Shown: in pieces, positions 1 to 64,000 of the stretch
How the letters are laid out: every line of letters begins with the position of its first letter
How positions within the stretch are numbered: position 1 is the first letter of the stretch
NCBI RefSeq assembly: GCF_001701025.1
Contig: NZ_CP016793.1
Location: 62,001-126,000 of the forward strand
Length of the DNA stretch: 64,000 nt
Reading direction: 5' to 3'
Origin: Lentzea guizhouensis
GTDB lineage: Bacteria > Actinomycetota > Actinomycetes > Mycobacteriales > Pseudonocardiaceae
Notes under the pieces: generated by a model
The model's database searches: none
What the model was told of the DNA's origin: nothing
What the model saw: the letters and a program-made list of their open reading frames with translations, nothing else
Position numbers and translations under genes: made by a program

Positions 1-305
1 TGCGACTGCCGCACCGGCTCGCGGTCCCCCTCCGGCAACTCCTCGGGCAGCCACGCCCGTAAAGCACGCCCGAACATCAGCAACGTCCGCCAGTTGTCCC
101 ACAACGCGAGCAGAACCCCGGCCAGCACCACGGACGCCGCGACGGCGAGCACGCCGTCGTCCTTGAGCAGCACCACGACCGCGACCACGGCCCACAGCTC
201 CACGACCGTGTACACGATCAGGAGCAGCACCTGCTCCGTGTGCTTGCGCCGGGCGCGCAGCACCTGCGTGCGGGAGTCGGGATCGGGCAGTGACTGGCGC
301 TTCAT
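1..305 (-). CDS. Hypothetical membrane protein, 3'-truncated by window edge
   Basis: The reading frame starts at an ATG at 305 and is open for 101 codons to the window edge, so the C-terminus is missing. An AGGAG ribosome site lies about six bases before the ATG. The N-terminus is charged (about 20 residues rich in Arg/Lys), followed by two hydrophobic stretches near residues 26-46 and 50-70, then a polar, acidic tail. I do not recognise the family; it is probably a small inner-membrane protein. Function unknown. Confidence 0.6.
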   Translation of the reverse strand, partial: MKRQSLPDPDSRTQVLRARRKHTEQVLLLIVYTVVELWAVVAVVVLLKDDGVLAVAASVVLAGVLLALWDNWRTLLMFGRALRAWLPEELPEGDREPVRQS

Positions 306-370
306 GACGGCTCCTGAACTCGGTGAACTGGTGTCACCGACCTAATCGCCGTCGTACCGGCATGTCTGCG

Positions 371-1024
371 TCAGATGCCGCACATCGACCGCAATTCTTC
401 CTCGCGCAGAATTTGCACGCCGTTGCGCCGGGTCCGGATGATTCCCGCCTCGCGCAGAACTTTCAAGCACCGCACGAGCGTCTCGCGGGACATTCCCACA
501 ATGCCGGCGAGCTCACGTTGGCTGAGCGGCACCGTGGCGATCATGTCGTCCGCCTCCCGGTGCGCCAGGTTCAGCAGCACCGCACCGACCCGGTACAGCG
601 ACGGGCCGGTGCGCAGGTCCTGCTGGTCGCTCGTGGCACGGTGCCGCGACACCACGACCCGCAGCAGCGCCCACGCGACGGCAGGCCGCGCATGACACAG
701 CTTCTCCAGCGCCTGAGCGGTGAGCACCAAGCCGCACACGCGATCCACGGCCACGAGCGAGGCGGTGCGACATCCGCCGTCCACGGCGGAGAGCTCGCCT
801 ATGATCTCGCCAGGCCCGCGGACGGCGAGCACGTTCTCCTCGCCCGTGGCGGTGAACCGGCTCACCTTGACTCGGCCGTGAGAGACGACCAACACGTTGC
901 GCGACGGATCTCCCTGGTGGCAGATCACCGATCCGGGCGCATATTCAACTCTTGTCGCCGCGCTCCGCAACGCTGTGCGATCGGCTACGGTGAGCATGCC
1001 CGAGAAAGATCGGTCAATCCCCAT
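371..1024 (-). CDS. Crp/Fnr-family transcriptional regulator
   Basis: A protein of about 217 aa. The N-terminal half is a cyclic-nucleotide-binding-type beta barrel (roughly residues 10-120) with the typical glycines and the GELSAVDGG segment. The C-terminal half is a Crp-type winged helix-turn-helix with recognition region LAGIVGMSRETLVRCLKVL near residues 170-190. It probably senses a small effector and binds promoter DNA. It is divergent from the cyclase/VMAP operon that starts at 1152, so that operon is a plausible target, and a cyclase product a plausible ligand; this is inference. The start is uncertain: an ATG at 1054 would add ten residues, but family alignment from memory favours 1024. 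Confidence 0.85.
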   Translation of the reverse strand: MGIDRSFSGMLTVADRTALRSAATRVEYAPGSVICHQGDPSRNVLVVSHGRVKVSRFTATGEENVLAVRGPGEIIGELSAVDGGCRTASLVAVDRVCGLVLTAQALEKLCHARPAVAWALLRVVVSRHRATSDQQDLRTGPSLYRVGAVLLNLAHREADDMIATVPLSQRELAGIVGMSRETLVRCLKVLREAGIIRTRRNGVQILREEELRSMCGI

Positions 1025-1151
1025 AGTTTCATAGTTCCGGCAACTGCACGTCATACCATTGACCCGATTGATCTAAATCGAAGCCGATATGGCGAAGTTT
1101 GCTCGTCACGTCCGGATAATGGGCGGGCTGCCTATCCGGTTGGGAGCCCCC

Positions 1152-3266
1152 GTGGAACAGACACCACGCGCCGAGCCACGGGCGGTCCTGGCCGTGGACG
1201 TGGAGAAGTTCAGCGACCCGAGTCGGACGAACCACCACAAGAGCGTCGTGCAGGACGGGTTGTACGAAGCGCTGCACGCCGCGTTCCACGAGAGCAACAT
1301 CGCCGAGGAGAGCTGGTACGTCGAGGACAGGGGCGACGGCGCGCTGTTCCTGTTCACGCCGGAAGTGCGCAAGCAGGTGCTGACCGACTCCCTCCTACGG
1401 CGGATGGGTGCGAACCTGCTGCGCTACAACGCCACCGTCACGCCCGAAGCCCGCATCAGGCTGCGGATCGCGCTGCACTTCGGCGAGGTCGTGATCAACG
1501 ACAAGGGTGTGGTCGGCGACTGCGTGAACCACACCTTCCGGTTGCTCGACGCCCCTCCGCTCAAGACGGCGCTGGCCGGGTCGACCAGCCTGCTCGCGGT
1601 GGTCGTGTCCGAGGAGTTCTACCGGCACGTGCTGCGGCACGACCCGGCGGCCGAACCGCAGGCGTACAGGCAGATCGAGGTCGTGGTGAAGGAAACGACG
1701 GCCGCGGCGTGGATGCGGCTGTCACCGGAGTCGATGCACGGGACGCCGCCCGCGGCAGCCACTCCCCCGCCGCCGGTGGAGACCACCGAGCACGCCGTCG
1801 TGAGCAGCGGCGAGTCGCTCGTCCTGCTCGCCGACATGATCGCCAGGACGACGCTGCTGGCGAGCCAGGACGACCGGCGGCTGTGCCTCGACCTGCTGAG
1901 CATCTCGCTGAAGCCGCGACTGCAGGTCGTCGAGTTCACCGACGCCCGGCGGCACGTGTTCGCGATCGTGCTCGCCTGCGGACGTCGTCCCGACGGCATC
2001 CGTGCGCTTCTGAAAGCCTTGCGCGAGCTGCGGCCGGACGCGCCGGAACTGGACCAGATCAGCACTCTCGTGCACGACATGGCCACCCTTGAGCTGTTCG
2101 AGGCGGACGACCGCCGCACCCTCGTCGACCTGGTGCAAGGCACCGACTTCCCCCAGCTCGCCGAGTGCTACCGCGCCGCCGCCGGCAGCCAGGCCACCCC
2201 GCTCCCGCCCGGCAGGCACGACACGATCGACGTCCTCCACCGGTTGGAGGGCATGAACGCCCGGCCCGACGGCCTGCCACCGGCGCTGGCGCTGCTCGAG
2301 CACCTCGCGCTGCACGCCGGCGACATCCTCTCCCAGCGGCTCTGGCAGTTCTCCGAGGACCAGGCCCGGGAGATGGGCCTGCACACCGAGCTGCTCGCCC
2401 TGCGCGGTTCGATCTCCGCGGATGCCACCGACACGGTCGCCCCCGCCGAGGCGTCGCTGGTGCTGCGCCTGCAACCGCACGGCGTGCTCCCCGACCAGTA
2501 CCTGCTGTCCGAGTGGCGTCAGACGAGCTCGACCACCTGGTCACCACAGCGCGGCCGGGACTACGCCGGCAGCCTCGCCGAACTGCGGGTGCGCGCCGGT
2601 GAGCTCGTCGCCGGAGCAGAGGGCTGGGCGGAGAACGCCGGCACCATCTCCATCGAGTTCATCCTCCCGAAGGACCTGCTGAACCTGCCGGTCGACCAGT
2701 GGCTCTGCGCCTCGGACGAGGTGACCACGCCCATCGGGCTGAACTACCCGGTGTCGCTGCGTTCCCTGGAGAGGGGCAGGGACAAGGCGAAACACCGCCG
2801 GTGGAAGCAGCGGTGGAATAACCTGCAGGCACACCTGCAGGCAGGCGACAGCCCCATCGACGACGCGGTGCACCGCAGCAGGCTCGACGGCCCGCGGGAA
2901 CGACACCTGCAGAAGCTGGCCGCCAAGCTCGCCCTCGTCGAGGACGTCGTGCTGCTCGTGCTCGCCGACCCGCCCGCGGCCGGCGAGAGCGTCGGCAGGC
3001 TCGAGGTCGCGATCGCGCTCAACGCCGGCGTGCCCGTGCTCGTCTGGCACCGGGAGGACTGCGCGGGCAAGGCGTTCCAGACCACCGTCGACGACCTGCT
3101 GGCCGACGGCGGGCTCGGCAAGCTGCTGGAGAACGTGAAGAAGCTGCGCGGTCAGGCCCTGTACTCCGACGACTGCGACGCACATCCCGGCGCGCACCTC
3201 AGCGTCCTGCTCGACGACCCGGACCGACAGGTCGAACCCCTGCCGCAGGAGGTGACGGCGCCTTGA
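1152..3266 (+). CDS. Class III nucleotide-cyclase domain fused to VMAP protein
   Basis: About 704 aa. Residues 10-190 look like a class III adenylate/guanylate cyclase homology domain: metal Asp16 in AVDVEKFSD, Asp62 in RGDGALF, and the GDCVNHTFR segment carrying the Asn and Arg normally needed for catalysis, so it may be active. A helical middle part (about 215-430) resembles effector-associated/VMAP-M regions. The C-terminal 250 residues resemble the VMAP-C domain of vWA-MoxR-associated proteins. The GTG at 1152 is chosen because GGGAG precedes it; an ATG at 1089 is in frame. The stop overlaps the TTG start of the MoxR gene by four bases. Family assignment is from memory; the cyclase as the system's effector is inference. 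Confidence 0.75.
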   Translation: MEQTPRAEPRAVLAVDVEKFSDPSRTNHHKSVVQDGLYEALHAAFHESNIAEESWYVEDRGDGALFLFTPEVRKQVLTDSLLRRMGANLLRYNATVTPEARIRLRIALHFGEVVINDKGVVGDCVNHTFRLLDAPPLKTALAGSTSLLAVVVSEEFYRHVLRHDPAAEPQAYRQIEVVVKETTAAAWMRLSPESMHGTPPAAATPPPPVETTEHAVVSSGESLVLLADMIARTTLLASQDDRRLCLDLLSISLKPRLQVVEFTDARRHVFAIVLACGRRPDGIRALLKALRELRPDAPELDQISTLVHDMATLELFEADDRRTLVDLVQGTDFPQLAECYRAAAGSQATPLPPGRHDTIDVLHRLEGMNARPDGLPPALALLEHLALHAGDILSQRLWQFSEDQAREMGLHTELLALRGSISADATDTVAPAEASLVLRLQPHGVLPDQYLLSEWRQTSSTTWSPQRGRDYAGSLAELRVRAGELVAGAEGWAENAGTISIEFILPKDLLNLPVDQWLCASDEVTTPIGLNYPVSLRSLERGRDKAKHRRWKQRWNNLQAHLQAGDSPIDDAVHRSRLDGPRERHLQKLAAKLALVEDVVLLVLADPPAAGESVGRLEVAIALNAGVPVLVWHREDCAGKAFQTTVDDLLADGGLGKLLENVKKLRGQALYSDDCDAHPGAHLSVLLDDPDRQVEPLPQEVTAP

Positions 3267-4300
3267 GCCGCACTGCGAACTGGCACATCTACACCGGTAC
3301 CGGGCAACCGCGCGCCGACGTGGACCTGCGTGCCGAGCTGCCGGAACCGCCGCCGTGGCGGGAGTTCCGCGGCGGTCCGGTGCTCGCGACGCCGACCGGT
3401 GACGACCACGACAACAGCAGGCGGATAGGCACACCGGGCGCGGACACCTCCTACCCGGCGGACCGGCACGAGATCGACATGGTCAACGCGGCGTTGTTGT
3501 TGCGCAGGCCGTTGCTCGTCACCGGCGGCCCGGGCACGGGCAAGACGTCGCTGGCGTTCCGGGTGGCGCGGGAGCTCGCGCTCGGGCCGGTGCTCACGTG
3601 GCCGATCACCTCCAGCTCCAAGCTCCGCCAGGACGGGCTGTACGAGTACGACGCCATCGGCCGCGTGCACGCCAACAGCGCCAAGGCGAGCGGGGTGACC
3701 GACGAGCCGACCGACATCGGCAACTTCGTCCACTTGGGACCGTTGGGCACCGCGTTGCTGCCCTTCGAGCTGCCGCGCGTGCTGGTGATCGACGAGATCG
3801 ACAAGGCGGACCTGTCCCTGCCGAACGACCTGCTCGCCGTGCTCGAGGACGGCGAGTACCTGGTGCGCGAGCTGGCCCGCGTCGCCCGCAGGACGCCGAA
3901 GGTCGTGGTGCACACGGCGGACCCCGGCGGCAGCGCGGAGATCACCGAAGGGCACGTGAGGTGCCGCGCCTTCCCGTTCATCGTCTTCACCAGCAACAGG
4001 GAACGCGAGTTCCCCCCGGCGTTCCTGCGCAGGACGCTGCAGCTGGAGATGCAGCCGCCGAACGAGGACCAGCTCGCGAGCATGGTGGCGGCGCACTTCA
4101 GGAACGCCTCGGACGGCTCGGCCGAGCTCATCAGGAAGTTCCTGCGCCGCAGCGAGTCCGAGGGCGGCCTCGCCATCGACCAGCTCCTGAACACCGTCCA
4201 ACTGGCCGCCACCTCCAGCGGGCTCACCGAAGACCGCGCGTCGTGGGAACGACTCCGCGACGCCCTCTGGCACCGGCTCTCGACCACGGGGTTCGAATGA
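3263..4300 (+). CDS. MoxR-type AAA+ ATPase
   Basis: 345 aa starting at a TTG that overlaps the upstream stop. Walker A is GGPGTGKT (residues 88-95, Lys94); Walker B is VLVIDEIDKAD (Asp177, Glu178); the sensor-1 region reads FIVFTSNRERE. MoxR ATPases work as chaperone-like remodelers with a vWA partner. Here the upstream neighbour is a VMAP protein and the downstream neighbour, overlapping by four bases (ATGA), carries a vWA-like domain. That is the vWA-MoxR-VMAP ternary arrangement described for NTP-dependent conflict systems. The C-terminal 80 residues form the small helical lid. Confidence 0.88.
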   Translation: MSRTANWHIYTGTGQPRADVDLRAELPEPPPWREFRGGPVLATPTGDDHDNSRRIGTPGADTSYPADRHEIDMVNAALLLRRPLLVTGGPGTGKTSLAFRVARELALGPVLTWPITSSSKLRQDGLYEYDAIGRVHANSAKASGVTDEPTDIGNFVHLGPLGTALLPFELPRVLVIDEIDKADLSLPNDLLAVLEDGEYLVRELARVARRTPKVVVHTADPGGSAEITEGHVRCRAFPFIVFTSNREREFPPAFLRRTLQLEMQPPNEDQLASMVAAHFRNASDGSAELIRKFLRRSESEGGLAIDQLLNTVQLAATSSGLTEDRASWERLRDALWHRLSTTGFE

Positions 4301-7300
4301 GTCCCCCGGAGCGCGACATCACCGCGCGGGACGTGGCGGACGCCCTGTGGCTCGCCAGCCACGTGTGGCGTATGAGCAGGGACGCGGCGGAAGCCGGTGC
4401 CGTTCCCGCGGCCCCGCTCAGCCGGCACCCTGCGGCGGAGGTGCTGTTGCCACCTCCGGGAACGGGACAGGAGACGTCGCTCTCCCCGTCAACGGCAACC
4501 GGACAGGAGACGTCGTTCTCGCCGCCGCCGGACCTCCCTCGCGGACGGAGGTCCCAAGAGGACACTCCGCTGCGCTACTTCGCCAACGCGCCGGCGGAAC
4601 CCGGTAGGGCACCGGTCACCGAGAACCTGCCGCAGACCCGCGCCATCTCCCGCGCATTGCGCCCGTTGGCCACGCTCGTGCCCTCGGACCGCGAGGTGGA
4701 GTTCGACGAGGAGGCCACCGCTGTCCGAGTCGCCGAGACGGGAGTGTGGTTGCCGGCCTTCCGTCCGACGATGGTTCACCCGTTCGAGGTCGTGCTCGTC
4801 ATCGACACCGCGTCACTGGACATCTGGCAGCGCGAGATCGCCGACTTCCGCGCGGTCCTCGAGACCCAGGGCGCCTTCCACACCGTGCGGCTCGTCTTCG
4901 CCGACTTCAACGTGGAGAACGCGATCGACCTGGTGCTGCGCAGTGGTGGCCCGGACGGCCCCACCCGCAGCCCCGCGGAACTGCTCGACCCGACCGGCCA
5001 CCGCCTGGTCCTGGTCATGACCGATGGCGTCGGCAGGGCCTGGCACACCGGCGCCGCCGAGCGGGTCCTCGGCTACTGGGGCCGTTCGGTGCACGTGAGC
5101 GTCGTCGACCTGTTGCCCCAGGACCTGTGGAGCTGGACCGGTCTCACGACCACGCGCGTGCAATTGCGCATGCCGGCCGCCGGTGCCCCCAACAGCCGCA
5201 TCCGGTACCTCCTGACCGACCCCTCCGACGAGCGCCCGCCCGACACGGCGGTCCCGGTGCCCGTCCTGGAGCTGCGGCCGGACTGGCTGGAGCACTGGAC
5301 CCGGCTCGTCACCGCCGCGGGCCCTGCCGTGCACCTCACGACGTTCTTCGCCGATCCCGGTGCCAAGGAGAGCAGTTTCGAGGTCGACCCGCTCCCCCAC
5401 CTCAGCCCGGCCGAGCGCGTCACCCGGTTCCGCACGTTCGCCTCGCCACCGGCTTTCTCGCTGGCCGGCCTGCTCGCGGCGGCCCCGGTACCACTGCGCC
5501 TGCCGGTGATGACCGTCGTGCGCAAGACCGTGCTGCCGGACACCAAGCTCTCCCACCTCGCCGAGGTGCTGCTGAGTGGTCTGATCGAGCGCGAGGAGTC
5601 CCTTCCCGGCACCTACGAGTTCCGGGACGGGCTGCGCCAGGAACTGCTGGCGACGTGCTCACGGGCCGACACGGCACGAGTCCTGCGCACAGTCGCCGAC
5701 TTCCTGGGTCCGAATGCCGAAGCCGCCCGAGGCCTCAGGGAAGCACTCGACGACCCACACGCGGACATTTCCGAACCCACTCCGGAGTCGCTCCCCTACC
5801 TGCGCCTCCAACAAATCATCTTCAGGGCCATGTCCGGACCCTATGTCAAACGCTCCAACGCTATCAGGGCGGTCCTAAGTGAACTGAATGAGCACCACTC
5901 TAAGGGCATGACGCAGGTCACTGAGACGATTCAGCCCGTGTCTCACACCAACGACGACGAGCCGCCCCCATCAGTTTCCCCAATAAGTGCAGCTGGCCCG
6001 GGAGGGACGTTGACGCTACACGACCGCCAACCCTCGTCCACGTTCCTGAGCCGACAGGAAGACGTTCCAAGGGCGTGGTCGGCGCCGCCGCGGAACTTCA
6101 ACTTCACCGGGCGAACAGAGATGCTCGCCGCGCTGCATTCTCGTTTGACCTCCAGCGACAACAACCTCACCGCAGTGGTTCCCGAAGCACTTTACGGTCT
6201 TGGCGGGATCGGTAAGTCACAGGTCGCCATTGAGTACGCTTATTTGCACGCCGACGATTATGACGTGGTGTGGTGGATACCGTCAGAGGACCCGACGCAC
6301 ATTCGATCGGTGTACATCGCACTGGCGGAGAAGCTGGGAATTCCCAACACCGGTGCGGTCAACGCCGTGATCGAGGCGGTGCGCGAATCTTTGCGCCGCG
6401 GTCATCCTTACCGGCGCTGGCTGCTCGTGTTCGACAACGCCGAAAACCCAGAGGACGTCCGTCCATTCTTCCCCACCGGCGGTTCGGGACACATCTTGGT
6501 GACCTCACGCAACACCCACTGGTCCAGCGTGGCGCAGACCGTCCAGGTCGACCTGTTCAGCCGAGTGGAGAGCAGGCAGCTGCTACAGCGCCGCAACCAG
6601 GGCCTCGGGGACGACGACGCCGAACAGATCGCCGACGTGCTCGGAGACCTCCCGCTGGCGATCGAGCAGGCCGCGTCATGGCTGCGGGAGACGGGCATGA
6701 ACGCCGACGAGTACTTGGCGCTGTTCGCGCAGAAACGTGCGGAGCTGCTCGAAGCCGGTTTGCCGCTCGATTACCACGTGCCGGTCGCCGCCGCGTGGAA
6801 CGTGTCGCTCGACCGCCTCAGCGAGGAGAACCCGGCAGCTCTGCAGTTGCTCCAGGTCTGTTCTTTCTTCGCGCCCGAGCCGATCAGCAGAAGCCTTTTC
6901 ATCGAGCTGCAGGGAATTCCGGTGCCGAACGAGCTCGGTGAAGCGTTGCGCGATCCGTTGTTGCTCGGGAAAGCAATGCGGCAGATCAACAGGTACAGCC
7001 TGGCCCAGATCGACCAGAGCAAGTCCACGATTCTTCTGCACCGGCTGGTCCAGGGGGCGTTGTTCGACCGGATGACACCGCAGGAACGCGCTCAAATGCG
7101 TCACGCCGCTCACGTCCTGCTTGCGACCGACGACCCTCGCGGACCGGGCAGCGAGAAGAACTGGCCCAAGTACATCGAGCTGCTGCCCCACGTGCGTGCC
7201 TCGAAGATGCACGAGTGTGAGGATCCGTGGGTCCGCCGCACGGCTTTGCACAGCGCCGTGTTCCTCGCCGCATGGGGTGACGACCAGGCGGGCTTGGACT

Positions 7301-8553
7301 ACTCCCAAGAGCTTTTCGACTATTGGGCGCAAAGGTTCGGCGAGGATAAACCCGACACGCTGAACGCCGCCAAACAAGTCGGTATCTGCCTGAGGGCACT
7401 CGGCCGCTATGCGGACGCCCTGCGGGTCGACGAACGCGCGTACGCGGTCGCGCAGGAACATCTGGGTGATGAATCCGAGAACACCCTGATCCTCGCGAAC
7501 ATGGTCGCCCAGGACGTGCGTGCCCAGGGCGAGTTCGCCAAAGCGTTCCAACTCAGCGATGGTGCGTACCGGACCGCGAAAGTGGTCTACGGCGCGGAAG
7601 ACGGGCTGACCCTCGCGGCGGCGGAGAACCTCGGGATCGCGTTGCGCCTCATCGGCCGGTTCGCCGACGCGAGGGACATCGACCAGTCCACCTGGGAGAT
7701 CCGCGCACGCCTGCTCGGCGATGAGCACCGGTTCACCCTCGCGACCTTGAACAGCCTCTGCCTGGACATCCGCGAGTGCGGGGAGTACGTCCAGGCCAGG
7801 GACATGCTGGAAACGGCGGTCGCGAAGCACCGCAGGCTCTTCGGTGACGACCACCCGGACACGTTGCGCGCCATCAAGAACCTGGCGGTCACGAGACGCA
7901 AGGCCGGCGACCACAACGGAGCCCTCCACCTCTCCGAGGAGGTGCTGCTGAGGTACACGAAACGGTACGGCGAGGCCTACCCCGGATCGCTGGCGGCGTC
8001 GATGAACCTGGCGGTCGACCTGCGGCAGACGGGAGCGCTCGCCGAGTCGCGCGACCTCGGGGTGCGCGTGGTGCGGGCCTACGTCGACACGCTCGGCGAG
8101 GGTCACCCCTACGTGCTGGCCGCCAAGACGAACCTCGCGGTGGCCCTGCGGTTGCTGGGTGACGTCGAGGAGGCGTCAGCTCTGAACGAGGACGCGTTCG
8201 TCACCATGCAGGACGCTCTGGGCTACGACCACCCGTTCACGCTCGTGTGCGCCACGAACCGGGCGAGCGACTTCGCGGCGTCCGAGGAGTTCGACAAGTC
8301 CTACGCCCTCAACCAGAGGGTGCTCGAACGCTCGAACCGCGCGCTGGGCGAGGACCACCCGTCCACGCTGGCCTGCCGGACCAACATCGTGCTCGACCTG
8401 CGCGGTCTCGGCCGCACGGCGGACGCGGAGTCGATGCAGATCGACGTGATCAAGAGGTTCCAGCGCGTGCTGGGCAAGAACCACCCCGCAACCATCGCCG
8501 CCGCCAGCGGCACCCGTGCGGACTGCGACCTCGAGGCGCTGCCGACGGGGTGA
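4297..8553 (+). CDS. fxsT: vWA-like + NB-ARC STAND ATPase + TPR protein (FxSxx-COOH system TPR type)
   Basis: 1418 aa. Residues 1-160 form a low-complexity/N-terminal region of the SAV_2336 kind. Residues 160-300 are vWA-like (hydrophobic strand ending in Asp170, then LVLVMTDG). Residues 600-900 are an NB-ARC STAND ATPase: P-loop GLGGIGKS (634-641), Walker B WLLVFDNAE, then GDLPLAIEQ as the GLPL motif. From about residue 1005 to the end run about ten 42-residue TPR repeats with the kinesin-light-chain-like GDDHPDTL pattern. The architecture matches the FxSxx-COOH system tetratricopeptide protein. The TPRs would sense a ligand and the NB-ARC would switch by oligomerisation. The gene overlaps moxR by four bases and ends four bases from the convergent RiPP-like pair. 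Confidence 0.85.
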   Translation: MSPPERDITARDVADALWLASHVWRMSRDAAEAGAVPAAPLSRHPAAEVLLPPPGTGQETSLSPSTATGQETSFSPPPDLPRGRRSQEDTPLRYFANAPAEPGRAPVTENLPQTRAISRALRPLATLVPSDREVEFDEEATAVRVAETGVWLPAFRPTMVHPFEVVLVIDTASLDIWQREIADFRAVLETQGAFHTVRLVFADFNVENAIDLVLRSGGPDGPTRSPAELLDPTGHRLVLVMTDGVGRAWHTGAAERVLGYWGRSVHVSVVDLLPQDLWSWTGLTTTRVQLRMPAAGAPNSRIRYLLTDPSDERPPDTAVPVPVLELRPDWLEHWTRLVTAAGPAVHLTTFFADPGAKESSFEVDPLPHLSPAERVTRFRTFASPPAFSLAGLLAAAPVPLRLPVMTVVRKTVLPDTKLSHLAEVLLSGLIEREESLPGTYEFRDGLRQELLATCSRADTARVLRTVADFLGPNAEAARGLREALDDPHADISEPTPESLPYLRLQQIIFRAMSGPYVKRSNAIRAVLSELNEHHSKGMTQVTETIQPVSHTNDDEPPPSVSPISAAGPGGTLTLHDRQPSSTFLSRQEDVPRAWSAPPRNFNFTGRTEMLAALHSRLTSSDNNLTAVVPEALYGLGGIGKSQVAIEYAYLHADDYDVVWWIPSEDPTHIRSVYIALAEKLGIPNTGAVNAVIEAVRESLRRGHPYRRWLLVFDNAENPEDVRPFFPTGGSGHILVTSRNTHWSSVAQTVQVDLFSRVESRQLLQRRNQGLGDDDAEQIADVLGDLPLAIEQAASWLRETGMNADEYLALFAQKRAELLEAGLPLDYHVPVAAAWNVSLDRLSEENPAALQLLQVCSFFAPEPISRSLFIELQGIPVPNELGEALRDPLLLGKAMRQINRYSLAQIDQSKSTILLHRLVQGALFDRMTPQERAQMRHAAHVLLATDDPRGPGSEKNWPKYIELLPHVRASKMHECEDPWVRRTALHSAVFLAAWGDDQAGLDYSQELFDYWAQRFGEDKPDTLNAAKQVGICLRALGRYADALRVDERAYAVAQEHLGDESENTLILANMVAQDVRAQGEFAKAFQLSDGAYRTAKVVYGAEDGLTLAAAENLGIALRLIGRFADARDIDQSTWEIRARLLGDEHRFTLATLNSLCLDIRECGEYVQARDMLETAVAKHRRLFGDDHPDTLRAIKNLAVTRRKAGDHNGALHLSEEVLLRYTKRYGEAYPGSLAASMNLAVDLRQTGALAESRDLGVRVVRAYVDTLGEGHPYVLAAKTNLAVALRLLGDVEEASALNEDAFVTMQDALGYDHPFTLVCATNRASDFAASEEFDKSYALNQRVLERSNRALGEDHPSTLACRTNIVLDLRGLGRTADAESMQIDVIKRFQRVLGKNHPATIAAASGTRADCDLEALPTG

Positions 8554-8557
8554 ACGC

Positions 8558-10255
8558 TCACTCCCCGGCCCACGCGGCGACCGCTCGTGGGTCGGGGACG
8601 ACACCGGTGCGGCGCAGGACCTCCGCGTACACCGCCACCACGACCTCCGGTGCGGTCAGCAGGGCTCGCGCCGCCGGATCCGCCAGCCCCAGGCCGATCC
8701 ACGCCGGCACGTCGTCCGGCCGTGCCACGACGTCAGCCGCGTACAGCCGTGCCGCGCCGGCCTGGTCGCCGGTCACGTGCAGCAGGTCCGCCGCGGTGGC
8801 CCCTGAGACGGTGACCGCCCGGTCCGCGAACTCCGCGGGCGCCTGCAGCCACAGCCGGCGCAGCTCCGTGCGGGCCGGCGGTGAAGCCGGTCGCGGTTCG
8901 AGCACCGACTGCGGCAGTTCGTCCCTCGGTTTTCCCTCCAGCCAGGCGTCCGCGAGCCGTCTGATCGCGGCGGGGTCCGGCCTGAGGTGCCGGGCGCGCC
9001 AGACGGCCCGGTGGTCCAGTGCCGCGAGCCGCGCCTCGTGCCGTGCCGGCGCCCGGACCCGGATGCGGCTCCAGGACGCCAGCCTCGCCGCCATGACGGT
9101 GGCGAACCTGCGGCCGAGGGGCGTCAGCTCGCGGCACTCGCGCAGGAAGCGCGCCGCGTGCGTGGTCTGGCCGCACCAGTAGGCGAACTCGAAGTCGGCA
9201 CGGTCCGACGGGTCGGCCTCACGACGTTCTCGCCAGAAGTCCACAACGCCGAGAAACGCGAACACACCCTGGTAGAAGCCGCTCACCGGACGTGGGTCGT
9301 CCCGCCAAGGTGCGTAGCAGCGAGCGGCTCCGCCGACGGCGCAGAGCGGTTCCATGGTCGCGAGCGCGGCGAGTTTCGTGTGCTGGACCTCGTGCGCGAG
9401 CGCTTCGGCGAACGCGGCCGAGTCCGGTGGCTCCGACATGAGCACCGCGCCGTGGGCGTCGGCCGACGATCCGCTGTAGGGCCTGGCGTTGACCGGCGAG
9501 ACCGGCACGATCGTGCTCACGAGCGCGGAGAGCGCCTTCGCGTGTTCGGTGCCCAGCAACGCCCACGCCTCGGACAGGCCACCGTCCCAGCGGGCGACCT
9601 CGCTGTCGGTCAGCCGGTGCGGCTCGACCTGGGCGCGGAAGTCCCGGTGCGGCTCGACGTCGTCCAGCAACGGTGTGAAGGCGCCCTTGCCGATCCGCCG
9701 CACCGGAGACCAGTTCTCGTCCTCGGGCACCCCGACCGTGCGCCCACCGCACGACAGCGCGAGCCGGCCGGCCAGGTTGTCCGCACGGGCGACGTCCCAC
9801 GGCCGCACTCCCGGCAAGGTCGCGATGCCCAGCGAAGGCAACGAGATGAGGCCCCGGCTCACCGGGACGGCCAGGGAGAAGTCGATGCCGCAGCGATGTG
9901 CCGCCGCGGCCGCCACACACCTGAGATAGCCGACGCCCACCCACAGGGGTTCGGCCGACTCCATCGTGCCGTGCAGCCTCCTGAGCAGATCGGCGAGCCA
10001 CACACCGACCTGGGGCAGCAACAACACCTCCCGCACGAGCTCCGGGGACTTCCGCTGCGCCACCACGAGCAGGTCCCACGCGTCGTCGACGCCCAGCGGG
10101 AACGACCGGTCGGAGATCTGTTCCAGCAGCGCGCGCAAACCGACCAGCCGGGCGCTGAACTGGCCGTCGCTCAACAGGGCCAGGAGCTCGTCGTCGCCAC
10201 CGCCCCACGCGAGCCGGTCGACCGAGCGCAACGACAGCCGGTGGGGGTTCAGCAC
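8558..10255 (-). CDS. aKG-HExxH-type peptide beta-hydroxylase (RiPP-modifying)
   Basis: 565 aa. The key motif HEVQH lies at residues 288-292 within AFAEALAHEVQHTKLAAL. The layout (helical N-terminus with several Trp/Arg-rich segments, central HExxH, about 270 helical residues after it) fits the family once called HEXXH-motif putative peptide modification protein and now linked to alpha-ketoglutarate/iron-dependent beta-hydroxylation of peptide residues. The GTG start at 10255 overlaps the end of the 78-aa precursor-like gene by seven bases, so the two are translationally coupled. Family members usually sit beside FxsA-type peptides. No radical SAM partner is present in the window. Substrate residue unknown. 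Confidence 0.85.
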   Translation of the reverse strand: MLNPHRLSLRSVDRLAWGGGDDELLALLSDGQFSARLVGLRALLEQISDRSFPLGVDDAWDLLVVAQRKSPELVREVLLLPQVGVWLADLLRRLHGTMESAEPLWVGVGYLRCVAAAAAHRCGIDFSLAVPVSRGLISLPSLGIATLPGVRPWDVARADNLAGRLALSCGGRTVGVPEDENWSPVRRIGKGAFTPLLDDVEPHRDFRAQVEPHRLTDSEVARWDGGLSEAWALLGTEHAKALSALVSTIVPVSPVNARPYSGSSADAHGAVLMSEPPDSAAFAEALAHEVQHTKLAALATMEPLCAVGGAARCYAPWRDDPRPVSGFYQGVFAFLGVVDFWRERREADPSDRADFEFAYWCGQTTHAARFLRECRELTPLGRRFATVMAARLASWSRIRVRAPARHEARLAALDHRAVWRARHLRPDPAAIRRLADAWLEGKPRDELPQSVLEPRPASPPARTELRRLWLQAPAEFADRAVTVSGATAADLLHVTGDQAGAARLYAADVVARPDDVPAWIGLGLADPAARALLTAPEVVVAVYAEVLRRTGVVPDPRAVAAWAGE

Positions 10256-10485
10256 GTGATCAGCGGCACCGGTCCCCGCTCGTCGACCCGGTCAGGCAGA
10301 ACGCTTCCGCTGCAGTCGGAGCCCGAGCTGTTCATCCGTGCCGTGCGGTGCAGCGGGTCGGACACGTCGCGCAGCACCGTGCGCACCGAGGCCGCGACCG
10401 ACTCGTCGGTCGTGTGCCGGAGATCGTCGAGGGAAATGCCTGTCAGGTCGACGAGTTCGCAGTTCACCTCTGCAGCGTCTGCCAT
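10249..10485 (-). CDS. FxsA-like RiPP precursor peptide with atypical core
   Basis: 78 aa, with a strong ribosome site (GGGGAGG) before the ATG at 10485. Residues 11-41 (ELVDLTGISLDDLRH then ...ASVRTVLRDV) follow the pattern of FxSxx-COOH leader peptides: a DLTGI-PL-DLR motif and an amphipathic helix ending in RTVL. The C-terminus ends PVPLITC and not FxSxx. The peptide has no Phe, Tyr or Trp at all, so a cyclophane of the usual FxsB type cannot form. Residues 52-61 are Ser/Gly-rich with Asp57 and Cys58, and Asp/Arg/Pro residues follow: candidate sites for the adjacent hydroxylase. Precursor role is inferred from leader similarity and coupling. Confidence 0.7.
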   Translation of the reverse strand: MADAAEVNCELVDLTGISLDDLRHTTDESVAASVRTVLRDVSDPLHRTARMNSSGSDCSGSVLPDRVDERGPVPLITC

Positions 10486-10764
10486 GGGTTTCCTCCCCGA
10501 CTACCGACGGTGACACCGACGTCACTTGCATCATGCCCAATTGACATGGGATATGGGAGATCCTTTCGCGTACTTGCGTACTGCTCCATCTGCGCCATTC
10601 CCGCGAAAACGCTCACGTGCGGACATCAAAACCTTGGTGCGCCGCGAAAGTTGACAACATGTGGACACCGATTCCCCGTCGTGGGGCAATGTCGGCGTGG
10701 CGAGGTGGTGAGTTGCGGACTTTCCGGCCGCAGCCGCCGCGAGCGTCCTTTGTGGAGTGCCGGG

Positions 10765-11439
10765 TCACCTGTCGCGGATCAGCGACCCGGCTTCTGTCAG
10801 GCCGCGCAGCACAAGGCTGAGCGCGTGTGCGAGGTGCTCCTTGTGGCCGTCGAGCGCCTCGGAGGTGATGCCGCCGGCCGTGGCGTCCGCGACGTCGTCG
10901 GTGGCCGCCTTGAGCACCGCGCTCATGGCCGCGGCCTGCACCCGGACGTCGATCGAGCCGGGTGGCAGGTCCATCCGGTGGGCGAGCACCTCGGCCAGCG
11001 CGTCCTCGTCGCGTTCGCGCAGCATGAGGTAGGCGGCGCGCAGGCCCGGTTCGTGGTGGGTCAGCCTGACGACCGCCAGGACCGCCTCGACGTCCTCGTC
11101 GGAGCCGGCGTCGAGCACCGGCTGGTAGGCGGCGCGGAGGTGGTCGATCAGGTCGAGCTCGGGTGGCCAGGCGCGCAGGACCGCGCAGAAGGCGTCGACG
11201 CTGCGGGTGAGGAGCGGTTCGACGCTGCTCTCCTTGTGCGGGAAGTGGCGCCAGAAGGTGCGTTCGGAGACGCCGGCCGCCTGGGCGATCTGGTCGCCGG
11301 AGGTCGCGGCCACGCCCTGTTCGGCGAAGAGGCGCACGGCGTGGCGGGAGATGTCGAGGCGCTGCCGCTGACGTTGCTCGTCGCTGACCGGTGGCCGACC
11401 CCTGCGGGGTGCCCCGGTTTCTGCCACAACGTCCGTCAT
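10765..11439 (-). CDS. TetR-family transcriptional regulator
   Basis: About 224 aa. The N-terminal HTH is typical of TetR: AVRLFAEQGVAATSGDQIAQ then GVSERTFWRHFPHKES (about residues 33-70 in this start). The C-terminal ligand domain is not assignable to a substrate. It is divergent from the P450 gene at 11513, with a 73-bp gap that holds a 15-bp palindrome. It therefore most likely represses itself and the P450-ferredoxin pair. The start at 11439 (MTDVVAETG) is preferred to the in-frame start at 11460. Confidence 0.88.
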   Translation of the reverse strand: MTDVVAETGAPRRGRPPVSDEQRQRQRLDISRHAVRLFAEQGVAATSGDQIAQAAGVSERTFWRHFPHKESSVEPLLTRSVDAFCAVLRAWPPELDLIDHLRAAYQPVLDAGSDEDVEAVLAVVRLTHHEPGLRAAYLMLRERDEDALAEVLAHRMDLPPGSIDVRVQAAAMSAVLKAATDDVADATAGGITSEALDGHKEHLAHALSLVLRGLTEAGSLIRDR

Positions 11440-11476
11440 CGGCCGATTTAAGCACGTCACCTGGTCGTGGGATTAA

Positions 11477-11491
11477 TGGCAGGGGCTGCCA
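11477..11491. promoter_or_regulatory. Palindrome, candidate TetR operator
   Basis: A perfect inverted repeat, TGGCAG-GGG-CTGCCA, in the divergent TetR/P450 intergenic region, 21 bases before the P450 start codon. Its position fits repression of both genes by the adjacent TetR protein. It was not compared with characterised operators. Confidence 0.5.
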
Positions 11492-11512
11492 ACAAACGGT
11501 ACGGTCGGGGTC

Positions 11513-12727
11513 ATGAGCATTGCTCCCGAACGCCTTCAGCTGCCTCTGCCCAGGCCGAACGTGCTCGAACTGGCCCCGCTCTACGCCCTGCTCCGCAGGG
11601 AGGCCCCGATCGCCCCGGTCACCACACCGGCGGGCGACCCGGCGTGGCTCGTGACCCGGTTCGAGGAGGTGCGCCTCCTGCTCGGCGACAAGCGCTTCGG
11701 CCGCTCCCACCCGAACCCCGACCAGGCCGCGCGCATCTCGACCGCGGCGGTGCAGGACGGCCCCACCGGTGAGTACGAGACCGAGGAGGCCGACCACGCG
11801 CGCATGCGCCGGCTGCTCACGCCCGCCTTCTCCGCCAAGCGGATGCGGATGCTGTCCGACCACATGGGACAGTTGACCGAGGGCTACCTCGACGCGCTGG
11901 TCGCCGAACACGAGACCGCCGGTGTCGTGGACCTGCACCACGGGCTCGCGTTCCCGTTGCCGGTGGCCATGATCTGCCGCCTGCTCGGCGTGCCCGAGGC
12001 CGACCGCGAGCTCTTCGCGGCGCTGTCCGAACGCATGGCGGGCACGGCGATCGGCGAGGAGGCGCACCAGGCGCGGGAGGAGTTCTTCCGCTACATGGTC
12101 GGCCTGATCGAGACCAAGCGGCCCGACCTCGGCGAGGACGTGATCTCCGACCTGGTCCGCGCGCAGGGCGCCGACTCGGCGTTCGACTACGAGCAGATGG
12201 TCCGGCTGTGCGTCGGCCTGCTGTTCGCGGGCCACGAGACCACGGTCAACCGGATCGGGCTCGGCGTGCTGTTCCTGATGACGAACCGCGAGCACTGGGA
12301 CAGGCTGGTCGCCGACCCGCAGGGCCACGTCGACGCGGTGGTCGAGGAGATCATGCGTCTCGGCGCACCCGGCGACCTCGGCCTGCTGCGCTACGCCCGC
12401 GAGGACGTCGACATCGCCGGCGTGACGATCGCCCGCGGCGACGCGCTGATCCTGTCGATCAACGCGGCGAACCGGGACGTGGACGTCTACTCCGAGGCGG
12501 AGGCGTTCGACCCCGACCGTCCGGAGAGGACACACCTCGGGTTCGGCCACGGCGCCCACTTCTGCATCGGCGCGTCGCTGGCGCGGACCGAGCTGCGGGT
12601 GGTGTTCGAGGCGCTGGCCCGGCGGCTGCCGGAGATGCGGCTGGCCAAGGACGTGTCCGAGCTGGAGGTCCGCGAGACGCTCACCGGTGGGGTGTCGGAG
12701 CTGCCGGTGACGTGGAGGTCGGCGTGA
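11513..12727 (+). CDS. Cytochrome P450 monooxygenase
   Basis: 404 aa, soluble bacterial P450 size. The I-helix oxygen-binding motif is LLFAGHETT, the K-helix ExxR is EIMR, and the haem loop is FGHGAHFCIGASLAR with the cysteine thiolate ligand. It is coupled by a GTGA overlap to a ferredoxin that probably supplies electrons; no ferredoxin reductase is nearby. The sequence resembles CYP105/CYP107-type actinomycete enzymes, but the substrate cannot be read from the sequence. Control is probably by the divergent TetR protein. Confidence 0.93.
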   Translation: MSIAPERLQLPLPRPNVLELAPLYALLRREAPIAPVTTPAGDPAWLVTRFEEVRLLLGDKRFGRSHPNPDQAARISTAAVQDGPTGEYETEEADHARMRRLLTPAFSAKRMRMLSDHMGQLTEGYLDALVAEHETAGVVDLHHGLAFPLPVAMICRLLGVPEADRELFAALSERMAGTAIGEEAHQAREEFFRYMVGLIETKRPDLGEDVISDLVRAQGADSAFDYEQMVRLCVGLLFAGHETTVNRIGLGVLFLMTNREHWDRLVADPQGHVDAVVEEIMRLGAPGDLGLLRYAREDVDIAGVTIARGDALILSINAANRDVDVYSEAEAFDPDRPERTHLGFGHGAHFCIGASLARTELRVVFEALARRLPEMRLAKDVSELEVRETLTGGVSELPVTWRSA

Positions 12728-12918
12728 AGGTGACCGTGGACCAGGAGAAGTGCGTCGGGGCCGGGCAGTGCGTGCTGGCGGCCGATGACGTGTTCGACCA
12801 GCGGGACGAGGACGGGTTGGTGGACCTGCTGAACCCCAGCCCGTCCGATGACCGGGGCACGGACGTGCGGCACGCGGCCGCCGTGTGCCCGGCGGCCGCG
12901 ATCTCCGTGGAGGACTGA
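12724..12918 (+). CDS. P450-partner ferredoxin, [3Fe-4S] type
   Basis: 64 aa, starting at a GTG that overlaps the P450 stop. Cysteines are Cys10, Cys16 (CVGAGQC, with the middle position occupied by Ala13 and not Cys) and Cys55 followed by Pro. That three-cysteine pattern is typical of the [3Fe-4S] ferredoxins encoded next to actinomycete P450s. It transfers electrons to the upstream P450. The gene ends 22 bases before a strong hairpin. Confidence 0.92.
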   Translation: MKVTVDQEKCVGAGQCVLAADDVFDQRDEDGLVDLLNPSPSDDRGTDVRHAAAVCPAAAISVED

Positions 12919-12940
12919 AAGCTGTGGTGCAGTGCGGCCG

Positions 12941-12965
12941 GCGCAGTGCGGTCGACGCACTGCGC
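12941..12965. terminator. Bidirectional hairpin terminator
   Basis: A perfect 10-bp stem (GCGCAGTGCG / CGCACTGCGC) with a 5-nt loop lies between the convergent ferredoxin and cupin genes. There is no long T-tract, as is common in high-GC actinomycetes. Confidence 0.65.
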
Positions 12966-12969
12966 CACC

Positions 12970-13437
12970 TCAGTCGATGAAGTACGAGTCGTGCTTGTCC
13001 CGGAACGCCTGCAGCTCGTCCGCCGCCACCTTGCCCACCCGTTCGAAGTACTCCTCACGGGCGCCGGGGGTGAAGAGCAGCAACAGCTCGGCCTTCTCGT
13101 CGGAGTCGTTGCGGAACGCGTGCAGGCCGCCCTGCGGGACGTGCAGGAAGTCGCCCGCGCGCGCGTCGACCCACTTGTCGCCGTTGTAGAGGCGCACGAC
13201 GCCGTTGAGGATGAAGAACGACTCCGAGATCGTGCGGTGGAAGTGGGTCGCCGGGCCGCCCGCGCGGGGCTTCATCACCACCCGGTACAGGCCGAACTCG
13301 CCGCGGGTGGTCTCGGTGGTCGCGAGGTAGTGGACGCCACCGTCGGGCGTGCCGGTGTCGATCGGGGTGCTCGCGGGGCGGAAGGTGGCGTTGACCTCGC
13401 CGCCCTCACCGAAGTAGACCTGCTCTGGGTAAGACAT
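12970..13437 (-). CDS. Cupin-domain protein
   Basis: 155 aa single-domain cupin. Cupin motif 1 is seen around THFHRTISESFFILNGVV (two His and a Glu as likely metal ligands) and motif 2 around GDFLHVPQGGLHAFRN. Small cupins of this type act as metal-dependent dioxygenases, isomerases or binding proteins; nothing here fixes the substrate. The gene is alone, convergent with the P450 unit and in the same direction as the kinase downstream. Confidence 0.85.
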   Translation of the reverse strand: MSYPEQVYFGEGGEVNATFRPASTPIDTGTPDGGVHYLATTETTRGEFGLYRVVMKPRAGGPATHFHRTISESFFILNGVVRLYNGDKWVDARAGDFLHVPQGGLHAFRNDSDEKAELLLLFTPGAREEYFERVGKVAADELQAFRDKHDSYFID

Positions 13438-13500
13438 GCCGCAACTGTCCTCTCGTGGGCTTCTCCCGGTATGACACGGCAGCGGCGCCGGATGTGACAG

Positions 13501-14994
13501 CTACTGCTTCATCAGCGGCTCGGTCAGCGGCGTCCCGTCCGCCTTGCCCACGAAGCAGTGGATGACGCGGCTCGAGTGCCGGTAGCCGTTCTCGGTCTTC
13601 ACCTTCCACGACTCCGCGGTCGGGATGACGACCCAGTACCTGAGCGTCTTCTCCTTGTCCTGCCCGCCCACCTTGTCCGACAGGAACGTGCGGGTGCAGA
13701 CGGTGCCGCCGATCTTCGTCAGCTCCTCGACGCCGGGGTAGGGCACGTCCTGCTGGATCTCGGAGTTGGCGACGACCGTGTCGAGGACCTCGGTGGCGTG
13801 CTCCTTGTAGCAGCCGCCGCGGTCCTGCGGCTTGATCGGCGGGGCGTCCTTGGCCGGGGTCCAGGTGAGGCAGTCCTTCTTGAACGCCCCCAGGCCGTCG
13901 TCCTTGATGTCGCCGTCCACGCCCACGGTGAGCACCGGTTGCATCGCCGGGGTGCTGGCGGGGCCGTCGCCGAGGCCGAGGCCCGCGTTGTCGAGCAGCG
14001 GCTTGAAGACCGTGAAGTAGAGCAGGACGAACGCGCCGATGATGAACAGCGGGGTCAGGGTCGCCGACAGGATCACGCCGACCGGGCGGCGGCGTTTCGG
14101 TGGTACCTCGACTGGTGGGGCCGGGGTGAGGTGCGGAACCGGCGTGACGGGCGGAACCGGCGTGATGGGACGGGTCGCGTCGCGCAGCCCGTCGCCCAGC
14201 ACGCGTTCGATCAACCGGTGCGCCTGCGCGACCCCGAGCCTGCGCCTCGGGTCCGGGTCCATCAGGCCGGTGACCAGCTCGCCGAGCGGGCCGCCGACGC
14301 GGGGCACCGGGCGTTCGCTCATCACCGCGAGGATCGTCGCCGAGGTGGTCGGGCGGTCGAACGCGCCACGCCCCTCGACGGCGTAGAACAGCGTGGCGCC
14401 CAACGCCCACAGGTCCCACGCGGGTGAGGCTTCACCGTCGGCGAGGCGCTCGGGTGACATGTAGGCGGGCGAGCCGATCAACGTGCCGGTCGCGGTCAGC
14501 CGCGGGTCGTCCAGCGACTGCGCGATGCCGAAGTCGGTGAGCTTCGCGGTGCCCCTGGCGGGCACCATCACGTTGCCGGGCTTGACGTCCCGGTGCACGA
14601 CGCCCTGCTCGTGGGCGGCCTCCAAGGCGTTGAGCAGCTGGCCGGCCAGCGTGGCGGCGGCCTTCGCGCCGAGCGGGCCGTCGAGGTCGACGCACTCGTC
14701 CAGGGTGGGGGCGTTGACCAGCTCCATCACGATGAACGTCTCGTCGCCGGCGGAGATGAGGTCGTAGACGGTGACGACGGCGGGCTCGGACAGCCGGCTC
14801 GCGATCTTCGCCTCGCGCAGCACGCGTTCCTGGTAGACGGCGCGTTCGCGGGCGGGGACGTTGCCGGGCAGCAGCAGTTCCTTGACCGCGACCTCCCGGC
14901 CCAGCACGGTGTCCTCGCCGAGCCAGACGACACCCATGCCGCCCCTGCCGAGCTCGCGGACCAGCCGGTAGCGCCCGTTGCCCACCTCACGCAT
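13501..14994 (-). CDS. Transmembrane Ser/Thr protein kinase (PknB-like)
   Basis: About 497 aa. The kinase domain spans residues 9-270: glycine loop LGRGGMGVVW, Lys38 in VAVKELLL, catalytic loop HRDVKPGN (His134), DFG in LTDFGIAQ, and the APE-like YMSPERL. A proline-rich linker leads to one transmembrane helix near residues 310-330. The extracellular part of about 165 residues has four cysteines and no PASTA repeats, so its ligand is unknown. The start at 14994 is chosen because the kinase domain begins there; the longer in-frame extension runs into the divergent esterase promoter. Confidence 0.9.
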   Translation of the reverse strand: MREVGNGRYRLVRELGRGGMGVVWLGEDTVLGREVAVKELLLPGNVPARERAVYQERVLREAKIASRLSEPAVVTVYDLISAGDETFIVMELVNAPTLDECVDLDGPLGAKAAATLAGQLLNALEAAHEQGVVHRDVKPGNVMVPARGTAKLTDFGIAQSLDDPRLTATGTLIGSPAYMSPERLADGEASPAWDLWALGATLFYAVEGRGAFDRPTTSATILAVMSERPVPRVGGPLGELVTGLMDPDPRRRLGVAQAHRLIERVLGDGLRDATRPITPVPPVTPVPHLTPAPPVEVPPKRRRPVGVILSATLTPLFIIGAFVLLYFTVFKPLLDNAGLGLGDGPASTPAMQPVLTVGVDGDIKDDGLGAFKKDCLTWTPAKDAPPIKPQDRGGCYKEHATEVLDTVVANSEIQQDVPYPGVEELTKIGGTVCTRTFLSDKVGGQDKEKTLRYWVVIPTAESWKVKTENGYRHSSRVIHCFVGKADGTPLTEPLMKQ

Positions 14995-15111
14995 GGCGGG
15001 AAGTCTCGCAAGCCGATCACCCGGTCCGGTGACGGGGGCTCGGGTGACGGACACCGACAGCGTCGCCTGACGGGCGCGACGGAGGAACACGGGCACTTAG
15101 CGTGGCGCGAC

Positions 15112-16661
15112 GTGAGACGACTGACAAAGCTGTTCGCCACCAGCGTGCTGCTGTCCGCACTGGTGCCGCTTGCACCGTCGGCAGCAGCGAGCACCACCGA
15201 ATGCACGACCGTCCAGGTCACCGCGCCGGCCGGCGCGAAGGTCGAGTCCGTGGACGCCGTCGCGAAGCCCGGCGGGACCGTCACGTTCCCGCAGACGCCG
15301 CTGTCCGCGCCACCGCCGATCCACGACGTCCCCGCGTACTGCGAGGTCACCGTCACGCTCACGCACAGCGGGAGCGACCACGTGAAGGTCGTCGTGGCGT
15401 TGCCCGGCACCGGGTGGACCGGGCGCCTGCAGGGCGTCGGCGGCAGCGCGTACGCCGCCGGTGACTTCGGCGCGCCCCTGGTGCAGGCCGTGAAGGACGG
15501 CTACGCCGCCGTGTCGACCGACGCCGGTGTGCTCGACGGGCTCAACACCGGCTGGGCCGTCAAGAACGGCGCGGTCGACCAGACGCTGCTGACCAACTTC
15601 GCCTCCCGCTCGGTGCACGAGTCGGCGGTCGTCGCGAAGTCCGTGGTGCGCAAGCACTACCAGCGTTCCGTCACCTACTCCTACTGGAACGGCTGCTCGA
15701 CCGGTGGCCGCCAGGGCTACGCCGAGGCGCAGCGCCACCCGGACGACTTCGACGGCATCCTCGCCAACGCACCCGCCGTCAACTGGGCGCGGTTCGCCGT
15801 CGCGACGCTGTGGCCGCAGACCGTGCAGTACCAGGACGGTCACATCGTCAGCAACTGCGTGCTCACCGCGTTCCGCACGGCCGCGATCGAGGCGTGCGAC
15901 GCGAACGACGGCGTGCGCAACAACATCATCGACCGCCCGGACCGCTGCGGCTACGACCCGCGGCGCCTGGTCGGCACGAAGGTGCTGTGCGACGGCCAGG
16001 AGGTGACCGTCACCCAGGCCGACGCCGACGTGATGCGCAAGATCTGGGACGGCCCGGCCGACGAACGCGGCCGCAACCTGTGGCCCGGTCTGCCCAAGGG
16101 TGCCGACCTGTCTGGCTCGCCGGCACGCTGCCGGGTGCCTCCGGTCCCGGGTTCCCGGTGGCGGCGCTGTGGGTGCAGAGCTTCCTGCTCAAGCAGCCCG
16201 GCTACGACACCTCGAAGCTCACCTACCAGCAGTTCCGCGACCTGTTCCGGCAGTCGGTGCGCGAGTACGACTCCGTGATCGGCACCTCGGACGCGGACCT
16301 GTCGGCGTTCCGGCGCTCCGGCGGCAAGCTGCTGACGTTCGTGGGCACCAGCGACCAGCTCATCCCGCCCGGCGGCACGCTCAAGTACCGCGAGCAGGTG
16401 GAACGGACGACGGCGCACGTGAACGACTTCTACCGCCTGTTCCTCGCACCCGGTGTCGACCACTGCGCCGGTGGCGGCGGTGCGGCGCCCACGAACCAGC
16501 TCGGCGCACTCGTCGACTGGGTCGAGCGCGGCAAGGCCCCCGCGACGCTCGCCGCGGCGGCCCCCGACGGCTCGACGCGCAACCTCGGCGCGTACCCGCA
16601 GGTGTCGCGGTACGTCCACGGCGACCCGAAGGTGGCGTCGAGCTACCGCTGCACCCGCTAG
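15112..16661 (+). pseudogene. Secreted tannase/feruloyl esterase-family protein, frameshifted
   Basis: The GTG at 15112 opens a secreted protein with a Sec signal peptide ending near APSAAAS. The catalytic Ser region is NGCSTGGRQGY. The frame is lost at about 16111-16112, where one base is missing: the upstream frame ends in PKGADLS and the downstream frame resumes with WLAGTLPGASG. The second part carries the Asp (VGTSDQLIPPGG) and His (GVDHCAGGGG) of the CS-D-HC motif of this family. Joined, the protein would be about 516 aa, normal for feruloyl esterases that release phenolic acids from plant wall. The shift is either a true inactivating deletion or a sequencing error; both halves look otherwise intact. 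Confidence 0.8.
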
Positions 16662-16671
16662 CGAACCGAGT

Positions 16672-16698
16672 TCAGGGGGCCTGGTCCGGGCCCCCTGA
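16672..16698. terminator. Bidirectional hairpin terminator
   Basis: A perfect 10-bp stem (TCAGGGGGCC / GGCCCCCTGA) with a 7-nt loop sits between the convergent esterase and EF-hand genes, eleven bases after the esterase stop. Confidence 0.7.
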
Positions 16699-16706
16699 CC
16701 GTTCGC

Positions 16707-17261
16707 TCAGGTGCGCTGCAACGCGTCCGGGTAGAGCCAGCTGCCAGGGGTGTCCTCGGCCGGGTTCGTGTAGTAGTCCCGCACCGCCGCGACGTACTCC
16801 GCGACGCTGAGCGCCCCGTCGCCATCGGTGTCGAGGTGCGCGAACGCCACCCCGCACTCCTCATCGCCCAGCCCACGCGCCTTGAGCAGCACCGCGAACT
16901 CCCGCGCGTCCACCCGCCCGTCGCTGTTGGTGTCCGCGATGTCCAGCAGCTCCTGCACGACCTCCAGGAAGTCCGCCTCGATCGGCCCACCGGTCACGAA
17001 CATCGTGTCCATCGCCTCCCGGTACTCCTCCGGCGAGACCTGCCCGTCGCGATCGGTGTCGCAGTGAGCGGCCAGCATCTCCCAGAACCGGTCGTAGGCC
17101 TCCACCAGCTCCCGCCCGCGCTCCGAGGCGGCTGGCTCCCCGAACGCCCGCAACAACCTCTCCGCCAACGCGTAGACGTCGGCCAGCTCGATGAACCCGT
17201 TGCCGTTGACGTCGTAGTGGGCGAACGTCGAGTCGATCCTGTGCTGCAACACCTGCTTCAT
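16707..17261 (-). CDS. EF-hand calcium-binding protein (calerythrin-like)
   Basis: About 184 aa with four EF-hand loops in order: DVNGNGFIELAD, DTDRDGQVSPEE, DTNSDGRVDARE and DTDGDGALSVAE. Each has Asp at positions 1, 3 and 5 (or Asn) and an acidic residue near position 12, so all four could bind calcium. Length and spacing match the sarcoplasmic/calerythrin-like calcium buffers of actinomycetes. No signal peptide is visible. The start at MKQVLQHRID is preferred; a TTG at 17438 would add about 59 low-complexity Arg-rich residues. Confidence 0.85.
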   Translation of the reverse strand: MKQVLQHRIDSTFAHYDVNGNGFIELADVYALAERLLRAFGEPAASERGRELVEAYDRFWEMLAAHCDTDRDGQVSPEEYREAMDTMFVTGGPIEADFLEVVQELLDIADTNSDGRVDAREFAVLLKARGLGDEECGVAFAHLDTDGDGALSVAEYVAAVRDYYTNPAEDTPGSWLYPDALQRT

Positions 17262-17445
17262 GTCCACGCACTGTGGACACGCGACCCCTTCCGCGCAACG
17301 CAGGTCGCCCACCTGGGTGGAGTTGTTCAGCCGCTTCGGGCTCCGATGGGCCCCTCCCGCACGCCGAGAACGACCGAGCGAGCCGTTCCTGCCCGGCGCA
17401 CGCCGAGCTCGAGGAAGTGCCTTCCTGCGCTGCGTCAACCCGCGG

Positions 17446-18594
17446 TCACTGCTTTGTCAACCCGTACAGGACCACCGCGGCGATCACGCACACACCGACA
17501 CCGACCAGGACGACGACGAACCAGAAGGCGAACGCGCCACCGCGGGCCGGACGGCTCGTCGCGGACCGAACGGGGGCGGACTGGACCGGCGCAACAGCGA
17601 CGGGGGCAACAGCCACGGCGGGGAAGGAGTGCACCGGACTCACCGCCGGCTTCTCGCGGACACATGACGGCGCACCGAGCCACGGAGTGAACGCCAACTG
17701 GCCGTTGCCGCGAGTCCTCTCCTTGCCCGTGTCCGTGACGTAGCGCCGCCATGTTTCGGCCATCGACTGCAAGGAGCGCGCGGAAGCGTGCCGGTTCGCG
17801 AGCTCCAGGAACTCGTGGAGCACCTCGGCATGGCCTTCGGTGAGGTGACGCCGCACATCACCGACGACGGCCTCCAGCCCGGCGTGCTTGCCGATGCACG
17901 CGACAGCCATGGAGGCGAACTTGAAGCAGTCGGTGCGCTCGTCCGGCACGGACGGCCAGGCTTCGAGGTGGTCAGGACGCATGGTCTGCGCTTCAGCCAG
18001 AGGAAGGGCGTTCACACCGCGCAACAGCATCGCGTCGCAGTCGATCAGGTATGCCGCAGGAGGCAGGAGGACCCCGCTCACCAGCGTGTTCTGCATGCGG
18101 TGGTCTCCGACGACAACCTCATTGCGGTGCAGGAACGACAACGTGCTCAGGAGGTGCCCCAGCCTGGCGATCGTCTGCGGCACGCTCACGTAGTCACGGG
18201 CACGGTGCTTCGCACGCTGCGCGTTGAGCGTGAGACCGGTCAGGTCACGCGGAACGGACGCGCCGTTGTCCAGACGCCAGAACGCATCCGGTGCGGGAGG
18301 CAGCAGAACACCCCTCGCCTGCCGGCCGTCCACGACGACATTCCTGATCCACGCCGTCCGCTCGTCGAGGAACGCCCGGTCCGCGAGGCCGAGGGACCTG
18401 CGCCACTCGGCCATCTTCGTCAGCTGGTCAGCCGATGCCCGGCGCGCGGTGTCAGGCACGTACCGCTTGTACAGCAGCACTTCGCCTGATGCCGCACGTA
18501 CCCAGGTCACATCGGTGCTCTGACCGCCCGCAGTGAAGTTCCCGCCGGACAACGTCCGCAGGCTCGCGTGCCGCACCTGGATGGGATCGTTCAT
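17446..18594 (-). CDS. Atypical protein-kinase-like membrane protein of TerY-P-type triad
   Basis: About 382 aa. A degenerate kinase fold is visible: LSGGNFTAGG as a glycine-rich element, LLYKRY with the possible ATP Lys, the catalytic-loop-like VVVGDHRMQNTLV (Asp and Asn present, HRD His absent), and LIDCDAM in place of DFG. A Pro/Ala/Val linker ends in one C-terminal transmembrane helix and the tail LYGLTKQ. It follows the PP2C gene by 13 bases. The vWA-PP2C-kinase order is that of TerY-P triads, although the Zn-ribbon of classical TerY-P kinases is replaced here by a membrane anchor. Activity is unproven. Confidence 0.75.
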   Translation of the reverse strand: MNDPIQVRHASLRTLSGGNFTAGGQSTDVTWVRAASGEVLLYKRYVPDTARRASADQLTKMAEWRRSLGLADRAFLDERTAWIRNVVVDGRQARGVLLPPAPDAFWRLDNGASVPRDLTGLTLNAQRAKHRARDYVSVPQTIARLGHLLSTLSFLHRNEVVVGDHRMQNTLVSGVLLPPAAYLIDCDAMLLRGVNALPLAEAQTMRPDHLEAWPSVPDERTDCFKFASMAVACIGKHAGLEAVVGDVRRHLTEGHAEVLHEFLELANRHASARSLQSMAETWRRYVTDTGKERTRGNGQLAFTPWLGAPSCVREKPAVSPVHSFPAVAVAPVAVAPVQSAPVRSATSRPARGGAFAFWFVVVLVGVGVCVIAAVVLYGLTKQ

Positions 18595-18607
18595 CTCATC
18601 GGTCCAG

Positions 18608-19558
18608 CTACCTCGTCCGGCGGACAACGAGGATCGTGCGGTCGTCACCCATGCCGCGGATGTCGAAGTCCAGCAACGTCGCGAACTTCGCCGCCGACAT
18701 GTCCTCCTCCCGCACCGCGACGACGATCGCCGCTGCGAACTCGTCCGGCATCGCCTCCACGGCCTCGGACACCCCGTCCGTCACCAGCACGAGCACGTCG
18801 TCAGGCTGCAGCGCGACCTCGCCGCAACTGCTCGCATCAGGTGAGCCCGGAAGCGCTGGAGTGACGGACGTGCGCAACTCCTGCGGGCGTCCCGACAACC
18901 ACGTCCACTGCCCGTCAGCCAGCGACAGCAGCAGCACCGCACTGTCGCCGTAGGTCAACCAGCTCAAAACGGTCACTTCATCTGCCACGCGCAGTGCTGC
19001 TGCTGCGAGCGTCGTCGCCGGCGGGTTGTTCTTGACAACGGATGTGGTGGCATCCGTCCTGGTGTCCTCGACCTGCCGGACCGCCTCGCTCGTGCTGTGC
19101 ACGAGCTCCACGCAATGATCGTTCCATTCGGACGTCCCGGTGTCCGCCCAGTGCACGATGTCATCCACAGCGCACCACGCGGCCACCTCTGCGGCGATGT
19201 GCGCGTTCACCGCGGAACCCACACCATCCGCGACCGCCACCGCACAGGACCTCTCCCCCGCGGAGAACGCATAGGTGTCCTCGCGCACCTCGCCGTTGCG
19301 CCGGTGCCTTCGACCGATCAGCGACGCGGCGCTGAGTTGCAGGGGCCCCAGCTCGCAGCGGTGCCCCACGACGTCGGGCACGGTTTCGCGCTCCGCTCCC
19401 AGCGACGAGAGCGGCGCGGGCGCGATCTCGACGGCAACCTGCTCCGTCGAACTGTCGTCATGCGTGAACTTCCACAGACCTTCCACCTTTCCACCGAACC
19501 ACGAGAAGATTCCACCGAAACCGTTGCCGGCTCGCGCTTCTCCCTTGCCCACCGTCAC
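18608..19558 (-). CDS. PP2C-family Ser/Thr phosphatase
   Basis: 316 aa. The PP2C core begins near residue 75. REDTYAF and VAVADGVGSA carry metal-binding Asp residues, and the later VTDGVSEAVE and MGDDRTILVV carry the remaining acidic ligands. It lacks transmembrane segments. It starts with a GTG overlapping the stop of the vWA gene by four bases and is followed by the kinase-like gene, so phosphorylation and dephosphorylation of shared targets by this triad is likely. The FHA domains of the divergent ABC exporter are candidate readers of the phosphothreonine signal; that is inference. Confidence 0.85.
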   Translation of the reverse strand: MTVGKGEARAGNGFGGIFSWFGGKVEGLWKFTHDDSSTEQVAVEIAPAPLSSLGAERETVPDVVGHRCELGPLQLSAASLIGRRHRRNGEVREDTYAFSAGERSCAVAVADGVGSAVNAHIAAEVAAWCAVDDIVHWADTGTSEWNDHCVELVHSTSEAVRQVEDTRTDATTSVVKNNPPATTLAAAALRVADEVTVLSWLTYGDSAVLLLSLADGQWTWLSGRPQELRTSVTPALPGSPDASSCGEVALQPDDVLVLVTDGVSEAVEAMPDEFAAAIVVAVREEDMSAAKFATLLDFDIRGMGDDRTILVVRRTR

Positions 19559-20298
19559 ACCGCACTGTCGTCGAGACGGGTCATTCCAACCGGGGTGGGG
19601 AACGTGAAGTACCCCTGTGCCGTCGACGTCGTGATCGAGACGATGATGACCTTGATGATCGCCTGCAGCAGGATGCTGGCCGGCTCACCGGGGTTCGCGA
19701 GGAACGCGGCACCAGGCGGGTCGACGGACCGCAGCGCCCGCACAGTGGCCCGGTCGACGTTCCCGATGCCGAGCGCCACCACCCGCGGCCGGAACCCGTA
19801 TCCGGGCGAGCAGAGCCGGTTCCTCGGCATCGACCACTCGGCGACGGTCTGGGTGTGCTTGCTGTGCCCGGCGTTGCCGTCGGTGATGAAGAAGACCACC
19901 GGCTGCTTCGGCCTGCACCGCTGCGCCACCATCTGGTCGATGTCGGCGCGGATGGTGGTGTTCAGGTGCTCCCACGCGCTCACGTAGTTCGTCCACTCAC
20001 CACGCGGCAACGGATCGAGCCGGCCGGGATCGGCGATCGGTGTGAGCGGGTAGTGGGTGGCGGCGTCGTCGGCGAACGTGATCACAGCGACCCTGCCGAT
20101 GTCCGACGCCTCGATGTCCTCGGCCAAGACCTCCAGCATCAGGCCGAGGGAGTCGTTCATCACCGCCAGCGGCGAGGACGCCTTGTCCGGCCACAGCTTC
20201 TCGTTCCACATGGAACTCGAGACGTCACACACGATGTAGAACGGCCAAACCTTGTGGATGGAACCTTCTACCCGGTTGAAACTGTCGAAGCCGACCAC
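19555..20298 (-). CDS. vWA-domain protein, TerY-like
   Basis: About 247 aa, almost entirely a von Willebrand A domain. The MIDAS motif DVSSSM lies at residues 25-30 (Asp25, Ser27, Ser29), with later metal-site residues in VVFFITDGNAGHS. The GTG at 20298 is the clear start because GAGGAGG sits five bases upstream; the longer open frame would overlap the divergent exporter gene. It is the first gene of the vWA-PP2C-kinase operon. TerY-type vWA proteins act as metal-dependent scaffolds in stress and envelope responses. Confidence 0.85.
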   Translation of the reverse strand: MVGFDSFNRVEGSIHKVWPFYIVCDVSSSMWNEKLWPDKASSPLAVMNDSLGLMLEVLAEDIEASDIGRVAVITFADDAATHYPLTPIADPGRLDPLPRGEWTNYVSAWEHLNTTIRADIDQMVAQRCRPKQPVVFFITDGNAGHSKHTQTVAEWSMPRNRLCSPGYGFRPRVVALGIGNVDRATVRALRSVDPPGAAFLANPGEPASILLQAIIKVIIVSITTSTAQGYFTFPTPVGMTRLDDSAV

Positions 20299-20432
20299 GA
20301 TGCCTCCTCGGTGCGTGAGCAGACGGTTGATCGCACGACGAGCGGTGATCGTTTCACTCCAAGCGAATTCACCTCCGGGTGTTGCGTTTCCCTGGTCTGC
20401 GGCGATGTGCAGGGGGATGACAGGAGGTAGCG

Positions 20433-22832
20433 ATGACGCCGGTTCCGCCGCTCGTCGTGGTGGTCGATGGCGTCCGCCACCGGCTTTCGCCCGAGGTCGC
20501 AACGCTTTTGGGCAGCGGAGTGGACGCACAGATCCGTGTCTCCGCAGGACCGGCCAGGTGGGCGCGTTTCCGGTACGCGGCAGGCTGGCGCTTGTACGTG
20601 CTGGAGCGCGGTAGCCACCTCGAGGTGGACGGCACGGCTGTCCGGCCGCTCGGGTCGAGCGGCATGGTCAGTGCGGCGCTCGCGGAAACCGGTGTGGTGA
20701 CAGCTGAGTTGAGCGTTGGCCGGCATCGCCTTCACATGACCGTCGAAATCGGCGAGACGCCCACCCCGCCTCAAGCCCGGCGACCTGCACCGCCTCCACC
20801 TGCCCAACCGGTACCGCCGCCGCGCAGGCCGGCCACGTCGAGAACACCGGTGCCCTCGCTGGCACGACAGCAGTCGGCACAACGCTTCGAGCTCGGCGGC
20901 GAACCGGTCACGATCGGCCGGCGAGGCGGTGGCGCCGAGATCGAGGTGGACGGGCTCGACGTCGCTCTGCGCCACACAACGGTGCGCCGTGGCACCTCCG
21001 GCGTCGTCGTTCGTGACCTCAACGCGGGTACCGGAACGTTCGTCGACGGCAGACCGGTGCTGCACGCCCCCGTGCGGCCAGGTGGCTTCTTCCTCGTCGG
21101 CCACCACGTCTTCCGCGTGCTACCCGACCACGTCCTCGCCCACGAGACCTTGCCGACGCCGCCTTCGCTCACCCTCGCCGGGCTCACCATCCGCCACCAC
21201 GGCAAGGACGAACCAACGCTCCACGACGTGTCCACCGCACTGCCCTCCGGCGGCATGCTCGCCGTCGTCGGTCCGTCGGGCCTCGGCAAGTCGACGCTGT
21301 GCGCCGGACTGCTCGGGGAGGCGGTGGTCGAGTCCGGCTGGGCCGAGGTCGACGGGATGCCCCTCGGTGGCGAGCACCAGCTGAACCCCGCGCTGGTGAG
21401 CTTCGTCCCCCAGACGTCGTCACTGCTCGAAGAGCTCACGGTCGAGCAGACGATGTGGCACGCCGCGCGACTGCGACTCGCCGCCGACACCTCCACCGCC
21501 GAGCTGTCCAGAAGCGTGCACGCCGTACTGCAAAGGCTTCACCTCCAGGCGTTCCAGAAGCAGACGGTGCACAAGCTGTCCGGTGGGCAGCGACGCAGGC
21601 TCAGCGTCGCCGTGGAGCTGTTGAACGACCCGCTGCTGCTGTTGCTCGACGAGCCGACTTCGGGTTTGGACGAGGGTTTCGACCGCATGCTCATGCGGGA
21701 CCTCGCGCAGGTCGCCCGCGACGGTTGCGCGGTGGTCATCGTGACGCACACGATGGCACACCTGGAGGAGGCTTCGGCGGTGCTGGCCATCGCGGCGGCA
21801 TCGGAAGCCGAGGCCCCGGCCACAGTCGGCTACGCCGGACCACCCGGTGGACTGCTCACCGCGTTCGCCGCCGATTCCGCCGCGGATGTCATGGACGCCT
21901 TGCGGGACGGGCACACAGCGGCTGCGGGCCCGCGGCCTCCGGCGACGCAGTCACCCCCGCAGCCCGGCACGTCGCACGACCCGCCGAGGAGAGGCCGCAC
22001 CCACCCGTGGCGGCACGTGCTGGTGGTGAACCTGCGACGTGAGTTCCGCCGGATGTGGTTGCGCCGGTGGCTGTTCACCACCCTCGCCCTGGCGGGTCCC
22101 GTGGTGGCGGCCGCACTCGCGACGTGGACCAACGACCGCGGCTTCGTCGGTTCGCCCGCGCAACCGAACACGGACCTGGCGATGTCGCTCGCGGTCACGG
22201 CCATCTGCCTGTCCCTGCTCTCGATGGCGCTGTCACTGACATCGGTCGTGAACGACAAGGAGGTGGTCCGGAGGGAGAGTCGCTGGGGCGTACCGGACTC
22301 CGCCGTCGTGCTCTCCCGAGCGATCAGCCGCGGCGTGCCGGCGCTCGTGCAGGCGGCCGTCACCACGACGTTCCTGTGGCTCGGCAACGATCTGCGGCAG
22401 GACACCGCTACCGGGTTGCCGGCCGCGGTGGAGATCGGCCTGGTGCTCGCGGGACTCACACTGTGCTCGATGTGCCTGGGCGTGCTGGTCAGCTGCGTGT
22501 CGACGACGGCAGAGCAGGCCGTCGGCATGATGTCGGCGCTTTCAGGAGGAGCCGTCGTGCTGTGCGGCCTCGTGTTGCCGCTCGGCGAGTCGTCCGGCTT
22601 CGGCCGGTTGATCAACTGGCTGTCGTACTTCTTCCCCACTCGTTGGGCAACCAGCGCTCTCGCGGCCGCTGTGGACCTGCCCAACACCGCGATCGTGCAC
22701 ACCGATCTGATGTGGCGCCACGACGTGCAACACGTGCTGGTACCGCTCGTGGTGCTGCTGTTCGCGAGCACGCTGTTCTGCACCCTCGCGCCGATCGCAT
22801 TGAGAAGAGTCCGGAACGATGTCCGACGTTGA
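20433..22832 (+). CDS. FHA-domain ABC-2 exporter (Rv1747-like)
   Basis: 799 aa. Residues 1-95 are a degenerate FHA-like domain. Residues 145-225 are a second FHA with IGR, ALRHTTV and GTGTFVDG, so it can probably bind phosphothreonine. The ABC ATPase spans 245-470: Walker A GPSGLGKST (280-288), signature LSGGQ (382-386), Walker B LLLLLDEPTSG (Asp406, Glu407). An ABC-2 membrane domain with about six helices fills 530-795. The layout equals Mycobacterium Rv1747, a phosphorylation-controlled exporter. It is divergent from the vWA/PP2C/kinase operon (134-bp gap, AGGAGG before the ATG) and overlaps the next gene by 14 bases. Confidence 0.9.
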   Translation: MTPVPPLVVVVDGVRHRLSPEVATLLGSGVDAQIRVSAGPARWARFRYAAGWRLYVLERGSHLEVDGTAVRPLGSSGMVSAALAETGVVTAELSVGRHRLHMTVEIGETPTPPQARRPAPPPPAQPVPPPRRPATSRTPVPSLARQQSAQRFELGGEPVTIGRRGGGAEIEVDGLDVALRHTTVRRGTSGVVVRDLNAGTGTFVDGRPVLHAPVRPGGFFLVGHHVFRVLPDHVLAHETLPTPPSLTLAGLTIRHHGKDEPTLHDVSTALPSGGMLAVVGPSGLGKSTLCAGLLGEAVVESGWAEVDGMPLGGEHQLNPALVSFVPQTSSLLEELTVEQTMWHAARLRLAADTSTAELSRSVHAVLQRLHLQAFQKQTVHKLSGGQRRRLSVAVELLNDPLLLLLDEPTSGLDEGFDRMLMRDLAQVARDGCAVVIVTHTMAHLEEASAVLAIAAASEAEAPATVGYAGPPGGLLTAFAADSAADVMDALRDGHTAAAGPRPPATQSPPQPGTSHDPPRRGRTHPWRHVLVVNLRREFRRMWLRRWLFTTLALAGPVVAAALATWTNDRGFVGSPAQPNTDLAMSLAVTAICLSLLSMALSLTSVVNDKEVVRRESRWGVPDSAVVLSRAISRGVPALVQAAVTTTFLWLGNDLRQDTATGLPAAVEIGLVLAGLTLCSMCLGVLVSCVSTTAEQAVGMMSALSGGAVVLCGLVLPLGESSGFGRLINWLSYFFPTRWATSALAAAVDLPNTAIVHTDLMWRHDVQHVLVPLVVLLFASTLFCTLAPIALRRVRNDVRR

Positions 22833-23553
22833 TGCGAACCGTCGCACGACGGGCCACCGTGACGAGCCGTTGTGGACCCGTGTCGGTCGTACCGCCGACG
22901 TTCTCCAGATACTCGGGTTCCTCGGCGTGCCAACAGTCATCGCAGTCATCATCTGGCTCACCTCGCACACCAACGACGACAACGCCGAGCAGGCACCCAC
23001 CTCGGCCACGACCAGCACGACCGCTCCTGTCGCTACGCAGCTGCCGACGAACACGGGACCAACGACGACCACGCAGCCCACCTCGATGGCGCCCAAGCAG
23101 CAGCGAGCGCTGTTGTCCGAACTGCCGCTCGTCAGCGGGAGCAACAACATCGACCTCGACTTCGCCGACGTCGACATCGACGGCGTCCGGTACACGAGCA
23201 GCCTGCACTACCACTGCTCCCTGTACTGCGACGGAAAGTCACCGGCGACGTACGAGGTGTCGCTCGGTGGTCTTTACACGCTTTTCCAGGCGAAGGCGGG
23301 CATCGCGAGCACCGGCGCGAACGAGCCGACGAAGTTCGAGATCGAGGCGGACGGCGAGGTGACGACAGTCGTGGCGAGCGCGGGCAAGGCTCAGGACGTC
23401 TCCGTGGACGTCAGAGGCGTCCAGCGGTTGAAGATCCGGATCTACGCTCCGGCACCGCTGGTCGGGCCGTTGCAGGCGGGAGTGGACGCCACCAGCGGGG
23501 ATGAGCGCGTGCTGCCGGACGCGGCACTCGGCTCGCCGGTCCTCTCCCGTTGA
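22819..23553 (+). CDS. Membrane-anchored NPCBM/NEW2-like protein
   Basis: 244 aa. One transmembrane helix lies near residues 29-48 (ILGFLGVPTVIAVIIWL), followed by a Thr/Pro-rich linker (about 55-90) and a C-terminal beta domain of about 130 residues. That domain has the NPCBM/NEW2 pattern: YEVSLGGLYTLFQAKAGI, then FEIEADGE, then the closing VRGVQRLKIRIYAP. Two cysteines (HCSLYC) may form a disulfide. It is coupled to the ABC exporter by a 14-base overlap, so it may be the extracytoplasmic partner of that exporter, possibly binding glycans. Role inferred. Confidence 0.75.
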   Translation: MSDVDANRRTTGHRDEPLWTRVGRTADVLQILGFLGVPTVIAVIIWLTSHTNDDNAEQAPTSATTSTTAPVATQLPTNTGPTTTTQPTSMAPKQQRALLSELPLVSGSNNIDLDFADVDIDGVRYTSSLHYHCSLYCDGKSPATYEVSLGGLYTLFQAKAGIASTGANEPTKFEIEADGEVTTVVASAGKAQDVSVDVRGVQRLKIRIYAPAPLVGPLQAGVDATSGDERVLPDAALGSPVLSR

Positions 23554-23720
23554 CTCGGAGGTGTGCACCGCTCGGTGCGTCGAGCAGCCACACGGCGTTG
23601 CAGGCCGATGTGAACTGCCGGTCATCGACGGTCTGCGGGACTGATCTGTTACGGCAGATCCTGGTGAACCGCCCGAACGACACTTGCGCCCCACGCTGTC
23701 CGGTTTGCTAGCTTTGCCCG

Positions 23721-24401
23721 ATGAGTCGCGTTGGCCGCCTGGTGCGCACGGGGTACTACACCGTCGGTTATGGACGCCGGTTCCCCGGCCACGCCCGCGT
23801 CGAGCGGTTCGTCCGCGAGTTCGAGGCGCGGGAGGCCAAGGGCGACACGCCCAAGGAGCAGGCGGCGTGGGACGCGCAGTACGCCCAGGGTGAGTGGGAC
23901 CACCTCACCGGGCTGAAGGAGCTGGCTCACTACGCGGTGATCGTCGGGTACGGGACGTTCCTGAGACCCGGCGGCAGTGTCCTCGACGTCGGGTGTGGCG
24001 AAGGGGTGTTGCAGGCGCGGTGGGCGCCGCACGGGTACGAGCGGTACCTGGGGCTGGACATCTCCGAGGTCGCCGTGCGGAAGCTGGCGGGGCGGGTCGA
24101 TGAGCGGACGGAGTTCAGGGCCGCCGATGCCGACGAGCACGTGCCGGACGGGAAGTTCGACGTGGTCGTCTTCAACGAGAGCCTGTACTACCTCAACGAC
24201 CCGCTGGCCGCGTTGGGGCGCTACACCGAGGTCCTCAACCCCGACGGGGTGGTGATCGTGTCGATGTTCCAGGGGTCTCGGCGGTCGCGGGCGATCCTCG
24301 GTGCTGTGCGGCGGGAGCACCGGGTGGTGGACAGCACGCGCACCACTCAGGGTGCGACGTCGTGGGACTGCCTCGTCATCAGGCCCTCTCAGCCCGCGTA
24401 G
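23721..24401 (+). CDS. Class I SAM-dependent methyltransferase
   Basis: 226 aa. Motif I is VLDVGCGEG (about residues 90-98), followed by LGLDIS (motif II acidic residue) and DVVVFNESLYYL (motif IV region). The N-terminal 80 residues are basic and may bind the substrate. It resembles small-molecule methyltransferases near glycosyl or polyketide genes, but no such partner is here. The 3' end overlaps the convergent lyase gene by 13 bases. Confidence 0.85.
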   Translation: MSRVGRLVRTGYYTVGYGRRFPGHARVERFVREFEAREAKGDTPKEQAAWDAQYAQGEWDHLTGLKELAHYAVIVGYGTFLRPGGSVLDVGCGEGVLQARWAPHGYERYLGLDISEVAVRKLAGRVDERTEFRAADADEHVPDGKFDVVVFNESLYYLNDPLAALGRYTEVLNPDGVVIVSMFQGSRRSRAILGAVRREHRVVDSTRTTQGATSWDCLVIRPSQPA

Positions 24402-26209
24402 TGCACGTCCGGCCAGGGCGGGGTGGCCATGCCGGCGCCGATGTGGAAGCTCGGGTGCGGGGGCTGGTTGTAGGCCGTGTTCTGCCAGGCGATGGCCACG
24501 CGGTACATCGGGTCGTGCATGAGGGTCGGGATGCGGCGGTCGGTGGGGGCCGGGGTGCTGTAGATGCGCAGGGCCCGGTTGTCGGTCGTGGGCCAGATGA
24601 CCTCCTCGCGCCAGTCACCGAGGATGTCGCCGGAGAGCGACGGGTTCGACTTGGTGCCGTTGTTGGAGTGCACGCCCGAAGCGGTGAGCAGGCGGGTGTC
24701 GGCGCTGGTGCCGTACTTGTCGACGCGGGTGGCGTCCAGGAGCTCGCGGGAGGGGTCGCCGTCCCACCACAGCAGGAAGTTCGCCGACGACGGCTTGCGG
24801 CCGACGGTCTGGCCCCTGGTGTTGCGGAGCTGGCTGTCGGCGCTGGACCACGACTCGGCGCCGGGGCTGCCGGCGTGGATGTCAGCGGAGACTCCACGGC
24901 CGTTGTCGCCTGCCGGGGCGGTTTGCCAGAGGACCTGGCCGGTGCGGGCGTCGGCGAACCAGGAGGCCGGCTGGCTGGTGTTCTCGGAGACCTTGTAGTA
25001 CTCGAGGCCGGGGCGGGACGGGTCGAGGTCGCCGAGGTGGGCGGCGTCGCCGTGGCCGAAGCGGGTGTTCCAGAGGCCGCGGCCGGTGTCGTCGACGGTG
25101 GCGGCGCCGTAGACGATCTCGTCGCGGCCGTCGGCGTCCACGTCGCCGATGGTCAGGGAGTGGTTGCCCTGGCCGGCGTAGGTGGTGTTGCTGTTCGAGT
25201 CGAACGTCCAGCGCTTGGTCAGCTGGCCGCCACGGAAGTCCCAGGCGGCGATCACGGCACGCGTGTAGTAGCCGCGGGCCATGATCAGCGACGGGCGGGC
25301 GCCGTCGAGGTAGGCGGTGCCGGCCAGGAAGCGGTCGACGCGGTTGCCGTAGCTGTCGCCCCACGAGGAGACGTTGCCGCGCGGCGGGTCGTAGTTCACC
25401 GTGGACAGTGCGGCGCCGGTGAGGCCGTTGAACATCGTGAGGAACTCGGGTCCGGACAGCACATAACCGTCGCCGTTGCGGTAGTCGGCGGAGGCGTTGC
25501 CGATGACCGTGCCGCGACCGTCACGGGTGCCGTCCGCGGTCTTCATCGCGACCTCGGCGCGGCCGTCGCCGTCGTAGTCGTAGACCTGGAACTGGGTGTA
25601 GTGCGCGCCGGAACGGATGTTGCGGCCCAGGTCCACCCGCCACAGCCGGGTGCCGTCGAGGCGGTAGGCGTAGATGAAGGTGTTGCCGGTGACGCCCGCC
25701 TGGGAGTTGTCCTTGGCGTTGTCCGGGTACCACTTCAGGAAGATCTCGTACCGGCCGTCGCCGTCCGCGTCGCCGACGCTGGCGTCGTTCGCGCTGTAAC
25801 CACTGGCGGGCGGGGAGATCGGCACGTCGAGGTAGCCGGCCGGGAAGGACAGTGACGCCGCGGCGGGTTGTTCGACGCCGTTGACGACGGCGCGGACGGT
25901 GTAGGACGCGCCCGCCGCACCACCGGCGTCGAGGTAGTTGGTGGACGTCGTCACGGGTGCGGAGTTGAGCTTCGCACCACCGCGGTAGACGTTGAACCCG
26001 GTGTCCCGCGCGTCGCCGGCGAGCAGCCGCCAGCTGACCAGGTTCCCGCTGCCGGAACGGACGCTGACCACACCGCGGTCGAGCCGTTCGACCTGTTTGC
26101 GCCCGGTGGGGTCGTCAGGCACCTGGGCGCCGGCGGTGGTCACACCGCCGGCCACCACACCGATCACCGCTCCCACCGCCGCTACGCGCACACCAACGCT
26201 GCTGAGCAC
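24389..26209 (-). CDS. Secreted rhamnogalacturonan lyase (PL11)
   Basis: About 606 aa. The GTG at 26209 follows GGAGGAG and opens a Sec signal peptide ending near TTAGAQ. The mature part has an N-terminal fibronectin-like segment (LVSWRLLAGDARDTGFNVYR) and then an eight-bladed propeller with repeated calcium sites of the type DADGDGRYE, DYDGDGRAE and DVDADGRDE, characteristic of PL11 YesW/YesX lyases that cleave rhamnogalacturonan I in pectin. The protein ends at a WPDVHYAG tail without a carbohydrate module. A CebR-like operator lies 24-37 bases upstream of the start, so expression is probably induced by plant-derived sugars. Confidence 0.92.
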   Translation of the reverse strand: MLSSVGVRVAAVGAVIGVVAGGVTTAGAQVPDDPTGRKQVERLDRGVVSVRSGSGNLVSWRLLAGDARDTGFNVYRGGAKLNSAPVTTSTNYLDAGGAAGASYTVRAVVNGVEQPAAASLSFPAGYLDVPISPPASGYSANDASVGDADGDGRYEIFLKWYPDNAKDNSQAGVTGNTFIYAYRLDGTRLWRVDLGRNIRSGAHYTQFQVYDYDGDGRAEVAMKTADGTRDGRGTVIGNASADYRNGDGYVLSGPEFLTMFNGLTGAALSTVNYDPPRGNVSSWGDSYGNRVDRFLAGTAYLDGARPSLIMARGYYTRAVIAAWDFRGGQLTKRWTFDSNSNTTYAGQGNHSLTIGDVDADGRDEIVYGAATVDDTGRGLWNTRFGHGDAAHLGDLDPSRPGLEYYKVSENTSQPASWFADARTGQVLWQTAPAGDNGRGVSADIHAGSPGAESWSSADSQLRNTRGQTVGRKPSSANFLLWWDGDPSRELLDATRVDKYGTSADTRLLTASGVHSNNGTKSNPSLSGDILGDWREEVIWPTTDNRALRIYSTPAPTDRRIPTLMHDPMYRVAIAWQNTAYNQPPHPSFHIGAGMATPPWPDVHYAG

Positions 26210-26228
26210 GTCATCTCCTCCGATCCGC

Positions 26229-26250
26229 TTTCTGGGAACGCTCCCAGAAA
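26229..26250. promoter_or_regulatory. CebR/LacI-type operator upstream of rhamnogalacturonan lyase
   Basis: Inverted repeat with 9-bp arms (TTTCTGGGA / TCCCAGAAA) and a 4-base centre. The 14-bp core at 26233-26246, TGGGAACGCTCCCA, matches the Streptomyces CebR box TGGGAGCGCTCCCA at 13 of 14 positions. It sits 20 bases before the lyase start codon, where a LacI-family repressor would block transcription. Confidence 0.65.
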
Positions 26251-26333
26251 CTTGCCGTGCCCCATGACAGCACCGGTCCACGGGAGGGTCAAGGGTGAGA
26301 ACGGATCAGCGAACGGCGCGAACGGGTTCTTTC

Positions 26334-26347
26334 GGTAAGCGCTTTCC
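26334..26347. promoter_or_regulatory. Second LacI-type dyad upstream of rhamnogalacturonan lyase
   Basis: GGTAAGCGCTTTCC, with a perfect AAGCGCTT core typical of LacI/CcpA-like operators. It lies about 125 bases before the lyase start. It resembles the dyad in front of the LacI gene at 35172-35183 and could be a distal site for that regulator. Confidence 0.4.
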
Positions 26348-26365
26348 CGCTTCTACCAGGCCATT

Positions 26366-27601
26366 TCAGCACTTCACCCAGTAGCCGGGAGAAGTCTGCC
26401 GGATCGTGCTGGTGACGAAGGTGTTCCAGAGACCGAGAGCCTGACCCGAACCCAGCGCGTAGGTCTGCCCCGCGTTGGCGTGGGCCCGACCGGCAGTGGT
26501 GTGGGCGTAGTTGCTCGCGGTGACACACGACGACGGCGGAGTGGTGGTGGTAGTGGTCGTCGTGGTCGGCGGCGTCGTCGTCTGACCGCTCGTCAACGCC
26601 TTCACCATCGCCACCACGGCGGTCATCTGCGGACCGGACTTCAGCGGGTACTGCGCGGACTGGTAACCCCACCAGTCCCAGCAGCCGCGCGGGTTGCCGG
26701 TCATCGTCGTCGCCTGCGGGTAGAGCACGATCATGCCGTTGGTGTCGGCGTACTCGTTGAGATAACCCTTGTCCATCAACGCGTTGCCGACCAGGCCGAA
26801 GTACTGGTAGCAACCGTGCAACGTGACCATGAGCTTGCAAGGACCACTCTCACACGCTCGCGGGACGTACGCGAACCCCTCCCGGCCCATGCTGATCGCC
26901 GCCGCGTTGCCACCCGGCGCGTACCGGCCCTGGTCGAACTGGACGAGCTTGCCCGTCAACGACGTCGCGGGTGCGGCCACCGAGCCGACCAGGTGCCCGA
27001 GCATCTCCCGCACCGGGTCGGCGGTGCCGCAGTTGTTGACGTACGGCGAGGCCGTCGACCCGCAGCTGTTCGGCCCGATCGGGCTGACCCACGCGTGCCC
27101 GGCCGCCGAGTTGTTGTTGTAGACCACCCGAGCGCCGAAGTCGCGGTAGTACGTGGCGAGGTCGTCGTTCACCGCGCGGTCCACGGTCTGGTCGGCGTTG
27201 CCGTGGAACAACCACACCGGGTCGCCGGACAGGTTCTGCACCGGGTCGACGGTGCCCGCGGACGCACGGGTCCTGGTCAGCTGCTCCAGCTCGGCCGGCG
27301 TCTTGCGCGGCGTGAAGGTGTCCATGCACGCGTTCAGCGCGGTGGCCACGCTGTTCTGGGCGCAGTCGTAGGCACCGGCGGAGAAGATCCCGGCGCCCTG
27401 GAACACCCCGGAGTACGCGACGTGCAGCTGGTTGGCCATGAAACCACCGGACGACAACCCGCTGACGTAGGTGCCGGTGATGTCGTACCGGTCCAGCGTG
27501 CCGGGCTGCGGCGCGGGAACGGCGGCCAGCGAGATCGTCAGGGAAGCCGCGGCCAGGCCGGTGGCCGCGGCGAGGGCCAGGAACACGTTCCTGAGTCGCA
27601 T
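26366..27601 (-). CDS. Extracellular poly(3-hydroxybutyrate) depolymerase
   Basis: About 411 aa. The ATG at 27601 follows GGAGG; the longer frame upstream is unlikely. A Sec signal peptide ends near LAAVPAP. The catalytic domain has lipase box GLSSGG, an Asp region in HGNADQTVDR and a His region around AAGHAWV, plus paired cysteines typical of secreted enzymes. A threonine-rich linker (PPTTTTTTTTTPP, near 345-357) joins a C-terminal domain of about 50 residues that ends in Cys and may bind polymer. It hydrolyses extracellular PHB or related polyesters to oligomers. Confidence 0.88.
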   Translation of the reverse strand: MRLRNVFLALAAATGLAAASLTISLAAVPAPQPGTLDRYDITGTYVSGLSSGGFMANQLHVAYSGVFQGAGIFSAGAYDCAQNSVATALNACMDTFTPRKTPAELEQLTRTRASAGTVDPVQNLSGDPVWLFHGNADQTVDRAVNDDLATYYRDFGARVVYNNNSAAGHAWVSPIGPNSCGSTASPYVNNCGTADPVREMLGHLVGSVAAPATSLTGKLVQFDQGRYAPGGNAAAISMGREGFAYVPRACESGPCKLMVTLHGCYQYFGLVGNALMDKGYLNEYADTNGMIVLYPQATTMTGNPRGCWDWWGYQSAQYPLKSGPQMTAVVAMVKALTSGQTTTPPTTTTTTTTTPPSSCVTASNYAHTTAGRAHANAGQTYALGSGQALGLWNTFVTSTIRQTSPGYWVKC

Positions 27602-27739
27602 GTGTTCGCCTCCGTCATTGCAGGCAGGGACATGACAACCCCAGTCAAGACCTGACAAATGGTCCGCACCACGTGTACGGCCACCACGAAGCACCGCTGT
27701 CTGCCGTGGACTCACACCATTGCCCCGACTGGCAAGTGG

Positions 27740-28555
27740 TCATATGGCAGCGAGTGCGGCGACTGTGCCAGCGACGATCCTGGCCTGTGCCTCGGCGCGG
27801 GACGTGGTGGGCACCCCGTCACCGGGTTGGTCGCCGTAGTCGCCGAAGAACGCGTGCACCGCCCCCGGCACGACCTCGAACCGGGCGTCAGGGGGCAGCT
27901 TCGAGCGCGAGTCAGCCACGTCCTGCGGTGTGGTGAACCCGTCCCGCTCCCCCGAGATCGACCAGGCGACGACGTCCCGCCCGGACAGGTCGTCCACCGG
28001 GTACGACGCCCACAGCACCAGCCCGCGCACCGACGGGTCCGCGAGCACGTCCCGTCCCGCCGCCACCCCGCCCAGGGAGTGGCCGCCGACCGCCCACACC
28101 GGCACCTCCGGGTGGGCCGCGCGCAACGGTGCCGTGTCACCGCTCAGCAACGCCATGTTCAGCGGCTCCCGCACCACGACCACGAGGAACCCCTGCGCGG
28201 CAACGCGGCGCAGCAACGGCACGTAGGCGCGGTGGTCCACGCGAGCACCGGGGTGGAAGACCAGCCCAGCGCGCACGGCACCGTCAGGCCGCAGCACCGT
28301 CGAGGAGCCCTCCACCCGCGTGGCCGCGAACGGCTGCAGGTACACCACCGGCACGAGCAGCAGCACGGCCAGCACCACCGCGAGCCACCCCGGCACCCGC
28401 CGCCACAGCGCGATGCCCACGCCCACCGCGACGACCCCACCGAGCACCACCAGGTGCGCGGGATGCCCCGCCGTCAACGGTCCCCAGCCGGCGACCAGCA
28501 AGACCAGCGGGACCAGCACGCAGGCCGCCCCCGCCAGCCGCCGCACCCACGTCAC
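27740..28555 (-). CDS. Membrane-anchored alpha/beta hydrolase
   Basis: About 271 aa. Two or three hydrophobic segments occupy residues 5-75. The hydrolase domain follows: GLVFHPGARVDHRAYVPLLR, nucleophile elbow GGHSLGG, and the His region VPGAVHAFFGDYG near the end. The elbow and the PGARVDHRAY entry resemble YjgA/DUF-type alpha/beta hydrolases in actinomycetes. It starts with a GTG that overlaps the stop of the upstream multi-span membrane protein, so the pair is co-translated. Substrate unknown. Confidence 0.8.
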   Translation of the reverse strand: MTWVRRLAGAACVLVPLVLLVAGWGPLTAGHPAHLVVLGGVVAVGVGIALWRRVPGWLAVVLAVLLLVPVVYLQPFAATRVEGSSTVLRPDGAVRAGLVFHPGARVDHRAYVPLLRRVAAQGFLVVVVREPLNMALLSGDTAPLRAAHPEVPVWAVGGHSLGGVAAGRDVLADPSVRGLVLWASYPVDDLSGRDVVAWSISGERDGFTTPQDVADSRSKLPPDARFEVVPGAVHAFFGDYGDQPGDGVPTTSRAEAQARIVAGTVAALAAI

Positions 28556-29550
28556 GAGCGGACCAGCCGCGCCACCCGCACACCCGCCCAGATCAGCAGC
28601 GCGAGGACCCCCACCAGCAGGTACTCGATCAACGGGATCCGCACCACCTCGTCGATCCGGTCGAGCCCGCGCCACGAGTACACCGCCAGCGCCGCCACCA
28701 CGAACAGCCCGCCGATCCACCACCGGACCCGCAGGCTCAGCCCGACGCCGTGCATCTGGGTGAGCACGAAGATCGCCACGAACCCGAACAGGAACATCGG
28801 CCACATCCCGTCCGGCCCGGAGTTCATCACCGCGACCAGCGTCCCGTGGACCGCCACCATCAGCTCCAGCGTCAGCGTCCACCAGCGGTCGGTGTGCGCC
28901 CGGGTGAACATCAGGCTGCTCTGCACCAGCAGCAGGAACATGTAGAAGAACCCGATGAGGTGACCGCTGGTCGACTCCATCGGGTGGTACCAGAACGTGT
29001 AGACCGCGGCCCAGCTGAACAGGTAGCCGTGGTAGCGGCGGGCGAACGAGACCACCTGTGCGGAGATCGGCGCCGACCAGGTGAGCACGAGGCCGCGGCG
29101 CCGGTTCTCCATGAGCAGCACCCACACGAGCAGCAGCACCACGGAGCCCTGCGAGCTGAAGATCGACACGTCCTGCGCCAGGCCGTCGTAGAACACCTGC
29201 GTCTGGACCGCGTGCAGGGCGAAGAACCCGCCGTTGGCGGCGAGCGCCCACACGTTCACCCGGTGCAGGCCGTCGGTGTAGTGGCGGACGCGGGTCTGCG
29301 CGTAGTAGATCAGCCACCACGAGACCAGCTGGTGCGCCGCGTAGCCCACCCAGGCGGACGCCCTGGTCCAGACGGTCGGGTCCGGCAGCTTCCAGTAGTA
29401 CCAGGACGCGCCCTGGTCCGGCAGCAGCTCGACCCCGTGCAGCCCCTGCCCCAGCAGCCACACCAGGCCCGTGAGCAGCGCACTCGCCGCCACTCCCCAC
29501 ACCAGCACCCCGCGACCGGAGCGCCGCACATCGTTCAGCATGCTGAGCAT
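28552..29550 (-). CDS. Multi-spanning membrane protein
   Basis: 332 aa with about eight hydrophobic helices spread over the whole length and conserved-looking aromatic/His segments such as TFWYHPMEST and LTQMHGVG. No enzyme motif is recognised. Two starts are possible, at 29550 or three codons later at 29541; both ATGs lie in or next to a 16-bp palindrome, so binding of a regulator there would also occlude the translation start region. It is divergent from the IorAB-like operon and coupled to the alpha/beta hydrolase downstream. Confidence 0.75.
   Translation of the reverse strand: MLSMLNDVRRSGRGVLVWGVAASALLTGLVWLLGQGLHGVELLPDQGASWYYWKLPDPTVWTRASAWVGYAAHQLVSWWLIYYAQTRVRHYTDGLHRVNVWALAANGGFFALHAVQTQVFYDGLAQDVSIFSSQGSVVLLLVWVLLMENRRRGLVLTWSAPISAQVVSFARRYHGYLFSWAAVYTFWYHPMESTSGHLIGFFYMFLLLVQSSLMFTRAHTDRWWTLTLELMVAVHGTLVAVMNSGPDGMWPMFLFGFVAIFVLTQMHGVGLSLRVRWWIGGLFVVAALAVYSWRGLDRIDEVVRIPLIEYLLVGVLALLIWAGVRVARLVRS
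29533..29548. promoter_or_regulatory. Palindromic operator copy 1 (MarR candidate)
   Basis: GTTCAGCATGCTGAGC contains the perfect 12-bp palindrome TCAGCATGCTGA. A second copy differing at two central bases starts exactly 40 bp away. The site covers the start region of the leftward membrane-protein gene. Confidence 0.6.
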
Positions 29551-29572
29551 TATGCACGGTTCGTCGTGATAT

Positions 29573-29588
29573 GTTCAGCGCGCTGAGC
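29573..29588. promoter_or_regulatory. Palindromic operator copy 2 (MarR candidate)
   Basis: GTTCAGCGCGCTGAGC contains the perfect palindrome TCAGCGCGCTGA and lies just before the AGGAGG and GTG of the rightward 2Fe-2S gene. Together with copy 1 it spans the short divergent promoter region. The MarR gene at the end of the rightward operon is the likely regulator. Confidence 0.6.
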
Positions 29589-29606
29589 AAATCAGGAGGG
29601 ATCACG

Positions 29607-30080
29607 GTGGCCCGATATTCGTTGCGCGTCAACGGTGAACGGCACGAGGTCGACGTCGAGGGTGACACTCCCCTGCTGTGGGTGTTGCGCGACGAGCTGG
29701 GGCTGACAGGCGTCAAGTACGGGTGCGGGGTCGGCCTGTGCGGCGCCTGCACGTCCCATGTGGACGGTGAGGCGGCCAGACCGTGCGTGCGCACGACCGC
29801 CGACAGCACGAGAACGCGGATCACCACGATCGAAGGGCTCTCCCGCACCGGCGACCACCCCGTGCAACGGGCCTGGCGCGAGCTCGACGTCGCACAGTGC
29901 GGCTACTGCCAGCCGGGCCAGGTCATGGCCGCGGCGGCGTTGCTCGCCCGCGATCCCGACCCCGACGACGCGGCGATCGAGGAAGCGTTGCGGGACAACG
30001 TGTGCCGCTGCGGCAGCTACCCGCGCATCCGCGAGGCCGTGCGCCGCGCGAGCCGCCTCATCCGCGGGGAGGACCGATGA
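29607..30080 (+). CDS. [2Fe-2S] small subunit of molybdenum hydroxylase (IorA-like)
   Basis: 157 aa from the GTG at 29607, preceded by AGGAGGG. The plant-type [2Fe-2S] motif is CGVGLCGAC with a fourth Cys in ARPCVR; the second cluster has CGYCQPGQ and CRCGSY. This two-cluster, FAD-free small subunit is typical of isoquinoline 1-oxidoreductase/aldehyde dehydrogenase type enzymes. The stop overlaps the ATG of the large-subunit gene (ATGA). It would pass electrons from the molybdenum centre to an external acceptor. Confidence 0.9.
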   Translation: MARYSLRVNGERHEVDVEGDTPLLWVLRDELGLTGVKYGCGVGLCGACTSHVDGEAARPCVRTTADSTRTRITTIEGLSRTGDHPVQRAWRELDVAQCGYCQPGQVMAAAALLARDPDPDDAAIEEALRDNVCRCGSYPRIREAVRRASRLIRGEDR

Positions 30081-32097
30081 TCAGCAGGCGGACCCTGTTG
30101 CGCGGCGCGGGAGCCGGCGCGCTGGTGGTCGCGATCCCCGTTCCCGCCCTCGCCGCGGAAGGCCTCACCCCCAACGTCTTCGTGCGCCTCGACGACGCGG
30201 GCCGGATCACCGCGACCGCGCCCCGGCCGGACACCGGTCAAGGCGTGCGCACGGTCGTCGCGTTGATGGTCGCCGAAGAGCTCGCGGTCAACACCAGTGA
30301 CATCACGGTGGAACAGGCCCACGGCGACACGGAACGCTTCGGCCCTCAGGGCGTCCAGAACTCGTCGTCGGTCAAAGGGCTCGCCACCCCGATCCGCACC
30401 GCCGCGGCGACCGCGCGCTGCCTGCTCGTCACGGCCGCCGCACAGCGCTGGAAGGTCCCGGTCGCCGAGTGCGCCGCGAAGGACGGCGCGTCTGCCACCC
30501 GCGCCGGGCCGGCTCCCCTACCGGCGCTCGTCCGCCGCCGCCGCGCTCGACCCGCCACCGTGCCGGTCGAGCTCACGCCGCCGGAGAAGTGGCGGCTGCT
30601 GGCAAGACCCGCGGCGGCCGGGTGGACGCGCGCGACATCGTCACCGGCCGCACCGAGTACGGCATCGACGCCCGGCCGGCCGGCGGGTTCGTCGCGGTCG
30701 TGGCCAGGCCACCGTGGCTCGGCGCCGTTCCCGACACGATCGACGACACCTCTACCCGCGCGTTGCCGGGCGTCATCGACGTCCTGACGCTCACCGCACC
30801 CGCCGAGGGCCAGGGTGGTGTCGCGGTCATCGCGAAGACCACCCACCAGGCGTTGCGCGGCCGGGACGCGCTGCGGATCACCTGGCGCGGCGGCACTCCC
30901 ACCGCGGACAGCCGGGCGTGGCTCGCCGGCCTGGAGTCCGCGCTGCCCGCGCAGAGCCCGATCGAGGGCGTCCAGCGCGTCTGCCGGATGCCGTTGCTCG
31001 CGCACGCGCCGATGGAACCGATGAACGCCACCGCACACGTCCGTCCCGACGGCCTCACGGTGTGGGCGCCGACGCAGGACCCCGGCAGCCTGCGCACCCA
31101 GCTGGCCCGCCAGCTCGCCATCCCGGCGGCGTCCGTGCGGGTGGAGACGACGGCGTCCGGCGGCGCGTTCGGGCGGCGCGTCGAACCCGACCCGGTGCTG
31201 GAGGCGGTGGCCTGCTCACGCCGGGCGGGCGCGCCGGTCCAGGTGCTGTGGACCAGGGCCGACGACATGCGCCACGACTCCTACCGGCCGATGTCGGTGC
31301 ACCGGATGACCGCCCAGGTCGGCGCCGACGGCCTGCCGACGAGGCGCACGCACGAGGTCGTGACCTGGCCGTTGTCGATCCTGCCGCCGTTCGCCAACCC
31401 CGCGTTGATCAAGCTCAGCGGCGACCACTTCCCGTACGCCGTGCCCGGCGACGTCTCGGTGATCGTCCGACCGGCACCGCTGCGCACCGGGTTCTGGCGT
31501 GCGGTCTACGCCGGGCAGTTCCTCTACGCCGAGGAGAACTTCCTCAGCGAGCTCGGCGCGCGTGCGGGCCTCGACCAGATCGCGCTGCGCCGATCGCTGC
31601 TGCCGGCGGGGTCGCGGCTGCACGCGGTGCTCGACGCGGTCGCCGAGAGGTCGCGGTGGAGCACGCCGCCGAAGCCCGGCACCGCCCGTGGCGTCGCCTG
31701 CCACGAGGACTACGGCTCGGCGATCGCGGTGGTCGCGGTCGCCGAACCGGAGTCGCGCCGGGTGCTGCGGGTGCACGCCGCGGTCGACGTCGGTGTGGCC
31801 CTGCACCCGTCCGGCGTCCGCGCCCAGGTGGAGGGCGGTGTGGTGGACGCGGTGTCCACTGTGCTCGGTGCCCAGATCACCGTCCGGGAAGGACACGTCG
31901 TCGAGTCGTCGTTCGGCGACTTCCGGTGGGCGCGGATCGGCCAGATCCCCGACATCGACGTCACGATCGTGCAGACCAACGCCCCGCTGGGCGGTCTCGG
32001 CGAGCTGGCGTACCCGCCGGCGGCCGCGGCGATCTCGGCGGCGCTCGCGGCCGGCACGCCGGTGACGGGCATGCCGTTCGGGACCGACGTGGGGTGA
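30077..32097 (+). pseudogene. Molybdopterin-binding large subunit (IorB-like), multiply frameshifted
   Basis: The gene starts with a Tat signal (SRRTLLRGAGAGALVVAIP), as in periplasmic IorB-type subunits. The first frame runs to about 30500 (AECAAKDGASATRA). A short stretch around 30500-30560 reads sensibly only in another frame (GRLPYRRSSAAAALDPP), the first frame returns for TVPVELTPPEKWRLL, and from about 30602 the third frame carries GGRVDARDIVTGRTEYGID to the stop at 32097. At least three indels are needed. The rest is intact, with conserved segments such as ASGGAFGRRVEPDPV and GGLGELAYPPAAAA. Either decaying or affected by local sequence error; otherwise a molybdenum hydroxylase. Confidence 0.78.
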
Positions 32098-32123
32098 TCG
32101 GGCGGGTCTGGGATGATGGAGCC

Positions 32124-32600
32124 GTGGCCGAGGGAGACGAGCTGGCGGTGGCACGCCGCCCGGACCAGGTGGGCGCGGACGTCGCCTCCTGGCCGACCGG
32201 CAGGCTGCTCTCGGTCGCGGCCCGCGTCGTCGAGAAGCGGTTCGAGGACTTCCTCGCGGGGCGCGGCCTCACCCACGCCGGGATGATCACGCTGCACCAC
32301 CTCGCCGACGGGCCGCGGTCGCAGCGCGAGCTGGCCGTGCTGTGCAAGGTCACCGACCAGACGATGAGCCGCACGATCGAGCACCTCGACCGCGGCGGCC
32401 ACGTCGTGCGCAGCCAGGACCCGAACGACCGCAGGCGGACGTCGGTGAAGATCACCCCGGCCGGTCGCCGCGCGCTGGCCGCGGCCCGCCGGGAGGAACG
32501 CGAGTCGGACACGCTGCTCGGCGCGGTCGACGACTACGAGCACTTCCGGCGACAGCTGATCGCGTTGATCGCTGCCGCCACCTCGACCACAGAGGACTAG
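32124..32600 (+). CDS. MarR-family transcriptional regulator
   Basis: About 158 aa from a GTG at 32124. The winged HTH is evident: SQRELAVLCKVTDQTMSRTIEHLD (recognition helix from VTDQTMSRT) followed by the wing SQDPNDRRRTSVKITPAG. It is the third gene of the molybdenum-hydroxylase operon and probably responds to an aromatic or aldehyde substrate. Twin 16-bp palindromes in the divergent promoter at 29533-29588 are its likely targets. Confidence 0.88.
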   Translation: MAEGDELAVARRPDQVGADVASWPTGRLLSVAARVVEKRFEDFLAGRGLTHAGMITLHHLADGPRSQRELAVLCKVTDQTMSRTIEHLDRGGHVVRSQDPNDRRRTSVKITPAGRRALAAARREERESDTLLGAVDDYEHFRRQLIALIAAATSTTED

Positions 32601-32705
32601 TCCGTACGCTCTGCGGCCGAATTAACCGAGAAACTTCTTGCAACTCTTCCCGGTGCACGTGCCCGCCTGGTACGACGGGAAGACCCCTGCTAGCAAGGAG
32701 ACAAC

Positions 32706-34067
32706 GTGGTTTCCTCGGCTCTTCGCGTCCTGCTCACGGCCGTGCTGGCCGTAACACTGTTCACACCGGTGCAAAGTCTTGCAGCGCCACCGGGGAACAA
32801 GGACGTCACCGTCACCCTGTTCCAATGGCCGTTCGCCCGCGTGGCCTCGGAGTGCACGAACGTGCTGGGCCCCAAGGGCTATGGCTACGTGGAGGTCTCA
32901 CCCGCCACCGAGCACGTCCAAGGTCCGCAGTGGTGGACCTCCTACCAGCCGGTCAGCTACCGGATCGCCGGGCGCCTCGGCGACGAGAACGCGTTCCGGA
33001 ACATGATCTCGACCTGCCACAACGCGGGCGTCAAGGTCATCGCGGACGCGGTGATCAACCACATGAGCGCGGGCTCCGGCACCGGCACCGGCGGCACGAG
33101 CTACTCGAAGTACAACTACCCCGGCGTCTACAGCGACTGGGACTTCCACCCGTGCCGCTCGCCGATCAACAACTACCAGGACCGCTACAACGTCCAGAAC
33201 TGCGAGCTGGTCGGTCTGTCCGATCTGGACACCGGCAGCGACTACGTGCGCGGTGCGATCGCCGGATACCTCAACCGGCTCATCGCGATGGGCGTGGACG
33301 GGTTCCGCATCGACGCGGCCAAGCACATCGCCGCCGCCGACATGTCCGCGATCAAGTCGAGGCTGACCAACCCGAACGTGTTCTGGGTGCACGAGGTCAT
33401 CTACGGCGCCGGTGAGGCGGTGCAGCCCGGCGAGTACACCGGGTCCGGTGACGTGGACGAGTTCCGCTACGCCTACGACCTCAAGCGGATCTTCACCAAC
33501 GAGAACCTGGCCTACCTGCGCACGTTCGGCCAGTCGTGGGGCTTCCTGCCCAGCGGCCAGGCCAGGCCGTTCGTGGACAACTGGGACACCGAGCGCAACG
33601 GGTCGACGCTGACCTACAAGGACAACTCGACCTACACGCTGGCGAACGTGTTCATGCTCGCCTGGAACTACGGCGCGCCGCAGGTGTACTCGGGCTACGA
33701 GTTCAGCGACAAGGACGCGGGTCCGCCGGGGAACTCGGTCTGCTACAGCGGCTGGAAGTGCCAGCACGCGTGGACGCAGATCGCGAACATGGTGGCGTTC
33801 CGCAACACCGTGGCCGGCACCGACGTGAACAACTGGTGGGACAACGGCTACGACACCATCGCGTTCGGTCGCGGCAACCGCGGTTACGTGGCGATCAACC
33901 GGGAGACCTTCCCGGTGACGCGCACGTTCCAGACCGCGCTGCCCGCCGGGAGCTACTGCAACGTCCAGGAGAACGGCTGTGTGCGCGTGAACGTCGACTC
34001 GAACGGCCGGTTCACCCACACCCTGGGTGCGGGAACCGCGCTCGCCCTGCACGTGAACGCGCGTTAG
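32706..34067 (+). CDS. Secreted alpha-amylase (GH13)
   Basis: 453 aa. The GTG start follows CAAGGAGA. A signal peptide ends near VQSLAAP. GH13 regions: [22 protein letters not shown] with nucleophile Asp203; [12 protein letters not shown] with acid/base Glu230; [12 protein letters not shown] with Asp294. Region IV has Trp293 where most GH13 amylases have His. The domain order and size fit short actinomycete amylases without a starch-binding module. A CTTGCA element at 32637-32642 recalls MalR/Reg1-type sites of Streptomyces amylase promoters (weak). A 20-bp hairpin ends the gene. Confidence 0.93.
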
Positions 34068-34075
34068 CCAAGAGA

Positions 34076-34124
34076 TGAGGCGGTGCCCGCCGCGGGAGCC
34101 TCGGCCGCGGCGGGCACCGCCTCA
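34076..34124. terminator. Bidirectional 20-bp-stem terminator
   Basis: A perfect 20-bp inverted repeat (34076-34095 with 34105-34124) and a 9-nt loop. It starts eight bases after the amylase stop codon and its far arm includes the stop codon of the convergent LacI gene, so it can end both transcripts. Confidence 0.8.
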
Positions 34125-35153
34125 AGATCCGCAGGAGTCCCTGACCACCAGCTTGGTCGGCAGGACCACCGGCTCCTCCCGGCCGGCCCCGGTGACCATC
34201 GCCATGATCGCCTTGGCCGCCGCCACCCCGAACCCCGGTTTGTCCTGGGCCACCGTGGTCAGCGCGGGCTCGACCAGTGCGGCGATCTCGATGTCGTCGA
34301 ACCCGACCAGCGCCAGGTCGTGCGGCACGCGCAGACCCGCGGCACGGGCGGCGAGCACCGCGCCGACCGCCATCTCGTCGCTGGCCGCGAACACCGCCGT
34401 CGGCGGCTCGTCCAACGCCAGAAGTCGTTTCATCGCAGCGGTTCCGCTGGCCCGGTAGAAGTCACCGGCCACCACGTACTCGTCACGCCACGGCAGCCCG
34501 GCGTCCTGCAGCGCCGCGCGGTACCCCGACACGCGCGCCTGCGACGGCTGGTTGCCCGGCGGCCCGGTGATCGTGGCGATCCTGGTGTGCCCGAGCCCGG
34601 CGAGATGACCGGTGGCCATCCGCGCGCCACCGGCGTTGTCCGACGTCACGTACGTCGCTTTGGGACCGTCGACCGCCACGTCCAGTGCCACGCAGGGAAC
34701 TCCGGACTGCGCGAAGGCCTCGAACGCCTCGGCGTCCGACCCGCTGTCGATCAGCACCAGCCCGCCGAGGTGGTGGCGGCGGGTCATGTTCACGTACCCG
34801 ACCGGGTCCGCGAGCGAGGCACCGACCTCACGGGCGTCACCGCTGGTCGCGAGCATCAGCAGGTGGTAGCCGTGCGCGCTGAGCGCCGACTTCAGCCCGA
34901 TCAGCAGGTCCTGCAGGTACGGGTGCCGCCAGCCGGGCCTGCGGTGGTCGGTGTCCCAGACCAGCCCGATCATGGTGGACTGCTTGGTCGACAACGCCCG
35001 CGCGGACTCGTTCGGCTGGTAACCCAGTTCCCTGGCCACCCGCAGCACGCGTTCGCGCGTGTCCTCGTTGACCGTTTCCGGCTGGTTGAAGACGCGCGAC
35101 ACCGTCGCCACGGACACGCCGCAGAGCTGGGCGATCTCTCGCCCGGTCGCCAT
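34122..35153 (-). CDS. LacI-family sugar-responsive repressor
   Basis: 343 aa from the ATG at 35153, chosen because GGAGG lies six bases before it. The N-terminal HTH is REIAQLCGVSVATVSRVFN with the hinge LGYQPNESARAL. The periplasmic-binding-like effector domain follows, with the typical LVLIDSGSD and VFAASDEMAVGAVLAA segments. It is divergent from a sugar ABC transporter and GH1 beta-glucosidase operon, the cebR-cebEFG-bglC layout. The dyad GTAAGCGGTTAC lies 19 bases upstream of its start and suggests autoregulation. Whether it is a true CebR ortholog is open, because no CebR box precedes the transporter. Confidence 0.9.
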   Translation of the reverse strand: MATGREIAQLCGVSVATVSRVFNQPETVNEDTRERVLRVARELGYQPNESARALSTKQSTMIGLVWDTDHRRPGWRHPYLQDLLIGLKSALSAHGYHLLMLATSGDAREVGASLADPVGYVNMTRRHHLGGLVLIDSGSDAEAFEAFAQSGVPCVALDVAVDGPKATYVTSDNAGGARMATGHLAGLGHTRIATITGPPGNQPSQARVSGYRAALQDAGLPWRDEYVVAGDFYRASGTAAMKRLLALDEPPTAVFAASDEMAVGAVLAARAAGLRVPHDLALVGFDDIEIAALVEPALTTVAQDKPGFGVAAAKAIMAMVTGAGREEPVVLPTKLVVRDSCGS

Positions 35154-35171
35154 CGGCACCTCCATCTGACC

Positions 35172-35183
35172 GTAAGCGGTTAC
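35172..35183. promoter_or_regulatory. LacI-type dyad at lacI-like promoter
   Basis: GTAAGCGGTTAC, a near-perfect 12-bp palindrome (one mismatched pair) just upstream of the LacI-family gene and inside the divergent region to the sugar-transport operon. It is the likely operator of that regulator. Confidence 0.55.
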
Positions 35184-35387
35184 ATAGACCCTACGAGCAG
35201 CACTTCTCCTAGTCAAACGCCTGCTTTAGTTGATCTGTTTATCGTTTTGTTACTTGACGTTCGCCGTGTAACCCCGTTGTCATAGGCGCCACACATCTTC
35301 GGCTGGCAGTTCCGCACAATCGTCGGCTCACCTGCACCAGAACCACTTTTCTCTTCAGCGCGCCCAAAATTCGACGGAGGCCTGTAA

Positions 35388-36644
35388 ATGCGCCCCAAAG
35401 CACTCGCCATCGGCTGTGCCGTGCTGGCGACCGCCGTGGTGCTCAGCGGTTGCGGCAGCAGCACCGCGGGCGGCGGCAAGACGAAGCTGACCATCGGCCT
35501 GTTCGGCAACTTCGGCTACGCCGAGCTGCTCAAGGAGTACGCGGCCGTGCACCCGGACGTCGAGATCACCGACCGGACGGCCTCCTACTCCGACCACCAC
35601 AAGAACCTCGCCGCGCACCTCGCCACCAGCAGCGGTTCCGCGGACATCGAGGCGGTCGACACCGGTTACATCAACCAGTTCAAGGCGACGCCGGACAAGT
35701 TCGTCGACCTCAACACCAAGGGCGGTGACCAGCTCAAGGACCGCTGGCTGCCGTGGAAGTGGGAGGGCTCGCTGTCCAAGGACGGCAAGCAGATCGGCTA
35801 CGGCACCGACGTCGGCGGCCTCGCCATCTGCTACCGCCGCGACCTGCTGCAGAACGCCGGGCTGCCCGCCGACCGCGACCAGGTCGCCGCCATGTGGCCG
35901 ACCTGGAAGGACTTCATGGCCGCCGGCAAGAAGTTCCAGAAGAAGGCGCCGGAGGGCGTGAAGTGGTTCGACGGCGGGCCGACCGTGCTCAACGCGATCG
36001 TCGGCCAGGCCTCGGTCGGCTACTACGACAAGTCCGACAAGATCGTCGTGGGTGAGAACAAGGAGGTCAAGGACGCCTGGGACCTCGTCGTCGACGGCGT
36101 GAACTCGGGCCTGTCGTCGAAGCTGCTGTTCTCCACGCCGGTGTGGAACACCGGGTTCAAGCAGGGCCAGTTCGCGACCGTGACGTGCCCGGCCTGGCAG
36201 ATGGCCAAGATCAAGGACCAGGCCGGACCGGAGGCCGCGGGCAAGTGGGACGTCACGTCCGTGCCCGGCGGTGGCGGCAACTGGGGCGGCTCGTACCTCA
36301 CGGTGCCGAAGTCGGGCAAGAACATCGACAAGGCCGTGGAGCTGGCGGCGTGGCTGACCGCGCCCGAGCAGCAGGCGAAGGTGTTCAAGAGCGCCGGGCT
36401 GCTGCCGTCGATCCCGAAGCTGTACGAGGACCCGTCCATCGTGGACTACAAGAACCCGTACTTCAACGACGCGCCGATCGGCAAGCTCTTCACCGACGCG
36501 GCGAAGAAGCTGAACCCGCAGTACCAGGGCCCGAAGGCCGGCGACATCCAGACCGCGATCGGCAACGCGATGCAGCGCGTGGAACAGGGCAAGCAGAACG
36601 GCGAGGACTCGTGGCGCCAGTTCGTCGGCGACGTGCAGAAGTGA
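35388..36644 (+). CDS. Sugar ABC transporter substrate-binding lipoprotein (CebE-like)
   Basis: 418 aa. The N-terminus is a lipoprotein signal with lipobox LSGC and the lipidated Cys22. The mature part is an extracellular solute-binding protein of the oligosaccharide type (family 1), with tryptophans for sugar stacking, for example PTWKDF and GGGGNWGGSY. GGAGG precedes the ATG. It heads the operon with two permeases and a beta-glucosidase and probably binds cellobiose or another beta-glucoside. No ATP-binding subunit is encoded here, as in Streptomyces ceb loci, which share MsiK. Confidence 0.9.
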   Translation: MRPKALAIGCAVLATAVVLSGCGSSTAGGGKTKLTIGLFGNFGYAELLKEYAAVHPDVEITDRTASYSDHHKNLAAHLATSSGSADIEAVDTGYINQFKATPDKFVDLNTKGGDQLKDRWLPWKWEGSLSKDGKQIGYGTDVGGLAICYRRDLLQNAGLPADRDQVAAMWPTWKDFMAAGKKFQKKAPEGVKWFDGGPTVLNAIVGQASVGYYDKSDKIVVGENKEVKDAWDLVVDGVNSGLSSKLLFSTPVWNTGFKQGQFATVTCPAWQMAKIKDQAGPEAAGKWDVTSVPGGGGNWGGSYLTVPKSGKNIDKAVELAAWLTAPEQQAKVFKSAGLLPSIPKLYEDPSIVDYKNPYFNDAPIGKLFTDAAKKLNPQYQGPKAGDIQTAIGNAMQRVEQGKQNGEDSWRQFVGDVQK

Positions 36645-36653
36645 CGCGCTGAC

Positions 36654-37574
36654 ATGGTCTTGATGGACAAGACGGCCAGAAGGCACCGCTGGGACACGAA
36701 GTTCGCGCCCTACGGGTACGTGGCGCCGTACTTCCTGATCTTCGGTGTCTTCGGGCTGTTCCCCCTGCTCTACACCATCTGGGTGTCGATGCAGCACCGC
36801 AACCTGCTCGACGAGGGCGGCGCGTACGTCGTCTGGTTCGACAACTACGGCAAGCTGCTGGCGGACCCGTACTTCTGGAACGCCATGGGCAACACGCTCA
36901 GCCTGTGGCTGCTCACGACGGTGCCGCAGATCCTGTTCGCGCTGTTCATCGCCCAGCTGCTCAACCGCAAGGTCCGCACCCGCACGCTGTTCCGGATGGG
37001 CGTGATCCTGCCGAACATCACCTCGGTGGCGGCGGTGACGATCATCTTCGCGCAGCTGTTCGGCCGGGACTTCGGCCTGTTCAACTGGGTGCTGGGCCTC
37101 TTCGGCGCCGGGCAGATCGACTGGCAGGCGGGCACCGCCACCTCGCACATCGCGATCGCCGTGATGGTGGTGTGGCGCTGGACCGGCTACCACGCGCTGA
37201 TCTTCCTCGCGTCGATGCAGGCGATCCCGTCGTCGCTCTACGAGGCGGCCACGCTGGACGGCGCGAGCGGGCGCCAGCAGTTCTGGCGGATCACGGTGCC
37301 GCTGCTGCGGCCGCAGATCATCTTCTCGACGATCATCGCGACCACCGGCAACATGCGCCTGCTCGCCGAGCCGCTGCTGTTCAACCCCGGTGCGGCCGCC
37401 GCGACCGGTGGCTCGGACCGGCAGTTCCAGACCGCCGCGCTGTACCTGTACGAGCAGGGCTTCACCAACTACGACTTCGGCTACAGCTCGGCGATCGCGG
37501 TCGTGCTGGCCATCGCCACGGTCATCGTCGCCGGTCTCGGTTACCTGGTGACCAAACGGATCCGGACGGAGTGA
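36654..37574 (+). CDS. Sugar ABC transporter permease (CebF/MalF-like)
   Basis: 306 aa with six predicted membrane helices. The EAA loop EAATLDGASGRQQFWRITVP contacts the ATPase. It begins nine bases after the binding-protein gene and ends just before the second permease. It forms a heterodimer with that permease in the inner membrane. Homology to carbohydrate-uptake CUT1 permeases is clear; the sugar is inferred from the beta-glucosidase at the end of the operon. Confidence 0.92.
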   Translation: MVLMDKTARRHRWDTKFAPYGYVAPYFLIFGVFGLFPLLYTIWVSMQHRNLLDEGGAYVVWFDNYGKLLADPYFWNAMGNTLSLWLLTTVPQILFALFIAQLLNRKVRTRTLFRMGVILPNITSVAAVTIIFAQLFGRDFGLFNWVLGLFGAGQIDWQAGTATSHIAIAVMVVWRWTGYHALIFLASMQAIPSSLYEAATLDGASGRQQFWRITVPLLRPQIIFSTIIATTGNMRLLAEPLLFNPGAAAATGGSDRQFQTAALYLYEQGFTNYDFGYSSAIAVVLAIATVIVAGLGYLVTKRIRTE

Positions 37575-37576
37575 CC

Positions 37577-38464
37577 ATGACCGCGTTGCTGGAGCGGCCC
37601 GCGCCGGTGAAACCCGCCGGGCCCTCGTCGAGGGCGCGCAGGCTCGCCAGGCGGGTCGCCGGGCCGTGGACCTACGCCGCGCTGATCGCGATCCTGGCCG
37701 GTTCCGCCTTCCCGGTGTACTGGTCGTTCGTGGTGTCCTCGCAGACACCGGACGCGATCGACAGCGTGCCACCGGTGCTCGTGCCCGGCGGCCACCTGTT
37801 CGAGAACATCGCCCGCGTCTTCGACACCACCGACTTCGCGCTCGCGATGATGAACTCGATCATCGTCGCCGGCACGGTCACGGTGTCGGTGGTGCTGTTC
37901 TCCACCCTGGCCGGGTTCGCGTTCGCCAAGCTGAAGTTCCGCGGCCGCAACGTGTTGCTGCTGCTCATCATCGCCACCCAGGCGATCCCGACCGAGCTCG
38001 GCATCATCCCGCTGTACATGATGATGGCCGAGTTCGGCTGGGCGGGCGAGATCCACGCGGTGATCGTGCCGGGCCTGGTGACCGCGTTCGGCGTGTTCTT
38101 CATGCGCCAGTACTTCGAGCGCGCGATCCCGAACGAGCTGCTGGAGGCGGGCCGGATGGACGGCTGCCACTCGTTGCGGCTGTTCTGGCACGTCGCACTG
38201 CCCGCGGCCCGTCCGGCGGCGGCGGTGCTCGGGTTGTTCACGTTCATGCAGGCGTGGAACGACTTCTTCTGGCCGCTCGTGGTGCTGGTGCCGGAGAACC
38301 CGACGGTGCAGACCGCTCTGTCCACTTTGGCCAGTGGCTACACCACGGACTACACGCTGGTGCTGACCGCCGCGACCATCGGCACCGTGCCCGTGCTCGT
38401 CGTGTTCCTGTTGTTCGGCCGCCAGATCGTCGGCGGCATCATGTCGGGCGCCGTCAAGGGCTGA
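37577..38464 (+). CDS. Sugar ABC transporter permease (CebG/MalG-like)
   Basis: 295 aa from the ATG at 37577. Six membrane helices follow a polar N-terminus of about 35 residues. The EAA motif reads ELLEAGRMDGCHSLRLFWHV. The C-terminal end is LFGRQIVGGIMSGAVKG, a very typical CUT1 MalG-type ending. It pairs with the upstream permease. The gene sits two bases after the upstream stop. Confidence 0.93.
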   Translation: MTALLERPAPVKPAGPSSRARRLARRVAGPWTYAALIAILAGSAFPVYWSFVVSSQTPDAIDSVPPVLVPGGHLFENIARVFDTTDFALAMMNSIIVAGTVTVSVVLFSTLAGFAFAKLKFRGRNVLLLLIIATQAIPTELGIIPLYMMMAEFGWAGEIHAVIVPGLVTAFGVFFMRQYFERAIPNELLEAGRMDGCHSLRLFWHVALPAARPAAAVLGLFTFMQAWNDFFWPLVVLVPENPTVQTALSTLASGYTTDYTLVLTAATIGTVPVLVVFLLFGRQIVGGIMSGAVKG

Positions 38465-38484
38465 CCCCTCGCAGAGGAGTAGTA

Positions 38485-39831
38485 GTGAACTTTCCGGCCG
38501 GCTTCCGCTGGGGTGTGGCGACCTCGGCCTACCAGATCGAAGGGGCGGCGGGCCTCGACGGCCGCGGACCGTCCATCTGGGACACGTTCGCGGCGGTGCC
38601 CGGTGCCGTCGCGAACGGTGACACCGGTGAGGTGGCCGCCGACCACTACCACCGGTGGGCCGACGACCTGCGCCTGCTGACCGACCTCGGTGTCGACTCC
38701 TACCGGTTCTCGGTGTCGTGGTCGCGGATCATGCCGGAGGGCCGGGGGCGGGTCGAGCAGCGCGGTCTCGACTTCTACCGCCGGCTCGTCGAGGCGTTGC
38801 GGGACAACGGCATCGAGCCGTTCCTCACGCTGTACCACTGGGACCTGCCGCAGGCGCTGGAGGACACCGGCGGCTGGCGTGAACGCGACACGGCCCTCCG
38901 GTTCGCCGACTACGCCGCGACCGTGCACGACGCGCTCGCGGACGTGGTCAGCAAGTGGACCACGTTGAACGAGCCGTACTGCTCGTCGATCGTGGGCTAC
39001 GGCGAGGGCCGGCACGCTCCCGGTGCCCGCGAGGGTCACGGCGCCCTGGCCGCCGCCCACCACCTGCTGCTCGGCCACGGCCTGGCGGTGCGGGCGATGC
39101 GCGCCAACGGCGTGCCCGGCCAGGAGTTCGGGATCGTGCTCAACCAGTCCCCCACCGTGCCGGTGACCGGCTCCCCCGCCGACGTCGCCGCGGCGACCCG
39201 GCAGGACGTGCTGCTGCGCCGGCAGTTCACCGACCCGGTGTTCGGCGGCGAGTACCCCGCCGAGATGACGTCGATGTTCGGCGCGATCACGGACTTCTCG
39301 TTCCGCCACGACGAAGACCTGTCGATCATCGGCCAGCCGCTGGACTACGTCGGCCTGAACTACTACTACCGGCTGCACGTCGCCGACGCCCCGCACCGCG
39401 AGCCCGACCCGGCCAAGCGCACCGCGCATGACATCGGCGTCGACACCACCCAGCTGCCGGACGTGCCGCGCACCGGCATGGGCTGGCCGGTCGAGGCCGT
39501 CGGCATCACCACCGCGCTCGCCGACCTCAAGGCCCGCCACCCCGAGCTGCCGCCGATCTACGTCACCGAGAACGGCTGCGTGTACCCCGACCGCGAAGGG
39601 TTCGAGGACACCGAGCGGATCAGCTACCTGGAGAGCCACATCGCCGCCGCCCTCGCCGCGGACGTGGACCTGCGCGGGTACTTCTGCTGGTCGCTGCTCG
39701 ACAACTTCGAGTGGGCGCACGGGTACAAGCACCGGTTCGGCCTGGTCCACGTCGACTACGCCACGCAGGAGCGCACCCCGCGGGCCAGCTACCACTGGTA
39801 CCGGAAGTTCATCGAGGCGGCGCGGGGGTAG
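38485..39831 (+). CDS. Beta-glucosidase, GH1 (BglC-like)
   Basis: 448 aa, cytoplasmic (no signal peptide), normal GH1 length. The GTG at 38485 follows AGAGGAG. The signature FRWGVATSAYQIEGAA is at the N-terminus. Acid/base Glu163 is in TLNEP and nucleophile Glu362 in VTENG; the aglycone Trp region is CWSLLDNFEWAHGY. It would hydrolyse the disaccharide imported by the upstream transporter to glucose. It is the last gene of the operon. Confidence 0.95.
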   Translation: MNFPAGFRWGVATSAYQIEGAAGLDGRGPSIWDTFAAVPGAVANGDTGEVAADHYHRWADDLRLLTDLGVDSYRFSVSWSRIMPEGRGRVEQRGLDFYRRLVEALRDNGIEPFLTLYHWDLPQALEDTGGWRERDTALRFADYAATVHDALADVVSKWTTLNEPYCSSIVGYGEGRHAPGAREGHGALAAAHHLLLGHGLAVRAMRANGVPGQEFGIVLNQSPTVPVTGSPADVAAATRQDVLLRRQFTDPVFGGEYPAEMTSMFGAITDFSFRHDEDLSIIGQPLDYVGLNYYYRLHVADAPHREPDPAKRTAHDIGVDTTQLPDVPRTGMGWPVEAVGITTALADLKARHPELPPIYVTENGCVYPDREGFEDTERISYLESHIAAALAADVDLRGYFCWSLLDNFEWAHGYKHRFGLVHVDYATQERTPRASYHWYRKFIEAARG

Positions 39832-39943
39832 GCGCTGTCCTGCACGTCCGCTCGACGGGAGTCACAGGCGGGAGTGGCTCACATGGTGCCGCCGGAGCGC
39901 CCGTACCGGGTGGTCCGGCGGTCCCTGGCAGGCCGACGCGCGG

Positions 39944-40900
39944 TCACCGGCGCAGGCCTGCCGCGTTCGTGCAGCAGGCCCAGAACGCGACGACGTCGGC
40001 GTGCTCGTCGCCGGTGCCGGGCAGGTAGTGCGTCGGCCGTTCGCGCCGGTCGTGCCAGAACCGGCCGGTGCGCGGGGCCGGGGTGGTCGCGGCCAGCCAG
40101 ACCGCGGTGTCGGCACCTTGCTCGGCCGTGCGCAGCAACGGCCTGGTGAGCCGGTGGAAGCCGGGCAGCGACCCGGCGGCACCCGGTGTGTCGGCCCAGC
40201 CGGGGTGCATGGCGTGCACCCCGATGCCCTCGGCCGCGTACCGCCGCGCCAGCAGGGGCACGAGCGCGACCTGCATGCGTTTGGTGCGGGCGTACGCGGT
40301 CGCGCCGCGGTACTCGCCGTCGCGGTACTCGGGGTCGTCGGCCCGCAGCCGCTGCGTGTACATGCCTCCCGACGACACGAACACGACCCGCGCGTCCGGG
40401 GAGGCGGCGAGCAGCGAGCGCAGCAGGTCGGTGAGCAGCAACGGGCCGAGCACGTGCGTGGCGAACGTCAGCTCGTGGCCGTCGTCGCTGGTCGTCCGCC
40501 GGGCCGGCAGGGTGCCCGCGTTGTGCACCAGGACGTCGATCCGTTCGAACTCGGTCAGCAGCTCGCTCGCGAACCGGCGCACCGAGGCGAAGCTCGACAC
40601 GTCGCAGTACCGGACGAACACCACCGCGCCGGGCACGGAGGCGACGATCTCGTCCCGCGCGGCCCGGCTCCCGGCCTCGTCGCGGACGGCGAGCACGACC
40701 GCGCAGCCGAGGCGGGCAAGACCCAGCGCGGTGGCCTTGCCCAGCCCCGAACCGGCACCGGTCACGACGGCGAGCCCGCCCCGCAGCACGCCCGGCTCCG
40801 GGTCGTCCGCCGGCCAGGACCTGCGACGCAGCCGGAAACCCCACCGCGAGTAGCCGGGGACCACGAGCCGGTCCATCACGACGTCGAGCACCGGCGCCAC
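39944..40900 (-). CDS. Short-chain dehydrogenase/reductase (DHRS12/retinol-dehydrogenase-like)
   Basis: 318 aa. Rossmann motif VVTGAGSGLGKA near residues 45-56, NAG in VLVHNAGTLP, catalytic Ser in VVFVSSGG, and YARTK as YxxxK. The NADP-type extended N-terminus of about 40 residues and the HPGWADTPG segment resemble DHRS12-like reductases. It lies downstream of a TetR gene and the AlkB-rubredoxin gene in the same direction (38-bp gap to the TetR stop), so it may oxidise the alcohol formed by AlkB. That link is inference. Confidence 0.87.
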   Translation of the reverse strand: MAPVLDVVMDRLVVPGYSRWGFRLRRRSWPADDPEPGVLRGGLAVVTGAGSGLGKATALGLARLGCAVVLAVRDEAGSRAARDEIVASVPGAVVFVRYCDVSSFASVRRFASELLTEFERIDVLVHNAGTLPARRTTSDDGHELTFATHVLGPLLLTDLLRSLLAASPDARVVFVSSGGMYTQRLRADDPEYRDGEYRGATAYARTKRMQVALVPLLARRYAAEGIGVHAMHPGWADTPGAAGSLPGFHRLTRPLLRTAEQGADTAVWLAATTPAPRTGRFWHDRRERPTHYLPGTGDEHADVVAFWACCTNAAGLRR

Positions 40901-40937
40901 CTCCCGCAGGAGGTTCGGTTCAGCGGGCCGATCCGGT

Positions 40938-41540
40938 TCAGCCGAAGCGCAACGGTGTGCGCGCGGGTTCGGCGAGCACCCGCGACGCCAGCCAGGCCAG
41001 CCCGTCCGCCGTGGCCGCCGGGGTGCCGGTCGGCTGGACGACGTGGCTGAGCACCGTGCGGGTGACGACGTCGATGACCACGCCGACCTGCTCGCTCGTC
41101 AACGCCGGGCGGTAGGCCTCGACGCGGTCGGCGAGCATCTTCTCCACCTCGGTCAGCAGCGTCTCGGCCCTGGTGGTCAGCAACGGCACCAGCTCGGTGT
41201 CGGCGCCGTGCGTGGCGGACGCGATCGCCCTGACCAGCAGGTTGTTCCCGGCCATCTCCAGCACGTCGCGCACGGCGTCGTGGATCGCCTCGACGAGGTC
41301 CTCGGGGTGCCGGTCGAAGGCGGCGCGGATCGCGGCGAGGAACCGGTCGAGCTCGTGCGCGAGCATCGCGTCGGCCAGCGCGTTCTTCGACCCGACCTCG
41401 TTGTAGACGGTCTGGCGGCTGACGCCGACCTGCTCGGCGAGCCGCGCCATGGTGACCGCGGCCCAGCCACCCCGCGCGGTCATCTCGACCGCCGCCTCGA
41501 TGATCGGCCGCCGGTGCTGACCTGCTCCTGGCTGACCCAT
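40938..41540 (-). CDS. TetR-family regulator (AlkX-like)
   Basis: 200 aa. The HTH region is MARLAEQVGVSRQTVYNEVGSK. The C-terminal half is of the kind often annotated next to actinomycete alkB-rubredoxin genes (AlkX/AlkU type). It starts ten bases after the alkB fusion stop, so it is in the same transcript and could give feedback control through the dyads at 42987-43034. Ligands of such regulators are fatty acids or alkanes, from general knowledge of the family. Confidence 0.85.
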   Translation of the reverse strand: MGQPGAGQHRRPIIEAAVEMTARGGWAAVTMARLAEQVGVSRQTVYNEVGSKNALADAMLAHELDRFLAAIRAAFDRHPEDLVEAIHDAVRDVLEMAGNNLLVRAIASATHGADTELVPLLTTRAETLLTEVEKMLADRVEAYRPALTSEQVGVVIDVVTRTVLSHVVQPTGTPAATADGLAWLASRVLAEPARTPLRFG

Positions 41541-41550
41541 ACGTTCGATC

Positions 41551-42951
41551 CTAGGCGCTGGTCACCCGTCCCGGCGCCACAAAGTCGATCTTCTCCCGCA
41601 CCCCGCAGTCCGGGCAGCACCACGAGTCCGGGATCGCCGACCACGACGTTCCGGCCGGGAAGCCCTCGCGCGGATCACCGGTCCTCTCGTCGTAGACGTA
41701 CCCGCACCCCGGACACATCCCGCCCGCCGTCGCGTCACCACGGCTGTCCTCCGCGAGGACCTCGGAGTGGTCGGTCCCGCCGTACTTCGCGAGCACCTTC
41801 GCCCGCTTGCCCGGCTGGATGTTGGCCAGGCCGATGTCACCACCGAAGTGGTCGCGCACCCGCGGGTCCATCACCCGGCGCCACCACGGCGGCACCAGCG
41901 CCAGCAGGATCATGCCCGCGTACCCCGTCGGCAGCACCGGTGACTCGGCGAAGTCGCGCAGCGTCTGGTAGCGGCGGGTCGGGTTGGCGTGGTGGTCGCT
42001 GTGCCGTTGCAGGTGGTAGAGCAGGACGTTGGTGGCGATGTTGTTGGAGTTCCAGCTGTGGCTGGGGTCCACGCGTTCGTAGCGGCGCCGGCCGGGCGCG
42101 CCGACCTGCTGGCGCAGCATCCCGTAGTGCTCCATGTAGTTGACGACCTCGAGCAGCGAGAAGCCGATCACCGCCTGCACGACGAGGTACGGCAGGATGC
42201 CGACGCCGAGCCACGCGATCATCGCGCCCCACAGCACCAACGACATCAGCCACGCGTTCAGCACGTCGTTGCCGATCCGGAACGGGTGCCGGTCGCGGCG
42301 GGCGTAGCGCTTGCGTTCCAGCCGCCACGCCGACCTGAGCGAGCCGAGGACGGTGCGCGGCCAGAACCGGTAGAAGCTCTCCCCCACCCGGCTGCTCGCC
42401 GGGTCCTCCGGGGTGGCGACGCGGACGTGGTGGCCGCGGTTGTGCTCGATGTAGAAGTGCCCGTAGAAGCTCTGCGCCAGCGCGATCTTCGACAGCCACC
42501 GCTCGTGGCTCTCCTTCTTGTGCCCCAGCTCGTGCGCGGTGTTGATGCCGATGCCGCCGATGCACCCGATCGACACCGCGAGCCCGATCTTGTCCACCAC
42601 GGCCAGGTCGCCGCGCGCGATCAGCCAGAACGCGACGACGAACCCCAGGTACTGGATCGGCAGGTACAGGTAGGTGATCCAGCGGTAGTAGCGGTCCTGC
42701 TCCAGCCGTTCGAGCACGTCGTCCGGCGGGTTGCTGCGGTCGAGCCCGGCGAGGAGGTCGATGGCGGGCACGACCACGAGGATCACCACCGGGCCGATCC
42801 AGAACCACCCGCCCCAGCCGGTGAACGCGTGCAGGCCGATCGCCAGGAACGCCAGCGACGGCACGACCAGGCCGAGCAACCACAGGTAGCGCTTGCCGTC
42901 GGTCCACTGCTCGGTCGACCCGGCGGGAACCGTCGCGTTCTTGTCGCCCAT
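41551..42951 (-). CDS. alkB: Alkane 1-monooxygenase fused to rubredoxin
   Basis: 466 aa. The ATG at 42951 follows GAGGAG. The membrane AlkB part (1-400) has about six helices and the di-iron His motifs NTAHELGHKK, IEHNRGHH, NYMEHYG and LQRHSDHHAN. The C-terminal 55 residues are a rubredoxin: CPGCGYVYDE and CPDCG, two CxxC pairs holding iron. Fusing the electron donor to the hydroxylase is known in some actinobacteria and is a self-contained form of the enzyme that oxidises medium- or long-chain alkanes to alcohols. A TetR gene follows. Confidence 0.95.
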   Translation of the reverse strand: MGDKNATVPAGSTEQWTDGKRYLWLLGLVVPSLAFLAIGLHAFTGWGGWFWIGPVVILVVVPAIDLLAGLDRSNPPDDVLERLEQDRYYRWITYLYLPIQYLGFVVAFWLIARGDLAVVDKIGLAVSIGCIGGIGINTAHELGHKKESHERWLSKIALAQSFYGHFYIEHNRGHHVRVATPEDPASSRVGESFYRFWPRTVLGSLRSAWRLERKRYARRDRHPFRIGNDVLNAWLMSLVLWGAMIAWLGVGILPYLVVQAVIGFSLLEVVNYMEHYGMLRQQVGAPGRRRYERVDPSHSWNSNNIATNVLLYHLQRHSDHHANPTRRYQTLRDFAESPVLPTGYAGMILLALVPPWWRRVMDPRVRDHFGGDIGLANIQPGKRAKVLAKYGGTDHSEVLAEDSRGDATAGGMCPGCGYVYDERTGDPREGFPAGTSWSAIPDSWCCPDCGVREKIDFVAPGRVTSA

Positions 42952-42986
42952 GTCACACTCCTCAGGAGGTTGACAGCAAGATAGGA

Positions 42987-43034
42987 CTTGTAAACCTGGT
43001 TTGACAAGAGCCGTCGATTTGTAAAGCCGGTTAC
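42987..43034. promoter_or_regulatory. Two dyads in the alkB promoter region
   Basis: The first dyad (42987-43008) has arms CTTGTAAACC and GGTTTGACAAG with a one-base bulge. The second (43021-43034) is GTAAAGCCGGTTAC, with GTAA and TTAC ends. Both lie 35-85 bases before the alkB start, inside the divergent gap to the DUF3592 gene. They are likely sites for the co-transcribed TetR protein. Confidence 0.45.
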
Positions 43035-43077
43035 GTTCGGCGCCGATGCAGCGATCTTGTGGGGGAAGGAGGGCGTC

Positions 43078-43491
43078 GTGGCGAAGTCGCTGAAGTCGCG
43101 GACAGGCCGGGTCGTGGCCGGGTTCGTGCTGGCGGGAGCGGTCATCGGACTGGTGGTCGTGCTCCAGTCGTCGGCCGAGCAGAGGTCGTGGGCCAGCACC
43201 GAGGCCACCGTGCAGGAACGGCTGAAGTCGGGCAAGAGCGCCTCGGTCAAGGTCGAGTACGCGCTGCCGGACGGGTCGAAGCAGGTCATGACCCTGTCGG
43301 AGAACGGGTCCAAGCACGAGGCCGGCTCGCGCGTGACCGTGCGCTACGACCTGGAGAACGGCCGGGTCGTCGACGCCGCGCTGGCCGACAACGACCAGGT
43401 GTTCTGGGTGCTGGGCGTCATGCTGGGCGTGGTCGCCCTGGGGGCGTTGGGCGCGAACCTCATCGCGTGGACGCCGCGACGCTCGGACTAG
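43078..43491 (+). CDS. DUF3592 membrane protein
   Basis: 137 aa from a GTG preceded by GGAGG. One N-terminal helix (VVAGFVLAGAVIGLVVVL), an extracytoplasmic beta-rich segment of about 70 residues (VKVEYALPDGSKQ, VTVRYDLENGRVVDA) and a C-terminal helix (VLGVMLGVVALGALGANLI). This is the DUF3592 layout. Function unknown. Divergent from the alkB fusion. Confidence 0.75.
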   Translation: MAKSLKSRTGRVVAGFVLAGAVIGLVVVLQSSAEQRSWASTEATVQERLKSGKSASVKVEYALPDGSKQVMTLSENGSKHEAGSRVTVRYDLENGRVVDAALADNDQVFWVLGVMLGVVALGALGANLIAWTPRRSD

Positions 43492-43552
43492 CGGGTCTGT
43501 CGCCTGGACAGCCGGCTTCGTCGAACGACGAACGTTTTAGTTCGGCAAAATC

Positions 43553-43581
43553 TTGACGACCGTCACCGATCTGAATACCTT
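43553..43581 (+). promoter_or_regulatory. Candidate sigma-70-type promoter of PHB-type esterase
   Basis: TTGACG (43553-43558), a 17-base spacer and TACCTT (43576-43581), 27 bases before the start codon of the esterase gene. The -35 is close to consensus, the -10 weaker. Confidence 0.45.
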
Positions 43582-43608
43582 CGGGCACTCCCTGACCGGA
43601 GGTCGACG

Positions 43609-44538
43609 ATGACCCTTCGCAAGATCCTCGCCACGCTCACCGGCACCCTGCTCGCCGGCACCCTGCTCGCCGGCACCCTGCTCACCCCACCGGCGTCCGC
43701 CGCGACACTGGTGGAGGTGACCGGGTTCGGTGAGAACCCCGGCGGAATGCGCATGCACGTCCACGTTCCCGACTCCCGCCCCGCGGCACCGGCCGTCGTG
43801 GTCGCGATGCACGGCTGCGGTGGCTCCGGCCCCGGCTTCCACTCCAGCACCGAGTTCGCCTCGCTCGCCGACCGGCACGGGTTCGTCGTGATCTACCCGA
43901 GCGCGCAACAGGAAGCCGGGTTCGGCAAGTGCTTCGACACGTGGTCGGACGCCGCGAAACGGCGTGGCGGCGGCAGTGACCCCGTCTCGATCGTCTCGAT
44001 GGTGACCTACGTCCAGCGCCGCTACGGCGGGGATCCCCGCCGGGTGTTCGCCACCGGATCGTCGTCCGGCGGCATGATGACCAACGAGATGCTCGCGCTC
44101 TACCCGGACGTCTTCAAGGCGGGCGCGGCGTTCATGGGTGTCCCGTTCGACTGCTTCGCGGGCGCCGCCGACTTCCCGCCCGGCCGCAGCAAGTGCACCG
44201 GCGGCACCATGGACCGCACGCCGCGGCAGTGGGGCGACTCGGTGCGCCGGGCCTACCCCGGCTACACCGGCCCGCGACCGAAGGTGCAGCTGTGGCACGG
44301 AACCGCGGACACCCTCGTGCCGTACTCGTTGCTGCGGGAGACGATCGAGCAGTGGACGAACGTGTTCGGGCTGAGCCAGACGCCGACGTCCACCGACACC
44401 CCGCGACCGGGCTGGAACCGCAGCCGGTACGCCGGAAACGTTGAGGCGTACAGCGTCCAGGGTGCCGGGCACAGCCTGCCGTCGACCGGTATGGCCGCAG
44501 CTGCGATCGAGTTCTTCGGGCTCACCACGACGTGCTGA
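43609..44538 (+). CDS. Secreted PHB-depolymerase/feruloyl-esterase-type CE1 esterase
   Basis: 309 aa. GGAGG precedes the ATG. The signal peptide hydrophobic core is built from a tandem GTLLA repeat and ends near PPASAAT. The catalytic domain is of the short extracellular depolymerase/CE1 kind: VVVAMHGCGGSG at the oxyanion region, lipase box GSSSGG, Asp in HGTADTLVPY and His in GAGHSLPS. Six cysteines could form disulfides. Likely substrates are polyhydroxyalkanoate or acetyl/feruloyl esters on plant xylan; sequence alone does not decide. The gene lies between an alkane locus and an LPMO gene. Confidence 0.85.
   Translation: MTLRKILATLTGTLLAGTLLAGTLLTPPASAATLVEVTGFGENPGGMRMHVHVPDSRPAAPAVVVAMHGCGGSGPGFHSSTEFASLADRHGFVVIYPSAQQEAGFGKCFDTWSDAAKRRGGGSDPVSIVSMVTYVQRRYGGDPRRVFATGSSSGGMMTNEMLALYPDVFKAGAAFMGVPFDCFAGAADFPPGRSKCTGGTMDRTPRQWGDSVRRAYPGYTGPRPKVQLWHGTADTLVPYSLLRETIEQWTNVFGLSQTPTSTDTPRPGWNRSRYAGNVEAYSVQGAGHSLPSTGMAAAAIEFFGLTTTC
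43642..43686 (+). repeat. 15-bp tandem repeat, three copies, inside a signal peptide
   Basis: Unit GGCACCCTGCTCGCC repeated at 43642, 43657 and 43672; the third copy has one base changed. It encodes GTLLA units in the hydrophobic core of the signal peptide. Copy-number change would lengthen or shorten the core by five residues without frameshift. Confidence 0.9.
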
Positions 44539-44545
44539 CCGGGTG

Positions 44546-44595
44546 CGGAAGGGCCCGGATGCGGCCCCGGCAGTGCGCCGGGCCGGGCGCTTCCG
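44546..44595. terminator. Imperfect hairpin between convergent esterase and LPMO genes
   Basis: Arms 44546-44558 and 44583-44595 pair over 13 positions with one mismatch. It begins eight bases after the esterase stop and ends 12 bases before the LPMO stop, so it can serve both. Confidence 0.5.
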
Positions 44596-44606
44596 ATCTC
44601 GGTGCG

Positions 44607-45266
44607 CTAGCCGAAGTTCACGTCACTGCACCACATGTAGGCCTGGTCGAGGTGGGACGCCTGCCAGATGGTGAACACGATGTGGTGACCCCGGTAGCCG
44701 GACGTCTGGACGTTGAACCGGATGTCCTTGGCCGGGGCGAACCTGCCGGTCTGCGTGATGAAGTCGAGGTTGCCCCAGCCCAGGGTCTGGGTGGTGGGGT
44801 CGAACCCCTGCTTGCTGACGTAGACCCGGAAGTAGTCGGCTCCGTGACTCGCCTGGTCGTACAGGTGCATGGTGAAGTTCGCGCCGACGTTGGTGGTCCT
44901 CCACTTGCCGGGCGTGTTGAGGGAGTTGTTGCGGGACAGGGCGTTGCTGCAGAGCTGACCGTTCGGGGTGGACCCCTGGAAGTTCCCGCCGAGTCCGTCC
45001 CGCAACGAGCTCATCCAGTTCCACATGGTGTCGGCGTTGGCCTGGAACGCCTGGTAGCACATGGGGTCCTGCTCACGCATCGCCGGGTTCGTGTGCTGGC
45101 TTCCCCAAGCCTGCCAGCACTGGTAGGCGCGGGTGGCCGGGCTGACGATCGTGCCGTGCGCCGAGGCCGACGGTACCCACAGGAACGAGCAGACGAGCAC
45201 GCCGATGAGCACGGTGATCAGGCCACGCCGTCTGGTGACGGGCCCGGAGAGCTTGCGCGTGCGCAT
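44607..45266 (-). CDS. AA10 lytic polysaccharide monooxygenase
   Basis: 219 aa from the ATG at 45266, preceded by GGAGG. The signal peptide ends in PSASA, leaving His as residue 1 of the mature enzyme (HGTIVSPATRAYQCW), the first ligand of the copper histidine brace; the second His is in YDQASHGADYF. The family ending DVNFG is present. There is no carbohydrate-binding module. AA10 enzymes oxidatively cleave cellulose or chitin. A perfect CebR-type box 44 bases upstream of the start points to control by cello-oligosaccharides and thus to cellulose as substrate. Confidence 0.94.
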   Translation of the reverse strand: MRTRKLSGPVTRRRGLITVLIGVLVCSFLWVPSASAHGTIVSPATRAYQCWQAWGSQHTNPAMREQDPMCYQAFQANADTMWNWMSSLRDGLGGNFQGSTPNGQLCSNALSRNNSLNTPGKWRTTNVGANFTMHLYDQASHGADYFRVYVSKQGFDPTTQTLGWGNLDFITQTGRFAPAKDIRFNVQTSGYRGHHIVFTIWQASHLDQAYMWCSDVNFG

Positions 45267-45309
45267 GAACGAGCCTCCATTCTCCGTTGAATGACAAGCA
45301 GCGGCGGAT

Positions 45310-45323
45310 TGGGAGCGCTCCCA
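45310..45323. promoter_or_regulatory. Perfect CebR-type operator upstream of LPMO
   Basis: TGGGAGCGCTCCCA, a perfect 14-bp palindrome identical to the Streptomyces CebR box known from cellulase genes. It lies 44 bases before the LPMO start codon. Confidence 0.8.
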
Positions 45324-45380
45324 GACCAATTAGCCTACTGGTAACTCTTCGAGATCACAAGGGAACAGTGCGTTAGCGGT

Positions 45381-46037
45381 TCACGCGACCAGTCCGTGCC
45401 GGAACGCGTAGACCACCGCCTGCACCCGATCCCGCAGGTCGAGCTTGGTCAGGATGCGCGACACGTACGTCTTCACGGTCTCGTGGCTGATCACCAGCGC
45501 CTCGGCGATCTCGCTGTTCGACAGCCCGTCCGCGATGAGCCGCAGCACCTCGAGCTCGCGCGCGGTCAGCGGTACCTGAGGTGTGTCACCGGCGGGGCGG
45601 ATCCGTTCGGCGTACCGGCCGACGAGCTGGCGGGTCACCTCGGGCGCCAGCAACGCCGCCCCGGCCGCGACCGTGCGGATGCCGTGCAGCAGCTGGGCGG
45701 GCGGGGCGTCCTTGAGCAGGAACCCGCTGGCACCCGCCCGCAGCGCCTCGTACACGTACTCGTCGAGGTTGAACGTCGTCACCACCAGCACCTTGGCGGG
45801 CTGGGCGACCCCGGCGCCGGCGAGCAGCCTGGTCGCCTCGATGCCGTCGAGCACCGGCATCCTGACGTCCATCACGACGACGTCCGGGGTCAGCTCGCCG
45901 GTGAGGTCGACCGCGGTCCTGCCGTCGCCGCACTCGCCGACCACCTCGAGGTCGGGCTGCGCATCGATGATCGTGGCGAAGCCGGTGCGGATGAGCGCCT
46001 GGTCGTCGCAGACCAGCACCCGGATCGGAGCCGTCAC
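45381..46037 (-). CDS. NarL/FixJ-type response regulator
   Basis: 218 aa from a GTG that overlaps the kinase stop by four bases. Receiver domain: acidic pocket in VLVCDDQALIR, phospho-acceptor Asp in VVVMDVRMPVLDG, and Lys in GFLLKDAPP. The LuxR-type HTH is PLTARELEVLRLIADGLSNS then EIAEALVISHETVKTYVSRI. It is the last gene of the CAAX protease/histidine kinase/response regulator operon and probably regulates membrane-stress genes. Targets unknown. Confidence 0.93.
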   Translation of the reverse strand: MTAPIRVLVCDDQALIRTGFATIIDAQPDLEVVGECGDGRTAVDLTGELTPDVVVMDVRMPVLDGIEATRLLAGAGVAQPAKVLVVTTFNLDEYVYEALRAGASGFLLKDAPPAQLLHGIRTVAAGAALLAPEVTRQLVGRYAERIRPAGDTPQVPLTARELEVLRLIADGLSNSEIAEALVISHETVKTYVSRILTKLDLRDRVQAVVYAFRHGLVA

Positions 46038-47173
46038 GAGCGGGCCGGGATCCGGGCGCGCACCAGGAAACCGCCGTCCCGCCTGCCCGCGCTGAACTCG
46101 CCGCCGAGCACGCCGACCCGGTCGCGCAGGCCGTCGAGGCCGCGTCCGCTGCCGCCGGGTGACGCGGCGGACGTGCCCGCGCCGTCGGTTCCGACCTCCA
46201 CCACGACCTCGCTCTCGTTGTGCCGCACGCGAACCGTAGTACGGCTGCCGTGCGCGTACTTGAGCGCGTTGGTCAACGCCTCCTGCACCACCCGGTAGGC
46301 CACCACCTTCGCGCTGCCCGCGACCGGCGTGCCCTCCTCGGTGAACTCCACCGGTTGCCCCGCTTGCCGGATCTGGTCCACCAACGCGCTCAGGTCGCCC
46401 ACGGACGGCACCCGCGAGTTCGGGCCGTGGTCGGGGTTCAGCAGGTCGAGCAGCTGCCGCAGGTCCGCGATGGACCGGCGGCCGGTGTCGGTGATCGCGG
46501 TCAGCGTCCGGTCGAGCCGCTCCGGCGCGGCCGTCAGGTACCGAGCCGCCTCCGCCTGCACCACCATCGCGGTCACGTGGTGCGTCACGACGTCGTGCAG
46601 CTCGCGGGCGATGCGGGTGCGTTCGGCGACACGGGTCTCCTCGGCCACGTGCCGGCGCCGTTCCTCCTCCGCGCTCTTCGCCAGCCGCTGCCACGCGCCG
46701 ATCGCCCACAGGGCGGCCAGCGCCAGGTAGAACGTCACGAACCCGGCCACACCCTCCTGCGCTCCCTGGCGGTCGACCCCGAACGCCAGCGGCACGTACG
46801 CCACCGAGGCCAGCACCGCGACCGTGCGCCGGTGGTGGTCCAGGTGCAGCCCGGTGCTGAGCAACGCGATGGGCAACGCCGTGCCCGCGACCGAGTGGTA
46901 GCCGAGCAGCTGGTCGGCCGCGAACCCGGCGCACACCAGCGCGAACGACACGACCGGCCAGCGCCTGCGCATGACCAGCGGCAGGCATTCCAACGCGATG
47001 ACGGCCAGCGCCAGCGCGTCCAGGGGCCGGGACGGCAGGTCGCCCAGCTGCGTGCCGCGGTTCTGCAGCGCGGGGACGAACGAGGCGACCACCAGCGCGA
47101 GTGCCAGCGGGAAGTCCCGGACCGTGACATCGAGGCGACGCCACAGGTCCGGGACCCTGCTCAGGCTGATCAC
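46034..47173 (-). CDS. Sensor histidine kinase (HPK7/NarX-like)
   Basis: About 379 aa from a GTG at 47173 overlapping the upstream stop. About five membrane helices lie in residues 20-160 with little extracellular sequence. The HisKA_3 box is RIARELHDVVTHHVTAMVVQ. The HATPase has VVQEALTNALKYAHG (N-box); the G-box region is divergent (EVGTDGAGTS) but ends normally with GRGLDGLRDRV. Partner of the overlapping response regulator. The absence of a sensor domain suggests intramembrane sensing. Confidence 0.92.
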   Translation of the reverse strand: MISLSRVPDLWRRLDVTVRDFPLALALVVASFVPALQNRGTQLGDLPSRPLDALALAVIALECLPLVMRRRWPVVSFALVCAGFAADQLLGYHSVAGTALPIALLSTGLHLDHHRRTVAVLASVAYVPLAFGVDRQGAQEGVAGFVTFYLALAALWAIGAWQRLAKSAEEERRRHVAEETRVAERTRIARELHDVVTHHVTAMVVQAEAARYLTAAPERLDRTLTAITDTGRRSIADLRQLLDLLNPDHGPNSRVPSVGDLSALVDQIRQAGQPVEFTEEGTPVAGSAKVVAYRVVQEALTNALKYAHGSRTTVRVRHNESEVVVEVGTDGAGTSAASPGGSGRGLDGLRDRVGVLGGEFSAGRRDGGFLVRARIPARS

Positions 47174-47997
47174 GCGGCGAGCGTAGTCGCGTCGGAACCG
47201 CGCCGGCGGGCGGGCACGATCGTGCCCCGCCGGCGCGCGATCCACAGGAACACGACCGTCACGACCACACCGGCCAGCACCGAGTACGCGCTCGCCTCCG
47301 GCCCGAAGTCACCACCGCTGAGCAGGTACGGCCCGGACGTCACGCCGTCCAGCAGGCCCTCCGGCGCGTCGGTGCCGGAGATGGTGGTGCCGAAGATGCC
47401 GCCCTGGGCGAAGTTCCAGCCGAAGTGCACGCCGATCGGCACCCAGAGGTTGCGGGTGGCGGCGTAGACGGCGGCGAGCATGAACCCGGCCTCGACCGCG
47501 ATCGCGATGGCACCCCAGAGCGTGGCGTGCGTGTTGAACAGGTGCGCGGCACCGAACAGCACGCCGGTGAGCACCAGCGAGGCCCACGTGCCGATGCGCC
47601 CCTCGACGATCCGGAACAGCACACCGCGGAAGAGCACCTCCTCCACGACCACCGCGGCCGCCGTGAACCCCAGCAACGCCAACGCCCCCGACACCGACCC
47701 CCAGCCACGAACCTCGTACCCGCCGAGGAACGCGATGTTCAGGATGACGGCGGCGAACATGCCGGTACCGATCGACAACCCCCGGCCGAACGCGGGCCCC
47801 GCCCCCTTGAGCGCGATCTCGTCCGGCGCCCTGCGCTCGGTCTTGCGCACCGCGAAGGCGTAGACGTACAGCACGAGCGCCGCCGCCGCGAACCCGAGCA
47901 CCAGCGTGAGCGGCGTGTTCCAGTTCACCGCCTGGACGACCGCGCTCCCGGCGAACGCCGCCACCGCCACTGCTCCGAGCTGCACCAACAGTCGCAT
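47170..47997 (-). CDS. CPBP intramembrane metalloprotease (CAAX/ABI family)
   Basis: About 275 aa from the ATG at 47997. Eight or so membrane helices. Family motifs: VVEEVLFRGVLF (EExxxR), FGAAHLFN and VHFGWNFAQG (HxxxN/H motifs) that form the glutamate/His active site. The stop overlaps the start of the histidine kinase, so the protease, kinase and regulator act together; the protease may process a membrane signal for the sensor. That role is inference. Confidence 0.88.
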   Translation of the reverse strand: MRLLVQLGAVAVAAFAGSAVVQAVNWNTPLTLVLGFAAAALVLYVYAFAVRKTERRAPDEIALKGAGPAFGRGLSIGTGMFAAVILNIAFLGGYEVRGWGSVSGALALLGFTAAAVVVEEVLFRGVLFRIVEGRIGTWASLVLTGVLFGAAHLFNTHATLWGAIAIAVEAGFMLAAVYAATRNLWVPIGVHFGWNFAQGGIFGTTISGTDAPEGLLDGVTSGPYLLSGGDFGPEASAYSVLAGVVVTVVFLWIARRRGTIVPARRRGSDATTLAA

Positions 47998-48170
47998 GAC
48001 CAGTCCTTTGTGATCCGTTCGCGGCCGGGGTGCCGCGGTTGACCGCAACGCTATGGATCACACGGCCGCGAGTCGTCACCACGGAGTGGACATTCGCGGG
48101 TAGCTCGCTCGGGGGACAAGCCCGGGAAGCGCAGGTCAGGCGTGCAGCGCCACCGGCACGCTCACCATTC

Positions 48171-50375
48171 CTACGTCCGAGAGGCGTTCATGACCCTGCA
48201 GTCCCCCGCCGGGTCCACAGTGGACTTCACTGGGCGGCTGAGTGTCGAGGGCCACCAGCTCCACCGGCCGAGCAACGTCATCAGCGACGGCAGGACCATG
48301 ATCCGGATGATCACCGCGTCGAGCAGCACCGCGACCGCGAGGCCGAAGCCGATCTGCTTGATCTCCAGCAGGCTCACGAAGATGAAGCTCGCGAACACCG
48401 ACACCATGACCACGGCGGCACTGGTGACGACACCGGCCGAGGCCGTGATGCCCTCGTACACCGCCTGCCGCGCCGGCACCCCGCGCGCCGCCGCCTCCCT
48501 GATCCGGCTGACCACGAACACCTGGTAGTCCATCGACAGTCCGAAGAGGATGACGAACAGCATCAACGGCACCCGCGAGTTGATGTACCCGCCGGAGGTG
48601 AACCCGAGCAGGCCCTCGGCCCACGTGTACTGGAACACCCCGACCAGCGCACCGAACGCGCCCGCCGCCGACAGCAGGTTGAGCACGATCGCGACGACGC
48701 CGATCACCACCGAGCGGAACGCGACGACCATCATCACGAACGTCAGCAGCAGCACGAACCCGACGACCCACGGCAGCTTCTCCGCCTGGTGCGCCGCGTA
48801 GTCCACGACCCTCGCCACGTCACCGGCGACGTAGGTCTGGGCCCCGCCGACCTGGCCGACGGTGTCGGGCACCAGCTCCGAGCGCAGCGTGGCCAGGGAC
48901 GTCTCGCCCTCCTTCGAGTTCGCGCTGTACGGGATCGCGAGCTCGAGCGTGGTGACCCGGTCGTCCTCCGACACCCGGAGCTCCGGACTGGTGCGCCCGC
49001 CGAACTCGGCGTCGGCCTGCGCGCGGGAGGCCAGGTCGTCAAGGGCGGAACGGACCGTGCCCGCCTGGGACGGGTCAGCCTCGACGACGACCAGGTGCCG
49101 CGGGCCCTCGTTCGGGAACGCCTTGGTGAGCCGGTCGTAGGTGGCGACCGCGGGTGCCTGCCGGGGGAACGTGTCGGTGCCCGCGACGCTGAGCTTGATG
49201 CCCAGCACGGGCAACGCGAGCGCGACCATCACCAGCGTCGACAGCACCAACGTCGCCACCGGGTGCCGCATCGCGGGACGCAGCAGCGCCGGCCACAGCT
49301 TCCCGGTGCCGCCACTGCGTTCCGCCCGCTTGCGCAGGAACGGGATGCGCGAGTCGTCGACCCTCTTGCCGAGCTTGCCCAGCACCGCGGGCAGCACGGT
49401 CAGCGAGCTGACCATCGCGACGAGCACCACGATGATCGACCCGGCCGCGATCGACGAGAAGATCACGTCGGAGGCCAGGAACATCGCCGCGATCGAGATG
49501 ATGACCGCGAACCCGGACACGACGATCGTGCGGCCGGACGTGGCGGCGGCCAGCTCGACGGCGGCCGCGTGCGAGATCGTGCCGCCGGAGCGGGCCCGTT
49601 CCTCGCGTTCCCGTTTCAGGTAGAACAGCGAGTAGTCCACGCCGACGGCCATGCCCATCATCAGGATGATGTTGGTGACCGCACCGCCCGCCGACGGGAA
49701 GATGTAGGTGGACAGGGCGGTCAGGCCGATGGCCGCCGCGACCGAGGTGATCGCGAGCAGCACCGGCACACCGGCGGCGAGGATCGAGCCGAACACGATG
49801 AGCAGGATGATCAGCGTGATCGGCAGCGTGATCATCTCGGCGCGCACCAGGTCCTGGCCGATCAGGTTCTGCACGTCCCGCTCGACCGCGCCGGATCCCG
49901 TCTGCGCCACCACGAGTTCCGGGTTGGCCTCCTGCACGGCCGCCGTCTGCCTGAGCAGGGCGGGCACGATCTGGATGGCCGCGCGGTCGTTGCCCTTGAC
50001 CGTCACGGCGACCATGACCGCGTTGCCGTCGGCGGACCGGACCGGGTCCGCGACCGTGGCGACGTCCGGGATGGTGCGCATCCGCTGGCTGATGTCGGCG
50101 GCGGCGCGGCCGGCCGCGTCCTGGTCGAGCGAGCCGCTCTTCGGGGTGATGAGGACCTTCTCGACCGACGGGGCCGGCAGGCCGGCGTCGGCGGCGACGG
50201 TCGCGCCCCTGCCTTCCTCACCGACCCGGAAGTCCTTGCCGGCCGCGTTGTTCGGCGTGATCAGCTGTCCGGCCGCGAAGCACAGCGCGACGAACACGAT
50301 CCAGCCGACGATGGCCTGCCACGGATGGTTCACGCTCCACTTCGCCGCGCGAACGGTCAACGCCTGCTTGGGCAC
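48171..50375 (-). CDS. MMPL/RND-family transporter
   Basis: 734 aa. One helix at the N-terminus, a periplasmic domain of about 150 residues, a block of five helices (about 185-340) with the GMAVGVDYSLFYLKRE motif (proton-relay Asp), a second periplasmic domain, and a second helix block (about 520-700) with FGLSMDYQVFVVSRI. This is the duplicated MMPL architecture of actinobacteria, used to export lipids or small molecules. The gene is divergent from hsp20. Substrate unknown. Confidence 0.93.
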   Translation of the reverse strand: MPKQALTVRAAKWSVNHPWQAIVGWIVFVALCFAAGQLITPNNAAGKDFRVGEEGRGATVAADAGLPAPSVEKVLITPKSGSLDQDAAGRAAADISQRMRTIPDVATVADPVRSADGNAVMVAVTVKGNDRAAIQIVPALLRQTAAVQEANPELVVAQTGSGAVERDVQNLIGQDLVRAEMITLPITLIILLIVFGSILAAGVPVLLAITSVAAAIGLTALSTYIFPSAGGAVTNIILMMGMAVGVDYSLFYLKREREERARSGGTISHAAAVELAAATSGRTIVVSGFAVIISIAAMFLASDVIFSSIAAGSIIVVLVAMVSSLTVLPAVLGKLGKRVDDSRIPFLRKRAERSGGTGKLWPALLRPAMRHPVATLVLSTLVMVALALPVLGIKLSVAGTDTFPRQAPAVATYDRLTKAFPNEGPRHLVVVEADPSQAGTVRSALDDLASRAQADAEFGGRTSPELRVSEDDRVTTLELAIPYSANSKEGETSLATLRSELVPDTVGQVGGAQTYVAGDVARVVDYAAHQAEKLPWVVGFVLLLTFVMMVVAFRSVVIGVVAIVLNLLSAAGAFGALVGVFQYTWAEGLLGFTSGGYINSRVPLMLFVILFGLSMDYQVFVVSRIREAAARGVPARQAVYEGITASAGVVTSAAVVMVSVFASFIFVSLLEIKQIGFGLAVAVLLDAVIIRIMVLPSLMTLLGRWSWWPSTLSRPVKSTVDPAGDCRVMNASRT

Positions 50376-50477
50376 TGTGGTTCAACTCCGTTCATTTGGG
50401 TCCACGTCGAGTTTTGCCCTGACGAGGCGGTCGAACACTGGTGCCGGCTGGCCGACCCGGGGTGGGGTTGTCCCCCA

Positions 50478-50496
50478 TGTCATCCTTTCGACGACA
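50478..50496. promoter_or_regulatory. RheA-type dyad 1 upstream of hsp20
   Basis: TGTCATC-N5-GACGACA, matching the Streptomyces hsp18 operator pattern TGTCATC-N5-GATGACA with one change. It lies 26 bp upstream of a second copy in the same orientation. Confidence 0.65.
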
Positions 50497-50502
50497 TCCC
50501 AC

Positions 50503-50531
50503 TTGTCATCGTTCCGACGACGTGCTACAAA
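50503..50531 (+). promoter_or_regulatory. hsp20 promoter with overlapping RheA-type dyad 2
   Basis: TTGTCA (50503-50508), a 17-base spacer and TACAAA (50526-50531) form a plausible promoter. The dyad TGTCATC-N5-GACGACG at 50504-50522 lies across the -35 and spacer, where a repressor would block RNA polymerase. Confidence 0.6.
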
Positions 50532-50576
50532 TGCGGTGCGCGTTGACAGCAGTGAAGAACATCGAGGAGGTGCCGG

Positions 50577-51014
50577 ATGTTGATGCGCACTGACCCGTTC
50601 CGGACGCTGGACCGGCTGGCGCAGCAGGTGTTCACCGGACCGGGCACGTGGTCACGCCCCACACCGATGCCGATGGACGCCTACCGCTCGGGTGACGAGT
50701 TCGTGGTGGCCTTCGACCTGCCGGGCGTCTCCGCGGACGCGATCGAGCTCGACGTCGAGCGCAACGTCCTGACCGTCAAGGCGGAGCGGCGCCCGACCAA
50801 CACCGGTGACAACCTCGAGATGCAGGTCGCGGAACGACCGCTGGGCGTGTTCTCCCGCCAGCTGTTCCTCGGCGACACCCTCGACACCGAACGCATCCAG
50901 GCCACCTACGACGCGGGTGTCCTCACGCTGCGCATCCCGGTGCAGGAGAAGGCCAAGCCGCGCAAGATCGCCATCACGGCCGCCGACCGGGACGTCAAGC
51001 AGATCGACGCCTGA
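50577..51014 (+). CDS. Small heat-shock protein Hsp20 (Hsp18-like)
   Basis: 145 aa. GAGGAGG precedes the ATG. The alpha-crystallin domain fills residues 40-135, beginning with [16 protein letters not shown] and ending in the conserved GVLTLRIPV; the C-terminal anchoring motif is weak. An ATP-independent holdase that protects unfolding proteins. Two RheA-type dyads precede it, so heat-regulated repression as for Streptomyces hsp18 is likely. No rheA homolog is in this window. Confidence 0.94.
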
Positions 51015-51027
51015 CCAGGGGCCCACC

Positions 51028-51456
51028 GTGGTCGCGCAGGCACTGGAAGAGGAGTTCCTCGCGCTGGTGTGCGGGGACGACGACCTGGTGCGCGCCGAGT
51101 TCGACGCGATCATCGAAGCGAACTGGGGGAAGCCCGCGCTTCCCCTGCCACGCCGGCCACCCCCGCCGACGCCACACCGGCACGCGCTCGACCCGCACGG
51201 ACAACACCACGTCCCGGTCGACGCCCTTGCCCGGCAACGATCCCCTCCACCCCGATGGCCCGCACCGCGCGAAAGCGGTGCGGGCCATCGCACTTCCCGC
51301 TCGTCGCTTGCCCCTACCTCTTGTGACGAAGACGCTCACGATAGGTACGGGTCTTGTGCCGGTTACCGCAAATGTCCATCGAGCACCACCGCCCACGCCC
51401 GTTGCGCGAAACTTCGTAGAACGCCCAACGGCAGTCCGGCGCCGCGCACAGCTTGA
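51028..51456 (+). CDS. Possible small hypothetical protein, 3' part doubtful
   Basis: A GTG at 51028, 13 bases after hsp20, opens a frame whose first 35 residues (AQALEEEFLALVCGDDD, then AEFDAIIEANW) look like a conserved acidic N-terminus seen in small actinomycete proteins. It becomes Pro/Arg/His-rich and then runs through a perfect terminator hairpin at 51254-51289 and into the convergent CGNR gene. The 3' portion is therefore probably not real, or the gene is a degraded copy. Confidence 0.3.
   Translation: MVAQALEEEFLALVCGDDDLVRAEFDAIIEANWGKPALPLPRRPPPPTPHRHALDPHGQHHVPVDALARQRSPPPRWPAPRESGAGHRTSRSSLAPTSCDEDAHDRYGSCAGYRKCPSSTTAHARCAKLRRTPNGSPAPRTA
51254..51289. terminator. Strong hairpin, perfect 15-bp stem
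   Basis: Arms GATGGCCCGCACCGC and GCGGTGCGGGCCATC pair perfectly across a 6-nt loop (GCGAAA). It lies between hsp20 and the convergent CGNR gene and can end both transcripts. Confidence 0.8.
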
Positions 51457-51673
51457 CCCGTGACCACTCACCCGTGGCAACACTGGCTGCCACCGTCTCC
51501 ACGATCGCGTCCAGCCACGGCCTGCCGGACTCCGCGCCGATGCGCAGCCCACCCGACGGGCCGGGCACGAGCCGCAACGGATACGCCTCCAAAACACCGG
51601 CAGCCGTGACGTCACCGACGAGGGCCCTCCGCAACGCCGTCCGCAATCCCGTGACGACCTCCACGTCCGCCAT
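51314..51673 (-). CDS. CGNR zinc-finger regulator, N-terminally truncated
   Basis: About 119 aa from the ATG at 51673. The C-terminal zinc finger is complete: CAAPDCRWAFYEVSRN, then RWCSMDICGNRHK, with the four Cys ligands and the CGNR signature. Upstream only part of the helical ABATE-like domain is present; normal family members are about 180-200 aa, so roughly 50-60 residues are missing. The sequence that follows the break carries the tail of an unrelated hydrolase gene on the other strand, so truncation by deletion is likely. It may still bind DNA. Confidence 0.7.
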   Translation of the reverse strand: MADVEVVTGLRTALRRALVGDVTAAGVLEAYPLRLVPGPSGGLRIGAESGRPWLDAIVETVAASVATGEWSRVKLCAAPDCRWAFYEVSRNGRGRWCSMDICGNRHKTRTYRERLRHKR

Positions 51674-51685
51674 GCCCAGCGACGT

Positions 51686-51808
51686 GTCCCCAACAGGTTC
51701 TTCGACATCCGTTCCTGGGTCGAGGAACCCCACGGCGGCCACTTCGCCGCATGGGAATGCCCAGAGCGGTACGTCGCCGGCGTCCGCACCGCTCTGGCCC
51801 TCACCTGA
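51686..51808 (+). pseudogene. Epoxide-hydrolase C-terminal fragment
   Basis: An open plus-strand stretch with no start reads FFDIRSWVEEPHGGHFAAWE and then PERYVAGVRTALALT followed by TGA at 51806. This is the typical C-terminus of alpha/beta-fold epoxide hydrolases, with the catalytic His in GGHFAAWE. The 5' part is absent; the truncated CGNR gene begins at the break. A relic of a deletion or recombination event. Confidence 0.6.
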
Positions 51809-51816
51809 CCCGCCCG

Positions 51817-53535
51817 TCAGCGCACCGGCGTGTTGATGTCGCTGATCTTCGCCCGCACCGACTCGCGCAACGCGGGCAGCGGTGCCTCGGCCGCCGTCGC
51901 CACAGCCGCGGCCGGCGCGGTTCCCACCGGGCCGGGAACCGGGTGGACCCCGGTCTCGTTCGGCAACGGAATCCCGGGGCAGACCACGTTGCCAGGACGG
52001 GAGTTCCGCAGCAGGAACACGGTGACCGCACCGTCGACGCAGGGGTTTCCCTCAAAGCCGTACTGGCCGTGGAACGGACTGTCCGCCACCGACACCAGAC
52101 TCACCCCCGGCGCCGCCCGCACCGCGGCCCTGGCCTGCTCGAACCCCGTCTGCGGGTCGAGCTCGCCCTGCACCACCAGCACGCGCCCGGCCACCTCCGC
52201 CGGCAGCACCGGCAACTCCTGCCGCGGCGCGTCAGACCAGAACCCACACGGCTCACTCAGCCCGTACTGCCAACCGAAGAGCGGGTACCGCGGCCCCTGC
52301 CGGTCCGACAACCGCCGGTACCAGGCCGCCGAGCGCGTCACCTGATCACCGCACGCCACGGCATAACGCGTCGCCGAAACCCGCAGGTAGTCCTCCGGTT
52401 CGTCAGCGAGCCCCCGCGCCACACCCGCCGGTGTCAACGACTCCAGCGGCTCACCGAACACCGCACGCGCCCTGGCATCCAGCTGCGGCGCCAGGGCCGA
52501 ACCGGTCACCACCGCCCCGGTCTCCCCGTTCGCACCGCGCACCCCCAGCACGAACACCAACGCCCCTAGCACCCACCGCAACGGCGACCCCATGCCTGTG
52601 AAGATCGCGTCGAACTGGTCGGGACTGGTCCCCGCACCGGCGTAGAACCGCCGAGCCCGCTCCCAGTTCGCCTTGGCCTCCTCGACCGTGGCACCGACGT
52701 CCTCGGGGAACTGCCGCGTCATCCACGGCACGAACGAGCCCTCGAACATCCGCTGGTTGATCTGCGGCCACGCCTCGAACGACGCCTGCAACCGCCCCTG
52801 GAAGTCCGTGCTCGAGTCCAGCACCACCTTGCCCGCACTGCGCGGGAACAACGACGCGTACTTCGCCCCCAACCAGGTTCCGTACGAGTACCCGATGTAG
52901 TCCAGTGTGGACTCACCGAGCAGCATCCTCACCAGTTCCACGTCGTGCGCGGTCTGCCACGTCGTGAGGAACGGCGCCACCGCCTCACTCTGACACGCCT
53001 CCGCAGCAGCACGCGGCAACTTCAAGTGCTCCGCAATGCTCCCGGCCGACCGATCACGCGCATCGAGATCCGTCCGCGGCGACAGCCTGCCGACCGGCAC
53101 CTCGCACACCTCCGGCGCCGTACCGCCTTCCTGCCCGGTACCGCGCGGATCCATGCCTATCAACGCATAACGCTCGTGCAGCTGCGGCTGCAACGCCCCC
53201 AGCTCCCCGGGCAGTGACGTCCCCTGCCCACCAGGACCACCGGGGTTGAGCAGCAACGACCCGACATGCTCCCCGGACGCGGCAACCCGGCTGATCGAGA
53301 CGAGCATGTCCCGCCCCACCTCCGGCGCGGCCCAGTCCCTCGGCACGGTCACCAGCGCACACTCCGCAGGTAACGCCCCCGGCTGCGGACTGAACGCACA
53401 AGGCCCCCAGACCACCTGCTGTCCGGCATAACGGGAGAACGGGTCGTCCTCAGCACCGGCAGGCACAGCTGTACCAGCCAGAACAAGCGCTGTGACGACG
53501 GCGGGCACCACGGCGGCGGTCAAGCTGCTGCGCAC
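51817..53535 (-). CDS. Secreted tripeptidyl-aminopeptidase-like S33 hydrolase
   Basis: 572 aa with a Sec signal peptide (residues 1-28, ending AVPAGA). The N-terminal alpha/beta fold has the oxyanion region LLLNPGGPGGQG and nucleophile elbow GYSYGT (Ser217). The TAP-like C-terminal part carries the Asp in LVVQGELDPQTG and the His in SVADSPFHGQYGF. Streptomyces SlpD/SlpE and tripeptidyl aminopeptidases share this layout. It probably releases short peptides outside the cell or acts on esters. Monocistronic. Confidence 0.88.
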   Translation of the reverse strand: MRSSLTAAVVPAVVTALVLAGTAVPAGAEDDPFSRYAGQQVVWGPCAFSPQPGALPAECALVTVPRDWAAPEVGRDMLVSISRVAASGEHVGSLLLNPGGPGGQGTSLPGELGALQPQLHERYALIGMDPRGTGQEGGTAPEVCEVPVGRLSPRTDLDARDRSAGSIAEHLKLPRAAAEACQSEAVAPFLTTWQTAHDVELVRMLLGESTLDYIGYSYGTWLGAKYASLFPRSAGKVVLDSSTDFQGRLQASFEAWPQINQRMFEGSFVPWMTRQFPEDVGATVEEAKANWERARRFYAGAGTSPDQFDAIFTGMGSPLRWVLGALVFVLGVRGANGETGAVVTGSALAPQLDARARAVFGEPLESLTPAGVARGLADEPEDYLRVSATRYAVACGDQVTRSAAWYRRLSDRQGPRYPLFGWQYGLSEPCGFWSDAPRQELPVLPAEVAGRVLVVQGELDPQTGFEQARAAVRAAPGVSLVSVADSPFHGQYGFEGNPCVDGAVTVFLLRNSRPGNVVCPGIPLPNETGVHPVPGPVGTAPAAAVATAAEAPLPALRESVRAKISDINTPVR

Positions 53536-53772
53536 GGCAGTCCTTTCGCGACAAGGGATCCGGGCAACACCATCCGACCAGCTCGCTCAACGCGACGTCT
53601 ACGGCAGCTAGTACTTTCGGCCGGTGCCGTCTCAACAGGGCATCTGACGAGCCGGTCCCCGGCCCCTTTCCACCCGACCGCACAACATCCCGCGAATCCT
53701 CTGTTCAGCGGTGCCAAGCACGTACGCGGCAGGCATAGACAGGAACTCGTTCACCGGGGAGGGGGCAGCGCG

Positions 53773-54951
53773 ATGACGGTGGTGCTCGCCCTCCTCGCCG
53801 CCGCAACCGCTCTAGCCGCAGGAATGGCGTTGGTCTACTCGGCCATCGCCACCTTCATGCGGGTGTGGCGCCGAGCCCAGTCGAAGGGCTACACCGGCCC
53901 GTTCACCCCCGCCGTGTTCCTGACCGCCATCTTCACCGGCCTGCTGGGCAGCGCGTTCCTCGGCGCCGTCCTCATCCGCCCCGCCAGGGACGTCATCGTC
54001 GGCCTCTCCATGGTGCTCGGCATCGCGGCGACGCTGGCCGGCCTCGCGCTGACCGTGCACCTGATCCCCGCACGCACCATCCGTTCCGGCAGCCGGCAAC
54101 GCCCCCGAACCCCGTTCCGCGCACTGGGAAACCTGGCGGCGACAATCCCACCCCTGGTCATGGCGGCACTACTGCTCAACGGCAAACCCGCAACGGTCGG
54201 CATCCAGTTGCTGCTGCCGATGGCAATGCTGTCGGTCCTGTGCCACTCCGCGGCAAGACGAGCTGACCGCATCGGCGCACCACCAGCCGACCCCCGCCCG
54301 GCCGTGGTGTGGATCCGCGGCTTCGGCAACGAACGCCGCCTGTTCGCCTTCCGCCAACGCACCAAAGGCGAAACACAAACCCGTCCGGAACTTACAAAAC
54401 TCTTCCCCCGCCGCCCTGACCCGATGCCCTTCGACGACTACTTCGCCCCCACGATCACCAACCAACTAGGCCGCGGTTACGGCCTCGGCAACCCTCGCGA
54501 CTACCTCCCGCCCGACGGCATCGACCGCCACTACGCCACCGACGACTCATGGCGCCACCAGTTCGCCGACCTGGTCGCTGACTCCCGTTGTGTGGTCATG
54601 GCACCAGGCGACTGGCCAGAACTGCGCTACGAGTTCGGCGTCATCCGAAACCTGGGCGCACACCGCAGGCTGTTCATCTTCACCCCACCGGCAACCAAGG
54701 CACGCCAGATCCGCCGAGCCAACCTTCTCAAGGGCTTCCGGCACGAGAACTGGGACGACCTCGCGACAGCACTGGGCGACGACTGCGGCTACCAGCTCGG
54801 TCCGGACCCCGGACCTGGCGCCGTGGTGACGTTCGAGGAAGACGGCCATGCCGTTGTCCTGCTGCGCGGCGCCGAGGAGCCCTCAGACTACGTGGCCGTA
54901 GTGCTCCGCCACCTCGCCGACGTCGAGCGCCAGACACCACCTGAACAGTGA
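53773..54951 (+). CDS. Unrecognised membrane protein with cytoplasmic C-terminal domain
   Basis: 392 aa. The N-terminal 160 residues hold four or five hydrophobic helices. From about residue 175 a soluble domain begins: AVVWIRGFGNERRLFAFRQ, then IGRPGE-like GLGNPRDYLPP, then DSRCVVMAPGDWPELRYEFG. The layout (strand-R-F, loop with Gly-Asn-Pro, then a strand ending before a Trp/Glu helix) recalls bacterial membrane proteins with a Rossmannoid, TIR/SLOG-like sensor or effector domain, but I cannot name the family. It lies beside the type I restriction operon and may be part of a defence neighbourhood. Function unknown. Confidence 0.7.
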   Translation: MTVVLALLAAATALAAGMALVYSAIATFMRVWRRAQSKGYTGPFTPAVFLTAIFTGLLGSAFLGAVLIRPARDVIVGLSMVLGIAATLAGLALTVHLIPARTIRSGSRQRPRTPFRALGNLAATIPPLVMAALLLNGKPATVGIQLLLPMAMLSVLCHSAARRADRIGAPPADPRPAVVWIRGFGNERRLFAFRQRTKGETQTRPELTKLFPRRPDPMPFDDYFAPTITNQLGRGYGLGNPRDYLPPDGIDRHYATDDSWRHQFADLVADSRCVVMAPGDWPELRYEFGVIRNLGAHRRLFIFTPPATKARQIRRANLLKGFRHENWDDLATALGDDCGYQLGPDPGPGAVVTFEEDGHAVVLLRGAEEPSDYVAVVLRHLADVERQTPPEQ

Positions 54952-55799
54952 ACGCAAAACCGCTGGGCGAGCTCACAAGAACCAACGTGCTGAAGTTCTT
55001 CAACGCACGCGCGACCTGTTGATCAACCCGCTGACCGTGTTCATCGGCTGGCTTCGTGGCGCTTCCGTGCGCTGGCTGCGACATCACATCGCTAGACGGC
55101 TCTGGAAAGACGCCGCTAAGAGTGCACCCGACAACCGTCGTCGGCGTGCACGCGGACGGCCACATCAAGTTGCGACTTCCTGCCGGCTCGGTCCTGATCG
55201 GCGGACCTGACTGCAACAAGATCACCGCCGAGGTGGTGGTCCGACTGGAAAGCACAATGCAGTTTGCCATCCTAACCGTCACGTCGTGGGCATTGTGGAC
55301 CACCGACGCTGCGAGTCCTACGACCCACGAGGTCGTCAACCACCACCCCACTTCAGCACAGGGCTGCCGACTGACGGAGGATTACGGGTTGGTGATCCGC
55401 GCATGAAACACGTCCGAACCAGGATCAACAGTGCTGATCATCTGCGGCAGCTTCGGCTAGGGGTCACAGGCAAGCCAGATTATTCCGCACTCGCTCGTTC
55501 CTCAATGAGCACCTGGTCACGCGCGAGTGCTGATCGAGCGCCCCTTTCGCACCGAAGTCACGACCACACGCCACAGGCACCCGAACTGCTCCGCATCCGA
55601 TCCTTGGGTGACGTCAGAACCGCCGAGTGAGCCGGAATACCAGCTAATCGCTCATCCGCGGCTCCACTTCGACGCCATCGACATCGATCGCACCACCGGA
55701 TCAGGCAGGAGGCACAGCGCGGCGGCCGGCTTCCCAAGTCTTGGTTGCAGCCGACCCGCGCAGCTCGGCAACCGTCGCAGTCCGCGCTTTCGCTTCCTT
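54952..55799. other. Gap with no recognisable gene
   Basis: 848 bases between the membrane-protein gene and hsdR. It is less GC-rich than the rest. Only short open frames occur on either strand (for example 55056-55406 +, 116 codons) and none has a convincing ribosome site, codon bias or known motif. It may hold gene remnants at the edge of the restriction operon. Confidence 0.5.
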
Positions 55800-58700
55800 T
55801 CAATCAACGAGGTAATGAGCCTCGATATAAGCGACGGTAGAGTCGTACGGCTCCCCCACCGGCTTCAACAGGTACCGTCGGAAGACCGCGGCGGTGGCAC
55901 GCCTAACGCCTCGGTTCCGTGCGTCGGCATTGTCCCATGAGCGGGCAAGAGTCTGCGTGACGACCTGGTCGATTTCCTCGGCCAAGCTTCTGTCGGTGAC
56001 CGTGAACTCGGCCGGAGCGTGATCTTGGATGATTCGCGACAGCACGCCGACGTGGTCGTTGTCCAGCACGACTACAGCTTCGTTGGGATGTTTCTCGGCA
56101 TCGACGACGGCGCGGGCGATCCGGAGCGCTTCAGCGAGAAAGTCCAGCGCCTCCCTGGCGTTCTGGATGATCCGGTCCCGTAGCAGCCTGATCCGCTCCG
56201 CCAGAGCGGTGTACATCGCGGAGCCGGGGTCAATCCCATCTTCGAGAGCGGCTTTGATGCGCTCCAATATTTCCGCCGCCGATGGCGGTTTCTTCTCCAC
56301 GTCACTGTCCAGGCCGTCCTTAGGACGTACAAGAGCCAACAGTTCCCTGAGGACGGCGATGCCTTGAGCGTCTAAAACGAGAGCTTCGTCCTGAGAAGCT
56401 GCCACGGAGAAGGAATGCACGTGAGCGTTGATGATCTCCAGGACCATCGGGCCCAGCTCAGCGAGCCGTTCCTTCCTTTCCTCGTCAGACGACTTCTTGA
56501 ACAAGGTCGTGTAGACCGATCCGAACAGTCCAAATCCTTGCCGGTACTTGGCGATCCGATTGTCGGTGTTGATGTACGGATAGAGTCGCGCCAGGAGCCG
56601 GTAGTCCTTTTTGAACACCTCGGCAGCAGCGGGGTCAGCATCCAGGAAGCTGTTGATCGCTCGCACCGATTCATATCCGTGGACCGCGAGATCCAGGCCG
56701 TCCACATGGACGAGCAGGTCTTCGATCCGAGCGAAGGTGTCGCGAAAAGCCGCAATCAGGTCAGCTAGCTCGGTGACGAAGCCGCCACCTTTGGCCTTTT
56801 CCTTCTCCTTCGCGGTGGGGTCGGTCACCGCTCGCTGAACCTCTTCGGCCAAACCGATGTAGTCAACGACCAGACCGGACGTCTTGACGAGCCCGACCGG
56901 AGACACCCAGGTGCGGTTGGGCCGAGTGATCGTCTGAAACAGGTTGTGGGCCTTCAGCGGCTTGTCAAGGTAGAGCACGCCCTCATTGGGAGCGTCGAAC
57001 CCCGTCATCAGCTTCGCGGTCACCACCAGGAAGCATAGCGGGTCGTCTGGCGTCAGGAACCGCCGCTTTTGCTCTTCCTCCTCGGCCTCCGAAAGCAGGA
57101 ACGCCTTCATCTCCGCGTCCTCGTCTTTCGCTTTCGAAACCGAAATGTTCGCTTCGGCGGTGATTCGAGTGTGCCTGCCGACCTCGGCGAGCACCTGTGA
57201 CGCCTCGAAGCCAGCGAGCAGTTCGTTGATCTTCTCGGCGTACGCCACGGCCAGCTCGCGATTGTACGCGACCACCTGGGCTTTTAGGCCATTGCGGTAG
57301 GTGCCGGCCAGGTAGTGGTCCACGATGTTCAGACAGACCGCGTGAATGCGGTGCTCGTTGGCGAACACCGACGTCAAGCGACCGAACTTCCTGGACAATG
57401 CTTCCCGATCAGGGTCGTCAAGGTCGAAGTCGTCGGTGAACTGGTCGAACTCAGCCTGCAACGCCTGGTCTTCCATCTCAAATTCGACCGGGCGGGTGTC
57501 CAGCACGACGGGAACGGTTGCCTCGTCCGTCAGAGATCGGGACACCGAGTACCGGTGCAGAACCCGGTCAGGATCGGTCTCCTCACCGAAGAGCGCGAAG
57601 GTGTCCGTCGCCAGGTTCCTGATCGGCGTTCCGGTCATCCCGAAGAACTTCGCGTACGGCAAAGCCGCACGCATCTGACCAGCCAGAGATTTCTTGTCGG
57701 ACGACTGAGTGCGGTGCGCCTCGTCGACCAGCACGATGATGTTGCCTCGGGTCGACAGATCCTTCCCCGCGTCCGCGAACTTGTGGACGGTTGTCGAGAT
57801 CACCCCGCGCACATCGTTGGCGAGCAAGGAACGCAGCTGCTGACTGGTAGTGGGCTGGTGAAAATAGGCCTCCCCCAGCGCCGACGTGAACACCCCAGAA
57901 GTCTGCCGGACGAGGTGTGTCCGGTCCGAGAGCAAGATGATCGTAGGCGAATCGGTACGCGTGTCTGCCAGCAACAAGGAAGCAGCGAATACCATCAGCA
58001 GGGTCTTCCCCGAGCCCTGGTGATGCCAGATCAAGCCTTTCGAACCTCCCTCCACCACCCGCTTGTGGATCAGGTATGCAGCCTCCATCTGCGGATATCG
58101 AGGCAGGTACTTCTTGTCGGGCCCTCCCCCGGCAGTGTCGAAGAGGACGAAGTCGTTGAGCATGTCCAGGATGGTGGCCGGATTCATCAGCAACTCAACA
58201 GAGCGCTTGACATCAGCCTGTCCGGTCAGATTCTCGTCGTCCGCAGTCGAGCGGAACGGCTGCCACAGGTTTGTGGACGCACCGGCGGCGCCGAACTTCA
58301 GCTTCAGCCCATCCGAAGCGACGCAGAAAACGTTGGAGGTGAAGAACCACGGGTACTCGGTGGCGTACACGTCGTTGATCTCGCGGGCGGCCTCCGCCCA
58401 TCCGGACTTCGAAGTAGGCGACTTCACCTCGACCACGACCAATGGCAGGCCGTTGACCCAGTACACGAGGTCAAATCGACGGGAACCCTTGCCAGGAACT
58501 GAGATGGTTACCTCGTCCGACACGATCAACGTGTTGGCGGAGGCGTTTGCGAAGTCGATAACCGTCAAGGCGTGCCAGGCGCCGTCCGCGTCCCGGTACT
58601 CCCTGCGCCCACGCAGCAGGTGCAGCACCTGCTCATTGGCTCGCACCAGTCCGCCATCCACGGCGTTCACCGTGGCGACGATCTCATCCACCACCTCGTC

Positions 58701-58883
58701 GACGTCGAACTTGTCGATCACTCCTGGGTTGAGTTTGATGATGGCATCGCGCACATGATCCACGACAACGGCCTGAGTCACCTCACGCGGCAGTGCCCGT
58801 CCGGCAGTGAAGACCCAGCCCATCGGAAGCGACCACTGGATCATCATGTTCTGGAACTCGCGCTCCCGGATCCCCCTAGCCAC
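55800..58883 (-). CDS. hsdR: Type I restriction enzyme, R subunit
   Basis: 1027 aa, the usual HsdR size. The N-terminal PD-(D/E)xK nuclease has FDLVYWVNGLPLVVVEVKSP (Asp, then Glu-Val-Lys). The superfamily 2 translocase follows: Walker A HHQGSGKT, DEAH box VLVDEAHRTQ, motif III GMTGTPIRN, and a second RecA lobe with RITRPNRTW-like TITRPNRTW. It starts at a GTG three bases after the HsdS stop. The HsdR2-M2-S complex cleaves unmethylated DNA after translocation. No frame break is seen. Confidence 0.96.
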   Translation of the reverse strand: MARGIREREFQNMMIQWSLPMGWVFTAGRALPREVTQAVVVDHVRDAIIKLNPGVIDKFDVDEVVDEIVATVNAVDGGLVRANEQVLHLLRGRREYRDADGAWHALTVIDFANASANTLIVSDEVTISVPGKGSRRFDLVYWVNGLPLVVVEVKSPTSKSGWAEAAREINDVYATEYPWFFTSNVFCVASDGLKLKFGAAGASTNLWQPFRSTADDENLTGQADVKRSVELLMNPATILDMLNDFVLFDTAGGGPDKKYLPRYPQMEAAYLIHKRVVEGGSKGLIWHHQGSGKTLLMVFAASLLLADTRTDSPTIILLSDRTHLVRQTSGVFTSALGEAYFHQPTTSQQLRSLLANDVRGVISTTVHKFADAGKDLSTRGNIIVLVDEAHRTQSSDKKSLAGQMRAALPYAKFFGMTGTPIRNLATDTFALFGEETDPDRVLHRYSVSRSLTDEATVPVVLDTRPVEFEMEDQALQAEFDQFTDDFDLDDPDREALSRKFGRLTSVFANEHRIHAVCLNIVDHYLAGTYRNGLKAQVVAYNRELAVAYAEKINELLAGFEASQVLAEVGRHTRITAEANISVSKAKDEDAEMKAFLLSEAEEEEQKRRFLTPDDPLCFLVVTAKLMTGFDAPNEGVLYLDKPLKAHNLFQTITRPNRTWVSPVGLVKTSGLVVDYIGLAEEVQRAVTDPTAKEKEKAKGGGFVTELADLIAAFRDTFARIEDLLVHVDGLDLAVHGYESVRAINSFLDADPAAAEVFKKDYRLLARLYPYINTDNRIAKYRQGFGLFGSVYTTLFKKSSDEERKERLAELGPMVLEIINAHVHSFSVAASQDEALVLDAQGIAVLRELLALVRPKDGLDSDVEKKPPSAAEILERIKAALEDGIDPGSAMYTALAERIRLLRDRIIQNAREALDFLAEALRIARAVVDAEKHPNEAVVVLDNDHVGVLSRIIQDHAPAEFTVTDRSLAEEIDQVVTQTLARSWDNADARNRGVRRATAAVFRRYLLKPVGEPYDSTVAYIEAHYLVD

Positions 58884-58886
58884 CGT

Positions 58887-60074
58887 TCACGCCTCCAGTT
58901 CAGTTGACTCGATCTTCAGGGTCTGGTTCAGCAAGCCCATCAGCATCCTCGATCGTGCACGACTGAGTGCATCCGCTTCAGCGCGGATCACCCCGACCTG
59001 TTCCTCGATCGCGTCCAGCGCCTCTGCGGCCTGCTCCTGCTCAGCCCGGGACGGGATTGGAAGTTCTACCGAGAGAAGCTGATCGGGATTGAGGCGCTTG
59101 CGGCGCTGGACGGTGCCGACGACCCTGCTCTGCATCTCAGCCCACAGCCGGGGGGTCCGGCAGACGTGCTTCATCCACGCGGGGAAGACGTCGCTGGCCA
59201 GAACGAAGGTCGGGAACTCACTGCTCGCGACGAACCCGTCGAACGAGGCGGGCACCACGGTGATCGGCCCCTCCCATGCGGTCAGCTTCCGCATCACCAC
59301 CTGATTCTCACGAAGGACGTTCATAGCCGTGTATTCGGTGTCCGCCCCGTCGAACTCGTTCTTGTCGACCAGACCTTGCCCAGCGTTGAGCACGCCTGCG
59401 AGTCGATAGGTCGTCCCCTCTCGCATCGGAATCCGCGTGACTTCGAGCCGCATGACGTCACCGAGCGATCGCGGCGCCGCTTCTTCACCACCTGCCGTAC
59501 GCCAAAGCAGCGAACTGCCCCCTCGGTAGACACCCTCCAACGCGTTTGCTTCGGCCGTCAGCGCGACTATCTGGTCGTCGATGGCGTCAATGACTTCGAC
59601 GACCCGCTTCTGCACCGGAAGTGGCGGAACGACGATGGCGAGAGCGGCGACGGTGCCTGCGGAGAGCTCGGTTTGGTTGGTGCTCCCTGTCTGCAGGGAC
59701 TCAAGATCGAACTTGCGACTGGAAAGCGCGAGGCCCGCGAAGCCCAGGACGAAACGTTCGGGATCGGGCCGCACGATGGTGATGTGGGAATCAGCGGTCG
59801 CTGGCTCGGGTAGCTCACGGATCTCCGCAGCTCTGCCTAGAGTTCCACGACCGGTCGAGTTGATGAGGACGTCTCCGACCTGCAGCTGAGCATGCCTTGG
59901 CAGAGGCCTGGAAGAATCGGTCCTCCGCGCAAGCGAGAAGTCGATGGAATTTGCATTCCTGACACACTTCTGGTTCAATACCAAGATGCCTTCGTCGACA
60001 TACCGAGGCGCCTTTCCTCGCTTAATCGAAAAGCTGGCCTCCCCCAGCGTGGTTTCGATCCATTGATCACTCAT
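58887..60074 (-). CDS. hsdS: Type I restriction-modification specificity subunit
   Basis: 395 aa from an ATG that overlaps the hsdM end by eight bases. It has two target-recognition domains (about 5-150 and 215-340), each followed by a conserved helical region: the first includes LPVQKRVVEVIDAIDDQIVA, the second EQEQAAEALDAIEEQVGV. The two half-sites of the bipartite DNA target would be read by these domains; the actual target cannot be deduced. HsdS bridges two HsdM subunits. Confidence 0.93.
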   Translation of the reverse strand: MSDQWIETTLGEASFSIKRGKAPRYVDEGILVLNQKCVRNANSIDFSLARRTDSSRPLPRHAQLQVGDVLINSTGRGTLGRAAEIRELPEPATADSHITIVRPDPERFVLGFAGLALSSRKFDLESLQTGSTNQTELSAGTVAALAIVVPPLPVQKRVVEVIDAIDDQIVALTAEANALEGVYRGGSSLLWRTAGGEEAAPRSLGDVMRLEVTRIPMREGTTYRLAGVLNAGQGLVDKNEFDGADTEYTAMNVLRENQVVMRKLTAWEGPITVVPASFDGFVASSEFPTFVLASDVFPAWMKHVCRTPRLWAEMQSRVVGTVQRRKRLNPDQLLSVELPIPSRAEQEQAAEALDAIEEQVGVIRAEADALSRARSRMLMGLLNQTLKIESTELEA

Positions 60075-61641
60075 CGAAGCCCTCGATCCCCGCAGCGGCG
60101 AGCACCTTGAGCATCCGCGCTTCCGCGACTTCGCGTTCCGCGCGCGCCACATTGTAGGCGTCGATCAGCGTCCCCAGATCCTCCGCCTCCACTGCGGCCT
60201 GCTTGATGTAGCGGCCCATGTTCAGGTTGTAGCCGTTTCCCTTGATCTCATCCAGAGAGACGAAACGGGCGATTAGGTCGCCACCGTCCCTGAGATCAAG
60301 CAGGTTCCCATCCGAATCGAGCTTGGAATGGTATGCGGCAACCACGTCAGCGATGTCGGCAGCGGTGATAGTGTTGCGATTTTTACCCTTGGTGAACCGA
60401 CGAGAAGCATCAATGAACAGCACCCCGCTCCGCCGCTCCTCAGCCTTCGTTCCCGCGGGGCGGAACACGAGAATGCAGGTTGGGATGGTGGTGGAGTAGA
60501 ACAGGTTCGCCGGCAGGCCGATGACAGCCTCCAGGAGATCGTCGTCCAAGATCCGCTGGCGAATGATCGCCTCCTGACTACCACGGAAAAGGACACCGTG
60601 AGGCAGCACGACGCCAGCACGACCCTTCTTCGGCCCCATGCTGGCGATCATGTGCTGCACGAAGGCCCAATCAGCTGAAGACTGCGGAGCGATGGCACCA
60701 AGGGTGCGCGGATCATTCGTCCACGGCTTCCACTTCAAGCTGTATGGCGGGTTGGCGACGATTACATCAAACGTCGCAACAGATCCGTCCGGATTCTTGA
60801 AGCGCGGATTTCTCAAGGTATCGCCAACCTCGACCTGAAACTCGGTCAGGTTGTGCATGAAAAGGTTCATGCGTGCTACGCCCGCAGTATCAGGCACCGC
60901 TTCCTGACCGTACAACTTAAGCGTGTAGCCACGTCCTCCGCGAGCTTTGAGCCGCCCCGCGGAAGCGATAAGCATGCCACCCGATCCACAGGTCGGGTCG
61001 TAGACCGATTCGAAGTTCTTGGGGTCGAGGACCTCGATGATCAGCTCCACGACTTCACGCGGGGTGAAGAACTGACCCGCTCGCGTGCCAGAGCCGTCGG
61101 AGAACCGCTTCAGCAAGTATTCGTATGCACCACCCAGGACGTCGTGGGACATGTTGCCCTCGTGCATCTTCGGCACGCGGTCCATTGTCTGCATCACAGC
61201 TGCCAGCACATCACCCGACAAGACTTCCTCGGAAGTCCAGGTCATGGATCCGAACAACCGAGTGAACTTGTCCGGATTTGCCGTCTCGATGGCCTGCAGC
61301 GCGGTTCGCACCCGCAAGCCGAGGCCCGGCTGTGTGACGGTGGCGAGTATCGACGACCAGGAAGCACGCCTCTTCTCGACTGTGCCCTTGTGGATGAGCG
61401 GGATCTCGAACGACTGGTAATCCCGGTACTCGATCTCGTGGGCCTCTTCCGGAGATAGGTCGTCCAAACCGTCGTTGTCGGCGAGGAACTCCTGGTGGCG
61501 GTGGTCCCAGGTGTCCGAGAGGTACTTCCAGAACATCAGTGGAAAGACGACCGACGAGTACTGCGCCTCGGGCATGGCCGCGCGCAGCTCGTCGGCGGCG
61601 TCCCACAAGCGATTCTCGATCTCCTGCTGGGTCACTACCAT
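60067..61641 (-). CDS. hsdM: Type I DNA adenine methyltransferase, M subunit
   Basis: 524 aa. An N-terminal helical domain (1-150) is followed by the N6-adenine methylase core: motif I DPTCGSGGML and motif IV NPPYS. AGVVLPHGVLFRG is the typical HsdM segment. It is the first gene of the leftward hsdM-hsdS-hsdR operon. It protects host DNA and forms M2S with HsdS. GC content of the operon looks lower than that of the flanks, suggesting acquisition. Confidence 0.96.
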   Translation of the reverse strand: MVVTQQEIENRLWDAADELRAAMPEAQYSSVVFPLMFWKYLSDTWDHRHQEFLADNDGLDDLSPEEAHEIEYRDYQSFEIPLIHKGTVEKRRASWSSILATVTQPGLGLRVRTALQAIETANPDKFTRLFGSMTWTSEEVLSGDVLAAVMQTMDRVPKMHEGNMSHDVLGGAYEYLLKRFSDGSGTRAGQFFTPREVVELIIEVLDPKNFESVYDPTCGSGGMLIASAGRLKARGGRGYTLKLYGQEAVPDTAGVARMNLFMHNLTEFQVEVGDTLRNPRFKNPDGSVATFDVIVANPPYSLKWKPWTNDPRTLGAIAPQSSADWAFVQHMIASMGPKKGRAGVVLPHGVLFRGSQEAIIRQRILDDDLLEAVIGLPANLFYSTTIPTCILVFRPAGTKAEERRSGVLFIDASRRFTKGKNRNTITAADIADVVAAYHSKLDSDGNLLDLRDGGDLIARFVSLDEIKGNGYNLNMGRYIKQAAVEAEDLGTLIDAYNVARAEREVAEARMLKVLAAAGIEGFDE

Positions 61642-62130
61642 CTGTTGAAGTGTCCTTGATCGTCATGGGGGTTGCGGCCCGGAGGCCGGGGTTGCTGCCG
61701 ATCACCTTATTTCGGCCAGGCCTGGGACCGACACACCGCCCGTGTACTACCAGGGGCTGTGAAGCACTGACCGCCGTTCAGGCCATCGGCCACGCTGCTT
61801 CTCACACCGAGGATCTTCACGTGACCACGGGAAGGGCCTGAGTCAGTTCAATGGGCCGGTGACGCCGTGCCAAGGCATGGCGATCGCCCTGCCGTCGACC
61901 TACTTCAGCGCTTGACGCAGCCTAGAACCGACATCGTGCCGACATCTCCGCGTCCAGACCCGATCAGAACTTGTACGGCCGAATCGCGCAGTTCAAGGCT
62001 GTTCGACGAGTAACCCGTCCTGGGTGGCTACGCTTGACGCTGAACAAGAGTCTGGCGTGAGCCACCCTGGTTCACAAACATCGCCTGTTGATCATGTAGA
62101 TCATCAAGCAAAGATCGGACAGAGCATACG
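61642..62130. other. Gap with no convincing gene, upstream of hsdM
   Basis: About 490 bases between the hsdM start and the tRNA terminator. It must hold the hsdM promoter, but no clear -35/-10 pair or ribosome site of note was seen. A 39-codon open stretch on the minus strand (about 61911-62027, containing SGRGDVGTMSVLG) has no start codon in a good context; it may be a relic. Confidence 0.4.
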
Positions 62131-62170
62131 AAAAACCCGCTGACCTGGGCTTTCACCCAGAATCAGCGGG
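62131..62170 (-). terminator. Rho-independent terminator of tRNA-Pro
   Basis: On the minus strand, an 8-bp stem (CCCGCTGA / TCAGCGGG) with an inner CTGGG/CCCAG stem is followed by TTTTT. It lies 14 bases after the tRNA 3' end. Confidence 0.85.
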
Positions 62171-62183
62171 CTGATTCAGACCG

Positions 62184-62257
<74 letters not shown>

Positions 62258-62429
62258 GCCACACCCCCGGTTGCCCGGCGTGCAGGAAGAATCGTACAAC
62301 ACCCGCAACAGAGATCAAAAACGGGGGCCCTCACACCAGACTACCTGCGGATATACGGCGGGGACCCGTGTGCCGGGTCCCCGCGTCCCTCGGTCCGACC
62401 GATCCCCCGATCCTCGACCGACACCTGAA

Positions 62430-63542
62430 CTATGCGGTGACCGTGTCCTCGACGCCACCGCCGAAAGTCGAGTCTTGGCCGTCAACCTTCGGCTTACCGG
62501 GTGGTAGGACGGCGGTGACGCTGAAGCCGCCGTCGGGGCGGTAGGAGGTGGTGAGGGTGCCGCCGATGAGTCGCAGGCGTTCGGAGAGGCCGTGGAGGCC
62601 GGCGCCGCCTCCTTCGGCCAGTGGGGGGAGGTCGCTGGGGGTGTTGACGACTGAGACGCGGACTGGGGTGGTGCGGTCGACGGTGACCGTCACGGAGGCG
62701 CCTGGGGCGTGTTTTGTCACGTTCGTCAGGGCCTCTTGCACTACGCGGAAGAGGGCTCGGGAGGCGGCGGAGGAGATGGGGGTGTCGCCTGTTTCGGTCA
62801 GGCTCACCGAGACGCCGGCGATGCGGGCGCGGTCTACCAACTCCTGGACGGAGGGGTAGGCGGTGTCGGGGTTCAGGAGGCCCAGGGCGGTGCGCATTTC
62901 GGAGAGGGATTCCTTGGCCAGGGCTCGGAGGCGCAGGGCTGTGTCGCGCACTGTGTCGTTGGGGGCGGTGGCGGCGAGGGCGGCTGACTCCACGGCGATG
63001 AGGGTGGCGTGGTGGCCCACGGCGTCGTGGATTTCGCGGGCGATGCGGGCCCGTTCTGCTGCTCTGGCGGAGGTTTCCTGGGCTTCTAGCTCTGCGGCGC
63101 GGGCTCTGCGGGTTTCGTAGAGGGCCTGGGTGAGGTCTTTGCGGGTGGTGATGAGGGCGCCGAGGCCGGTGGGGGCGGCGGAGAGGCCGAAGGAGAAGGC
63201 GGTGGTCAGGAGGAGGGGGCCGAAGGGGATGGCTTCGGTGATCACCACGGGGATGACGGAGGCCGCGGTCAGGGCGGTGACCCAGAGGAGTTGGGCGGGG
63301 ACGGACTTCTCCTTGCGGCCCAGGCGGTATTGGGCGACGAGGGCCGGGGCCCAGCCCAGGCCGCCGGCCACGGCGGGGATGCAGATCAGGGAGGCGAGCC
63401 ACGGCCAGCGCAGGCGCAGTGGGAGGAGCAGGGCGGCGGCCACGGCGGCCCACAGGGACCAGGGGAACGGGCGGTCCTGGGTCAGCAGGACGACGCCGGT
63501 GGTGGTGCCGACGGTCAGGAGCTCGCGCAGGAGCGTCTTCAC
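62430..63542 (-). CDS. Sensor histidine kinase (NarX/DesK-like)
   Basis: About 370 aa from a GTG at 63542 that overlaps the response-regulator stop. Residues 10-140 hold four to five membrane helices with no sensor domain. A coiled coil leads to the HisKA_3 box RIAREIHDAVGHHATLIAVE. The ATPase has VVQEALTNVTKHAPG (N-box) and GGGAGLHGLSERLRLIGG (G-box). It would phosphorylate the overlapping upstream-encoded NarL-type regulator. Stimulus unknown. Confidence 0.92.
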   Translation of the reverse strand: MKTLLRELLTVGTTTGVVLLTQDRPFPWSLWAAVAAALLLPLRLRWPWLASLICIPAVAGGLGWAPALVAQYRLGRKEKSVPAQLLWVTALTAASVIPVVITEAIPFGPLLLTTAFSFGLSAAPTGLGALITTRKDLTQALYETRRARAAELEAQETSARAAERARIAREIHDAVGHHATLIAVESAALAATAPNDTVRDTALRLRALAKESLSEMRTALGLLNPDTAYPSVQELVDRARIAGVSVSLTETGDTPISSAASRALFRVVQEALTNVTKHAPGASVTVTVDRTTPVRVSVVNTPSDLPPLAEGGGAGLHGLSERLRLIGGTLTTSYRPDGGFSVTAVLPPGKPKVDGQDSTFGGGVEDTVTA

Positions 63543-64000
63543 CAGACACCGACCTGGTGGGCGACGAGGGCCGCCTGCACCCGGTTCTCGACGCCCAGTT
63601 TTGTCAGGACGGTGGAGACGTAGCTCTTGACCGTGGCCTCGGAGAGGCAGAGCTGTTCGGCGATGGCGTGGTTCGAGCGGCCGCCGGCGAGGAGCTCGAG
63701 GACCTGGCGTTCGCGGGCGGAGAGCGTGTCGAGCTGGCGGTTGGCGCGAAAGCCGCGCAGGCGTGGGAGGAGGCGGGCGGTGATGCGCGGGTCGAGGACG
63801 GCGCCGCCGGCTGCCAGGTCGACGACGGCGCGGACCAGGGCCTCCGGTTCGGCGTCCTTCAGCAGGAAGCCCTGGGCGCCCAGGTCCAGCGCCGTGGCGA
63901 CGTAGTCGTCGAGGTCGAACGTGGTCAGGACGGCGATGGCGGGTGGGGTGGCCCACGTGCGCAGCCGCCGGACGGCCTCCAGGCCGTCGACGCCCGGCAT
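63539..64000 (-). CDS. NarL-type response regulator, N-terminus beyond window
   Basis: 154 codons inside the window; the frame is still open at base 64000, which falls in the MPGVDGLEA segment just after the phospho-acceptor Asp, so about 55 residues are missing. Present: the receiver Lys region GFLLKDAEP and the LuxR-type HTH TLSARERQVLELLAGGRSNH, then EATVKSYVSTVLTKL. The stop overlaps the start of the histidine kinase gene. First gene of this pair. Confidence 0.92.
   Translation of the reverse strand: MPGVDGLEAVRRLRTWATPPAIAVLTTFDLDDYVATALDLGAQGFLLKDAEPEALVRAVVDLAAGGAVLDPRITARLLPRLRGFRANRQLDTLSARERQVLELLAGGRSNHAIAEQLCLSEATVKSYVSTVLTKLGVENRVQAALVAHQVGVW

Follow-up and report, generated by a model that had tools for sequence, protein, structure and literature searches.

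The window analyzed here, a 64,000-nt stretch of the Lentzea guizhouensis genome, carries two overlapping genes on its minus strand. The first encodes a precursor-like peptide of 78 aa (10249..10485) and was recognized as an open reading frame with a strong ribosome-binding site (GGGGAGGAAACCC-ATG) and 25 aligned precursors; its leader covers about residues 1 to 51 (10333-10485, minus strand), and its tail comprises residues 52 to 78 (10252-10332, minus strand). The second encodes a standalone aKG-HExxH enzyme of 565 aa (8558..10255, minus strand). The two genes share the 7 nt GTGCTGA (10249..10255, minus strand), with the enzyme start codon lying within the end of the peptide gene, and they overlap in the same way in all six loci compared. 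An initial annotation of this DNA had given the same coordinates and the same overlap, and both proved accurate.

That annotation had also called the larger protein an aKG-HExxH enzyme, which was borne out by profile, motifs, and predicted fold. The protein scored 153.3 bits against TIGR04267 (aKG-HExxH-type peptide beta-hydroxylase; cut-off, 40 bits), its HExxH motif is intact (HEVQH, residues 288 to 292), and PWRxDxRP and HExxH motifs are common to it, ChlH, and SjiH. Its predicted fold matched the aKG-dependent ChlH domain and SjiH, in a fold list that cannot exclude other folds. The enzyme looks like an oxygenase rather than a plain peptidase. It resembles the aKG-HExxH peptide oxygenases ChlH, PesO, PflC/PosC, BpmH, and SjiH (the last known by its PDB title alone, no paper on it being found among the text matches listed) in its above-cut-off TIGR04267 score, its HExxH motif, and its predicted fold. 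It differs from them in having an extra TPR-like C-terminal domain (about residues 456 to 544) and conflict-system surroundings. The peptides also differ, that of the window having an FxsA-type leader, whereas PflA has an NHLP leader.

The pair stands at one end of a cassette of six genes. A gene converging on that of the enzyme encodes a 1,418-aa SAV_2336-domain/NB-ARC/TPR protein (4297..8553, plus strand; the ATG at 4297 is a chosen start), which scored 905.5 bits against NF040586 (TPR protein of FxSxx systems) and 395.5 bits against NF041121 (SAV_2336 N-terminal domain). Among Pfam families, TPR_10, TPR_12, and DUF7779 were above cut-off in this protein and NB-ARC was just below (22.8 versus 23.5); neither Pfam nor PDB sequence searches found a vWA domain in residues 1 to 601. 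Next to it, an AAA+ ATPase gene assigned by Pfam (3263..4300, plus strand; AAA_5, 33.3 bits, and AAA, 28 bits, both above cut-off; bpMoxR, just 13.9 bits) occupies the place of MoxR in VMAP-ternary systems. It is preceded by the gene of a VMAP that carries a class III nucleotide cyclase-like domain at its N terminus (1089..3266, plus strand); this gene may start some codons downstream. The sixth gene encodes a CRP-like cNMP-binding transcription factor (371..1054, minus strand; PF00027, 73.9 bits; HTH_Crp_2, 61.9 bits). It is 69 to 77% identical in the five other loci of this type, which we call PLITC type after the last residues of the peptide. Within 371-3266, the regulator gene is divergent from the gene for the cyclase-bearing VMAP, and the two may provide the cassette with a cyclic-nucleotide circuit. 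The HExxH gene and the precursor gene are linked to VMAP and AAA+ genes in the window and in all five of the other PLITC-type loci. The cassette rules out an isolated cluster, and the initial description of the pair as "minimal" was not supported. A PADLOC defense label was also discarded: the VMAP, the NB-ARC/TPR protein, and the enzyme had no match, and the only matches, weak and partial, were IetA for the AAA+ ATPase (24 bits) and a cNMP-binding part for the CRP-like protein (41 bits). Elsewhere in the window (13501-22832), genes for a protein kinase, an EF-hand protein, a PP2C-like phosphatase, a vWA protein, and an FHA-domain ABC transporter are clustered.

Conservation of the peptide and of the overlap

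A Pfam search with the peptide gave no match, although PF27839 is annotated on some of its relatives, and TIGR04268 (FxSxx-COOH) matched it partially, at residues 12 to 39, with 14.9 bits (cut-off, 28 bits). Comparison of PLITC-type and RxD-type precursor profiles by hhalign indicated leader kinship (probability, 96.8; E, 3e-10), with the similarity restricted to the leader. At the level of profiles, the relation between these predicted leaders is firm and rests better on hhalign than on TIGR04268. The leader was judged to be of the FxsA type, as initially proposed, from the partial TIGR04268 match and the RxD-type profile comparison.

Protein searches yielded 19 and then 25 members of the peptide family among the matches listed, the copy in the window included, and we aligned the peptide with the 24 others (25 distinct sequences). 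Carriers with an organism name were Lentzea or a record titled Nocardia sp., and many other sequences came from unnamed contigs. Within residues 52 to 78, the conservation of which the initial annotation had left to such an alignment, C58, G60, P64, P74, L75, I76, and C78 were invariant in all 25 precursors, as was C9 in the leader. T77 was kept in 24, and all 25 end in PLI(T/K)C. The linker separating the two tail blocks is variable, and the most divergent precursor (55% identical) retains both blocks. Four contiguous acidic residues were found in none. We also noted, in the region of the tail (10252-10332), an internal RxD, which lies beyond residue 51 in 13 of the 25 precursors and follows LPx in only 12; the PLITC tail may be an RxD-type tail extended through a spacer into the enzyme start codon.

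In a genus sample of 24 Lentzea genomes (one record titled Nocardia sp.), an enzyme at least 70% identical was present in six, counting that of the window, and the small ORF is conserved beside it, overlapping it in all six. With core residues invariant across 25 distinct precursors and the pair recurring in six of the 24 genomes sampled, conservation argues that the 78-aa peptide is a real gene product.

The overlap complicates the reading of the peptide's end. With GTGCTGA shared, the last peptide codon must start with TG, and only Cys or Trp is possible; the terminal Cys is thus weak evidence for Cys chemistry, and we rejected it as a strong sign. In the six loci, moreover, the last five peptide codons are near-identical even at silent sites, and no Shine-Dalgarno-like motif precedes the enzyme GTG (that of the window was read by eye), so the DNA of these codons may serve coupled translation. 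Given the silent-site identity and the forced last residue, part of the tail conservation may serve DNA or RNA, which weighs against the reading of the tail that we prefer below. Taken to its full extent, this would mean that the PLITC ending is conserved for its DNA, carrying the enzyme start region and coupling translation, and that the peptide functions through its leader and the C58-P64 block. We consider this unlikely, since Pro, Leu, and Ile are not forced by the overlap and since relatives in other clades bear their motif (RxD) right at the C terminus, most of them without an overlap and ending before the enzyme match. The overlap leaves C58, G60, P64, P74, L75, and I76 unexplained. The pN/pS ratio in the six loci, a weak test, came to 0.375 over the leader and to 0.478 over the 14 core codons that could be aligned.

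Radical SAM genes, tail types, and genomic position

The cassette resembles the FxSxx-COOH cyclophane system (FxsA, FxsB, and FxsT; TIGR04268, TIGR04269, and NF040586) in its leader relation and its FxsT-type TPR protein; unlike that system, it lacks FxsB, and its peptide has neither an FxSxx tail nor a conserved aromatic residue. As initially reported, the peptide in the window lacks F, W, and Y altogether and has no FxSxx tail. FxSxx was likewise absent from all 25 precursors, and scattered F, Y, or W residues in 12 of them were never at a conserved position. The lack of FxsB noted for the window holds for the whole one-contig genome, in which the best TIGR04269 score was 25.3 bits (cut-off, 370 bits), and an unlinked FxsB in this genome was ruled out on that basis. 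The best-scoring gene, on reading, is presumably MoaA, and the single SPASM-domain match in the genome is one that we take to be PqqE from its own sequence and its neighbor.

The initial annotation had left room for an unlinked FxsB elsewhere. Five of the six pair-bearing genomes had none above cut-off (25, 25, 29, 67, and 101 bits); the sixth, G017, has an FxsB of 409.7 bits on a different contig from the pair. Modification of the peptide by an additional, unlinked radical SAM enzyme nevertheless seems extremely improbable to us, because the G017 FxsB adjoins its own HExxH and NB-ARC/TPR genes, because the search of the window's genome for FxsB and SPASM-domain families returned only the two low-scoring or single matches given above, and because no aromatic residue is conserved among the precursors.

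We then asked how common the arrangement is, using 79 loci of the enzyme group from the best 80 of at least 497 confirmed relatives. By tblastn (six queries; E, 1e-3; up to 10 kb per side, less at contig ends), FxsB was found in the fetched stretches of three of these 79 loci (L114, L141, and L162), while an NB-ARC/TPR protein was encoded in 76, a VMAP in 66, and an AAA+ ATPase in 41. In a separate set of 32 loci, FxsB adjoins nine (L052 and L056 to L063), six of which supplied the tblastn queries; at L052 (genome G047), FxsB accompanies a full-length relative that shares 36% identity with the enzyme in the window. A radical SAM partner just outside the pair in relatives and a lack of conservation of the small ORF, either of which would have spoken against the initial annotation, did not materialize. 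Its view of the missing radical SAM gene as a variant was not supported, however, with FxsB near just 3 of the 79 loci in the fetched stretches and the kind published in 2020. Three HExxH relatives (L024, L025, and L028) have one in-frame stop codon inside the matched region and are decayed genes or sequence errors.

A peptide finder with a loose leader pattern gave a usable leader-bearing peptide beside the enzyme in 63 of the 79 loci; 13 loci had no match, and we removed L121, L127, and L170 as false matches, together with a second match at L150. Tails in the 63 loci, which derive from the same best 80 of at least 497 relatives, were RxD-like in 39 (a loose class: an R, then a D after at most two intervening residues, then at most three residues to the C terminus), PLI(T/K)C in 4, FxSxx by pattern in 1, acidic in none, and of other kinds in 19. 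The four PLI(T/K)C loci (L096 to L099) sit in four of the six pair-bearing genomes.

The five PLITC-type enzymes in a quick tree formed a single clade (SH-aLRT, 100). Across the 24 genomes of the genus, 6 had a PLITC-type enzyme, 13 had a full-length relative 38 to 40% identical, and none had both, for which the chance is 0.003 if genomes are assumed to be independent, which they are not. Of the 15 non-PLITC loci examined in the genus, six had a CRP-like gene (L039, L040, L046, L048, L049, and L055), some of the nine misses being truncated by contig or stretch ends. It was 65 to 74% identical to that of the window, about the similarity seen among PLITC-type loci, whereas the remainder of the block at those six loci was just 27 to 56% identical. 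It is as if cassette versions had been exchanged beside a stable CRP-like regulator. One fixed chromosomal site was ruled out: only G007 has the flanks of the window on both sides, and the other four PLITC-type genomes gave one stray flank match (L176) in the fetched stretches. Taken together, the mutual exclusion of enzyme types, the retention of the CRP-like gene while the block diverges, and the sharing of flanks only with G007 suggest a movable cassette with alternative versions. Right-hand neighbors of the window's cassette (10765-17438; TetR, P450, cupin, kinase, and EF-hand) also occur near the RxD-side loci L046, L049, and L055, where they are inverted, with the EF-hand gene closest to the cassette; L055 lacks TetR.

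Proposed peptide oxidation, possible cleavage, and the VMAP-ternary systems

VMAP-ternary systems are common in actinobacteria, and the role of their peptide is still a guess in the literature, as far as the available texts go. According to Kaur et al. (2020; PMC7159879), a "zincin-like metallopeptidase" accompanies a small precursor with an FxSxx, RxD, or acidic tail in about 20% of the VMAP-ternary systems of actinobacteria, a fourth tail type going with FtsH systems. The same text describes an additional radical SAM gene for the FxSxx type and, for the RxD and acidic types, a fusion of AP-ATPase and vWA protein; it places cNMP cyclases on VMAP and links peptide-processing modules in some cases to a CRP-like factor. 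A radical-SAM-free arrangement is, by this account, of a kind already described in 2020. The cassette and the RxD/acidic type, as portrayed there, both have an HExxH protein and a small variable precursor beside VMAP and an AAA+ ATPase, both have the AP-ATPase/TPR protein in one polypeptide with the third component, and both lack FxsB and have a cNMP cyclase on VMAP and a CRP-like factor nearby. The window differs in that its tail is neither RxD-terminal nor acidic, a vWA domain was undetected in its third component, and its enzyme looks oxygenase-like. A literature search and the text of PMC7159879, whose source-data files were out of reach, gave no Cys tail in print, and within those sources the PLITC tail looks like an undescribed version. 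The novelty is a new tail of a published system, and a correction of the enzyme chemistry is likely, if unproved.

We hypothesize that the peptide is the substrate of the enzyme, that its tail is oxidized without a radical SAM step, and that the product is used by the conflict system; on balance we think this probable, if only by a little. The enzyme would recognize the FxsA-type leader of the 78-aa peptide and oxidize, most likely beta-hydroxylate, at least one residue of the uncrosslinked tail, candidate sites being the two invariant prolines P64 and P74 or the Asp/Asn that precedes C58. The product would stay intracellular as the peptide component of a VMAP/AAA+/NB-ARC-TPR conflict system, itself putatively under a cyclic-nucleotide circuit through the cyclase domain in VMAP and the CRP-like regulator. 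Oxidation, most likely hydroxylation, is our best reading of the enzyme action because the predicted fold matches the ChlH domain and SjiH. Two observations count against the hypothesis as a whole: no vWA domain, as the published layout would have it, was detected in the third-component protein, and ChlH requires a preinstalled cyclophane (Nat. Chem. 2024 ChlBH work, as given in PMC12636437), which the peptide in the window cannot have.

A further difficulty is that cleavage is possible. The HExxH protein may cut the precursor, as a zincin-like metallopeptidase or oxidatively, and so free a C-terminal toxin or signal peptide, the peptidase form being the prediction of Kaur et al. (2020) in the part of PMC7159879 cited above. 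PflC and PosC carry out oxidative backbone cleavage, and PflC also hydrolyzes a leaderless substrate with several metals (PMC12636437), which keeps the peptidase reading of the literature alive; the cassette block, too, has no other obvious leader protease. According to the same text, however, full-length PflA was left unhydrolyzed by PflC without oxygen. Characterized family members in the literature hydroxylate, and the end of the tail has no conserved cut-site motif like the ARMD of PflA. We therefore regard cleavage as rather unlikely, while giving it a serious hearing.

Beyond tail oxidation itself, a more speculative extension is that peptide hydroxylation dependent on O2 and alpha-ketoglutarate gates an NLR-like (NB-ARC/TPR) conflict system, by analogy with prolyl hydroxylation as a switch in animal hypoxia signaling, with a conserved proline or its neighbor as the hydroxylated residue. 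The TPR protein would read the free C-terminal tail, PLI(T/K)C-COOH here and RxD-COOH in relatives, each tail matched to its own reader, and the Cys tail would define a fifth class of peptide, which may have arisen from an RxD-type peptide extended through a spacer. As a whole we hold this to be a long shot. Should the HExxH enzymes of VMAP-ternary systems prove to be oxygenases, the model in print, in which a toxin or signal peptide is released, would need revision. With its overlapping peptide-enzyme pair, lack of a radical SAM enzyme, and short conserved tail, the cassette is a simple case for finding the modification and for learning whether it switches the NB-ARC/TPR effector.

The same genome encodes a second TIGR04267 protein (L054, C1:1216500-1236499; 8730-10926, minus strand; 77.5 bits; motif HEGAH). 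Downstream of it on the same strand are two small ORFs with the common C-terminal motif PVDWF(W/R)RMPNGGTV(Y/F), perhaps marking a further cluster of peptide and oxygenase genes that has no relation to the FxsA leader.
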